From Archilochus colubris (lineage: Eukaryota > Chordata > Aves > Apodiformes > Trochilidae): DNA of 64,000 nt. The translations under genes and the position numbers were made by a program. Positions 1-64,000 of this stretch are shown one piece after another; positions within the stretch are counted from its first letter, which is position 1; every line of letters begins with the position of its first letter. The notes under the pieces are model-generated. The model saw only the letters and a program-made list of their open reading frames with translations, was not told the origin of the DNA and did no database searches. The stretch spans positions 129,220,792-129,284,791 of the forward strand of contig CM041084.1 in assembly GCA_023079485.1 (NCBI GenBank). The letters are read 5' to 3'.

Positions 1-2639
1 GAAGCACTTAAATGCATACTTAGTTTCAAACATATGTTGAAATCCCATGGAAGTGAATCCAAGTGAATTCCTTTCCCCAGATCTTTCACAGACCACCACA
101 ATGCTTTTGTCCAACAGCTTATTCTTTCTTGTATATTTAAAGAACTCTAACTTTCTATAATCTGTCTCTTATTGTGTTCACAGAGCTCTTGCCTTATAGA
201 ATGAGCCTATTTTGGGGTGCAAAGTAGATGACAGCTTATGGAATTGAACTTTCTGCATGTAGTTTCACATGGGATGCACAGATAGGGTATTGAGGCTTGT
301 TAGACTCCAGGATAACACATGCAATTTTGAAGAATATTCATTCTCTACTTACTCTTCAAAAAAGTCTCTCCTGCTAATGACTTCAGGATTTCAGTATAGG
401 AGTGTTTAAATTCCCCAACAGTTTCTCAGGTTATTCTCAGCATAATTTGGCTGCTAATATACCAGCTTTAAGAACCCACTTTCCAAAATAAATATTGAAA
501 ATGCAGCTACAAATAGCTCTTTAGGCAAGAAGGTCTGCTAGGTATTCTGGCCCAAATTTCTACATCTAACACTCTGTGGAATTTCATTTGCAGCTAATCC
601 TCATGACCTTTATCTGTGTTAGGATAAAGCATGTATTTCTCTGCTGTTGATTTGCCTATATCCTGACGGGCATAAATTCCAGAGACCATAGAGTATAACA
701 GTTTTGCAGAAAGCAGTGACTTCATTAAGGCTACTGTCTCCTTGCCTCTTCCTCCAGAGAAGGAAGAGAATTTCAGTAGAACATACACATCATGATTCTC
801 TCAAAGACCCAAAGGTTTCTTTCTAAGATATCTTAAGACTTCTAAAATTTTAAGTCCCACTAAAGTAAATGAGAAAGTGCAGGAAACTCATTTCACAGGC
901 AGGTTTATTGAGTTCTTTACCTACTTTCTGGTGGGCTAATTGCTCTGGTTAAGGATCAAAGGCAATGCTAACTGCTTTATGGACACAGGTGTCAGCCAGT
1001 TATCTGACTGGCAATAATTAAATAAAATCACACAATCAGCAGCTTGCAACTTACCCCTTCAGAGTGACCACTGCATGCCCAGTCACTCTGTCTGTATATA
1101 AACAAACTTGTAGGCTAAACAACATTTGAAACTCTCTGCTCATTGATAAGTATGGCTGGCAGAGCACTGTCACTTTGCCTCTTTAAACAGCTTCTTATGT
1201 TAAATGCCCTCCATTCATGTGAACAAAATCCTGTTGGTTCATGTTTGGTGGTAATGAGCCATTCTTTCTCCATCATGCTGCTGGACACTGAGTCTCTGCT
1301 CCTGCTTGGTGCTGCTGGACACACTGTCCTCTCTTTCCTGGAGCTGGTGCTAGACTGGCTCTGTATTACTGCAGCTGCTGGGCTTTGGACCTCTCCTCCT
1401 GGCAGTGGTTTGGCTGCTGGCACCTCTCTGCAGTTCTGGCACCGCTACATCTTTTTGGCTGCTTTATAGTTTATGAGCCTTCTATGAATCTGTTCTACTC
1501 TTCACTGTGGTTTTTTCATCCTCTTTATGCCTTATTCTGTCACCTTTCCTTTCTACCCTTTTCTTCTACCCTCCTCCTTAATGTACTTCATTCTCCTAAC
1601 CCTGAATAATCTATATAAACAAGACAGGAGCAAAACAGTACAAGAGAAAGGTGTCAGCAGTTCAGAGAGGGCAATGTAAGCACTCACTGCAGAACTGGTA
1701 ACTGGAAGTAAAAGATGGCTCTCATCACTTACCAACTAATTTGAAGCCAGAAGATCTGGGAGAAACAAACATGGGGAGATGATAACATAATTAATTCCTT
1801 GCTCCCTGAAAAAGTCATTAATTAATGCTTTAGAAAAGTTTCTTATTGAAATAGGCATGGGCTAATATTAAACGCAGTGAGATCTCTAAGTGTTCTAATT
1901 CTAATGTGTATCTCATGACTCAATACAGAAATATGAATATAATAAAACTTTAAAAAAATGAAATATTATTCTGCTTTGCTCTTATACAAACTGTCTATTT
2001 CCTGCATACCAGCTACAGGATTACAGTACTTCAATGTAAGAAACATAGATGTATAGTTTTTCTCAGTCTTTTTAGGAAGATTTAACTCCATGGACAACCT
2101 ACCTGTTTGCTGACTGGAATGCTGTTGTCAAGTTTCCCTTCTGAGCAAGCACCCCCAAAATTAAACAGTAAGCTAAAAGTGAAATGACTTTGTAGGTCAG
2201 TTACTAGTGTCAGTTTGCAAGGCTAAGCCTGTCTAGAATTAGGGCAATTTGTATACAAATATTATTGAAAAAAGGGACTAATACTTATCTCCAAAAGCAA
2301 CTGCTAACAGAATGTTCTTACTTCTTAACTGTGGTAGTGGAAAGGCATTATTCAAAGGCATTATTCAAACTGATATGCTTATTATTCTTACAGGCCAGCA
2401 GACATACTTCTGTAAGTAATAGGCTCCAAGGATGACTATAAATGTAGAAGAGCAAGCCTGGAAAAATTAGTTATTTATGTTGTTGGATATATTTTTTCTT
2501 TCTGACCACAGCACATTAGCAGCTGCACATCTGTAAGAAGGCAAAGGTCCTCCCTCAAGAGAGTGTCATTTGAAAGTGCTTGTGGTCATAGTTGTTCAGA
2601 TGTTGATAACAAAGCATTCTAAGACCTGTCCATTGTCTC

Positions 2640-3060
2640 TCAAACACCAAACCTGGTGAAAGACCTGGAAGAAATGTCCTATGAGGAGTGCCTGAGGACT
2701 TAGTTTTTCTGTAGTTCGGAGAAAAGGAAGGTGAGGGGTGTCCTCACTGCTCTCTACAGCTTGCTGAGACATGGAGACAGAGCTCCTGATGTCTTCTCCC
2801 TGGTATCCAGTGACAGGACACATGGGAATGGTTCAGAGTTGCTCTGGAGGAGGTTTGGTCTGGACATTAGGAAGTGGTCAAACACTGAAACAGGCTTTCT
2901 AGAGAGGTTGTCAGTGCCCTAAACCTGTCAGTCTTGAAGAGATGGTTGGACAATACTCTTACAACACGCTTTAGCTTTTGGTCAGGCCTGAGCTGGTCAG
3001 GCAATTGGACAGGATGATGGCTGTCCTTTACAACTGGAACTATTCCATTCTCACCTTTAT
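2640..3060 (+). mobile_element. CR1 LINE 3' fragment
   Basis: Strongly diverged, 5'-truncated CR1 in sense orientation. It matches the copy at 18,244-18,630 along its length: the box for 'gaggagtgcctgaggactt', 'tctccctggtatccagtg', 'ggtcaaacactg', then 'cctgtcagtcttgaagagat'. The frame has stops and no clear tail remains. Boundaries are approximate. Confidence 0.8.
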
Positions 3061-3966
3061 AATCTTTAGTCAGACAGTGGTAGGTATTGTGGTAGAAATG
3101 CATTTTTTAGGGTTTAAATGCAGATGAGATAACTTTATAGAGCAATCCATGAGGCTGGTGTTATTTCCCAGGTATGATGCTAGACAGAAAAAAAATAGAA
3201 AAAAATTTTATTTCTTAATGTGCATTTTAAACCACTTGCATGTATTTAAAATGTACTTAATTTAAGAGGAAAGCCGACTAATTGTATGATACATTATACC
3301 CTTGAAACATATGTTCAGTAACTATGTTTTTATATGACGCTATTTAGTCTGGAAAGAGAAAGGTGCTTGCCAGGAAAATAGTCTCACATAGTAACCCATA
3401 AGTCTAATTTGACTTCATGCAACAAAAATATTCCAAAGGGTTAAAAGAAGCTCCTTCAAAGTAAAAAAAATTCTCATGTGCTTTTCTTACTAGATGACCT
3501 TGACTAAATGACTTGGCACACCTGAGTATACACGATTTGCATAGGTACAGCTATTGTAAAGGAACTGATTTCATTAAGATGAATTACTGCCTCTTAAAAG
3601 AATTCTGGAGGCTCAGCAGTATAAGGTAATGAAAAAATTACTTTGTTGACAAAGAGGAGGAATCTGTCTCATTAAATGCCTGTGTGAAGCTGAGCACAAT
3701 ACTGTCTTCTGTTGAAAGACTCAGGTAAACTGGCTTAATATGGTCCTGGCAGCTTTTTGGGGACAGAACATCTGCTTTCTGACATGTCTTTAATTGCTTC
3801 TAAGACCTTCTTTGTGAAGAAACAGCTTAAACTGCAAAGAAATTAAAAAACATGAATAATTAAATTTCTTTAGCACTTTTGAATGGGCTTGACTGAGTAA
3901 ACTCTTCAATATTACCTTGTTACTCTTTGGTAATCTATGTTGTAAATATGGGTATAATAGATGTAT

Positions 3967-4020
3967 AATAAATGACTGGACTTACGCAATAAGTGACTGG
4001 ACTCAATAAGTGACTGGACT
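3967..4020 (+). repeat. Short tandem repeat, 17-19 bp unit
   Basis: Three copies in a row of a unit like 'caataagtgactggact'. The last two are identical and 17 bp apart; the first carries small changes and a 2-bp longer spacing. Confidence 0.85.
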
Positions 4021-4669
4021 AGCTGTGATATTTTATTTCTCTCATACAAAAGGCATGATATAAACAAAATGTCAGTGGATAATATCAGCCTGAAGCTCTC
4101 AGCTTCATAGCTGCAGCTGCTTTGTCCAGGATGAATCTGGAACACATTAGAGGGAATGAATGTACTGTGACAGTCCTCAGCATAAAAGGTATTGCCACGG
4201 GTCTCCTATATTCTCAGGCTGCAGGGACAGCTCTTAAGAACTGATACAGCTGAGAGGAAATGAAGGAAAAGTAGAGCAGTTCCAAAACTGGGAGCGGAGA
4301 GACAGAAGAAAGAACTAAATTAACCAGATTTTGCTACACACTGGTCTACAGTTGAGAACATCTGGACAGAGTTACTGATTGATGTATGGTTTCCAGGTCT
4401 GAGAAAACTTATGGAGAAGGCTCCTGACAATCTGAAAAATGATTAATGTTGGAAGGGTAGGAGAAATTAGCAAGCACTCATATCAAATCTGATTAACCCA
4501 CTGGTATTGAAAGTGCACTACTTTTTGCAGAAAGTCTCTTCAGGGCAGAAATTATTTCAGCTTTTCCTTTTTTATATAGCTACTGGTATAATTAGTACCA
4601 AAAATATCAATGCATAATCAATCTAATTATGTTATTCTAATTGTGCATGCTGGTCTTGTTCTCTTTCAG

Positions 4670-4792
4670 TTGTGGACTACTGTGCTCTGGATAACCAAGG
4701 TTGCCAACATGAGTGTGTTAACACCAAGGACTCCTATTACTGTAGATGCCACCCAGGGTTCATTTTAAATCCAGACAAAAGAACTTGCAGAA
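4670..4792 (+). CDS. MATN2: MATN2 EGF-like exon (array unit 1 in window)
   Basis: 123-bp exon between a ctctttcag acceptor and gtaagt donor, phase 1 at both ends. It encodes a six-cysteine EGF module beginning [11 protein letters not shown] and ending DKRTCRR, with CRCHPGF in the middle. It is of the VDYCAL type, like the other 5' units. Confidence 0.93.
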
Positions 4793-7700
4793 GTAAGTTG
4801 TGTTAAGATTTAATTATGAACACTTTGTGATATTCTTCTTTCTTTCAGTTCTCAGCATAATATTCCCACTGGTCCTGGGAACACTGAATAATGCATCAGA
4901 TGTAGAAAATGTGATAGTGCCCTGGAAGCCAAAGGTTTTGAAAGCAATGGAAGTTGTTTTGTTAGGGTAGTTTGGTTATTTGGGGGGGGGGAGGGTGTAA
5001 GGGTAGGGGTCCCTCTCATGAACAGGAAACTTTTAACATGAAACTTGGTTCCTGTTCAAGAATTCAACCACACCCAAACTTTGTCTTGCATGGTCTCCTC
5101 GATTATCCAGATTTTTCAGTTTGACTATCATCTCCGTAGTTGGATAAACCAAAAATTCTGTATGAGAAAATTTATAATCAGCTTGGTTTATAAGACAAGC
5201 TAAAGTTAAATAGAGTAATTCCATAATCAGAGGAAACATTGCAGCCTGTTTTCCTATGGATTTTTCTCGACTGAGTTCTTTGATAGTGTGCCAAAGCTGT
5301 GGCAGCACCACTATCTTCTATCAAGCATTCAGGTTTGCACCAAGTTATAATAAATTTATGGCTCTGTTTGCTTTATATTTGTCAAATTTGATTGATAACA
5401 AGCTAACAAGCTCAAAAATTAGGAGTGGAATTAGAATTAGGAGTGGATATGGAGGGGAACTTAGAGACCAGATGATACTCTGGCCAAGGCTTCCCATAAT
5501 TGGGAAAACCAGCTAAAACCTCCACAAGGTTTAATGTTGTAATTCACCTTTAGGAAATGTGAAGGGGAAACCTTAACATAACTTCCTAGTTACCTTCATA
5601 AATATGGGCCTCAATAAAGACATTTTTCTCCACTAGTTTTAGGTTAGTGGAACTGCTGATGCCAGTGGTGAAATTAGGCAATATTATTGGAAAATGTTGA
5701 AAAATATTGAAAAACTTTCTAAAAAACAATGCATCAATATAGCACTGCATTTCTGTGCTTTTACAGCTTTGGGTGCATTTCAGTCTGTGTGACAAGACAA
5801 GAGGCTGTTAACCCACAGCCTCTATTGTGTATTATGCTTTGTATCTATTTCAATTAGAGTTAACATTTAGAAAGAAAGCATCTAATCCAGGCTCTACATC
5901 TGACCTTATCAAGGGAAACAGACACACACTTCTAGGAGGCAATTGCTTACACAAATTTATGGAAGTGCCTGTATTTTCCTTGATTGTGCAGGGAGCCTGG
6001 ATGACTTGCCAGAGGAGACACATAATTTTTAGGTAGTCAAAGTCAAGGGAGGTCAATTTCCTGACTCCTCAAGGGACAGAGTCCAGTTTGTACTGGTTCA
6101 CATTGCTTGTAGATTGAATGGACTCACTCATTTGTCAAGTATCTGTCATCTAAGGTCTCTGTTGAGACCTTCTTCTCCCTTTAACTGGGAGGAGAAGGGA
6201 AGGGATTGTTCCAGAATTGGACTAAGTATGTCAAATGCATCTGGGCCTTGCAATACCCCTTGTTGATCCAGACCTGACCTGCAGACTGACTTCCCAGCTT
6301 GACCATGGCCTTGCCTTGCTACTACGAACCTGCCCAGTGATCACTGGGCTGTGCCAGACCTTGGCTGTCTTCACCAGGAATGGCCTTACCTCAGTGACTC
6401 ATAGAATGGCTTCAGCTGGAAAGGAACTTAAAGATCATGTAGTTCCAAACCCCTTGCATGGGCAGGGACACCTCCCGCCAGACCAGGTTGCTCCAAGCCC
6501 CATCCAGCCTGGCCTTGAACACTTCCAGGGAGGAGGCATCCACAAATTCCTTGGGCAACCTGTGCCAGTGTCTCACCACCCTCACAGGAAAGAATTTCTT
6601 CCTAATGTCTAACCTAAATCTAGCCTCTTTCAACTTAAAATCATTGCCCCTTGTCTTATCACTTTACCCTTGTAAAAAGTCCCTCCCCAGCTTTCTTGTA
6701 GGCAATAAGGTCTCTCCAGCATCTTCTCCAGGCTGAACAACCCCAGCTCTCTCAGCCTGTCTTCACAGGAAAGGTGCTCCAGCCCTCTCATCATCTTTCT
6801 GGCCCTCCTCTGGACTCGCTCCAACATCTCCATGTTCTTCCTGTGTTAGGGGCTCCAGAACTGGACATAGTGCTCCAGATGAGGTCTCACAAGGGCAGAG
6901 TAGAGGGGAAGAATCACCTTACTCAACTTGCTGGCCACACTTTTTTTGGATGCAGCCCAGGATACAGTTGGCTTTCTGTAGTGCAAGTGCACATTGCTGG
7001 CACATGTTGAGTTACTCATCAACCAACACCCTAAAGTCCTTCTCCTCAAGGTTATTTTCAGCCCATTCATGCAGGCTGTCTTCTGGCTTGACCTCTGACC
7101 TGCCTCAGCAGCATGTACTTGTCTGATCTTCTGGACTTCTGGTTAAACCTGACTATCATTTCCAGACCTGCCTAGCTCACTTTGCTTGGGTAGTGCGGGG
7201 TGATTACTGTCTGGGAAGGCCCCATCACTACTCAACTCCTTGCATCTTGGCTCTCCTTCCCTTAGGGAGCAGCTGGCCCATGCTGCTGCCTGACAGCAAG
7301 TTACTTTCAAGTCTGAACAACTATGGGGTGTTTCTAACCAAGGTCGAAGGTGTAGAACTTTGCAGTTCTTTGCTGAAATTCATAATGACATTTTCTGGCC
7401 CAGTCATCAAGCTTATCACGGTTCTCTGTCTTGAAGTTCTGCTGTTTGCTTTCAGTCACTGTCCTTTGTTTAGTGTGAGCCACAGATTTGCTTAGAATGC
7501 ACTTCGTGTCATCATCTCTATCACTGATGCAGATGTTTAGCTGTGTGATCCCCAGTACTGTTTCCTGTACCCTGTGGTGCTCTGGTCATTATTAGCAACC
7601 AGCCTAATGGGAAGCCACTGATCATGATCCTTTGAGCCTGGAAAATTTTCACTGCACCTCACAGTTTCTTTCTTCCAGCCTATGCTTTCTTCTAGCCTTT

Positions 7701-10700
7701 TTTAAAAGATGAACGTAACATTGGTATTTTTCAGTTATCAGGCACCTCTCAGTCCTTGTGAACTTTCATACGTGATGGGCTGTGTTGTCACACCACCTCC
7801 CTCTTTCAGCACCCATGGTGTCACCAGTGGTGACATGGATTTGTATATATCCAGTTTCCCTAAGAAGTCTCTAATTGGTGTCGGTAGAGCCTCTCCTTCC
7901 CAAAATGTGCTGGTACACATGGAAATCTGGGAGCAGACCTTGGCTGTGGGAAGCAGAAATGAAAAGGGCATTATTTTTTCAGACATTTCTGTACTGTTCA
8001 TCACTAGGTTGTTTCCCCAGTCAAAAGACCTACATTTTCTGTAATTTTCATTTTGCTACCAACATATTTGCAGACTTATTATCCTTAGTGTACCTCAGCA
8101 GTAAAAGGTCCAGCTGGGCTTTGTTTCAGTCCCAAAGTACCTAAGCAATGCTTTTATACTCCTCTTTTTCTGTCAGTCCTTTCTCCTTCTACTATTTTCC
8201 ATCTTTGTGTTTTAGTTCACCAAGAAGCTCTTTGATCTTCTAAGCAGATTTTCCAGTACAATGGGGTCATTTTTTCCTGAGCTCTTAGCTAGTTTTCTTT
8301 AAAAATTATCTAGCCCTCCTGGACATCCTTTCTCTCCTTGGCTTTTTCCCAGGGGATTCTTCCTAGCGATTCCCTGAATAAGCTGAAATCTGAGCTTGTA
8401 AAATACGGAGTCAGAATTCTGCTGTTTCCTCTTGCAGCCTTCTGGATTGGCTCATCCAATGCTCCTGGTCATAGCAGCAAGTCAGGAAGAACATCACCCT
8501 TCAAGAATTAGGGAGTTGTCACCAAGTCTGTGCAGAAACCTAATGAGTTGCCTGCACAGTGATGTCTTATTCTCCCATTAGGTGTTTGGGTGGTTGAAAT
8601 TTCCAACATGAATAAAAGCCTGTGAGTTGGAGGCTTCTGCTGTTTGTAGAAAGTCTGATTCACTGTATCCTTTGGGTCAAGGGAGGGTGACAGACTCCAT
8701 CACTACATTCCCAGTGTCATTTCCCCTCAGATCTTGACCAGAAAATCTCAACAGGCACAGCTATGGTTTCATGTTGGATCTCTGTGGAATGGAGAAGATT
8801 TTTAACATATAACACAAAAGTACACTGCTCCACAAAGCAGTGCAAACTGGGAGCCAAGGATGGCTACAAGGTTTTGGTCCCACAGCACCTAAATAAAAAG
8901 AACAAAATAGGCCCTAGAACAGTAACTAGGCTCTGCCAGCAGTTCAGTCATCACCAGACAAGTTTATAGTATCAAGAGATATGTCAGGTTAATTCAGGAA
9001 ATCAAGTCAGCCATTCAGCAGGTCAGGATCAACAAAACAAGGCTAGGCACAGGCAAGAACCAAGGGTGAGAGCCTGACATTAAATGCAGCTCCCAAGCCA
9101 AGGGGCAGAGGCCACAAACAAGGCTTCTCACAACTCTGTGCATCTTTGCCATGTTTATCTGCATTCTGTTTTGCTGCAAATGCTTTAAATTAGTTTAAAA
9201 TTACGAGAGAAAATTCCATCAGGTTGCAATTAGGGAAAAATCAAAGAGAGTGAACATAGTCAGCTGTAGAGATTGATTTAGAAGGAGCAGTCAGGAGCAA
9301 ATACTATGGCAAATCTTTCTCTTTCAAGTTGTATGCCCTAAATCTAAGCATGAATAAAACTTGTGGAGGCACTTTCCCTTATACTTGATGTCTTCTGAGC
9401 CTTGCTGATGAAATAAAGCATGAGTTAAAGAGCTGTCTAGCTCATTATGCTGCGAAAGTCAAGACAGCATGAGAGCTCTTCAGAGCAAAAGTGTCCCCTA
9501 GCTCCCATATGTTATGAATCATGCTGGCTTTGAGTCAGCATAAACATTATGAAGAAAGAGATTTAGATCACCGGATTTGAAATGTTTGTAAATTTAAAAC
9601 CTTTAACATAAATCTCTATGTATTTGGCTTATGTGCTGAAGCTCAAGGATGACTGCCAGATAGTCAAGACTCAGACCCATGCCAAACCAGTTCCCTGCAT
9701 CAGCAAGGAGGCCTGGGCCTGGGACAGCAGCCTCCAAGGTCTCCTGATTACCTCAGAATCCTGGCTTTCCTTTCAAACATAGAAAGCAAGCTTTTATTCT
9801 TGTGGCTGCAAAGAAAAGCTTGAAAATGTAAATGTTATCAGTACTGTCAAGGATGTCTGACAAATGCTTCATCCGGGATTTCCTCCAGACTTCTTAGGAT
9901 GAAATAAAAAGGAACATGGCTCGTGAGGGCAGCCACACCAACACCAGCAAAGTACTCGTGTGGCTGGAAGAGAGCAGCAAATTCAGATTATCAGCCAGGC
10001 AGGTAGAGGTTATCCCTAGCTATGATGTTAACTATTAAGAGGACTTTTGCCACTCTTGCTGTTCCTCTCAAGAGGACAGACAGTGGCTTCTGCTACTGCA
10101 GCTTCTCCTGCAGCACTTTGGGGTGCTGAGCCTCAACTCTTGTTCTTTAGGGAAGGCTCCTGTTTGAGTTGTGGGTGGGTTCATATGAGCTATAGATAGG
10201 TAGAGGCCTTCTGTTAGCATCCTTAATTTGGGCTGTGTTAATGAACAGAAATCTGTGAAATCTGTTTTAGTTCCCAACGTAATGGCCTCAAGGTTTCAAC
10301 AAAGGTAATAATATATGTTTTTCAACTCTTGTGGTCATCTTTAGAACCAGTTATCCAGGAAAAGTCTGTCCTGCACACTTGTGTTAGCAAGGATTTGAGC
10401 AGGTAAATGCAACACAGCACTGACCAGGTCCAGAAGGCATACACCTGTATTCCTCTTGTGCACAAAAATGGCTTTATGGATTCTTTCTCTCAGTGTACTC
10501 GTGAACAAACCATATTTTCAAATTATTTTTTTTTTAGTAAACAAATAGACTATTCCTGTGTTATCTATGTGTGTATGTGCATCTGCTGCCATAAAAAGCT
10601 TTGGAAAAAAAGTCTGTAAGTATATGGAGTAGAGTTCATAAATTGATTAGATATTCCTCTTAGGTTTTCTTAGAAAGTCACATTCTACTTTGTTTATCCC

Positions 10701-13700
10701 CAAAATATAGCTGGTTTATTATTTCTAGGGGCTTTCATTATGTATAAAGGCTCAAATGCATTAACCTGCCACACATACAAGGAAGAACAGTTCCTACCTC
10801 AGGAGGCCAGTTACCTCTGGGAATAATAGTTGACCTCTGTCAGTTTACAGGTTGTGTAATGAGGTGTTCAGAAGTGTGTGGATGTCTTTAAAAGTGTGAC
10901 TTACTTGATTTGTGGCCTGTTAGTCTATTCTTTGCAGTGCTGCGGGGTTAGGATCATTCTTACACTAGTATAAACTAATTAATTACACTGCATCTAAGGG
11001 AATGTCAGACTTTTTGACTTCATCAATAACAATAAAATCCCAGTGCTCCTTGCAGAATTGCTTTCCTTGTGAGGGTGCTTTATACACAAGAAGTAGCTAT
11101 CTCTAGACTTTGCTTATCTTCCCTTTCATGAGCATTTTAAACAGAACTATATAGCAAGCCCCCAGAGTTGTTAAAACCCCAGTGCTCCTGATGACCTGAT
11201 TGTCCTGCTTTGATCTAATGCACAGCCTTCAAAAGCAAGGTTGTGCATTTAATACGGATCAAGTCTAACATGCTCAGTAAAATAAAGAGGCACTTATGAT
11301 ATGGCAGTGTGTAGGACTTATCTGCAAAATGTTAAGAAATATTTAAGATTCTAACTTTTCTACTGCATGTAGTACATGTTTTCCTGAAGAATCTGTTCAA
11401 GTATATAGGGTTGATATATATATATATATATATATATCTATACCTAAGATAACAGATGGTATACCTCAGGTATGCCTTAAGATAACAGAGATTTGGAAAA
11501 TAAATAAAATTTTGTTTTCAGAGTTTTAAGCAGTATGGCAAAAAGTCAGAATAGTGCCTGGGAAAAAAAAAGGCCAAAAAAAGAAATCAAAGTAGCTGTT
11601 TTTTACCTAACTTATTTCTGAGGAATTATATTCCTTACTGTCACAATTTTTTTCCACTTAGGGCCAGACTATTGTGCTCTTCAGGACCACGGCTGTGAAC
11701 AGGAATGTGTTAATACAGATGATTCCTACTTTTGTCGATGCCAAGAGGGATTTACACTTAATCCAGATAAGAAAACATGTAAAAGTGAGTAATCCTTTGG
11801 ACATAATAAAGTTTATCTGCTTTTATTTCCTAAAACTGCTTTTTCTACTGAAAATATAGAAGTTTTCTCTATAATTAAGGTTGAAACAAGTGTTTATTTA
11901 GAAACTTGAATTTTAGCTGTGCCAGTCATGCTGAAAAAATATACTGTTAGCTGGTTTTTAAACTATAATAGATGTTTTCAGAAGACATGTTTGGAAACCT
12001 GAGCAGTAATATAGGAACTAGAGTGGCTCAAACCCAGTAAATTCATTGCTTATTTGAAACTTTCTGACTTTTTCTTTTAGGGACACAAACAGCTTTTATT
12101 TAAAAAAAAAAGTAAAGTAAGTAATCTTGCTTTCTCCAATTAGTTTAGCCAAAGACAGATGTATTTCATTAGCTTGGGAAAGTTTTGGATAGGTAAGATA
12201 GCTATTAAAATCTAAGTCACACACAAAACATTTTCCTACAAAATATGTAAAAACAGAATCAGCCACTTCAAGGTTTTAAACCAATCACAGATGTTATTTA
12301 CTTTAAACAGATTTTTGTGTTACAACTCTTCTTGAGTGGGGCCCTGGAATCACAGCAGATTTTCAGTTTTGTGTTGTTAAAATTTAAGGAGAATATATTC
12401 ACCAAAATAAACTTGCCTGACTCAGTTCTTGTGAGGGAGAATAGTAGTGCTGATACTTTATGAATAAGAAGCTTGCCTGGAGCAACATAGTTATTTTTAT
12501 AGGCCCTCATAGAGTTGATCTGGTTTTGGAACAATTGCCTTTCAGTCTCAAAGATGCATTCTCATTGAGCATCTTTGTCTACATGGTGCCATTTTAACAG
12601 CAATCCATGCTATTCTTGTGTTTATTATCTATATGGTAATTTAATACATTCAGGTTTTTATTGATTGGTTGTGCCTTGGTGAGCACAGGAACAAAAGAAA
12701 AGCATTGTGTTGAATATTTATTGCAAAAGATGTAATTGCTAATTAAAGGCAAATTGTAATTCCCATTTGGGTTATTTTTCTTTAACCTTAGAGGGCTTTG
12801 GATTTGGCTATAAACCTGATGATGTTTCTAGCATAAAGTTACTATTCCAAATCTTGTAATAATAAGGCTCATGACGGATAATCTTGTAAAATAATGCAGA
12901 ACATTTGCATATATGCCCTCTTTATATATCAGGGATCATGCATCACTAGGAACTAGCACCAGGCATTCCTTCTTCACCACTACGTATGACTTGTGATGGG
13001 CAGGTCTATGGGATTCAAAACATCCTGTGCAGCCAGGTATTTGCAATGTGTTCTTAGATCCTCAGCTCACTGTTGGCTTTAAGAGGTGACCAAAGCACAG
13101 AATCCAGTCTGATTTAAGTAAAGCAAGTTTTTCTAAGCCGTTTTACTTAAGAAACCTTTATGGCTGGCTTGAATCTGTTACTGGATTTCCCTCAACAGAA
13201 GTAAACTTCAGCATGACTGTGAATTTAAATGTGTTGATGTGGAAGAGTCATTTGTGTGCGAATGTCATCCTGGATACACCCAACAACAAGAGGCAATACA
13301 TGCAGAAATGAGTTTGTCTCATCAATTGCAGCAAATAACTAAAAAGTAACTGCTGGAGGGGGCGAGGTGTGAACAGAATGAGAAAATGCTCCTGGGTCCC
13401 TTTTGAGAACTCTCTGAGCTTTGCAAACCTAGGCTAATGTGAAGTCCACCACAAGCCCAGTTCAGTGAAGTAATGCTATTGTGAGATGCCTGATCCTATA
13501 GAGAACTAAAGCATCATCTTCTCCAACCCAAATAGCTGGAATAATGTGTTCAGCTAAGGTGATTAGCACAGTGGCATTGCTTACTGTTTAACATCTGTAT
13601 CATTGCTATGGGCAGCACAACAGATACTGATGGATGCTGATATGTGGGGATATGTAGACACCTCTCTCCTCTATGTCTGTGCTTTCAGTGATCTGTTTGA

Positions 13701-16700
13701 TAAAATTTCCTCTTTTATTAAGTATCTTACTAAACAAAGGATCAGTGTTGCACCAGAAAAATGCAATAACATTGCCCACTTGATGTAACCCAGTTATTAG
13801 AAGATACTTCTATTGCAAAGAACCATTTTGCACATAACCTGAAGTATTGGAAGCATTTTTTTCATAATGTACTTATGACATATTGTACCAAAGGAACACT
13901 CAGTCACTGAAATTAAAAAGAAGTTGATAGGCCGAGGAATAATTATTTTTAAATAAATGTTTTGTTACAAAGCCATATTTAGGGAAGCTTGGATGTATTG
14001 CCCAGGCTGAGAAATTTTTAACAATTATGGGTTTAGTCTGTTGCAAGTTGAATATCTAAAAATTATTGTCTCAAGACGCTCATTCTTTTTAAGATGACTG
14101 AACCTTCCCCTGTCCCTTTTGCTTTTTACTTTTTTTTTTTTACACATGTAATGAAACACACATGATGACCAAATTTACAGTTATGTTAATTTCTAAAGCC
14201 TGGTGATGAGCAGCTTTGTCATTAGTCCACTCTTTGAAAAAATGTGTTGAAAAATTCTGACTTAGAACCCAGTTTATTTAAATGCTAAAACTCACGTTAG
14301 TGTGGGTTTGTATTGTAAAAGACAGTGCCAAACAGATGTAATTCTTCACAGATATTGGAGGGGGAGGAGGTATTTTCTTTTTTTTCCATATTTTTTGTGT
14401 GCTCTGAGAGGTTACATAAGCCTCTTCATAATGAGGTAAACACTTGGAAAAAGGAGAATGTTCCAGCTGGAACTTGCTTTAGCTAGTAAAAGCTGACACC
14501 TCACCTCCACTTGTTCAAGCCAACGATATCTCTATCTATGTATAATGGTAAATCTGGACAAATTATGCAAAATTATGCAAACTCATTGCTTAGTTAAATA
14601 AACTAATAAAAGCAATATTTTGAACTAAGTAATTTTACATTAAGTACAGATTTTTTTAAATATAAATGAATAGCTTCAGACATGCCTGCTCACATCTGTA
14701 AATGATTTGCAAATAAAGACAGAGGAGACTGTGTTTGTGTCTGATGGAACTCCACTACTTCTGATCAAGTTCAGCTAAAGTCATTTGGGCCTATATAACT
14801 AAAAATAGCCATGAACAAGTTGTCAATTAAATGTTATAAGGAAGTTCAGTAGAAAGCCTTTTGCCTAAAATGTGCTTTTTCTGTACTTACAGAGGCAGCA
14901 GATTACAAAGTACACCTGTAAGTGCATGTGTCTCACCCAACTGCTTTCCTGTTCATACTATGGAACTGTATCATTTTTAAACCTCTCTCTCCCTTCCCTC
15001 ACCATTCATCTTTCACACAAGCAGTTACATACAAGACTAAAAAATTATTCCATTTTATTTTACTTGGAATAGCAATAGGAAAATCAAAGAAAAAGGATCA
15101 TATTAAGACACTCACACTCACAATATTTATTTGCCCCCTGCTAGGCTTCAAATGCTTGAACCTGTTGGCAGTTTTAAATCATTGATTTCTCATCCTGTTG
15201 AAAAATAATTCACTGATTATGAAATAATCTGAAAGCCATCATTTCAAGAGTTACTAATATTCATACTTTCTGTCTGAGAAAATTTTATGGTGAACAAGAG
15301 TCTTGCTTTTTAAAGAAAGTGAGCATGAATCTGTGGGTAAGACCAAGCAGGACTTTAGGATTCTCCCTTCACTCCACTTTGGGTTGGTTTCCATTCGTAA
15401 TTTTTGGCAAGGGAGATCTGAACTTCCTCAAGTTTGTCATCTGCCAATTGGGGTGGTTGCATTAGCAACACTTTGGTGTTGTTAATTCACTCAGGTTACT
15501 CAAATAGGTGAGGAGACTTGGTAAATAAAAGGCTGTACTGCTCTTTTTTCTTTGCTCTGCAAAGGTATCATATACTAATTATACTGTCATACTGTATGCA
15601 TCTAAACTTTGAGTGTGATTTCTTCAATTATTAACACAAATCATAGGTGTGGACCACTGCGCTGGAAGCAATCATGGCTGTGAGCAACTGTGCCTAAATA
15701 CTGGTGTTTCCTATGTGTGTCAGTGCTCTGAGGGATATGTCATCAATGAGGACCTGAAAACATGCACACGTAAGTCTTGTGAGAAGCTCCTTGGTCTCAG
15801 CTCACCTGGGAATGGCTGCTGTCTTCATCCAGGGAAGAGAACACACCTTCAGTTTATTCTTACTGTCTGCATCTTGATAGTAGTTCAAAAAAATATTAGA
15901 AAGCAGAAACAAACAGAAAAAGGATTTAGGAAAGGATATGTGTAAAGATAACGAAATCATCATGTATTCAGAAAAGTTTTGGAAGATCTGTTCTGATCCC
16001 CAGCTGTTGACAGTTTTTCAGTCTCATGAGTGATGTGTCTGACTGACAGGTCATCTTGACAGCAGTGTCCCCCAGGCAGACTGCGTCACTTACCAGGGGC
16101 AGGAGAAGTGAGAGTTCCAGACTGAGGTTTACATTTTGCTTGGGAACCCTTAATAAGTGAACCAAAACTGCCCTGATGGCACTCCACCTTTTATAAATGA
16201 TCTCTGAGAATGCAGTTCAATGCATTTATATTTACTTGCTTGTATGTGGCAAATACAGTTTCATTGTTACATTTTTTTAATAACATCAATTGCTCCTACA
16301 GGAGTTGACTATTGTGCTTTGACTGATCATGGCTGTGAACATTTGTGTGTAAATGGTGACAGATCCTATACTTGCCAGTGTTTTGAAGGATACAGGCTCC
16401 GTAGTGATGGGAAAACATGTAAACGTAAGTTACTATTCTGCAACTCAGAGCTACATCTTTATTACACAAATAGAAGAAATCTGTAAGGTAGGATTTGATT
16501 GCCCAAGTGCTGTTGACCAATGTAGTTTCAAATTCTTAAGGACTGCAAAAGTTCATAGCTTTTCCTTTGGTGTTGTGTTTGCCAGCAGTATGTCAGTACC
16601 TTTGGGTATGCTAAGGCATCTAAAGTGGTATTTATCATACATTTAGACACCTGAATCAGACCCTAAATGTCAGTACCATTTAAAAAGTAGCCCTGAAATT

Positions 16701-19700
16701 GGAATGTTATGGATCCAAAGCTATTTTATTCTGACTTACATCCTTATATGGATATATATTTATATGGATACATGGATGTATAATTACAACTCTCATTTTC
16801 TTCTCAAATCAATATCAAACAGATATCATGTTTCTAAAGTCTTATATAGCATGAAGCTTGTGATATTGTTAATGGGAAGTTCCTGTTGTCCAGCATAGAT
16901 TGAGTATGATTGCAAAAGAGATACCACAGTTGTATTACACATTTGACTATATTATGCAGTGATGATGAATGGCAGATATAAAAAAAAATTCATTGCAAAT
17001 TTTTCTCCGTTTCTATGTTTTTGATCACAAAATTATCAGAAGAATAAAGGATAAGTCTGAAAAATACACAAGCACTATTTTGCAACTGTAATCCCAATAA
17101 TATCCATAGATCTCATCAACATTTGCTGTTAAAAAACATATACAGAAAAAAAAAATTAAAGTAACCCAGAAATTCCCATGACAAATTAAAAGCTCTTTAT
17201 TCTCAGTTTGTTTATCACAGCAACACCCTGCTTTGTTATTCCATGCAAACAGAGACAAATTGTGCTTGTCTCAGAAAGTACTGACACTCTAAAAGCAAGT
17301 TAAATGTTCTGTCCCTGTAGAAGTCCAGAGGGATCTAGATAGATTGGAGCACTGGATAATAATTAATAGGATGAAAATGAACAAGTCCAAATGCCAGATT
17401 CTGCACCTGGGACAGAGTAACACCAGGTGTGAGCATGAAGTGGGAGAGGAGAGGTTGGAGAGCAGCCCTGCAGAGGGGGATCTGGGAGTGCTGGCTGGCA
17501 GCAGGCTCAGTGTCAGTCACAGGGACAAACCCCATTCCCTGCTGCAACAAACACAGCACATCCAGCCAGTCAAAAGAAGTTATTATCCCACTGTATTCAG
17601 TGTTGGTGCAGCCTCACCTTGAGCATTGTGTGCAGTTCTGGGCCCCACCACTGAGGAAGGATGGGAAGGTCCTTGACTGCATCTGGAGGAGGACAACAAG
17701 GGTGGTGAAAGGGCTGAAAGGAATGTCCTCTGAGGAGCAGCAGAGGAAGGATATTGTATCAGGAAGGATATCGAGGTCCTGGGGCGGGTCCAAAGGAGGG
17801 CAACCAGGCTGGTGAAGGGACTCGAGCACAGACCCTATGAGGAGAGGCTGAGGGAGCTGGGGTTGTTCAGCCTAAAGAAGAGGAGGCTCAGGGGAGACCT
17901 CATCACTCTCTACAACTCCCTGAAAGGAGGGTGTAGCCAGGTGGGGGTTGGGCTCTTTTGCCAGATGACATTCAACAAGACAAGAAGGCACGGTCTTAAG
18001 TTGTGCCAGGGGACGTTTAGGTTAGATATTAGAAAGAATTTCTTTACCGAGAGGGTGATCAGACATTGGAATGGGCTGCCCAGGGAAGTAGTGGATTCTC
18101 CATCCCTGGAGATATTTAAAAAGAGACTGGATGTGGCACTCAGTGCCATGGTCTAGCAACCTCAACAGTGGTTCAAGGGTTGGACTCGATGATCTCTGAG
18201 GTCCCTTCCAACCCAGCCAATTCTATGATTCTATGATTCTGTGATTTTGGGCTTGTCTAGTTTGGAGACAAGGAGGCTGAGGGGAAACCTCATTGCTCTC
18301 TACAGGTTCCTGAGGAAGGGATGTGGAGAGGAAGGTGCTGATATCCTCTCCCTGGTATCCAGTGGCAGGATGTGTGGGAATGGTTGAAAGTTGCTCCAGG
18401 GGAGGTTTAGGCTGGGTGTTGGGAAGTATTTTGTTATGGAGGGGGTGGTCAAACACTGGAACAGGCTTCCTAGAGAGGTGGTTGACACCCCAAGCCTGTC
18501 AGTGTTGAAGAGGCATTTGGACAGTGCCTAACAACATCATTCAACTTTTGTTCAGCCCTGACGTGGTCAGGCAATTGCACTAGATGATCATTATAGGTCC
18601 CTTCCAGCTGAAATGTTCTCATTAATTCTAAGTCCTTGAAGGAAAATAACAGGTTTAGGGGCAGAAGTGAAAGCAAGATGCTATTTTATATATGATTCAT
18701 AAATTTTTTTATTATTATTATTTTATTGTGAAATAGGAATTGTATTTAAACTTTACATCAGAAAACCCAACTGAACACCTGCCTTACAAGTTATAGCTGA
18801 GCTGACAATTTTCCAGAATTTCACAGCAGGATCACATAATTTGTCTTTCTCACTTCCTTTAAACGTTACATACACCAAACTTTTGTAATTCTGCTTTATG
18901 GAAAATGACAAACACTTTCTCACCTTAAGCAGAGGGGAAAAAAAAAGCATAACTATTTCAGGTTTGAGCAGGTTCATTACTGAAGATAAAAATATAATGA
19001 TAGAAAAATCTGTTTCTCATCAAAAAGTTTACTTAAAATGTGGATGTAGGATTTAGGTGCCTTTGGATCAAGAATCTGCATATTATGCACAAATAAAATT
19101 CTACACACTGTAGAACTGGGACAGTACAGTTTTCCTTAGAAGTAAGGTTGTAAAATTAGTAGGACAAAGATGTATGCTCTTGTTACAACAACAAAAAGAC
19201 AGGAGGTACTGTAAGTGGTTTGCACAACTGAGGCTGATATACTAGCAAGGGCAAAACCATTCAGTAGCTGGGAACTGTAAGACTTTGAACATTTTGTCCT
19301 TAACTAATACAATTTTTTTACCTGTTAAATTGTTCCCAGGTAAAAATGTCTGCAAATCAGTCAACCATGGCTGTGAACATATTTGCATTAGTACTGACAA
19401 TTCCTACATCTGCAAGTGTCGTGAGGGATTCGTTCTGAGAGAAGATGGCAAGACGTGCAGAAGTGAGTGACTGGTTTCTATTGAACATTTTTGCATTTGC
19501 ATCAGGCAAGGAAAGAAAGGTTTTTTTCAGTTCTGACTGGAAAAAAACCCCAAGCCCCTCCCTTTTGAGATACACATTTTTTTAATGTGTTTTCATTTGA
19601 ATTCTCTATTTGTATCAATCATTCCCAGGACAAGACATCTGCAAATGGGTCAGCCATGGCTGTGAGCATGTATGTGTTAATGAAGGAGACTCGTATGTTT

Positions 19701-22700
19701 GCAAGTGCCATGAGGGTTTTCTCCTGAGAGAAGATGGGAAAACATGCAGAAGTAAGTACCCTATAATTACACATAGTCTTTAATCTGCACTATGTGGATT
19801 TGTGGAAGTCTTGTAAAAAATACACCACCACAAATTTACTGTTATAATATAGAAGTAGTATTGTTGTACTTGCTAGAAGCTTGTAAGAGACTCTCGGGAC
19901 AGAAATAGCATATTTATTAGCCAAACTTCCATGACTGCAGACAAAAAAAGACTCAAAAGTTTCCAGGTGTGAAGATTTAGAAGTGTTTGTTGCCTAAATT
20001 TCTTCCCATTTCTTCCAGTGCTGTCAGTAGGCCTTATAATAGCTATTACTTCTCCCTGTTTGAAGCATTTGCTGTAGATGTGTTTTAACCATTTATCATC
20101 AACTATTCTCAGATCAAGACATTTGCAGTTCTGTTGACCATGGCTGTGAACATGTTTGTGTTAATGCTGAGGAGTCATACATCTGTCAGTGCTATGAGGG
20201 ATTTGTACTGAGAGGAGATGGAAAAACATGTAGAAGTAGGTATTCTTATACTTAATAGAAGATTTTTTTTGTAGTTGGTACATTTGTAGACATGTTTTAA
20301 GTACTGGCAACCTTATTTTTTTTTTCCAGATAAAGATGTTTGCAATTCTGTTGACCATGGCTGTGAGCATGTTTGTGTGAATACTGATAGTTCATACATT
20401 TATGAAGGATTGTATTGAGGATTTTGTATTGAGGGAAGATAAGAAAACCTGTAAACATAAGTTATTTTATGTCACTGTATTGTTTGCACTCACAGGTCTA
20501 CTGAAGAAACATATTTTGTGAGAGGTAGGTCTTCTAATGGGGCATTTTCCCTGACAAAAAGGAGGATAAATTCTTTCTGTACAAGGAGCTTATTACTTTT
20601 AGTCTTTAAAGGTTTGCAGATGCTCTCATTCATCAAACTGTAGTAAATAAAATCTAAATTATTCCTAGATAAGGACATCTGCAAGTCAGTCAGTCATGGC
20701 TGTGAACATCTTTGTGTTAATAATGATGATTCATACACTTGTCAGTGCCATGATGGATTTGTACTAAGGCAAGACAGGAAAACGTGCCGAAGTAAGTAGC
20801 TTATCAGTAAAAGAAGAAATTTCATTTTCCCTTTAGTAGATAATTCACTGATTCATTGTGGTCAGAATGTAATATTGTTCTACTTAGATCATAAGAATTC
20901 TATGACTTAATTATTGTTTAAACTAAAGATAAATTTCAGAAAATCAGGCAATTTTATGGTTTGAACGTAGCTTTTAAAATGTGAATTAAATTTCTAGATT
21001 GAGGATGTTGAGCTTTAACCTTTAGCACAGGGTTATTTTAAAATGCCTCATTTTACTTTATGGGTTGAAGTTCTAATTGCCACTGTGTTGTTCTGTGATT
21101 ATGCATGCAGATCATGACTTAAACTGTTCTTTAACTGCTAACTTTTACTTAGATGAGGATTTCTTCTTTATCTGCTATAATGGGATCTGGTTTAGATTTC
21201 CATCTCTTAAATGTAATGCTTGTTGAGTTAGAAGATTGTCCTCTGTCTTGAGAAGTTTTTTACTGACAGCATGAGGCCTCCAGGTGATTTGGCTCAGACT
21301 GACATATCTTGTAAAGATATGTTTTTCTTCTCCACATATTAAACCGAAGTATTTTGCTGAAAAGTCAGTCTGAACTTGTCTGTCAGTGCCTGCTTTCTAT
21401 GTGAAGGTAGTTCTCCATTAGCAACTGAAGGTGGTTTTTTGTGTGTGGGTTGCAGTGGAAAAGAAATAGGGAATTCTGATAGATGGCTCAGTTTCCTTCC
21501 GTACTTTCTCCCCATCTATCCTTCTTGAAGAGGATTTAAATAACTGGTTTTAACATTGCAGTCACACGAATCCTTCCATCAATTTTCAGCAATACCAGCT
21601 AGAATTTGTTTATCCTTACTTTTAAATAAGTAGTTCCTATTCTTCTGGGGTTTGCTTCTGCAGACTCTTAGAACTGATGTAAAGTTGCTAAAGAACTATT
21701 TTGCCTTGTTCCCTGTGGTGTTTTGTTTAATTTTGTTTTTAGCAACATGAATTGGTGCTTAAGACTGTACTAAAGTATTCCCTCCTTTCACTGTTGCTGC
21801 TCTCAATGTAAAGTCCTTCTCCTAAATCTAGCCAGATTAATTCTAGAATTATTTATTGCCAGTGGGAGGCCCCCAAACTGTAAAATTCTTTCTGCTGAGA
21901 TGGTAAAGAACTCAGGCTTACAAGGCAGCTTACAAGCTGCCTATCATTTAACTAGCCAGGGATTTGCTTTCCGTGTGCAGTTTTCCATCTTTCTTTGCTC
22001 ATGGGATTACACTCTCCCCCTCCCCCCTAGTCTTTGTATTTATAAAAAGAGCTTAACTGGAAAACTAAATTTAATATTATGTAAATATTCCCAGGAAAGG
22101 ATATTTGCAAATCTGTCAACCATGGCTGTGAACACACTTGTGTTAATGCTGGTGATTCATTTGTTTGTAAGTGTCAGGAGGGATTCCTGCTAAGAGAAGA
22201 TGGGAAAACATGCAAAAGTAAGTAGTCTGATATTTATTAGCATATTCTTCTCCTGCACGTATGGTTGTATAGAAATGCATTAACCAGCAAGAGCTGTCAC
22301 CTGTTTTCAGATAAAGATCTTTGCAAATCAGTCAACCATGGCTGTGAACATGTTTGTCTTAATACTGATGATTCGTATATCTGCAAATGCCATGATGGGT
22401 TCCTACTGAGAGAAGATGGGAAAACCTGCAGGAGTAAGTAGCATGAGAACTTAATTTGATGAATTACACAAATAATCAAGGTCTCTGCTGATGTATGTTA
22501 ACTACCAACTCTTCTGTTTGCAGACAAGGATGTCTGCAAGTCAGTAAACCATGGCTGTGAACAACTTTGTGTGAACAGTGAAGATTCCTACATCTGCAAG
22601 TGTCATGAAAAATTCATACTGAAGGAAGATGGAAAGACATGTAGATGTGAGTAGCTTGATCTGTGAAAGTATGAGGCTCAAACTTTTATTTGAGGCTTTT

Positions 22701-25700
22701 AAGCTGTTGTGGCTGTGAGCATTTCTACGTATGTATGTTTGTGATTTCCAACTATTTGAGCTGGTTAATAAGAGATACTGTCTCTCCCTAACAAACCTCA
22801 CCTCACCAAATCTATCCACTCAGATAAAGATGTTTGCAACTCAGTTGACCATGGATGTGAACATACTTGTGTTAATACTGATGATTCCTATATCTGCAAG
22901 TGTCATGAGGACTTCATACTGAGGGAAGATGGAAAAACTTGTAGAAGTAAGTTCTTTAATCTTTGTTTGGTACTTCCTCATCTGTTGATGGAATACACTA
23001 TCCAATGGGAGTGTGTTATTTGTGTCTTTAGAATCAACTCAAGTTGAAGTGAGCTACTTCATGGAAGATTATTGCCTTAGTTTTTTTAGATTTTGTAGAA
23101 GTTATCTACCTAGCTAACTGTGATAAATTAATTTTTCATTATTCCAAGGTAAAAATATATGCAAAACATTCAACCACAGTTGTGAACATGTCTGTGTTCC
23201 AACTGGTGATTCATGCACGTGTCAGTGTCACACGGGATTTATATTGAGGTGAGACAGGAAAACATGCAGGAGTAGCTGAAACTTACATGGGGAACATATT
23301 TTTTCAGGCACAGAAGAAATAACAGACTTAATTTCACTAAACATGTTCATGCCTGCTTTGTGTTTGAGAATTTGCATTTCTCTTAACAATTCTCAGGTAA
23401 AGACCCGTGTAAATCTGTTGACCATGGGTGTGAGCATGTGTGCATTAACAACAACAACAGTTCCTACAGCTGTCAGTGCCATGAGGGCTTTGTCCTGAGA
23501 CAAGATGGGAAAACGTGTCGAAGTAAGTAACTCAGGATGCCTCTCAGCAACTCTTCCCTCACGTTGCCACATCAATGAACAAAGGTGTTGCACTCGTCAT
23601 TCTTCAAATATCATGTTTGGAGTCCTTGGATTTATAAATATGTTAAATAGAATACATACAAATATTTCAATTTTTCCTAGATGAAGATGTCTGCAATTCA
23701 ATTGCCCATGGTTGTGAGCATATTTGTGTGAATAATGAAGATTCATACATCTGCAAATGCCATGAGGGATATGTACTAAAAGAGGATGAGAAAAATTGCA
23801 GAAGTAGGTACATTTTATTTTAAAAACATTTGTTTCTTCTATTTCTAAAGTTACTTGATCACTCTTCAAAAAATGCCTCACTTCAAAAATGATCTATTAT
23901 TTGAAAGCTCAAAGCATATGTGAGTGTGATGGAAAATGTCTTGAACAACTAAGTTTATGCTTTTCTAAGCAAAAAACCTAACAAACCAGGACAGTTGTTT
24001 TGGTATAGCAGCAAGTATGAAAATAATTCTTACCAAATATCAGGAAAAAAATTCAAAGTCAAATCTTGTTATCAAGGAATGTGCTCTTTAATCTGATTAA
24101 TATATTGTGGAGCTTTAATCTTTACATACTGCTTTTTACAACATCATTAATTCTATTCACTTACCTTCTAATAGGACATGCTTAGAGTATGACGTGGTTT
24201 ATCTCATCACCTCTTAATACTTGGAGGAGAAATTCTTCTACTGAAAATCAGTGAAAACATGGATGCCTTAGCTGAGGAGACTGTTATTGCCAAAATAATG
24301 GCAGCATATTCATGGCTGATCTCAATCCTAACTAAAACCATTCACCATGAACTGCTGCCCTGTCCTGACTTAGATAATGATATTGAGGTGTTTTTTGATA
24401 CTCATATTCATTGCATTTCCATTGCCTTAGTACACATGACACATCTTTTCCCCAGATATCTACAGAAAGGAATTCTTGAACAGTAGTTTTAAAACAGAGA
24501 TATTGTCTAAGAAAAAAAGCCCAAGTTTTAAAGCTGAAAATTCCTTGCTCCTACACTGACTTGATAACAGACATATTCAGCAGTTTCTGGAGTCAAAGTA
24601 ACTTCTTCTGCATAGTTCTCATTTTACAAACATCAGAAATGAGTGGAGCTCAGAGTTAATTTGGTCCAGCCTAAGATTTACATCTTACATTCCTGAACAT
24701 GGCACATTCTTCCTGAGAGTCATATTGATCAAATAGGAGGATCTATCTATCTGTCAAGCCAGCCCCTTGCACTAAGCACTCAAGTTGATGCCTGCTGGAA
24801 AAGACACGTAGCAGAACCAGGCTGCAGGTTCAAAGACATTCTTCAGTCCCCATACTCCCTAATCTTCTCAGGGATGCATGGTGCCTACAAACTGCCTTGA
24901 TTTTTACATGCTCACTTGCCAAAAAGTATGAGGACTCACTGTTTGTCAGTCTCCTGACCAACTCCTAGCTTTAAAAGTTAAACCAGGAAAGGTTAATTTC
25001 AGAAATACATAAGCCTTCTAATTACAATATTGTTAGAAAATTAAAAAAAAAATTACAAACAATTCTGATCCATGTTTAGCATCTAGGCACAGTTCTGGTA
25101 TTTACTCTCTCATCTATATTTTTGTACTGCTTTTCTGCCACTAGAGGTTTAAATTTGTGCTATAAAAACTCCGTTGTCTGAATTTGGTCCCCAAGCTTGA
25201 CCCTCATCCTAACCTCTAGGGCAGGCTAGCTAACTCTTCTCACTCAGACTTCACCAAGCTCTTAGGCTTTTGCCTCTCTGTTCCCTGCCACTTCCAACAG
25301 AACTAGATTTTAATCTCATATATAAGTGTGGCTTCACTGACTCATTTCTTTGTACCACTTTACCTTTTTGCTACTTCTGCAGCACAAATGCTAATGTCAC
25401 TCTTCAATGTCTTTCAGTGCTGATCAAATACACAAATGTAAAGTTAGCATATTGGCCTATCCCTGGAAAAAAAGATGGAAACTGTTTCTGTATTCTAGCT
25501 ATACTCTTCAGTTATGCAGTTCTCTCCACTTAACAGTAATTCATAAAATTTGCTGCTTGTTGCTGTATTTTTAAGAATTGCAATAATTCTGCAAAGCAGT
25601 ATGCCTCAGTAAGTATTCACTGTGATTATATCTTTGTTAAACTCTCAGCCATAGGCACCCTCTTAGCTTTTCATATAGATTGTACACAACATATTAGACA

Positions 25701-28700
25701 CGCTGGTAAGGTTGGATGAAGTAGGAACAAGGTGCCCTAGATGATCTCTGAGTTTATGCAGTCCCTGGCTATCTAGGTCCCCTTATCAGATATGTGGAGT
25801 GTTTTCATCATCTGAATACTCTGCTGCTGTTTCACAGGATGCACTGAAGGCCCAGCTGACCTGGTGTTTGTCATCGATGGCTCAAAAAGTCTCGGAGAGG
25901 AAAATTTTGAAACTGTAAAACAATTTGTCTCAGGAATCTTGGATTCACTTGAGATTTCACCCAAAGCTGCTCGGGTTGGTTTGCTTCAGTATTCCAATGA
26001 AGTTCGCACAGAGTTTACATTAAAGCAGTTCAGCTCAGCCAAAGACATGAAGAAAGCTGTGTCACAAATGAAATACATGGGGCGAGGCTCCATGACAGGA
26101 CTGGCACTGAAGCACATGTTTGAGAGAAGCTTCACTGAAGCAGAGGGAGCAAGACCATTTTCAGCAAATGTCCCTCGAATCTCCATTGTGTTTACGGATG
26201 GACGGGCCCAGGATGAGGTCTCCATGTGGGCTGCTAGAGCAAAGCGAGGTGGTAAGTGAAGATGGTTTTCACTTATAATGGTTTTTGTTAAGAGATATGA
26301 TAATAATATGGATGTGCTACAGAGTGTGCTGATCAAGAGAACATTTGCCATAGCAGTCCAGCTATTGACCACTGTAGCAGAACATTGGATCTTTGGTGTT
26401 CACAGGAGGCTTTGCTACAAGGCATGCAGCTCAACCCTAGTGCAGGAGCCATGGTGAGTGTCACACCACTGGGGTTCTGTTCCATCCACAGGTAATGGTA
26501 CTAAATCCGTGGCATGCCATGCAGTGCCCTGAACACACCCACTAAGGGGCAGGACATTTGAGACAAAGATTTTGCAACAGAGAACTTGTCCCTTCAAACA
26601 GAGATGTCTGTGCTCCTGAAAAAAGCTATTATAATAACTGGTTAATTTCATATGTTCTGTATTTTTAACCAAATTTACAGCGCTCGTGTTGTTCAGGAAG
26701 GAGGATGGGTCCTCTTAGAAAAGGATGTGGCTTCAGTGCTGTCTTGTCTTTCTGTTCCTTATCATGTGACAGGCTGAAATGTTACTGAATACTGGTGATT
26801 TTTAATTTAGAATATGTCTGGGCAGAACTCTATTCTCTAGAACACCCATACTACAAATTAGAAATTTTCAGTTGTTCTGCAGAGTCAACTGAAAATCTTA
26901 GAAACTTTTCAATAAAATGAAGGATTCCTTTTTTCTTTCCAACATGTGTTCTCTTTTATGAGAAAGTGTTTTAAGAACCATGGCTGATGTCCCACAACAC
27001 AGAGAAAATAGCCAGACTTTAGAAGATGCTGCACATCTTTTTTCTGTAGTTTTATCGGCTAGATATCAATCATAGCTTGGTACATGATTAGCATTGCTTT
27101 GGTCAGGAATGATACCTCTCTGTAAGAAGGGAAAAATGCCCAAGGATATGAGAAAATCATGAGCTAACAGGGGGGGGCATTACAAGTAATAAAGTGGTTT
27201 TAAAATTATTTATAATATTTTAAAACACAACCAAATATTTATATGCTAACTAGTAAGATCTGGGGAAGTGCATAGAAGATTTACAGGACTGAAGGAGGGA
27301 AGAAGTACAAGCCAGCCTTGGTACTTGCTGAATGAAACCTCAGCTCTGGACTGCTGACACTGATATTTGTAATGCTACAAGCCAAATCCATCCCCTGTGT
27401 AATTGCTGTGTAGGCAGTGTAGTAATGCTGAATATGAAATTGGCCTTGAATGCTTTATCACTGATATCTCCAAGTCTGTAAAAAGCAACAGACCTCAGCA
27501 TGACTGGTCCATTCATTAAGATGAATCAGCTTCTGGTGTTTTACTTTGCTGGCTGAAGAGCAATGGTAGGCAGATTCATGAGGAAAAGTAAGGAGATGCC
27601 TACATTAAAAGCTAAGGAGTTGGAAGATGCATATTTTATGATGTGATCAGGCCCAGGGTTCTTCAGCAAAAGGGGTAGAGTTGCAATTCAGTGAGTGTGT
27701 GGCTGTTACTACCCCATGATAATAAAGATATATCAAACCTCCTCATCCTAAGTTTTCCATGAAAACAATCAGCTGAGAAGGCAGGTGAATCTTATGAAAA
27801 AGCTTGAAATACAATGAAGCTAATAGTAGTATATGAATCACAAAATCAGTACGAGTTGTGGATACTTCCTAATGAAATGCATGAGAATAAAGAAATAACT
27901 GCTTAAAAAGGCAATACTGGAGATCACTATTCTGTCTGTTAATTACTTGTTTAAAATCTGGCCAGGGAAAGAGCTGGGAACCACTTCCTCCTTCCCTCCT
28001 TTCAGAGTGAAGAAAACTACAAGTATGCATTTACTTTCTCCCTAGCACCTTTGCTGAGGAAATACTTGTTCCAAGCATCCCTGTTGTAAGGTTATTTCCC
28101 TACTGGCCCCGCAAGTCACTTCTCCCCTGTTCTTACCCACACAGGTCTGGGAGCCTTTGTGTAAACCTCACAGCTTACCAGTGTTATTTAGACTGCATGT
28201 ATCTAATCTCAACATGCTCTGAGGATTTTGGTGAAACACTAAGCTTTTATATTTTTCACAAAAAAATTACTGCCATCGTTCAGCATTCTGGCCCAATTGC
28301 TAATATATAACAGGTCTTCCCTTCAACCCAGTAATTAGCTTTATTCTACACACCTACATACATAGGCACACACAAACCAAGAACTTTAAGCTCAACTGGG
28401 AGGCTGATGTGATTCTCTTTGATGTTTTGCAGTAACCCTTATGTGTTCTTTTACTATCAGTAGTGGCCAGACAACTGTCATCTCTTAACTTAAAATCTAT
28501 CTGCCAATTTCCCCCTCTATTCTGCATTGGTGAGGCCGCACCTGGAGTATTGTGTCCAGTTCTGGGCCCCTCAGTTCAAGAAGGACAGGGAAGTGCTTGA
28601 AAGAGTCCAGCGCAGAGCTACTAAGATGATTAAGGGAGTGGAACATCTCCCTTATGAGGAAAGGCTGAGGGAGCTGGGTCTCTTTAGTTTGGAGAAAAGG

Positions 28701-31700
28701 AGACTGAGGGGTGACCTCATCAATGTTTTCAAATATGTAAAGGGTGAGTGTCAGGGAGATGGAGTTAGGCTTTTCTCAGTGGTGACCAGTGATAGGACAA
28801 GGGGTAATGGATGTAAATTGGAGCATAGGAGGTTCAAGTTGAATATTCGAAAAAATTTTTTTACTGTAAGGGTGACAGAGCCCTGGAACAGGCTGCCCAG
28901 GGGGGTCGTGGAGTCTCCTTCACTGGAGACATTCAAAACCCGCCTGGACACGTTCCTATGCAAAGTGCTCTAGGTGGCCCTGCTCTGGCAGAGGGGGTTG
29001 GACTAGATGATCTTTCGAGGTCCCTTCCAACCCCAAGGATTCTATGATTCTATGATTTACAGCAAAGCAGTGAGTTCCTACACATCTCTCAATCACTAAA
29101 GCATATTAAGCCTTCTTAAAACCAATTTTGAAGTTACACAGTATATACATTTGCTGTGCTCTCCCATTCTCTCTCTGACTAATGCTCATATTTTCCTTTC
29201 ATGGAGGAACAAGGGTTTAGAACTGCTCAAGTAATAATTATGTGCAATTTCTTTTGAATCTAGGTATAATTATCTATGCTGTTGGAATAGGAAAAGCAAT
29301 TGAGGAAGAACTGCTGGAAATTGCTTCAGAGCCACCATACAAACATCTCTTCTATGCTGAGGATTTTACAGCTCTGGAGGACATAAGTGAAGAGCTAACA
29401 GTCCAGATCTGTGAAGGTATTCCACTTTCACTGAGGTAGAAAAGGAAGGAATGCTTATAGATTATTTGCAGACCACTAGTGTTATAGTATGTAGGTCACA
29501 AATCATTGGTGTCAGAAATACCTGACAAGGCATTTGTCACTCATTGCAAGGCATATGTCACTCAAGGTGATTTTCCTGCCCTTTAATACTTGAGGAACAT
29601 ATACCATTAATCTATCACCAGGTAAAGGCATATAATAATGGTCTTCATTTTCATAAAATGTACAGTTCTGTGCTGGAAGGTTTAACTGCTCCCTTCTCTT
29701 TCTTTTTCTGCAGTCAAAGCAGCCGTATGCTGAACCCTGCCCCACCAAAGAAGCATGATCTGCTTCATTAGGAATGTGGGATAATAATCAGGGATTTATA
29801 ATGTCTTAGTGAGAGCAAAAATCACTCTTTAAGACCAGTGGCAAGAAACCTAAACCACAGCAAAGCAAATCATCAGGAGTTGTGTGTATTTATAGAAGAC
29901 TCCAAATAGTTCATTGAACACACATTCACACCAACAAAGAGTGGATCTCAGTTATTTATAAGCTCTTAAGTTTTGCTCCACAAATGTGGAAGGTTTTATC
30001 TTCCTCACTCTGGCACAAGTAGCCTCTATATACACATTACCAGCTGAAGTTTTAGAAGGGGTAGGGAGGAGAGAGAATGTGAGCTGGGGCAAAATCTGTT
30101 CAGCCAGGGAGAGGTCAGCAAGTCTTTCCCATTCCCACAGTTCCAGGACTCTATTTGTACATTCAAATTGGTACCTGAAGCAAAATTCAGAAATGTCACT
30201 GTGAATAATAATCTAGAATTCTTCAAGATTAATTCCTTTTCACTAGCTTTTACTTGGCTGGAATTAAATGCAACCAGGTTTTATTTTCTTCTTTAATGTT
30301 ACTGTGTAAGTCTGGCTCGCAAGCAGCAATGCATTTCTTCCTCATACAGATATCAAGGAAGAACCTGAAAAAAAAAAAAAAAGAATATGAGGATACTAAT
30401 TAGCTTGTATATTTTTTGTGTTTCTCTCAGTCCTAAGAATTCTTAGTTCTATATTTCTGTAACACAAAGTACTATGATAGCGTGTAACCAAGGCTGTTCA
30501 ATTAACAGATTAGCTTGCTGATGACAGCCTGTCACCTCAAAAGCTTGGGGAGATGCCAAAGCCAGAACTATCTGGCAACTGGTGTACTAATTCCCTCATT
30601 TGCAAACTCAGGCTCAGTGATGGTAATTGCATTCCTCAGGCATCCACAGTAGTGTTTAGGAACAGCGATTTTTTAATGCTTGCTTTGGTTGGTTGGTTTT
30701 TTTAAACTGCATTACTTACCATATGAAAAATAAGTAAATCCTGCCCCTTTGTGGCTGTTTCTAGACTGGGCAGAGCTGGTGCCTCCCAGCTTCTGCCTAC
30801 CTGCTCTCTCACCAACAGGCAATGCCTCAAACCTGTGACTTGAGGACTGACACAGCCTTGTTTTTCTGGACACTCCAGGCCATTGCTCATCTGTTCACTC
30901 CACCAGAAATTCTGCCTCCAAGCTTCTTACACAAACTGAACTTTCATTTTTTGTTCCTGCTTCTGTTTTGGTGTACAACCTAATATTTTTCCCTCCCTTC
31001 CAATAGCAATAATTTCATTTCTACTCCAGCCTTGTTATTCAGCTGAGGCTTTTTGAGGCTCCAGCTTGGGAGGGCAGTGGGGACCCTCTGAACATCCACT
31101 GACAGAGCCTCTCATCCCACCTCAGCTGCGGATGGGCTGTGTATTTCCAAGCAAAGCAGAAATCCTCCAAATCTCTTTTGGGGTAAGGCTTTCCCTTTTA
31201 TTCTAGAAGAAAGCATCAGCCTTGTAGAATAGGTGTTGATTATTCTTGATAACCTCTAGTTTAAAAAAGAAAAACAAACCAACGTGTTTTCCATACCAAG
31301 CTCATGAAGTTCAACAAGACCAAGTGCAAGATCCTGCATCTGGGTCGAGGCAATCCCAAGCACTGATACAGGCTGGGCAGTGACTGGCTTGAGAGCAGCC
31401 CTGAGGAAAAGGACTTGGGGGTGCTGGTGGATGAGAAGCTCAACATGAGCCATCAGTGTACATGTGAATCCCAGAAAGCTAAATGTATCCTGGGCTGCAT
31501 CAAGAGAAGTGTGGCCAGCAGGCTGAGGGATGTGATTCTCCCCCTCTACTCTGCTCTCGTGAGATCCCACCTGGAGTACTGCATCCAGTTCTGGAGCCCC
31601 TGTTACAGAAGGGACATGGATGTGCTGGAATGTGTCCAGAGAAGGGCCACAAGGATGATCAGAGGGTTGGAGCATCTGTCCTATGAGGACAGACTGGGAG

Positions 31701-34700
31701 AGTTGAGGTTATTCAGTCTGGAGAGGAGAAGGCTCTGAGGAGACCTTATTGTAGCCTTCCAGTATCTGAAGGGGCCTACAAGAAATCTGGTGATGGACTT
31801 TTTAGGATGTCAGGTAGTGATAGGACTGGGGGGAATGGATTCAAACTAGAGGAGGGTAGATTGAGATTGGAAGTCAGGACAATCTTCATGAGTGTGGTGA
31901 GACACTGGCATAGGTTGCCCAGAGAGGTGGTAGAAGCCCCATCCTGGGGAGTTTTTAAGGCCAGGCTGGACAGGGCTCTGAGGAACCTGAGCTAGTGGGA
32001 GGTGTCCCTGCCCATGGCAGGGGGGTTGGAACGAGGTGATCTTAAAGGTCCCTTCCAACCCTGAAAATTCTATGATTCTATGAAAATCTGAGTTCCTTCA
32101 CCAGCGAGTTCCCAGCCTTTTTGATACATTAACACTTCAGTTCTGCCCACTAACTCCGGTCTTCCTCAACCAGTGATCTCAGGCAGAAAGGGACCTGGGA
32201 GTTTGGGTCATCAGGAAGCTGAACATGAGCCAGCAGTGTGCCCAGGTGGCCAAGAAGGCCAATGGCATCCTGGCCTGTATCAGGAACAGCGTGGCCAGCA
32301 GGTCCAGGGAAGGGATTCTGCCCCTGTACTCAGCTCTGGTGAGGCCACAGCTTGAGTCCTGCGTCCAGTTCTGGGCCCCTCAGTTCAGGAAGGATATCGA
32401 GGTACTGGAGCAGGTCCAGAGAAGAGCAGGGAGGCTGTGAAGGGATCCAGCACAAGTCCTGTGAGGAGAGGCTGAGGGAGCTGGGGGTGCTCAGTCTGGA
32501 GAAGAGGAGGCTCAGGGGAGACCTCATCACTCAAAGGAGGGTGTAGCCAGGGGGGGTTCGGTCTCTTCTCCCAGGCTGCTTTCCGTAAGACAAGAGGGCA
32601 TGGACTTGAGCTGTGCCAGGGGTGGTTTAGGTTGGATATTAGGAAGAAATTCTTTAGAGAGAGGATGATCAGGCACTAGAATGGGCTGCCCAGGGAGGTG
32701 GTGGATTCTCCGTCCCTGTAGGTTTTTAAAAAAGAGACCAAATGTGGCACTCAGTGCCATGGTCTGGGAACTATGGCAGTAGTGGGTCAAAGGTTGGACT
32801 TGATCTGGGACCATTTCCAACCTGGCTGATTCTATGATCTCTGTTCATTCTGTGTTCTCATGCTCAATCATTCCAGTCTTCACTTAGAGGACCTCATCTC
32901 CATTCCAGTGCAACTTAGCACAGCTACACATTATCCTGCATCTGTCAAAATTCACCAGACCAACAGAGATCCCGATAGCCAGAGCAAACCTGTGGGGCCC
33001 TGCAGCATCTTCCACCTCCCTTCTGCATCTTCCTGGCATATCAGGAAACTTTGCACCATCACCCTTTACCCTCATGCACTCACTTTCAGTGAAGGAACTC
33101 TGCATATATTCACTGGGATATGCAGATGCTTCATCCAATCCCCTGGCACAGCTGATCAAGTCGTGCAGTTAAATGTATGTTCTTCAGCTCATCTAGGCCC
33201 TACAGTTAATCGAAGGTGAAGCATTTATTTTCTGGAAAGCACCAGTTCTTAAGGAACTAAACTGCCTCTACACCACCCTCTTGCGGCAAAAAACGTGAGC
33301 AAAGAATGACTCGAGGTGTATACCAACATGTCAAGCAGGTTTACGTTTTTCTCCAGGTACCCTTTAACTAAAAAGATGGGTATGTGGAGTCTGAAATAAA
33401 TTCCTATATTTTAAAGGCTGTTCTTCATAAATTACAAGCTTGTATTTTTGCTTTTAAGTTTAATGCATCAGATAAAATCTACTGCACCCTTCTCACTTAA
33501 ATACTTCTGATTAATTTCCCATTATAAAGCAGAAAACTGCAGAGTAAGAAATGTCTTCCTTCTCCAAGTAGTTTTTATTTATATTGAGCTTGCCCCAAAA
33601 GAGTGATGCATGACAATGAAAGACACAATTTTCTCTTAAGGACATAAAGGAGGCTGCTGTTATTTCAGATTGCTTCACTACTATTCATAAAGCACCTCTG
33701 GTTTTGGTAGAGTTCCTCTGGTAGTCTGAGTTGAAGGGCAAGTCCTGGAGTTTCCATCAACAATGGACACCTCCTAACTGCATGGGTATGAGGCATTCTC
33801 CATGTGTTACAAGAGACAAACTCCCAAGTTACTGTTAACACACATCTCCCTTTCTAGGGAACATGAACATTTTTATTGTGTCTCTTGTGACCTCATTTCC
33901 TTCGGCACTTTCTTTCTACCAGCCTTGAAAGAATCAGCTCACCAGCAGGATTCATCTTCTGGGAGACTACGTAAGACTGGTCCACAGCCTTCAGGTTGGC
34001 TGCTTGAACTCACTGTCCTGCTGTCTCCCCAAATCTTTGCTAAGTTGCTTCTTAATGCTGCCTTCTGTAAAGAACTCCAACAATTCACCTACGGGAGAGC
34101 TGTTCATTACCTGCCCCTTCCTACCCCCCTCCAGGCCTCCCTCCTTTCTGCAATTCAGCTCTGCTTTGCACAGAAGAAGTTGAGATATTTTAACAAATGC
34201 ACGGCTGCCTGCTTCTTACACCATCCAAATTAATTACTTGATGGGGAAACTTCTGTTTCAACACCGTGCTTGCTATGTTGAGGCTTGTTCAGCTTTCAGT
34301 CACTTTGCTCAGGAGCCTTTACAAGTCCCTTTCAGTTCTGCAACCCACAGCTTAAATCATCTATACAGTACATACAGCCTAAAAGCTCAGTTCCTTCACA
34401 CCTTTGTATCCCAGTCCTCTCTGTGAATGATCCTCACTGCATTCAGTAAGCTTACTCACTAATTAAGATCTCAGTGCATGTGAGTAGAAAAATCACTGTA
34501 TACTTAAGTGGGTCTGATTTTTAGACTTTTGGGGTTGTTTCCTGCAGGATCCGAATCAACCACAATAGCCATCACAGATGTCATTGCCTGTCCCAATCTT
34601 GCAGTACACTACAAGTATCTCTTTGAAGACAGTCACACTCACCCAACAGGAACAACAGGTAATCAGGTTACCTTACTTTAGAATGATCCAGACCACTGTC

Positions 34701-35798
34701 TGAATATATAGGCCTAAGTGTTGTTGTACTGTTTTCCAGCACTTATAAGAGCATTCCTTTGGATGTTGACCTGTTTTGAGAACAGGAAACTGTATTAAAC
34801 CTGCTCTGCATTTATAAGTCCTTATAATTTCCTTCCCCACTCCATTTAATTTATTCAGCATTTAGCCTACAGTTGATGGTTTCTGTTTTTCAGCAAAATC
34901 TTCTAAAGATAAAGAACAGTGCAAATGTGAAAACCTTGTGACGTTCCAGAACTATGCAACCAATGAAGTTAGAAAACTCACACAGAGATATATCCTTTCA
35001 GAATAATTGCTTCTTACATATAAGAGGCAAGCTAAAAGAAATGCATCAAGAAATGACAATGCATCAAGTCTAAGCTGCCTCCATAGCTCATTAGTGTAAT
35101 GAGAAGTACTTAACAGACATTAATCTCAAAGAAGCAAGGCTTTTCAGACTTGAAATCTGCCTTCCCCTCACAGAAAGGACCAAAATATTAGTAAGGATCT
35201 TAAAATTCAGTAATCCCCAACAGTAACACTTTCAGGGACAGGTAAGAAATGACTGCTCAAATGCAAGAGTAACACTGCTTTGGGTTATTTCTTCAGATGG
35301 CTTCAAAGTAGCATTTACTGATTACAGGAGTCAGAAGAGAGGTGTTCCTCTTCTGAACTTCTTGGTAAAGAACCAGATGCAGCGAGTCATTTAAACAATA
35401 CTCCAAAAGGAGAAATTCAGAGGACTTGAAGTCTGATTAATTTTGCATGAACAGATACACAGATAAAAGTTGTGGTTTTAAAGTGCAGTAAGATTACTAC
35501 ACAGAGCAGTGTAACACAACTGTTAATGAATGGGGCTTCACACAGCTTTTGAGAAGCTGCTGGTTTTGAGAAGCTGATGAAACCAGAACAAGATAATGTG
35601 GGGGAGTATTATATCAGAAACTATTGGGAATCGAAGAGGGTAAAAAAGAGGAGGAACAAGAACACGTTTATGGACCACAGCAACAGCTGACACTGTTTTA
35701 CTGTTAATGCATACCATCATTGCTCTTTCCTTAACTTTTGTCTACTGGAAGAAATGACAAAGAGAATGGAAGACTTGGAAAGCAGGCTAAAACACTGA
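4670..35798 (+). CDS. MATN2: Matrilin-2, 3' part of gene (EGF array, vWA2, coiled coil)
   Basis: Spliced gene; the 5' end lies upstream of the window. Matrilins are secreted extracellular-matrix adaptor proteins that oligomerise through a C-terminal coiled coil and bridge collagens and other matrix proteins. Joining the exons listed separately gives one open frame of about 850 codons: 14 EGF-like modules, a vWA domain with the MIDAS motif DGSKS and a later T and D (GSMTG, FTDGR), a linker with the HYKYLFED motif, CKC, and a coiled coil ending RLKH-stop. All junctions before the stop are phase 1, so any EGF exon can be skipped without breaking frame. The vWA2, linker and tail match human MATN2 as I recall it closely. 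Human MATN2 has ten EGF modules, so this copy is expanded. The nested coordinates include large introns with CR1 insertions and three dead EGF exons that must be skipped. Confidence 0.95.
6399..7090 (-). mobile_element. CR1 LINE, 5'-truncated, reverse strand
   Basis: The 3' end lies at the low coordinate ('tcatagaatggcttcagctg' with 'aaaggaacttaaagatcatg', the reverse complement of a CR1 end). Reading the minus strand, the C-terminal reverse-transcriptase region is visible as [15 protein letters not shown], then the [20 protein letters not shown] block, then [20 protein letters not shown]. Frameshifts separate these pieces, so it is not active. Confidence 0.92.
11413..11438. repeat. (TA)n microsatellite
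   Basis: Alternating TA tract of about 12 units about 220 bp upstream of an EGF exon of MATN2. Confidence 0.95.
11662..11784 (+). CDS. MATN2: MATN2 EGF-like exon (array unit 2)
   Basis: 123-bp exon, acceptor cttag, donor gtgagt, phase 1-1. It encodes [17 protein letters not shown], then [20 protein letters not shown], with all six EGF cysteines. Confidence 0.93.
11785..15646 (+). other. MATN2: MATN2 intron containing a dead EGF exon
   Basis: 3.9-kb intron with no CR1 recognised. It contains the EGF relic at 13,199-13,307 and a 10-bp direct repeat of 'aaattatgca' near 14,562-14,580. Confidence 0.75.
13199..13307 (+). pseudogene. MATN2: Dead MATN2 EGF exon (relic 1)
   Basis: One frame reads [22 protein letters not shown], split here as HDCEFKCV and [12 protein letters not shown], an unmistakable EGF core. 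The module is broken: the first cysteine block is shortened to LQHDC and the start is out of phase with the acceptor. A frameshift follows the CECHPGY block. The donor has changed to 'aaatgag' where the intact units have 'aagtaag'. By order and sequence it is probably the lost counterpart of the EGF unit that precedes the VDHC unit in mammals (inference). Confidence 0.8.
15647..15769 (+). CDS. MATN2: MATN2 EGF-like exon (array unit 3, VDHC type)
   Basis: 123-bp exon, acceptor catag, donor gtaagt, phase 1-1. Reads [17 protein letters not shown], then [16 protein letters not shown]. This matches the sixth EGF module of human matrilin-2 as I recall it (VDHCA, EQLCLN, NEDLKTC), which anchors orthology of the array. 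Confidence 0.94.
16302..16424 (+). CDS. MATN2: MATN2 EGF-like exon (array unit 4, last VDYC type)
   Basis: 123-bp exon, acceptor ctacag, donor gtaagt, phase 1-1. Reads [17 protein letters not shown], then [17 protein letters not shown]. The RSDGKTC ending matches human EGF7 as I recall it. Downstream of this point the module type changes to KDxCKS. Confidence 0.94.
17320..18243 (+). mobile_element. CR1 LINE, 5'-truncated
   Basis: Sense-strand CR1 carrying the 3' end of the reverse-transcriptase frame: [47 protein letters not shown], then [20 protein letters not shown]. The frame is interrupted, including by a short internal duplication around 17,745-17,790. It ends in tandem 'attctatg' units at about 18,221-18,243, the CR1-type tail. 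Confidence 0.95.
18244..18630 (+). mobile_element. CR1 LINE fragment abutting the previous CR1 tail
   Basis: Begins immediately after the ATTCTATG tail of the upstream copy, inside the CR1 coding region ('agtttggagacaaggaggct'). It runs to a degenerate 3' end near 'cccttccagctgaaatg'. It is of a different subfamily from its neighbour and resembles the copy at 2,640-3,060. Confidence 0.85.
19340..19462 (+). CDS. MATN2: MATN2 EGF-like exon (array unit 5, first KDxCKS type)
   Basis: 123-bp exon, acceptor cccag, donor gtgagt, phase 1-1. Reads [17 protein letters not shown], then [17 protein letters not shown]. It is the first unit of the amplified block. Confidence 0.94.
19629..19751 (+). CDS. 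MATN2: MATN2 EGF-like exon (array unit 6)
   Basis: 123-bp exon, acceptor cccag, donor gtaagt, phase 1-1. Reads [17 protein letters not shown], then [17 protein letters not shown]. The preceding intron is only 166 bp. Confidence 0.94.
20113..20235 (+). CDS. MATN2: MATN2 EGF-like exon (array unit 7)
   Basis: 123-bp exon, acceptor ctcag, donor gtaggt, phase 1-1. Reads [17 protein letters not shown], then [17 protein letters not shown]. The donor is slightly off consensus but is shared with unit 14. Confidence 0.93.
20330..20456 (+). pseudogene. MATN2: Dead MATN2 EGF exon (relic 2)
   Basis: Acceptor ttccag is intact and the first half reads [17 protein letters not shown]. After SYI, nine bases that encode C-Q-C in the sister unit at 20,113 are missing. 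A stretch of about 13 bp ('ggattgtattga' and 'ggattttgtattga') is then duplicated, and an in-frame TGA follows at 20,416-20,418. The donor GT is replaced by AT ('aaacataag'). Splicing or translation of this unit is therefore not expected. Confidence 0.9.
20669..20791 (+). CDS. MATN2: MATN2 EGF-like exon (array unit 8)
   Basis: 123-bp exon, acceptor cctag, donor gtaagt, phase 1-1. Reads [17 protein letters not shown], then [17 protein letters not shown]. Confidence 0.94.
20792..22094 (+). other. MATN2: MATN2 intron within the EGF block
   Basis: 1.3-kb intron, the longest inside the amplified block. I saw no EGF remnant, CR1 or other recognisable element in it. Confidence 0.7.
22095..22217 (+). 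CDS. MATN2: MATN2 EGF-like exon (array unit 9)
   Basis: 123-bp exon, acceptor cccag, donor gtaagt, phase 1-1. Reads [17 protein letters not shown], then [17 protein letters not shown]. Confidence 0.94.
22311..22433 (+). CDS. MATN2: MATN2 EGF-like exon (array unit 10)
   Basis: 123-bp exon, acceptor tttcag, donor gtaagt, phase 1-1. Reads [17 protein letters not shown], then [17 protein letters not shown]. The upstream intron is 93 bp and the downstream one 90 bp. Confidence 0.94.
22524..22646 (+). CDS. MATN2: MATN2 EGF-like exon (array unit 11, Gly lost)
   Basis: 123-bp exon, acceptor ttgcag, donor gtgagt, phase 1-1. Reads [17 protein letters not shown], then [17 protein letters not shown]. 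The glycine normally two positions after the fifth cysteine's CHE (HEGF) is lysine here. The last base is t instead of the usual a, which changes the residue at the junction. Confidence 0.92.
22824..22946 (+). CDS. MATN2: MATN2 EGF-like exon (array unit 12, Gly lost)
   Basis: 123-bp exon, acceptor ctcag, donor gtaagt, phase 1-1. Reads [17 protein letters not shown], then [17 protein letters not shown]. The conserved glycine of HEGF is aspartate, so two neighbouring units both lack it. Confidence 0.92.
23149..23271 (+). pseudogene. MATN2: Dead MATN2 EGF exon (relic 3, nonsense)
   Basis: The unit keeps the exact 123-bp length and an acceptor (tccaag). It reads [17 protein letters not shown], then [10 protein letters not shown], then an in-frame TGA at 23,250-23,252, where sisters have GGA, GAA or CAA, followed by DRKTCR. 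It also has HSC for HGC, an extra cysteine (DSCTCQC) and a weak donor (gtagct). Skipping it leaves the frame intact, so the gene need not be affected. Confidence 0.88.
23397..23522 (+). CDS. MATN2: MATN2 EGF-like exon (array unit 13, 126 bp)
   Basis: Acceptor tctcag, donor gtaagt, phase 1-1, but 126 bp long. Reads [17 protein letters not shown], then a run of asparagines encoded by repeated aac (NNNNSSYSC), then [17 protein letters not shown]. The extra codon lies between cysteines 3 and 4. Confidence 0.93.
23681..23803 (+). CDS. MATN2: MATN2 EGF-like exon (array unit 14, last before vWA2)
   Basis: 123-bp exon, acceptor cctag, donor gtaggt, phase 1-1. Reads [17 protein letters not shown], then [21 protein letters not shown] replaces the usual GKTC but all cysteines are kept. 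Confidence 0.93.
23804..25837 (+). other. MATN2: MATN2 intron before vWA2
   Basis: 2.0-kb intron. No EGF relic, CR1 or other recognised element. The 75- to 90-codon open frames here have no motif. Confidence 0.75.
25838..26251 (+). CDS. MATN2: MATN2 vWA2 domain, first exon
   Basis: 414-bp exon, acceptor ttcacag, donor gtaagt, phase 1-1. Begins [20 protein letters not shown], contains [33 protein letters not shown] and [13 protein letters not shown]. The DGSKS, T and D residues form the metal-ion-dependent adhesion site. Near-identity with human matrilin-2 in these stretches as I recall it fixes the gene as MATN2. Confidence 0.97.
26252..29263 (+). other. MATN2: MATN2 intron inside vWA2
   Basis: 3.0-kb intron splitting the vWA2 domain. 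It contains one CR1 at 28,515-29,058 with a long open frame. The remainder is ordinary AT-rich sequence. Confidence 0.85.
28515..29058 (+). mobile_element. CR1 LINE 3' end with intact ORF2 C-terminus
   Basis: 5'-truncated CR1 with an uninterrupted 148-codon frame (28,527-28,973). It starts in [15 protein letters not shown], continues [20 protein letters not shown] and ends [21 protein letters not shown] short 3' UTR ('gttggactagatgatctttc') and two ATTCTATG tail units follow. The undamaged frame suggests a younger insertion than the other copies. Confidence 0.95.
29264..29416 (+). CDS. MATN2: MATN2 vWA2 domain, second exon
   Basis: 153-bp exon, acceptor aatctag, donor gtattc, phase 1-1. Encodes [20 protein letters not shown], then [19 protein letters not shown] and the closing QICE. 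This completes the vWA fold, and the C is the domain-closing cysteine. Confidence 0.95.
31290..32083 (+). mobile_element. CR1 LINE, 5'-truncated
   Basis: Sense-strand CR1. Visible pieces: [20 protein letters not shown] start, [73 protein letters not shown] stop after LERRRL and a frameshift break the frame. It ends in two ATTCTATG units near 32,068-32,083. Confidence 0.95.
32165..32845 (+). mobile_element. CR1 LINE, 5'-truncated, second copy in tandem
   Basis: Starts about 80 bp after the previous CR1 in the same orientation. Encodes [40 protein letters not shown], then after frameshifts the [20 protein letters not shown] block and [16 protein letters not shown] remnants. Ends at about 'ggctgattctatgatc'. 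Confidence 0.93.
34548..34658 (+). CDS. MATN2: MATN2 linker exon
   Basis: 111-bp exon, acceptor cctgcag, donor gtaatc, phase 1-1. Encodes [20 protein letters not shown], then [12 protein letters not shown]. It matches the unique region of human matrilin-2 between vWA2 and the coiled coil (pattern I.I.D...C.N.AV..YLFE), as I recall it. Confidence 0.93.
34894..34989 (+). CDS. MATN2: MATN2 coiled-coil exon 1
   Basis: 96-bp exon, acceptor tttttcag. Encodes [20 protein letters not shown], then EVRKLTQR. The CKC pair forms the interchain disulphides typical of matrilins, and the heptad pattern begins after it. The exon ends directly before ATATCCTTT, a U12-type donor. Confidence 0.96.
34990..35745 (+). 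other. MATN2: U12-type AT-AC intron of MATN2
   Basis: 756-bp intron starting ATATCCTTT (34,990-34,998), the exact U12 AT-AC donor consensus, and ending TCTAC. The branch-site element TTCCTTAAC lies at 35,727-35,735, 11 bases from branch A to the last intron base, with no polypyrimidine tract needed. Splicing here joins CAG AGA T to TG GAA, giving QRLEEM in frame. A minor-class intron splitting the coiled coil is a known matrilin family trait. Confidence 0.96.
35746..35798 (+). CDS. MATN2: MATN2 last coding exon
   Basis: Encodes [16 protein letters not shown] then TGA at 35,796-35,798. It completes the C-terminal coiled coil that trimerises or tetramerises matrilins. Human ends in a similar ALENRLRYR, as I recall. 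Confidence 0.95.
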
Positions 35799-36082
35799 TG
35801 AAAAGTTTAAGTGTATACTACACTGTTTATTTATACATACGAATCTGTCAGAGCTATTTTCGTAAACTGGTTAAAAAGTAACAAATCCTTGTTCCTGAAG
35901 TTGAAAAGATTATTTTGGATCCGTGCATCTACGTATTGTTGTCTTGCATTGGCTGCTGATAAGAAATGTTGAAAATTTTATATATGTAAGCAATTCAGCT
36001 ACTATCAAGAACTCTAAGCACAACTAAGCAAATAAAATAAGCTACGCAAAATAATAAAATGCTGTTATTTTTTGAAGTGAAA
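35799..36082 (+). other. MATN2: MATN2 3' UTR with polyadenylation signals
   Basis: AT-rich 3' UTR with AATAAA at 36,031-36,036 and another at 36,053-36,058. The cleavage site is likely near 36,075. The end is inferred from the signals only. Confidence 0.65.
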
Positions 36083-37697
36083 CTTGTGTTTTTAAGTCAT
36101 TTTAGGGTAAAAGTTTATTTGGTTTGCTTTTATTTCCCCCCTTCACTTGGCTAGTATTTCAAGCACCCTAGTTGTGTTGATATAGTTCTATACATACACA
36201 TCTATATAAGAACAGAACAAGTGGGGCAGCATTTACAGTGATCAGGTTTCAGTTTTTCAAACAAGTAAACTGCTGAAATCAGCTCAAAGCAAAAAATACA
36301 AACTTATGTTTGTGTTGAAACTGTGATGAAAGTGAATGCACAAAGGGGGAAGTCTGCCAGACTATCAGGGTATCAAATGCAGAGTTTCAAGTATTTTGTC
36401 TTGCCCCATCCACACCATCTAACTTCTCCCTACCATTCCTTGGTCAGCATTTGGTGATTCTCCAACTTTTCTGAATGCAGATAGTATTTAACTGCAGAAT
36501 TGTTCTTTGGGCAATACAAGTAGCTCTGCCCACTCTTGTCACTTAGACATAACAACAGCAAATTGCTTCCAGCCATTCAGGCCAGCTAAAGTGCCTTGAA
36601 GTTTTACTCCTTTCCCATGGCAGCAATGGCACACGTCAGGTAGCTTTAATTTCACAGTGACAGCAGTATCTACACTCTCTGGAACTGGTGGTTCCATCTG
36701 ATGATTGGACTGATGATGATTTAACTGATGGTTAAATCTGTGGTTTAACAGGCAGAGTCACCAGCACTCTGTCCTTTGCTTTGACACACAGATTTACCTC
36801 TCCAAAGAGGTAAAGATCTCCAAATGGAAACACATAACACTTCAAACAGTCTACACCAGAAGCAGCAGTTGTTGCAACAAAACTAGATTAAATGCTCTCA
36901 GATAAGCTAATGAAAGCTCATGGATACATGACAGCAAGTTTGAAAAAGATATGCTGAGTTTTGGCATATTTGTCAAAGAGGACACAAGTTCTGCAAGGAC
37001 ACCAGTACCTACTGATTTTCATTAGGTGTTCCTTTTACCACGTCAGCAAAGTACTGACACCTCAATTAATAAGCACTGGTCATAAGGAATATCCTGCACT
37101 CATGCAATCCAAGATACCAATGTCCTCAGTGACTTGGGAACACCAAGTCATCTGTTTCTAATGTAGCATCTTCAAAAAAATTACACAAATGGACTAACTT
37201 AAACTCAGCTTTGAGAAGACAACTGGTATCTTAGAGAAAGTATGATGTGATACATGGTGTGTAGCAGCTGTCCTATTTGCCATCTGACAGACATGTATTA
37301 TTTTGGAAGGAAAAAGACAAATGGGATAATTTGCATTAGTACTTAGTGATTGACTTAGTAAAAACAGCATGAATTTTCTTAGTGTAAGTAAACCCTCTGG
37401 GGTCCTCCACTGACATCCCAAATTTGCTACTGAACCTCACATAATTTGTGTTTGCATCAGCACCCCAAAACCAAAGGAAACCCTTGTATGCTGGCATCTG
37501 GCACCACACTTGCCATGATCAAGTCTTGCTCTGCTTACCTCTCAAGATTCACAACTTCTGGATAAAGAAACAGGCAAGTTTTGTCCTGTGAAGGGTTTTT
37601 TTTTAACAGAACAGGAAACACAGTAGTGGTAATGAATCTTCATTTATATACTTTGTTCCCTAAAACCAGCAAAGGTATGATACAAATTTTTCTTAAA
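36083..37697. other. Convergent intergenic spacer MATN2-RPL30
   Basis: 1.6 kb between the 3' ends of two convergent genes. No repeat, exon or RNA gene recognised. Confidence 0.7.
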
Positions 37698-37744
37698 ACA
37701 GATTTGTAACCAGTTTTATTGTAGAAATAACACCTTTACAGCAT

Positions 37745-41716
<3,972 letters not shown>

Positions 41717-41926
41717 GTTGCTGCCTTGCGTCGGGTCGGGCGGTAACTGGAACAGAGGGGTGAACGGGGGGTGGGGAGGAAGGGGTTAGCACCGAGCAGC
41801 GGACCCCCCGCCCGCCCCCGCCGCCGCCCCGGCCGCCCCCCGCTCACCGGAGTCGCGCCGCCAAGATGGCCGGGCCGCCAGAAAGGACCCAATTCTCACA
41901 CGGCATCGCGGATACCGCCGCGGGAA

Positions 41927-41938
41927 CTCTCGCGAGAG
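41927..41938. promoter_or_regulatory. RPL30: CGCG palindrome (TCTCGCGAGA element)
   Basis: CTCTCGCGAGAG, about 45 bp upstream of the inferred TSS. TCTCGCGAGA is a known CpG-island core promoter element, reported to be bound by BANP and earlier linked to ZBTB33/Kaiso. Binding here is inferred. Confidence 0.75.
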
Positions 41939-42004
41939 CCGCGAAAAGCCCCCAAACCCCTCCCTCCCGCCACCAAGGCGCAGAGTCCCAAGGAGGGGGC
42001 GGGA

Positions 42005-42149
42005 GGCGGGGCCTGGTGCGGGATGGGAGGAGCCTGGAGGGTAAAGGGGCGGGGCCTGGTGAGGGATGGGAGGAGCCTGGAGGGCAAAGGGGCGGGGCCT
42101 GGTCGGGGATGGGAGGAGCCTGGATGGCAAAGGGGCGGGGCCGGAGGGG
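42005..42149. repeat. 43-bp tandem repeat with GC boxes
   Basis: Three near-identical 43-bp units begin at 42,021, 42,064 and 42,107. Each contains GGATGGGAGGAGCCTGGA and then AAAGGGGCGGGGCC, a consensus Sp1 GC box. A partial unit (GCGGGGCCTGGT) precedes them. The array sits 120-265 bp upstream of the inferred RPL30 TSS. Confidence 0.93.
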
Positions 42150-43325
42150 GGCGCGGGGCGGGACCGGGCGGGGGGCGGGGCAACGCGGCCGCCATACCGG
42201 GAGCGGCTGAGGGGAGTGGGGGGGTTAGTGCTGGGAGGCTCCGGTAGCCCTTCTGTGGGCTGTACGTTTTCCCGTGTTTGACAAAGCGATTTTAAATGCG
42301 CTTTTCCCGTCATAGGTTTGTGGTAGGCTCCAGGTGCTGCTGAAGGAAGCCCCTTGTAGGGAGTCCGAGGGGCTTAAGCCTACCAGCCCCTGCGGGGGTG
42401 TCACTGCTGTCACAGGGCAGATGGAAAATTACCGTTCTGGGAAAATAAATCTCTTCGGCGTCACAAGCCACTGGAGCGATAGAGACGCGTCCTGGTCTGA
42501 CCACGTTTTGCTGCTGTGTAAGCGCTGAGCGCTTGGTTTGATTCAGAAAATAACGGGTTAAAATGTAGAAGGGCAGATAGCGAGGCCCTATCACTCCACT
42601 CATTTATCTTTGTAACAGATAACAGGAACAATGTACAGCTGAGCATTAAGCAGGCAGAAAGCACTTTTGCTGTCTGGAGCCCTGCTAACTCAGCAAAGGT
42701 GAAAAGGGCACCCTGAGGAAGACTCGGAGCCTTCCTCCAGAAGACTCCTGCCCGTCACCACCAGGGGACGGTGGGCATGCGGAGATGGATGCAAACTTAT
42801 TTAATGCTGATTTGAATAACCTCGCTTCTTGTATGCATATGCATGTTTCTGTAATACATATGTATAGCTTTGTGTGATAAATAGCTACCTGCATTTAGCT
42901 GCGGTGTGCAGGTTAGGAGGAGAGATCCCCCTGGCACCCGGCGTTTCAGCCAGCATCCCGCTTTATCACCTTCCCTGGGTGGGCAGGTTTGTTTCCACGC
43001 ATCAAGTTTCTGTAAAGCTGCAGCACCTTTGTTTCACCAGGCCTGATGCTGCCTGCTTGCAGCTCCGGGGTTTGCTGGGGCAATGTCACTGCTCTCCTGC
43101 CTGGCTGCGTGGTGGCCTTGGCCAGCAGGAGGGCAGCCCCGTCCTCTGCTGCACTGGAGTCATGGTGTAGGGAATCTCCTGCCAGCCATGGGCCATGTGT
43201 GTCCATGAAAATCGTCTTGCTGGACACACATGAGCTGGCTGTGAATGTGGCTGACATGAGGTTCCCAATGTCAGGCTAGGAACAGTTGCATTCAATCCCA
43301 TAGTGGTGCCCAGCCTAGAACAGAG

Positions 43326-43525
43326 TCTTAGAATGTCAAGTTGGAAGGGACCTCTAGGATCATCTGGTCCAGCTCTTCAACTACTATTGTTTGTATTGAT
43401 ATGTCTCAGCACACTGTCAAGGGGAGACTTAAATCTTTCCAAAGTGGGAGAATCCACCACTTCCCCTGGGAGACCATTCCAATGTCTGACTGTCCTCATA
43501 GTGAAAAATTGTCCTCTTGCATTCA
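43326..43525 (-). mobile_element. CR1 LINE 3' fragment
   Basis: Reverse complement of a CR1 end: 'agttggaagggacctctagg', 'atcatctggtccagctcttc', then 'gggagaccattccaatgtct'. About 200 bp and old. Confidence 0.85.
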
Positions 43526-45705
43526 AATAGAAAGAATATGGGGATCACCCTGGCAGCAAGGGACACAGAGCAAAGTCTGAAGCCTTTCTCTGCTTACCCT
43601 CTGTCTGTAGGTATCAGCAGGCAATGGGTATCCCTCAGGACTTGCTCCTTGTCAGAGCCACTGAGTGCCTGAGATGGTAACAGGTATTGATCTGCTACCA
43701 ACAACCAACCAGGAGGTGTTGGGTGATTTGTGTGATGTCATTAAGGAGGGGGCTTTCAGGTTGCAATATCTGCTGAAGCCACTGCAAGGGGAAGGCAAAA
43801 TATCTATAGCTATCCTTCAGATGCCAGAGGCCACGGACTAATCCTGAAAGACAAGATTCAATTCAAAAAAGACTGACCTTTTCAAAAGCTAGGCCTACAT
43901 TTTTATTTTACCAATAGGACCGGAGGACACTGTTTTGATGGGATAAAAATATGCATAAACACAGTCCTGTTCTTCCTTACATTTTCAGTTCCGTCAAAAT
44001 CACAATTACACAACATTTTGTGAACACCTGCAGCCATTATTTTCTCCTTTTGCACTTGTCAGAGCTATTAAAAGTGACAGACTGTGTTCTCTGATAATCA
44101 TCACATTTACAGCAAATGCAAACACATTTATCTGATTTTCACAGGGTCATGCACCAAACTATCCCCTGTACTGTAAAGCATTCAAATGCAGCTGCTTGTT
44201 TCAGATTGCTGGGAATTGCTCAGTAATGCACAGCTCTGGTGGATCTGGATTCAAACCTCTCCTTGGGCACCCTTTCAGCAGCTTTACAATGAGAAAGGAA
44301 GGAAGGAAAGAAAAGAGCTGTATAAGAAAATTTGCCAAATGCATAAATGTTCATTAGGGAACAGGGAAAACCTTTAGGTTAAATATTGCCTGTGGCTGCA
44401 CAGCTTGGGCTTATTTTCAGCCAACAAAAAGGGTGCTAAGGAGTATGTGTATATGCACACACATATCTACATATAAATACATACATTTGTATACTTATAT
44501 GTGTAGCCAGCTTAAAGTGCCAATACAAGATACTTGATTTTCTTGAGGACCAAATTGTGCAGAAATTGACAGTGGCAGATTTCTAAAGACGGTAATTAGT
44601 CTGCTAAGATCTGCAGATTGCCTCCTTTCCAAGAAATTACAGTGCATGTCCTAGGAACTAAGTTTCAAGGTCATGGGCATCCCAGGTGAAACAGAAATAG
44701 CTGTTTCAGAAGGCAGTTCTCTGAGGTTCCTAAACTGGCATCACAGAGCAGCCTTCAGTGGAACTATGCAAATTTGCATCAATGTCAGGTTTGGCTTGAA
44801 CTGTGTGCCACAATAAACAATTTAGAATATTTTATTGCCTGGTCAGGGTTGGCCTTTCTGTACAGAATAGCCAAAGAGTTGAGAAAAGGAGTCACAGTTT
44901 AAAAAAAAACCCTCATTATTAATATAATATTCTGAAAAGTCTACTGTGATTTGGAAAGTCCCAAGATTTGGGTCTATCAGAAAATAGATATAAATTTAAT
45001 AGCTTCAGTAGGAAACACATAAAAAATATTCAAAATTATTAGCAGCTAGTGAGCTCTGGAATGAGTTAATCAAGTTTATCATGTAGTAGTGTCTTGGGAA
45101 CTTAAAAAATTGCCAGGTCCTTAGAAAAATCTTAACAAAGTTTGCCTTTTTGTAAGTGTATTTGTTGGACAGAGGTATTTGCTGCTTTACCTCTGGAGAT
45201 AGAGCTATCCCTGAACACTCCCGATTTACATTCTATTTTAATTTCACTATTTATTTTCCCAAATAAAATAATTTTCCTCATTCAGGATGATTGTTTAGCT
45301 TTTGGTAGAGGTTATTTTTAGCCTTCAATTGGGGCAGTACCAGGGTGGTTCAGATTAGGGAAGGCAGGGAGTCTGTGAAGAGGTCCCCCTGCTGGATCAT
45401 TTGCAGTCATTCTGGGGGCTCTGAACACTCAGTGATTAATAGCTCTGCTGTAGCTTGTGTTCCCATTCCTCCTCACCCGCTGCCCCTGATTTCTGCTTCT
45501 GCCTGTCACACCCAGGAACCTCCCCTCATTTTCAGTCTCACACTTTTGTTTCACTTCCCCAACCCTGAGTCTCCTGATCCCAAAGCTCCTCATCCTGCAT
45601 CATCACTGGAAGGTGCATGGCACTCACTACCCCTTACCGTGGCCCACAGGTGTGCCAGGTGATACACACCAGCTACAAAGCAGAAATTAAAAGTGTGAGC
45701 CTCAC

Positions 45706-46106
45706 CGGCATCAGCCCCAGCTCTGTCTTGGCCTCAGTGGTGTTTGCTTCAATATACAGAAGCTGGAAGAAGGGAGCATACACCTCTTTGGGTTTGCCAG
45801 TGAACTCTTGATATACATCATCATGTGTAACATCTCCCTATGGTAAATCCATGGTGTTACCACTTTTGGTGGAAAGGTGATCATCTTGGTGCTCCCAGCA
45901 AGGCAGGACAGTGTCATAGGCAGCTGTGGAGCATCACGTTACCCCACAGGAACCTGGTTGTGCTGAATGATCTGCAGAGGGAACATCATGTCCAAGCCTC
46001 ACCTGGTACATGGCACTACACTGACAGACTGAGGTGCAGCCTGCTCCTGCCATGGCCCTATCTATGCCCATCTCCATCACCAGCTCTGTTGTGTCCAGTC
46101 TTCCCA
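45706..46106 (-). pseudogene. Unidentified decayed coding-like stretch
   Basis: The minus strand reads in one frame from 46,106 to 45,706, broken by two stops (a TGA and a TAG). Pieces include GRLDTTELVMEMGIDRAMAG, CTSVCQCSAMYQVRLG and, from 45,837 to 45,706 without a stop, VTHDDVYQEFTGKPKEVYAP then FFQLLYIEANTTEAKTELGL. The last piece is flanked by AG and GTGAGG, and the first by a tttcag acceptor. The amino-acid composition is protein-like, but I do not recognise the family. It could be a dead gene, a repeat-derived relic or chance. Confidence 0.35.
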
Positions 46107-48230
46107 CTGAAAAGATGCAGCTTCTCCCTTAGTCATGGTAGGAGGGAGGAAGGCCATGAAATTGTTATTTAGTGTTTCTGGAGTCACCTGCCAAATGGCC
46201 CTTGGGTTCTCATTGCTATTTTTGTACTTTATCCAAGGCCTGTTTAAAGAATGTGAAGTACAGAGCAGCCCTGACCCCCACAGTAGGCGTCCTTGGCTGC
46301 CAATACATGCCCACACATGTTCCCTCTCTGTCCTCATAAATCTTTAATTCCTTTCTCCACTTCTTTCTGTAAGATGGATGGTTGGTGCACTCTGCACAAC
46401 TTACCCTTTGGTTTGAACACAAAGGGAAGCAGGTACAAAGCCCTGCAGGCAAGAGAAGGAACTGAGTGTAGATTTCCATTTTTTATTTTCCTCAGTGCAC
46501 TTTGCTCCATGAATCTCTCCTGATGCCCCAGACTTCTTTCTTTGTTTTCTGGAAGAACATCATAGAAGAAAGGTGGGATATCAGGTATGTTTTCCATCCC
46601 TCCCTTGTGTAACTGCTGCCTGCTGTCCCCAGTTGTCAGGACTCCTTAGCAAGCACAAACACTTCTGCTTTCCTATCTGACAGCAAAGGCCACTGTCACC
46701 CACCCCAGAGAGCAGGCAACAGCGGGGGTGCTTGGGTGTTTTCACATGAACATCCCCCTGTGACCCTGAGGGACCCCCATCTGTGCTGTGCAGGGAACCC
46801 ACAGGTGCTGTGTGGGGAATTAACCTGGCCCTCTCACAGGGCTGGCAGGGCTGCACACAAGCACAATGAACATAAGATACTCCTGAAATTACCTTTTAAG
46901 TTTAGGGCAGTTAAATTAACTTCAAGTTAACTAAGGGCAACTTAGATCTTAGCTGCACTTCTGCTCTTGTGCTTGCACAGAAGCAATGCTTTGCTAATGC
47001 TGAAGTTACCAGCATTTCACTGTCTAGTGTCTGGTAGGAATCTTATATATAGCCACAGAGAACTTTATGCAGCTTAAAGTTTTTAATATTATTTTTTTAA
47101 AGTGTCCTAAATATGAGCTGTACCTGAGGAAGCAGAAGTTAATGTGTTTAGGCTTATGTGGTGCTCCTCCTTGTAGGTTTGCCTGGTAATTTCCTGGAGT
47201 GCCATGGGTGCACTCAGTGTGCATTGCATGTCTGACAGCTCCAGCGTACACCTGGTATCCATACAATCCATACCTTATCTGTATCAGTCTTTCCCAGGTG
47301 TGCCAGAGCTTAACACTTGTGCTACACACAGTGTTAGTGCACGTACCCTATGGTAAACCGTATTTCCAGGAATTCTGTATGTCCTGCAGCCTGGCCGGAC
47401 TTACTGCTACTGCTTCTCCTTGGCTACAGGACATCAACAAACCCTGGACAGAAGTCCAAAGACAATAAAATTTGTTTGGACAAGTTTCTGGATGGATAAA
47501 AAGCATTTATTTGGAAGAATGGGTGATTAAATTTGAAGGACATAATGAAACATGTCTTGGGTGCAATTTATGAAGTACACTGGACCTGCTTATTCAAGCA
47601 GATCTATGGCAAACATTCTTCATTCTAACTCTATGGGAAGTTTCTAAGCCACACAGACTTCCTTGGACATCCACTGATCTGCCTATATGCAAATAGAAAA
47701 ATCCTATTATCTTTCTTTTACCTTTTAAGGCTGATTGAAAGTGTTACAGGTGGCTGCTGAATCCAGGGGACTCCGCAACTCAGGGATTTTTTCCTGCCTC
47801 CCAGCTGACAAAACCCCAGCCGTCTCCCCATCCCAGGTCACTGTTGAATTCACTGTTGTTCCCGTTTGCAGGGAGGGCCAGTAGGGAGGCTGAGCCCCTG
47901 TCTCTGCCTAAGTACGGGTTCAGCAGCACCTACACAAACACCGAGAGAGCAGATACCCCGGTCCGGCTGCTCCTCCGCGGATGGTCCGAACTGGGGTTCC
48001 CTACAGAAACTCCACACACTTAGCTTCAGGCTCACAAGCACAAACACATCCATAGACCCTAAAACATTAGCATCGCCTCGCAGTCCGTCTCATCTTTCTG
48101 CCCAGACCCTGGATTCTCTCACCCAGCGTGTGGGTCTCCTCCCTCTACTCGATGCTTGAAGTTTCCTAGCGACTTTTACCCACCCGCACCCGCACCCAGG
48201 TTTTAATTCATGTCTCCAGCTGCGGCCACA

Positions 48231-48740
48231 CAGATCTCCAGTCCTTTTTTCGGCTGTTGCAGCCTCCACTTTGCGGTACCCGCACATTGCGTAGTAAACT
48301 GTCCCGAAGGCGGGAATTACCGAGCCGGGTGGCTCCAGGTGAGCTGGGAAGGGGGGGGAAGGGGCTGGGAGGTGTTTTAAGGCACCAGCGCCAGGGCCAC
48401 CCCTGCGGCCACCCCCACTGCACGACGGCACCTCCATCCCCTCCTCATCTCACCCCGCCCCGGGACGCGCAGTCGGGACGAGGCCACCGCGCCGGCCGCC
48501 TCGCCATGGGCTGCTCCAGCAGCGCCCGCACCCACCCCCCGGAGCCGCCTCCCGCCGCCGCCGCTGGGCCGCCGCCGCGGGGTGAGACGGACCGGGCCGG
48601 GGAGGGCGGGGGTGAGCCGGGGGTGGGCTGCCCCGGAACCTGCGGGGGGTGGGAAGCCGCTGGCTGCCGGCACTGGACCGCGGGTGGGCGTCCGGCGGGG
48701 CCCGTCGGGATTCTCCCCGCTTCTAGTTCTGCCCGCGCTG
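48231..48740. promoter_or_regulatory. ERICH5: CpG island at ERICH5 start
   Basis: GC- and CpG-rich block surrounding the first coding exon at 48,506 and its donor. The TSS is not determined; no clear TATA box upstream. Confidence 0.75.
48506..48581 (+). CDS. ERICH5: ERICH5 exon 1
   Basis: ATG in a GCCATGG context. Encodes MGCSSSARTHPPEPPP then Ala- and Pro-rich residues to PPPR, then a gtgaga donor after one base of the next codon. Confidence 0.85.
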
Positions 48741-51700
48741 TCGAGGAAGCTGGAATAAGGATGTGAACATGTCCGAGTGAACCGCTGCTTCGTGTCGATT
48801 AATGAATTGCCTGCTTCCGTTCTTCTTCACAGACCTTTAATTTTCATTTACAGACAGGTTCTTTTGTATAATAGCTCGCAAATCCAGTGTTTCCACCTCC
48901 CCCCTTTAAAATAATAGCCAGCGAGCTGACCCCTGCCTTTTTCTTGTGAACATCTATGCATTCACCCTAAGGCAACCAAGGGAGGTTTGGAAACACTTTT
49001 ATAAGAAATGTGAAAGCCGCAGGTACAGATACTGGTTTCTCCAGAAAGATACATCATGAAGATAGATGCATAAAAAGTTGTTTTCCATTTTACTTCATTT
49101 CTTTCCTGTCTGCTTGAGTTATAAATATTATCTGTTGTGTACTTCATCTGTGTTTTCTGTATGGGTTTATTTTCCATTTGTTGTCTGGTGATGTGGTTTG
49201 TGACTGCAGAGGTGATAGCAGGTTGCTTGGGGTGAGTGTTGGTTGTGCCACCGTGGAACCAGCCCACATCTGCAAACCAAGGAGCTCTGCTAAAATTATG
49301 GGCAGAAATGTCTTTAGACTGCACCTGCTCTCCAGTTCACTGGGGCAATGTACCAAATTCCTCTGTCTTTCCATCCTCTACTGAAAGATATTTGCACAGG
49401 AATACTTAGGGGTGGGGTCAGGGAAAAAAATGAGGTAATTTTTTCTGTGTATTTTAGGAATTCTGTCTAAAGGCCTTTTTGTGTTAGGGTAGGTGATGAA
49501 ATGTACTAGATATATAAACTAATGTAATGGTAATTATAAAGTGCAGATTTTAAGTACAGCTGAAAGATCTCCATTAGCTGGGCAGTTACCAGCCAGATAT
49601 CCTAGGTATTGTTTAATTTAATAAGAGAATATTTTGGAAGAAAGTTATCCGAATGTGTTAATGGGGAAAAAAATATTTAATTTCCTTCCACTGGTGGGTA
49701 ATTCACAAAAATGTGAGACTTTTCCAAAAGGAAAGAAAAAAGGCAAAGATATAAATATTGTAGCCATGGCCCACTTAAATTCACTGTGCTTTTCATTATT
49801 TCTCCAGCTGAAATTGTCTACACAAGGGAAAATAAAAATTATTAATTTAAAATAAGTAAAACTAGAAGGCATCCTAGGAATGTTGACTGCCACATGATAT
49901 TCATTCTTCCAGGGGATAAAAGTATTGAACAGATTACTGGGAGGATTTATTTTTTCCATATTAGAGAATTCTTTGCATTTCAGATGATCAGAGGAATGCT
50001 TCCAGGCTTTCCAGCAGTGCATGGCAGTATTTTATAATCCAATTTATATAAAACATCTTGATGAAGATGGAAGTTACAGGGCTGATGTTTATAGAAGCTG
50101 CAGGAGATTCCTAGGAATAATGGGTTTGAATTGTTTCTTTTACTGGTAATACCAATTGTAAACTCTGTGTAACATACTCGTTTTCATGGCTCATTTATTT
50201 CTGTTTGTAGGTTTTAAATGCTCCCTGTCTACCTGGTACCATGCATGGGTAGTGTCTAAAGGACTAAAAAAAAAAAAAAAGTGAAAAGATCAAGTCTGTG
50301 ATCTATCTCTGAGTTTATTGGGTTTCTTTTATTTGTTGTTTGTTTTTTGTTTTTTTTTTTTTTGTCACTGCATTGAGTACTTTAAGACATAGCTCCTGTT
50401 ACCCTGATTTGCTGTTATTCTGATTAGCACATTGAGCTTCATGTTAGGGAAAGGAGTGCCTGGAAGATAAGGTCTGAGGGAGGTCTAGAGAAAGCACACA
50501 GGGAAATATATTTGCTGTTTCTTGTAGCACAAGAACTGTATCACTTGATGAAATTAGAAGCAGGCTTAAAACCAGCAAGAATGTGTTTTACAGGGGGTGC
50601 AAGTGGGCTGTAGACTGCACTGCCCATGGTCATGGTGAAGGCCAAAAATGTAAAAGGTAACCAGATGGAAAAGTAGCTTGGGTGGGTTTGCAGAGCAATG
50701 TCCCTGCCCTTCCCATTGCTCCTGGGTTGCTCTGAGAGGTGGGGTGCCACCCCTGTGCTCTGACTCATGGAGCTGAGCTTACCTCCTTTTTCTGAGTTGC
50801 ATTTATAAATAGCTAAGCCACCATAAATTTGGAGGAGTTGGTTGGACCTCGGATGATTTTTTTCCTGGGGCAAATAAGATTTTATGGGTCCCATAGTCAA
50901 AGCTGTTTTCTGTCTGTCTTGATGCTCCAGATTCACTATTCTTGCTCTTCTGGCTTAGCCATCCTTCCTGGGGACTGCAGGCACCTGCTAACCAGGTGAC
51001 ACATGCTGGGGAAGTGTTTTCCTTGAACACCTCAAAAGAACTATGAAGATGTCTTAAAAGCAGTGGTATTTGAGCAGCTGTTTTAAGTGTGTGTTACATT
51101 TTTTCGCTGTTCATCTGTGTGTGTGAAGAATCATACGGTTCTGCACGCTGGCTTTGACACCAAAAGCATAATTCTCTCAGAAATTATAATATGTCCGGAT
51201 TTTGTAGTTGTTGTATAAACAGATTTTGTGCATGAATTCCCAGGGTTTTCTTCTTGGCATTCCTTCAGAGGAGGCTAAGTACAAGCTGTTGTCAAACTGA
51301 ATTTAATCAGAAAATTTTAAATTCAACCTGATAGGTAGGTGTAGCTCATTTTGAGTCTTCAACTTTTATCCACAAATACCTGTCAATGTAATTTTGCTGT
51401 TTCTTTATTCATACACTTTGCCAAAAAGACACTTTGCTTTAGTTGGCTGATATGTTGATGAAAGGTGAAAGAAGCAGAAGGTTTAATTTTTTAGGCTTCC
51501 TGAGTTGAATGTTCTATTAGGTAAGGTGTACTGTGGGTGGTAGTTTAGTATTAAAAAGACAGACAAACTGGTTTTTGTTTTAGGAAATGGGCACTGCTCA
51601 TCTTCTGGGATGAGCAGGTTCTTCTCAGTGTTTTTTGCTCAGCCCATCTGGAGGCACCACTAGAGGTTTCCCACACACAGCCAAGGGCAAAGTATTTGTC

Positions 51701-54700
51701 ACACTTGGCGCATTGATTCTGTGCCTGGTTTGGGGCAGGAAAAGGTGATTTCTTGCATAGAGAGGGTCCCATCACTGGCAAACCTTCTGCACACTTTGGA
51801 TCTGCAAGGCAAAATGTAATAAGACATTGACCTACAAACAGGTCAGGTCTCTTCATATAAAAATATATGGTGTGCATCAAGCCAAAAATTTTTGGGTTTT
51901 ATTTTTTAAAGTAAGAGTAGAACCATCTTCTGCTGGATACCTGTAAGAACAACAGACCTGGTGAAGGAGTGTTGTCCATAGCCAGGTGGGATCTCTTTGA
52001 TGGGTGGTGTTTGTGCAGTCTCCTGTGGGTCTAGTTCTCATCGAACTTGTGCCTACTCACCAATTATCTGTAATTCTCTTTTTTCTTTCCTTGCTCTGCC
52101 ATAACTAAAAGCATCGTCAGGTAAAACCACCCCAGCTGCAGATGATCATGAAACCATAGCTGACCAGACACAGTTGGACCCAGCAGAGGATGTGAGCCTT
52201 GCTTCAGAGGAGACAAACCCCGGCGAGCATCTGCCCGAAGAGGAGGCTGCAGCCGTGATTGAGTCGGTCTGTAAAAGGGAGGAGCCGGAGGGCACCGAGC
52301 CCTCCCCTGCAGGAGTAGAGGAGATCTCGGAGCTGCTCTCTGCTCTGCCAGAGGAGAGCACTGGGACTTCACCGAGGGAGGACACTGGGTCAGCATCGCT
52401 AGGACCAGCAGAGGACAGTGGACTAGTAGAGGGCAGTGGCAGCTCTGTAGTGGAAACCACTGAGAATATACACATTACTGAAGAGGACCTCACTGAGGGT
52501 AATGTTCGTGCTTTCATAAATTCAGGAATCCAAATTCTGCCTCCAGGGAGTTATGGGGGGATCCTTTCGACTTTACTGAGAACCTCACATGAGCTTCTGG
52601 AATCAGAATTTAGTCTGGGGATTCTATATAATGTGGACCACTGAAGATTGTGGCTGGGGAAGCCTCAGACTCACAAGTCCAAGCTGTCCAATTTAATAAG
52701 CATTTACAGTCATCATCTCTGTTATTTCATTGCATGACTTTATGTTCACAGCAGGTACAATGCCCCATCATACCCTTCATTGAAAATGTTGTGTTTCTGT
52801 ATAGATCATGCATGTTCCTTAGTTTTTGCATATTCCCTAGTATGTGCAGAGACCAAAGGCTCTGTTACTTAAGTTATAATTACTAATTAAGGGGATTCTT
52901 GCCCTCTAATCCTCTATAGTGAGACCTCACCTGGAGGACTGTGTCCAGTTCTGGGCCCCCAACACAGGAGGGACATGGAGCTCTTGGAGTGAGTCCAGAG
53001 GGCCAAAAAGATGGTCAGAGGGCTGGAGCACCTCTCCTGTGAAGACAGGCTGGAGAAGAAAAGACTTCAGGGAGACCTTGTAGTGGTATTTCAGTACCTG
53101 AAGGGGCCAACAGGAAAGCTGGGGAGGATCTTTTTGCAGGGCCTGTAATGATAGGACAAGGGGGAATGGTTTCAAACTGAAAGAGAACAGATTTGGATTA
53201 GGTATGAAGAAGAAATTATTTCCTGTGAAGAATGTGAGACGCTGGAACAGGTTGCCCAGGGAGGTTGTAAATGCCCCTTCCCTGAAAGTGTACAAGGCCA
53301 GGTTGAATGGAGCTTGGAGCAACCTGGTCTGGTGGGAGGTGTCCCTGCCCATGCAGGGGCAGGTGGAACTAGGTGATCTTTAAGGTACCTTCCAATCCAA
53401 AGCATGATTCTATGATAAGGCAACCGTCCCTGTGCACATGAAGTTGGAGGGTACATGTCTAGTTGTAGTACAAAAAACATTGTCTCTAATGCACCCTTGG
53501 ACATACCCAGCCTGTCTTAGAAGCTTGGCTACTATACAAGGAGAATAGGAGTAGTTGTGAAGGGACATAGGAATGGGCTTTCTAAAAATGCTTGGAGCGG
53601 TCTAACTGGGGAGGAAGGCTGCGTGAGGAACCAGTGGTTTCTGAGTGAGTTGAGAAAAGCACCTTTACTGGGAGCTATGGTCATTGCCAGAGATTGCATT
53701 CTGTGCTCATCTTTGGGTTAGTGCCCAGAGCATTTGTGTCTCCCTTGGCCTTGCACACACAGAAGGTGAACACTTCACAGGAGGAATTGGATTTCTCCTA
53801 AATGGTACAAAGCAGCTCAGTGAGGAATTGGATACTTCTTGGGGGAGCATTTCTTGAGGGAATAAGCATGTGAAAAACCTGAGAAGTATTTATCTGCAGG
53901 GAAACATGGTTGTCAGCAGCCTTCCTCATTCCATGTTTGCCTTGAAGAAGTGTGAGTTGCAGAAGGACTGATCTGTGTGAGGCCCAGAGCCAGTACCATG
54001 CACTCCCAATAACCCTGTGGATTTGCTGTGCTTGTCACTGAACTGGTTCTATAAATCCAACCCCTTGCATCCCAGTAGCTGATCATGGGTCCTGGTTTGT
54101 CTTCTCCTATGTGTCTTCACAAAAGAAATGTGGCATTTCTCCTACATGAAATAGGAACCTACCCTTTGGAACAAAGTCTTGTTTTATGTAAGCAATGAAC
54201 TACTGTGAAACAGATTGTCTACCTTGGGAACTCACAGTGTCATTAATGACTATTTCTAAGACTCAGAGCATAGTGTTGGAGGCAGAGCAGGACACCCTGA
54301 GTGAGCACTGTGACCATTTGCCTGAAGTTATAGGTCTTTGAGCACCAACTGATTTGTGCTGTATGCAGGGCAAGTGAGCCAGGCTTTTGGGAAAAGGGCT
54401 TCTGCTGCTATTCATTCCAAGCTAGAAGTAGTACCTTAACTCACTGTGCATTATCTTTCTGTGATGCATATGATGGAGGGAGCTTCCATTTTTCTGCTGT
54501 GGTGCATATGATACTTAACACTTGTTTTGTTTTCCTTTGTGCTTCAGTAGCTGTGTGAGTGAATTAATTAGGTAGCAGCTTCCTAGGGAAAGCACAGTTT
54601 CAGCCAGAGTTGCATTACTGTGTTTTCTATTTTTGTTTTTGTTCCAATTGCAATTAAATTGCACATATAGAAAATAAAATCCAGGGGAAATAATTTGAAC

Positions 54701-55013
54701 ATAAATAGTACTTTGATGTGTATTGATTAGAGCATCAGGACTTTACAGGCATGAGGCATGTGAGTAGCTGGATGATGGAAAGTGATTGAGAGCATCCTGT
54801 TTGTTTCCTATGGATTTATTCAAGGGGTACCTGGGTAAGGAGCACTGGAGAGTCAGGTTTGCAGAAAGGAGCTGGGGTACATGGTGCTTTTCTCAGTGAA
54901 TCCTAATTTGATCTCCATGGTTACCATTCCCAGGTGAGACAGCGGAACAGATGGAAGCTGCACTGCTGAGTGAGATAGTAAGTGGAGGGCCTGAAACAAA
55001 AGAAGAAACATGA
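48506..55013 (+). CDS. ERICH5: Glutamate-rich protein 5 (ERICH5/C8orf47), spliced
   Basis: Function poorly known. Exons 48,506-48,581, 52,112-52,498 and 54,934-55,013 join in phase 1 to a frame of about 180 codons. The start MGCSSSA is a classic N-myristoylation/palmitoylation signal and is shared with human ERICH5 as I recall it. The middle is acidic and low-complexity, rich in Glu, Ser and Pro. The end reads EGETAEQMEAALLSEIVSGG, then PETKEET-stop, resembling the recalled human C-terminus (EGETGE...ETKEEETGEAVD). The position next to RPL30 supports the call. The human protein is about 374 aa, so this one is short. An unspliced variant of exon 2 would end at 52,644. Confidence 0.78.
48582..52111 (+). 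other. ERICH5: ERICH5 intron 1
   Basis: 3.5-kb intron with an A-run near 50,266-50,280 and a T-run near 50,348-50,363. No CR1 or exon seen. Confidence 0.7.
52112..52498 (+). CDS. ERICH5: ERICH5 exon 2 (Glu-rich)
   Basis: 387 bp, phase 1-1. Encodes DDHETIADQTQLDPAEDVSL, EEAAAVIESVCKREEPEGTE, VEEISELLSALPEESTGTSP and ENIHITEEDLTEG. The acceptor is uncertain: AG at 52,110-52,111 or, nine bases on and in frame, AG at 52,119-52,120. The donor is g|gtaatg. Without this splice the frame runs to TGA at 52,642-52,644. Confidence 0.78.
52499..54933 (+). other. ERICH5: ERICH5 intron 2
   Basis: 2.4-kb intron (intergenic if the unspliced frame is used), holding the CR1 at 52,912-53,416. No other element recognised. 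Confidence 0.7.
52912..53416 (+). mobile_element. CR1 LINE, 5'-truncated
   Basis: Sense-strand CR1: 'agacctcacctggaggactg', 'tgtccagttctgggccccca', then the [20 protein letters not shown] region and 'aggtgatctttaaggtacct'. One ATTCTATG-like unit at the end. The frame is broken. Confidence 0.92.
54934..55013 (+). CDS. ERICH5: ERICH5 exon 3 with early stop
   Basis: Acceptor attcccag; phase 1 continues the frame as GETAEQMEAALLSEIVSGG then PETKEET and TGA at 55,011-55,013. The same frame stays open after the TGA (EAVDGAAVTEI) to a gtatgt at 55,048, matching the human ending as I recall it. Confidence 0.65.
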
Positions 55014-56130
55014 GAAGCTGTGGATGGTGCAGCAGTGACAGAGATAGGTATGTTGACAGAAGGACCACATGGGTTATGGTTTAGGAGACAGAAAAGACTG
55101 TGGTGTCCTTAATGAGCACATCTTGTCATGCCCTGGCTGCTTACACCTGCTTTCTGCATTTTAACACAAGAGAGTCATAAATATTTTTGTTTACATTAAG
55201 AGATATTTTTGAAGCAGTCATGCTTCAAAAGAAGAAGAAGTCATGCTTTTTACATGGGTCATCTTTTCATAATACATGAGTCTTACCAATGATAAATTTC
55301 CCCTTTTTGGGAAGAATTCTAGACTGTAGACTGTAACATGCAGTCTTGGAAAATTAAAACCTATGTTCAAATCATGACTCTGGATTATTATTTGCATGCT
55401 TGTTCTTATTTGCTAGTGCCTTAATGCTGCTTTGTGATTTCCATGCTATAAGAGTCATTTTAGATTCCCTCCTTTTCCTTATCATCTGAAATCTGAAAGC
55501 ACATTGCACAGCAATTGCAGTCACATGGTGGGAGAGTAAAATCACAAGCCAAATAAATTACATTTGGGAAACCATCACACCTGTGAAGAGAAGAATTTGA
55601 GGGGGTAGGACTGTCCCTCTAGCAGACTTGGAAATTATGCTCACAATTCTTGTTGTCACAGTCTTTCTGCAAAAGTTGTTTCTTGTTCCTCCACATTCAC
55701 TAAGAATGCCACATTCATTTGAGTCCACCACGTGAGGTATTAGAATTACATTATGGTATCACTAAAATGTGGAAAAAGGTGAGCAGGCAATGCAGACATC
55801 TCCTTCCTTCCCCTAGTGAACAGGTATGCAGTGGATGAACTCACTTTTCCTCTCTCCCCTCTGTCCTAACAGAGCCTACATAGCCATGCTCAAAACCTCA
55901 GAAAAGGACAGCTTTACCAGGAAGGGTGGGAGTTATCTTACACCAGCACTTTTCATGACTTCCAAATTAACCTCTTGCACCTGGAAGGAGAGGTCTGTGG
56001 TTCCTTCCCAGTGCTAGTGTATGTGCTGGCCTTTGAGCTGTTGAATATAAAGGGTAAGGGCTCCCTTAAACAGACCAGCAAGGCACATTACATCTGTCAC
56101 CCTTCTTGGTATGCTGGGAAGATTTTTGTT

Positions 56131-56183
56131 TGGTAGGAGATAAATGAGAAGCATTTTTTTTGGTAGGAGATAAATGAGAAGCA
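56131..56183 (+). repeat. Tandem duplication, 30-bp period
   Basis: 'tggtaggagataaatgagaa' followed by 'gca' occurs at 56,131 and again at 56,161, with a T-run between the copies. Confidence 0.9.
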
Positions 56184-57689
56184 CTGAAGTCATGTGTTCC
56201 AGCAGGGCTGAACTGTTGGGTAGGTCCAGAAAGATGCATTTAAGAAGATGGGCAAGACTTCTTCAAGCCACCTGCTGTGACTGGTGGAGAAAGACAAGTT
56301 CTTCTCAAAGTGGGGAGCTACTGAGTATCTGCAGTGGTTGACTTGCAGGGAGCAGTCATGTAAGAAATTCCTGCAGAAGAGGGATTACAGGACAAAATAT
56401 GAAAAGCCACTGCCATACAGGGCAGTTCAGAGTAGCACCCTGTCCTACTAAGGGCTTCTGGCACTGCTGAGTCTTTAACACATTGAACTGTGCCCAAGAT
56501 CATTTTCTTTGTCTTGGTTGTCCACAAAAACTTGTAGTCAAAGGGGTTGCATACACATGCCTATGCTGTGGTGTCTTGGCATGTTCCATCTGTGCTACAG
56601 GATTAAGAAAAATGGTTTGCAGCATGAGCACTGCAGCCTGCCAGATTAGTAGGGTGGTGGTCAAGCTGTTTGGACATGGTGTATGTGCCTGTATGACCTC
56701 AGGATTACACAAGTGGAATTAGATAAGCAGTTTTTTTAAAAAATATATTCATTCACCTTGTTTTTTCTTTTGCAAAGAATTATCTGTTTGTGCCCAGTTC
56801 AGCAAAGGACTTAATTTGCTTCTGGGAAACCTCAAAGCATATCCTCCTTTTCCTCCTGAAGAATCACAGGTTCAGAGATCTCATCATGTAAAGATTACAG
56901 CTTTCTTGAAATACTTACTTTCTGCATTTACCTGCCTTTTGAATATTCTCCTCAACAGTTTTGTAAGGAAGCAGGAAGAGCAGCCCTACTTCCATAATAC
57001 ATTTCAGAACAGCTGTGGGTGAGAAGAGGAAACGATGCTAAGAATGGAACAGTGGCCATTTAAATCTGGGATGCTGTTGTGTAAGAGAGCAATTCTTCCA
57101 TCTTGAAAGGATATTGAATAACTAAAGATTCTGGGCAGAGAAGCAGAATTGCTAGAGGGAATGGAAAAATTCTTACTCTGAGAGAGAGATCAGAAACATT
57201 CAGAGTCTTGCCTCTAAGAAGGTACAACTAAGGATATGAGCTGATCCTAGTGCAAAACACACAATGCTGTAGAGGGAGCTGAGGTCCATAACTGAGCTAG
57301 GGAGTGCTCAGTGAACACTAAGCATGTTGCATTCAATACCACTAAAGGGGATTTTTAATTTTTTTTACCTTACATTAGCAATGTTCTTGCAGATTAACTG
57401 TGAAATCCTTTGTCACAGAGAGTCACTGTAGTTGGATGTCTCTGCTGTCACTTTCATCCCCTGAAAAATTCCCTGTGTTCCCAACCTATCCTTGCAGGGT
57501 CTTCTGGCTGGGAAAGGAGTACCTTGATCTGGAGGGTTCCAACACTATGATTTCTGCCAATCATTCCCTTGGGCACCATCTTTTATCTGTCATGCAAGCC
57601 AGTGAGATTCATGGCTTCTCAGCCACTGATGGCCTTCAGGGGCTGGGAGCAGCTCCTCAATCACATGTTACCATGGAATAGTTGTGGTA

Positions 57690-57830
57690 GCAAGGTACCT
57701 CTGGAGATCACCTGGTTCAACCTCCCTAGACAAAGCAGGGTCAGCTGGAGAGGTTGTCCAGGTGGGTTTTAGATATTCCTAAGGATGGAAACTACAGATT
57801 CCGTGGGCAGCCTATTCCAATAAATCATTT
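57690..57830 (-). mobile_element. CR1 LINE fragment
   Basis: Reverse-strand remnant: 'ctctggagatcacctggttc', 'gtgggttttagatattccta' and 'tgggcagcctattccaata' are recognisable CR1 3'-region pieces. Short and old. Confidence 0.75.
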
Positions 57831-60324
57831 GCCTTTGAATTAAATAGTAAAATAAAATAAAATTTAAAAAATGTTTTCTTACATTTAAATGTAATTTTCT
57901 GTGCTAGAATTTAAGATGTTTGCCTCTTATTTTTATTCAAGGCTACTGTGTAAGATTCAAAGCCCATGAGATCTTTTCCTCTGTATCACATATGACTGCA
58001 ATTACACAGTGATTTCAAAAGTTAAGAGAAAATGCAGCAGGGTGGAGAGGAGAAGAAGACTGTTGCAGCATAACTGGATTTCCATAAAACTGTAGGCACA
58101 GGATGGGGAAAGAGGAAGAAGAGACAGTGGGTGCTTGTGCCTGTTTCAGGGTCCACACATAACCTCCCTACACATCTTGGAGAAGAGCAGATACCCTCTT
58201 CCTGCTGGAGTGCCTCCAGGAAGCTTTCACATTTCATTCCTGTAAGATTTAGTGAATATCAAATCTGCAATTAATTGTTGTTTTTTGGTTTTTTTTTTCC
58301 CATGTGTTTCAGAATCAGCTAATAACAAGGAGTAGAAGTTTTATCTCTATGAACATTTTCTTCTTGGGCCTGCTCTTCTGTTCATGTGAATAATTGAAAT
58401 TTTATCAGGCTGGGAAAATAGAAGAACATCTATGGATGGAGCCACGAACCACAAACATGAATAAGAGACATCAGAAAAAGTTTTATATAATATATATTCT
58501 TCTAAGTCAAGCTGCCAAGACTTCAAGTGTTTTGAAATACCTGAACTTACACCTTCCTGCCACAAAATGCCTTCTCTACACAGCTGGCACAGTGGGATTG
58601 TTTCCTGATGTCAGTATAACTGTTCAGTTTTCAACTAGGATTTTTTCCAGGTTCAGGTTACTAACTTCAAACCTTTGAAACCTTCAACCAGTGTAATATA
58701 GGATCAAGAGTATAGTGAAGCTTTTTTTTTTTTTTCCCCCTAATGGTAGTATGCAGGCAACTTGTCCAAGTTCCCATTTAGCAGGCTGTAACTAAACACA
58801 AAGGTTGGTTTGGAAAAGGTAGAAATAGAGTGTGCAGTGTCCAGGACTCAAGTGGGTATCTGCTGTTAACACTCAATTTTTAAACACATATTTATTGCAA
58901 GGCAAGTAGTGCAGTGTATGAGATGACTTCTGCAATAACAGGGTGAAGAGGGCGTTTTAAACTATGAGTAGGATGTTTTAGTCTTACAAATTCTAGGATA
59001 CTTAAAATATAACTTCACAGCTGTTAACATTCATAGTGATTAATATCCTGTCTTTAGCTGTAGAGCTCCTCATACGCAGTTGTGGCTTCTAAAACACATT
59101 TCTAAGCAGACCCATAAAGAAGGCTGTTCCCAAAGGAGAGGTCATCTATTACATTTCCCTGTAGTGCTGTTCTCCAGGAGTATGCTATCAGGGGCTGTCT
59201 TGGTTATTTTTCAAAAAGCTAAATAATCCTTTTGGAGCTGAAGCTGAATGGCAAAGCTTTCAAAAAAGTTTCCTGTGAAAATGGGCCCTTAAGATGATTG
59301 ATGTTTTGGATACGACAGAGAGTAGAAGTTTGTTCTGGTTGTGAATGTTGCAAAGGGACTATACGTTTTCATTGAGGATTGTGTTTACAGGATTTTCTGG
59401 CATTAGGAAGTAGAATTTGGAGAAAAGGTCAGTTATCTAAAAAGGCCAAGCACATGTTGCTATTTTATTAGCTTTTTTTTGTAAAAAAGGACTTTGCAGA
59501 AATTTTGCTGTCACTAGCAAATTATACAAATCCCCACTAAGAGCTCAATTTTGTGCTGCATATGCACATCTGACTCCATCTGACTTCGGTTTGTATAAAA
59601 TAATCTAATTTATATCCCTGACCTATCAGCCTTTTGTGTAAACTGATATGCCTTGGCTATATCACTAAATCTAAGGTTTTTTGCTTATCAGCAGTCTTAT
59701 GAACTTGTCAGCTTAATTTAATATCAACTTTCTGTAGGCATACCATCAACATTTAGAAGCAAAATGCTTACTTTGGGGTTTTTTTTAGGAGTTTTTTGAT
59801 AGGTGGATGTTGCAGAGTTTTTTTTTTTTTTTTGCTAGCCTTCTATAATAGAGAAGTTAAATCAAGCCGTTAGTTCTATTAAAAATCTTTGGAAATTAAA
59901 GTGGAAATTACTGATTATAATAGTAATGCCCATGTGGACATTCCATTACATTCTATGACAAAAAGCCATGAGAAACACACCACACATTTGGGGGATCTGA
60001 GAAGTGGGGGAACAGGTACTGAGCAGGACGAGGACTCCCTTGGGTTGATACAAGACTGGGCTGGGTGTACAGCCAGGACCAGGGCACCTCAGGAACTTCC
60101 AGCACCAGCTCCTTCTGGTGTCTGGTTTCCTCCTGTGAGCTGGGGTTCTGCCACCAGCACCAGTGCCAGCACCGTCCTGCTCCAAAACACAGAAGATGAA
60201 ATCAGCTGGGGAGCTGTGCTGACTACTTCCAGGTTGAGTATTACATCAGGAGTTGCAGGTTGACCAGCAAGACCAAACAACTGAAAAACATAAACCAAGA
60301 GGAGTTCTGTGACAGAGATCAGTA

Positions 60325-60430
60325 ATCATAGAATCACAGAATGGTTTGGGTTGGAAGGAACCTTAAAGATCATCTAGTTCCAACTCACCTGCACGGGCAG
60401 GGACACCTTCCACTAGACTGGGTTTCTACA
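60325..60430 (-). mobile_element. CR1 LINE 3'-end fragment
   Basis: Begins with the reversed tail 'atcatagaatcacagaatgg', then 'ttgggttggaaggaacctta' and 'gggcagggacacctt'. About 105 bp. Confidence 0.9.
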
Positions 60431-63400
60431 AGTCCCAGCAATAGTAATAGCAACAGAGGAGACTGCACTGAGAATTAAATTATGAAGATACAAGGGAGTC
60501 AGCAATATACATTCTTACCTCACCATTCAGTGTTTTCAAGTCACCAGGCAACACTAATTGGAAACAAGAATATAAGCCAGTCACTGACTGGAGAGTATCA
60601 ACTCTTCTCAGTCATCTTCAGTCCTTACGTATTTTGTGTTTATAACAAATGAAAGATATTTTTCCTTTTGCTTTCTAAAAGATATGCTTGACACTGTGCT
60701 AAACATGAATTGTTAATCACTTAAATTACCACAAGGTAAGACTTTGGCTGCTAGATGTTTGCTGAGCATTGCTACCTTGAGAAATATGTTGGGGCCTATC
60801 ATCCCTATCTGTAAGCTACCAAAGCATTTGTAAAGGGCCAAAATAGGAGTGGTTGGTTGTTTCTACAAACCTGGGACTTCACAGCGACTGCCAAGGGCAG
60901 AAATTGGCTAAAATATTCATTCAAAAAGCTTTCTCCTGTTAAAGGCTAAGGATATGCTTCAAAGTCTGTGTTTACAACATACACCTCCAGAGACAGAGCA
61001 ACCTACTTCAGCTTTTTTGGTTTTCTTTCTTTTTTTAATGTAATCAGAAAACAAAACCAGCTTCAGAAATGTTTATCAAAAGCTGGACAATTTTCAGCCC
61101 TTAACATTGCCCAGGGTGGAGGTAATTCCATGCTGCAGGGAGTGCTGGGCAGGAAACTGGAAAGAATAAACTCAATTTCCAAGCTAACAAGAAAGTTCTG
61201 AAAAAATTTTGTTTCAATTACCAATAAGCACAGCCCTAGAAGAGGTTACATTTGCACCCTGTCAGCTCTGGCTGGCAAGGGTTGACTTTTTAACTCAATA
61301 TGGGATTGATTTCAGGTTAAAACAGCAGCAAAACCAAGGTGCTTGTATCAGGAGATGAGGGCAATTTAAGTTTGGCTATACATTTAAACAAAGTTTTGTT
61401 AGGATTATATACTGAGTTTTATTTTTGCATTGTTGAATCTGTAGAAAGTATAATCATTTGAAAAAAAGACAAAAAGAAACCTTAAAAGAAACAACAGGTA
61501 GAACACACAAATTTCAGTACTGCTTTATTTTCACAGAAATAGAGGACCTGTTTTGTTGGCTTTTTGTTACATGTGATTAGAGCAAATTAAAATTTAAGTT
61601 AGTTGCTGAATTTGAGCTTCATATTTTGCATGCCAGCAGTTTAGCCTACCAAGCAAAAGCTAAGTTTAACTTAGCCTCTGTTTAAACAGGATTTCTGAAA
61701 TGTTTGTGGACTTTTAAACTAAGACCAAAGTGATATCCACAGAACTTGCTTTTCATATTGGAGAATTATGAGGGTTAGCCTTCTTGTCTTAAAGAATAAA
61801 TGTAGTAACTCTGCTTAAAAAAAAATAAAAGCTCTAAACATTTTAATGGAAGGCTGAGGGTTTAAGAACTGCTATGTTATCACAGCAAAGTTTATTTCAG
61901 TCATTCTACAATTCCAGTACCTGAAGAATACAGATTAAGGCCTGAGCCATTAAAGAAACTGTGTAGCTGTTCTTCAGCAGATCTGCTACAAATAAGTGAA
62001 ACGTATTCCTAATAAGCAATTATCTGAGCAAAGCTGCAGTATAGAAACAGAAACTAGGAATGTTTAAATGCAAGTCCATTACACTGTTGTTATCCTTAAC
62101 TGGCAAGCAACTGTGAAGAAACGTGCTGTTTCCTAGAAAGTAATATTCATGTTAGTACCAGCTCCTTCCTAGTAAGTCTGGTAATGTTTTTCTTAGGTGG
62201 GATTGCTTTTTGAGTCAGAGCTGTAGAGCATAAAAGACATTCATAGTATAGGCAAAGAGAGAGGACAAAAGCAGAAGCCAAGACTAACAAAACTCCTGTG
62301 TTTATAATGCAGGAAGCTCAGGTGCTTTTCAAAGGTGCTTTTCACTGTTTGAAATACCAAAGCATTATCTTGTTTCTAATAAGTATCTCCCATTTTGTCA
62401 AAGGAAAGCAAGATAATGCTGTTAAAAAAAAATCCATAAATAGTACATACTTATTTGTAACCATTTCAATTTTTTCCTATTAAGATACAATTTATAAGCT
62501 CAGCAAAAAGCAGAAATGTTCACACCACAAAGAAAGGGTAAATAGGGTTGACTGTTTTTAAAACTTTCCAACTGCCCTTTTGGTGTACGTTCAGTGATAC
62601 TGGGAATGCATGAAGAACACAAAATGCTGCAGCTGAAGTAACTCGAGTTGGAAAGCATCACTGAGAAGCAGGAGGGTTAAGAAACCCCAAGTGTGACACA
62701 CCTATGGTTAATCCAGGGAAGCTGATCCACACAATGTGGCTGTGGTACTGAGAGCAAGAGGATTTTCAGACAAGACAGAATCTGCCAGTGCCATGCAAAG
62801 CCAGACAGCAACACGCTGCCAGACTGGATTTTTCTTGCATGCTCAACCATGTCAACAGCATTAAATGATTAGAAGTATGTGAGATGATCATCTGTAGGCA
62901 TTATACACACAGGAGAACCAAAGTTTGTATTTGAGTTGTTGACCCCACAGTATATGACTTGACCTGCAGCAAACCAGCTTTATGCCCTCTCTTTGCTGTG
63001 CTGCTGGTTTTGTGGCTTTCCAAAGTACAGTGAGTTTGGTGACATGAGATGGGACTAAAAACAGATTCTGAAGTGCTTGATCATGGCACTCTGAAACAGC
63101 AGTGTCTGGAAGGAGCTGCCTCCAGGATTCCCTCTCACAGTATGTTTGATAAAGCAGATACACGTTTCTGCCACTCATGGTACATTCTCCAAACTGCTAT
63201 ATTTAGCTTTTTACTTTCTATACAAAGAAAGTAAAGATAGAATGATAGTAGCACCCCATATGTATCTGGACAGTCATCTTCACAGATGAGACCAAAACAA
63301 AGGCATTGAGGTGGCACAGACTAATGCTCATTTTTCCCCAAATGAAACCAATTCTGTGCTTAATCATATGGCTGTGGGGAAGGCAGGGAATCAATTCTAC

Positions 63401-64000
63401 CAGGAGGCAGCTGACTTTGAAACTGCTTCCTGAAAAACATGATATCAATTTCTACTTGGTGAGGAGATAAATGCAGAGGAATGGGGTAACTTACTAGCAT
63501 CACTAGTGTGACTTCAACATTGCTTAACTGCCCCATCATGCAGATGCTTTTGTCCTTAATGGCAGAAAGAAAAATGCCAAGAAGTGCAATGCCATGGTAG
63601 CTCAAAGCTTCCTTTCTTGGAGGATTATTTTCATCAATAGCTATTAGGAGACAGGTAATAAAAACATTTCTTTGGTTTGAAGGATTTCTATTGAATAAGC
63701 AAGATGGACTTTTTAATAATGGAATATCAAAGCTTAACCAGGAAAAGTTTGTTCCCAGAATAGTTTTACAGATGAAAATACAACTTACTGTCATCAAACA
63801 GGATTATTTTTGGTAGGCTTTTTTTTTTAAATTGTTTTCATTGTTTTTAATCAAGAGATAGTAAAATCTGAATTGTTATGAAAAGATTATGAAAAAGGTT
63901 ACAGTGATTCATTTACAGTTGATTTATAAAGTTAGCACTCTATTTCAGAAGCCTTATTTTCTTCTTGCTGAACTTAATGCTTCCATATGAAAAAAATAAA

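Follow-up and report, generated by a model that had tools for sequence, protein, structure and literature searches.

Exon structure of the hummingbird matrilin-2 gene

We examined a window of 64,000 nucleotides from Archilochus colubris, in which a tandem array of EGF exons lies within a gene on the plus strand (Table 1). This gene is MATN2 (matrilin-2) of a hummingbird, as identified by its unique domain, its coiled coil, and an AT-AC intron (ATATCCTT at 34990, with TCTAC at its end before 35746). According to PMC6865273, the four matrilin genes all contain minor introns, and the AT-AC intron is conserved. The gene shares these three features, together with the EGF run and vWA2, with mammalian MATN2. 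Over vWA2 and EGF3, EGF4, EGF6, and EGF7, 347 of 350 residues were identical to protein P0026 of Calypte anna (186 of 188 within vWA2), and the next-best proteins (swift, ibis, and owl) tied at 93.4%. P0026 also carries vWA1, EGF1, and EGF2; in the gene studied here, that region would lie upstream of the window. Among the 57 other sequences listed from solved structures, no entry carried the name matrilin.

Table 1. MATN2 features in the window (limits of dead units are approximate)
Feature	Positions	Strand	State	Evidence or remarks
EGF3 exon	4670..4792	+	intact	first MATN2 exon within the window; groups with EGF3 of other birds
EGF4 exon	11662..11784	+	intact	exon anatomy, tree of units
EGF5 relic	13198..13310	+	dead	nhmmer E 7.2e-9
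EGF6 exon	15647..15769	+	intact	exon anatomy, tree of units
EGF7 exon	16302..16424	+	intact	exon anatomy, tree of units
Array unit A1	19340..19462	+	intact	
Array unit A2	19629..19751	+	intact	
Array unit A3	20113..20235	+	intact	
Array unit A4	20330..20458	+	dead	loss of cysteines and of the donor GT, indels, in-frame stops
Array unit A5	20669..20791	+	intact	
Array unit A6	22095..22217	+	intact	
Array unit A7	22311..22433	+	intact	
Array unit A8	22524..22646	+	intact	
Array unit A9	22824..22946	+	intact	
Array unit A10	23149..23274	+	dead	TGA in frame at 23250
Array unit A11	23397..23522	+	intact	one extra codon
Array unit A12	23681..23803	+	intact	
vWA2 domain, first exon	25838..26251	+		tblastn match, splice sites
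vWA2 domain, second exon	29264..29416	+		tblastn match, splice sites
Unique-domain exon	33923..33994	+		matches P0026 or P0006
Unique-domain exon	34548..34658	+		matches P0026 or P0006
Coiled-coil start, then AT-AC intron	34894..34989	+		matches P0026 or P0006
Last coding exon (coiled coil, stop TGA)	35746..35798	+		preceding intron ends AC

The initial annotation had claimed twelve EGF units of one type between 19340 and 23803, and the exon anatomy gave the same counts: ten intact (A1 to A3, A5 to A9, A11, and A12) and two dead (A4 and A10). The ten intact exons are alike in type, each with six cysteines, an AG acceptor, a GTRRGT donor, and phase 1-1, and each is 123 nt long except A11 (126 nt). 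Together with EGF3, EGF4, EGF6, and EGF7 they make up the 14 intact units that had been counted in the window. The array introns had been called short, several being under 200 bp, and this holds for five of the nine between neighboring intact units (166, 361, 433, 1303, 93, 90, 177, 450, and 158 bp). Dead A4 sits within the 433-bp intron and dead A10 within the 450-bp intron; A10 also has an extra cysteine and a weak donor, but apart from the single TGA its reading frame is kept. The 16 units of the initial annotation scored 74.6 to 111.7 bits with nhmmer (E values of 9.2e-34 to 2.7e-22), against a profile that was itself built with these exons. Tandem Repeats Finder reported no row within the array.

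A seventeenth EGF exon, the third dead one, had been overlooked. In this EGF5 relic the first cysteine is gone, the frame is broken near the 3' end, and the donor has AT instead of GT. EGF5 is present in mammalian MATN2 models and in nearly all listed crocodilian, turtle, and lizard models, in contrast to its state in this hummingbird. We rejected the idea that EGF5 is dead in all birds, with which a recount of the models did not agree.

The motif [DN]x[DN][EQ] ahead of the first cysteine is the calcium-ligand motif of calcium-binding EGF modules, and Cx[DN]xxxx[FY]xCxC is their Asp/Asn hydroxylation consensus. The former was found in none of the 14 intact units and the latter in 12 of them (not in A1 and A11). 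In the two pieces scanned against Pfam, which hold 7 of the 14 units, EGF_CA scored above its cutoff and below FXa_inhibition. Long tandem EGF runs are also a feature of fibrillin-like proteins, and insect representatives were among the matches at 35 to 38% identity. These proteins, however, have no vWA domain among their listed Pfam domains, unlike matrilin-2, and the absence of the calcium-ligand motif from all of the hummingbird units is a further difference from them.

Array units in other birds and their age

We compared the array with bird orthologues, which were predicted proteins (gene models) and not genomic DNA or transcripts. The 14 proteins used, from 13 other birds, were those with at least five array units among 69. 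Reciprocal-best matches were collinear in 183 of 191 pairs; the eight discordant pairs were found in Grus (4), Oxyura (2), Dromaius (1), and Pogoniulus (1). The reciprocal-best filter passed one non-array unit in several species (the first listed in Dromaius, Ficedula, Oxyura, Falco, and Malurus), which entered no pair there. Units in the same order were found in models of passerines, a parrot, a hawk, a crane, a falcon, barbets, a quail, and a duck, and in good part in emu. With one reference per position, strict label order held in only 52 of the 69 proteins, and hummingbird A2 and A12 were divergent; labels from two references were partly drawn from the species that they then label and are illustrative. 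The initial annotation had proposed a lineage-specific expansion, with exon counts in other birds, crocodilians, and mammals and a tree of the units as checks. Expansion relative to mammals was upheld (see below), but specificity to the hummingbird was not, as other birds' models share the units and their order.

For each of the ten intact units, 7 to 13 of the 14 bird proteins contained a better match than any of its sister units in the window, and 14 of 14 is not to be expected because the bird models are incomplete. In a quick tree of the units (40 columns, SH-aLRT support), in which 185 of 290 inner branches stayed open, the array units formed one group apart from EGF1 to EGF8 (support, 85). 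Cross-species groups were recovered for 8 of the 12 positions: A2 (support, 86; 9 species), A4 (90; 8 species), A5 (89), A6 (89), A8 (93), A10 (97), A11 (93), and A12 (84). A1, A3, A7, and A9 did not form a single group each. The A8 group includes two Pogoniulus units, and A11 of emu and parrot fell outside the A11 core but inside a wider group (support, 85) with two turtle units. In the models seen, A8 and A9 were confined to Neoaves, unless a quail unit labeled A7 or A9 is one of them.

MATN2 of quail, parrot, emu, Vidua, and Lonchura shares array units and their order with the hummingbird gene, and several models of other birds differ from it in having A4, A10, or both as coding units. A4 is a coding unit in the quail, emu, duck, crane, hawk, and finch models, and A10 is one in those of quail, parrot, emu, and Vidua; both were therefore lost in this hummingbird's lineage. 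No listed bird protein had all twelve units (maximum, 9 among 69), and inclusion of the full set is thus confirmed by none of these public models; 53 of the 69 had three. Of these 53, 36 were labeled A3, A6, and A12, and the three-unit models look as if they had been projected from a single template and do not look like products of splicing.

The array looks like an inheritance common to birds, and it is old: synonymous sites are near saturation, introns are not significantly similar, and the units have been under purifying selection. Units differ by 17 to 37% in DNA (closest pair, 83.3% identical); the median dN/dS was 0.14 over the 26 of 45 unit pairs for which it could be computed, and the other 19 pairs were saturated at synonymous sites. 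The 30 matches listed in an intron comparison were weak (lowest E value for different array introns or flanks, 0.013) apart from one of 111 bp and 72% that lies within the long EGF7-A1 intron. The shuffle counts of this comparison (12 to 28) were an unfair control, as one stretch was counted twice and the listing covered 30 matches. In a repeat with the 11 array introns on the plus strand, 13 matches had E values of ≤1 (best, 0.015), against 3 to 10 (best, 0.0005) in 30 simple shuffles that did not keep dinucleotides. There was thus no significant similarity among the 11 array introns, and the slight excess of matches over the shuffles may stem from splice sites and base composition that the introns have in common.

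A recent origin of the expansion, within the hummingbird lineage or this species, would accord with the short introns, with twelve units packed into 4.5 kb, and with the lack of more than nine array units in any of the 69 listed bird proteins. Recent copies would be near-identical, however, and the divergence between units and between introns, the near-saturation of synonymous sites, the closer matches in other birds, and the common unit order together make this very unlikely as judged from protein models. Assembly error had been raised as grounds for doubting the array. Misassembly of tandem repeats does occur, and the lone stop in A10 might reflect an error in one base. Given the same divergence of units and introns, the closer matches in other birds, and the recurrence of the units and their order in other birds' protein models, we consider that the array is almost certainly not an artifact.

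Comparison with mammals and other sauropsids

Three modules between EGF7 and vWA2, as given in the initial annotation for human MATN2, were found in the models of six mammals. All six have ten EGF modules in total, and the three after EGF7 include two of array type in Canis, Rhinolophus, Macaca, Panthera, and Pongo and one in wallaby. Matrilin-2 is likewise described with ten EGF modules in a portion of PMC6271824. Mammalian MATN2 thus has EGF8 and one or two array-type units after EGF7, compared with ten intact array-type units in the hummingbird, and ten EGF modules overall, compared with a predicted sixteen. As judged from these models, the array is an expansion relative to mammals. The window alone, with its 14 intact units, exceeds the mammalian count of ten; because EGF number varies among vertebrate MATN2 models, we did not treat it as defining matrilin-2.

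The same count in most amniotes had been named as grounds against a lineage-specific expansion; mammals have one or two array-type units after EGF7, and models of crocodilians, turtles, and lizards had 2 to 7. These sauropsids resemble birds in having extra units of the same type there, although their units do not match those of birds one to one. We consider it rather unlikely that most units predate the split of birds from crocodilians or turtles, with loss or underannotation in other sauropsids. Pointing in that direction, Gavialis unit 11 was nearest A4 and A3 by label (88 and 86%), Gavialis unit 12 grouped with A12 in the tree (support, 80), and two turtle units grouped with A11 (support, 85). 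On the other hand, six non-bird sauropsid proteins gave only 1 to 5 reciprocal-best matches each, Anolis pairs were collinear in 4 of 10 cases, and the three crocodilian models seen had 4 or 5 units, though these models may be no more complete than the bird ones. A search centered on gharial found no further crocodilian protein.

Spacer length and splicing

We infer that the array is very probably a tandem expansion of the bird line, mostly predating living birds. Tandem duplication of an EGF exon with phase 1-1, of the mammalian EGF9/EGF10 type, would have brought the number of units between EGF7 and vWA2 to about twelve, most of them in place before living birds diverged and with unit identities and order retained since. 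In this hummingbird, ten units would have stayed under purifying selection while A4, A10, and, separately, EGF5 decayed. Splicing of the exons would yield a protein of about 16 EGF modules (14 plus EGF1 and EGF2 upstream of the window) and so lengthen the spacer from vWA1 to vWA2. A longer stalk between the two vWA domains is plausible on this exon structure.

Any intact unit could be skipped without a frameshift, and spacer length may therefore vary by alternative splicing. In the extreme case, the array would be mainly a set of alternatively spliced cassettes, with most chains carrying few units chosen by tissue and stalk length thus regulated; this is possible, but we do not favor it. Each intact unit is indeed a frame-neutral 1-1 exon, predicted isoforms differ in array units (5 and 4 in Gavialis, 5 and 4 in Dermochelys, 3 to 5 in Chelonoidis), and an Oxyura isoform is numbered X13. 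Yet these isoforms are gene-model predictions and not reads, and the recurrent A3, A6, and A12 of three-unit bird proteins would be better explained by the single template suggested above. Purifying selection on the ten units is compatible either with such cassettes or with a constant long stalk.

A further, unlikely, proposal is that the twelve-cassette spacer of birds acts as an adjustable ruler, with exon numbers specific to tissues, a use specific to birds (for example, in eggshell or tendon matrix), and the ancestral EGF5 discarded in part of them. Such a ruler would set the distance between the two matrix-binding vWA domains. Part of PMC3999959 lists MATN2 among candidate secreted proteins of the hen uterus in eggshell formation, and a bird-specific use is therefore testable.

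No title or abstract among the literature matches listed, in a search whose coverage mostly excluded subscription papers, dealt with EGF array expansion in bird MATN2. Bird MATN2 models should be checked for the array, the EGF5 relic, and the AT-AC intron before use. With its dead units still readable, the array offers a clean natural example of a protein spacer growing and decaying one exon at a time, and birds appear to carry an older, longer matrilin-2 that public gene models undercount.

MATN2 and its EGF exons

The 3' part of MATN2 lies on the plus strand of the window, where we mapped 14 intact EGF exons (Table). Over vWA2 and EGF3, EGF4, EGF6, and EGF7, the closest protein was the predicted MATN2 of Calypte anna (P0026; 347 of 350 residues), followed by those of swift, ibis, and owl, tied at 93.4%, which identifies the window as hummingbird DNA. 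Between EGF7 and vWA2, ten intact (A1 to A3, A5 to A9, A11, and A12) and two dead units, all of the mammalian EGF9/EGF10 type, form an array whose position and unit counts agree with the initial annotation. All 14 intact exons are 123 nt long (A11, 126 nt), are preceded by AG, have GTRRGT at their end, and are in phase 1-1, so that each can be added or skipped with the frame unchanged.

Features in and around the 3' part of MATN2
Feature	Position	Strand	Remarks
EGF3	4670-4792	+	intact, 123 nt
EGF4	11662-11784	+	intact, 123 nt
EGF5 relic	about 13198-13310	+	degenerate
EGF6	15647-15769	+	intact, 123 nt
EGF7	16302-16424	+	intact, 123 nt
Array A1-A12	19340-23803	+	ten intact and two dead units
A4, dead	20330-20458	+	cysteines lost, indels and stops gained, donor GT lost
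A10, dead	23149-23274	+	one in-frame TGA at 23250, extra cysteine, weak donor
AT-AC minor intron, coiled-coil part of MATN2	34990-35745	+	
SNORA72	37996-38130	-	Rfam, 104.9 bits

Downstream of the EGF exons, vWA2, the unique domain, and the coiled coil are each encoded by two exons, with an AT-AC intron (ATATCCTT at 34990, TCTAC before 35746) splitting the coiled-coil pair. All four matrilin genes are reported to contain minor introns (PMC6865273). Three predicted bird proteins (P0005, P0007, and P0026) read on into the AT-AC intron and end in or contain YIL. SNORA72, presumably hosted by RPL30, fits RPL30 as the next gene, which would then be convergent to MATN2. A G+C-rich minisatellite (43-bp unit, 3.2 copies) lies at 42005 to 42148. 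MATN2 introns also contain open frames at 6400 to 7150 (minus strand), at 17290 to 18530, and at 28490 to 28970 (plus strand), which resemble the remains of CR1-type retroelements.

The degenerate copy between EGF4 and EGF6 (nhmmer, profile from the window's units, E = 7.2e-9) sits where models of gharial, turtles, lizards, and mammals have EGF5. Its first cysteine is lost, its reading frame is broken, and its donor is AT; the Calypte model contains the same damaged exon. Among 70 bird proteins, 7 were without the anchors used and 63 were scored: EGF5 was skipped in 10 (among them quail, parrot, emu, flycatcher, duck, and falcon), incomplete or unlike in 30, longer with other units inside in 4, and had six cysteines in EGF spacing in 19. 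Given these lesions and this survey, EGF5 is dead in this hummingbird and seems to be damaged or left out in many of the bird models, but may be alive in some birds.

Expansion and age of the array

In the Canis, Rhinolophus, Macaca, Panthera, and Pongo models, the three modules after EGF7 are EGF8, which groups with EGF3 to EGF5 in the unit tree, and two of array type; the wallaby model also has three, one of them of array type. Compared with these one or two units in six mammals, ten living and two dead units after EGF7 uphold the description of the array as an expansion. Whereas mammalian MATN2 has ten EGF modules, sixteen are predicted for the hummingbird, counting EGF1 and EGF2, which were found in the Calypte model and whose place is left of the window.

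Array units differ from each other by 17 to 37% in DNA, and the 11 array introns showed no significant similarity on the plus strand (13 weak matches, best E of 0.015, slightly above the 3 to 10 in 30 simple shuffles). Together these results argue strongly against a fresh duplication and against a repeat introduced by assembly, an error raised beforehand as a possible source of the array. Mean pS and pN between units were 0.704 and 0.148, and median dN/dS was 0.14 (26 of 45 pairs were computable; the other 19 were saturated). Such a low ratio shows that the intact units have been retained for their protein.

Array units in birds and other sauropsids

The initial annotation had proposed a lineage-specific array; the comparison with other birds showed that it is not specific to this bird. 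A tree of 324 units (window plus 27 protein models from 26 species; 40 columns, quick search; 185 of 290 inner branches open) held cross-species groups for 8 of 12 positions, namely A2 (support, 86; nine species), A4 (90; eight species), A5 (89), A6 (89), A8 (93), A10 (97), A11 (93), and A12 (84), and none for A1, A3, A7, and A9. Independently of labels, we compared the ten intact window units with the 14 of 69 bird proteins (13 species) that had at least five array units, and 183 of 191 reciprocal-best pairs were collinear. Residue identity was 75 to 95% in these matches and 57.5 to 80% among sister units of the window; for each window unit, 7 to 13 of the 14 proteins gave a better match than any sister.

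By label, A2, A3, A4, A6, A10, A11, and A12 occur in both palaeognaths (emu or tinamou) and neognaths, as does A1 by position; A5 and one unit labelled A7 or A9 occur in Galloanserae and Neoaves, and A8 in Neoaves only. Thus, within the limits of these incomplete protein models, about eight units were present in the common ancestor of living birds and about ten in that of neognaths. Several other birds have models in which A4 and A10 code for protein, which places their loss in the window's lineage.

Two gharial models had 5 and 4 array-type units, and Crocodylus had 4; the counts were 2 to 7 in turtle models, 3 to 7 in lizard models, and 2 in a salamander. Birds had the longest set among the models examined. 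Six reptile proteins gave 1 to 5 reciprocal-best matches each to the window (for Anolis, 4 of 10 pairs were collinear). Gharial unit 11 was nearest A4/A3 by label, and in the tree gharial unit 12 grouped with A12 (80) and turtle units with A11 (85), which hints that some units are common to birds and gharial or turtles. Sauropsid MATN2 is thus prone to EGF-unit growth.

Public models and proposed function

Three array units were present in 53 of 69 bird proteins, labelled A3, A6, and A12 in 36 of the 53, and the maximum was nine. That the same three units recur in many orders suggests projection from a single template, and with the maximum of nine it indicates that the bird array is probably under-annotated in public models. 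No title or abstract among the literature matches listed concerned expansion of the bird MATN2 EGF array.

The calcium-ligand motif preceded the first cysteine in none of the 14 intact units, though 12 of 14 carry the hydroxylation consensus; a stiff calcium-bound rod is therefore not to be assumed from these sequences. Predicted isoforms differ in array units in gharial and turtles, and frame-neutral exons would permit a spacer of variable length through splicing. MATN2 is listed among candidate secreted proteins of the hen uterus in shell formation (PMC3999959). As the best-supported mechanism, the array would lengthen the spacer that separates the two matrix-binding vWA domains.
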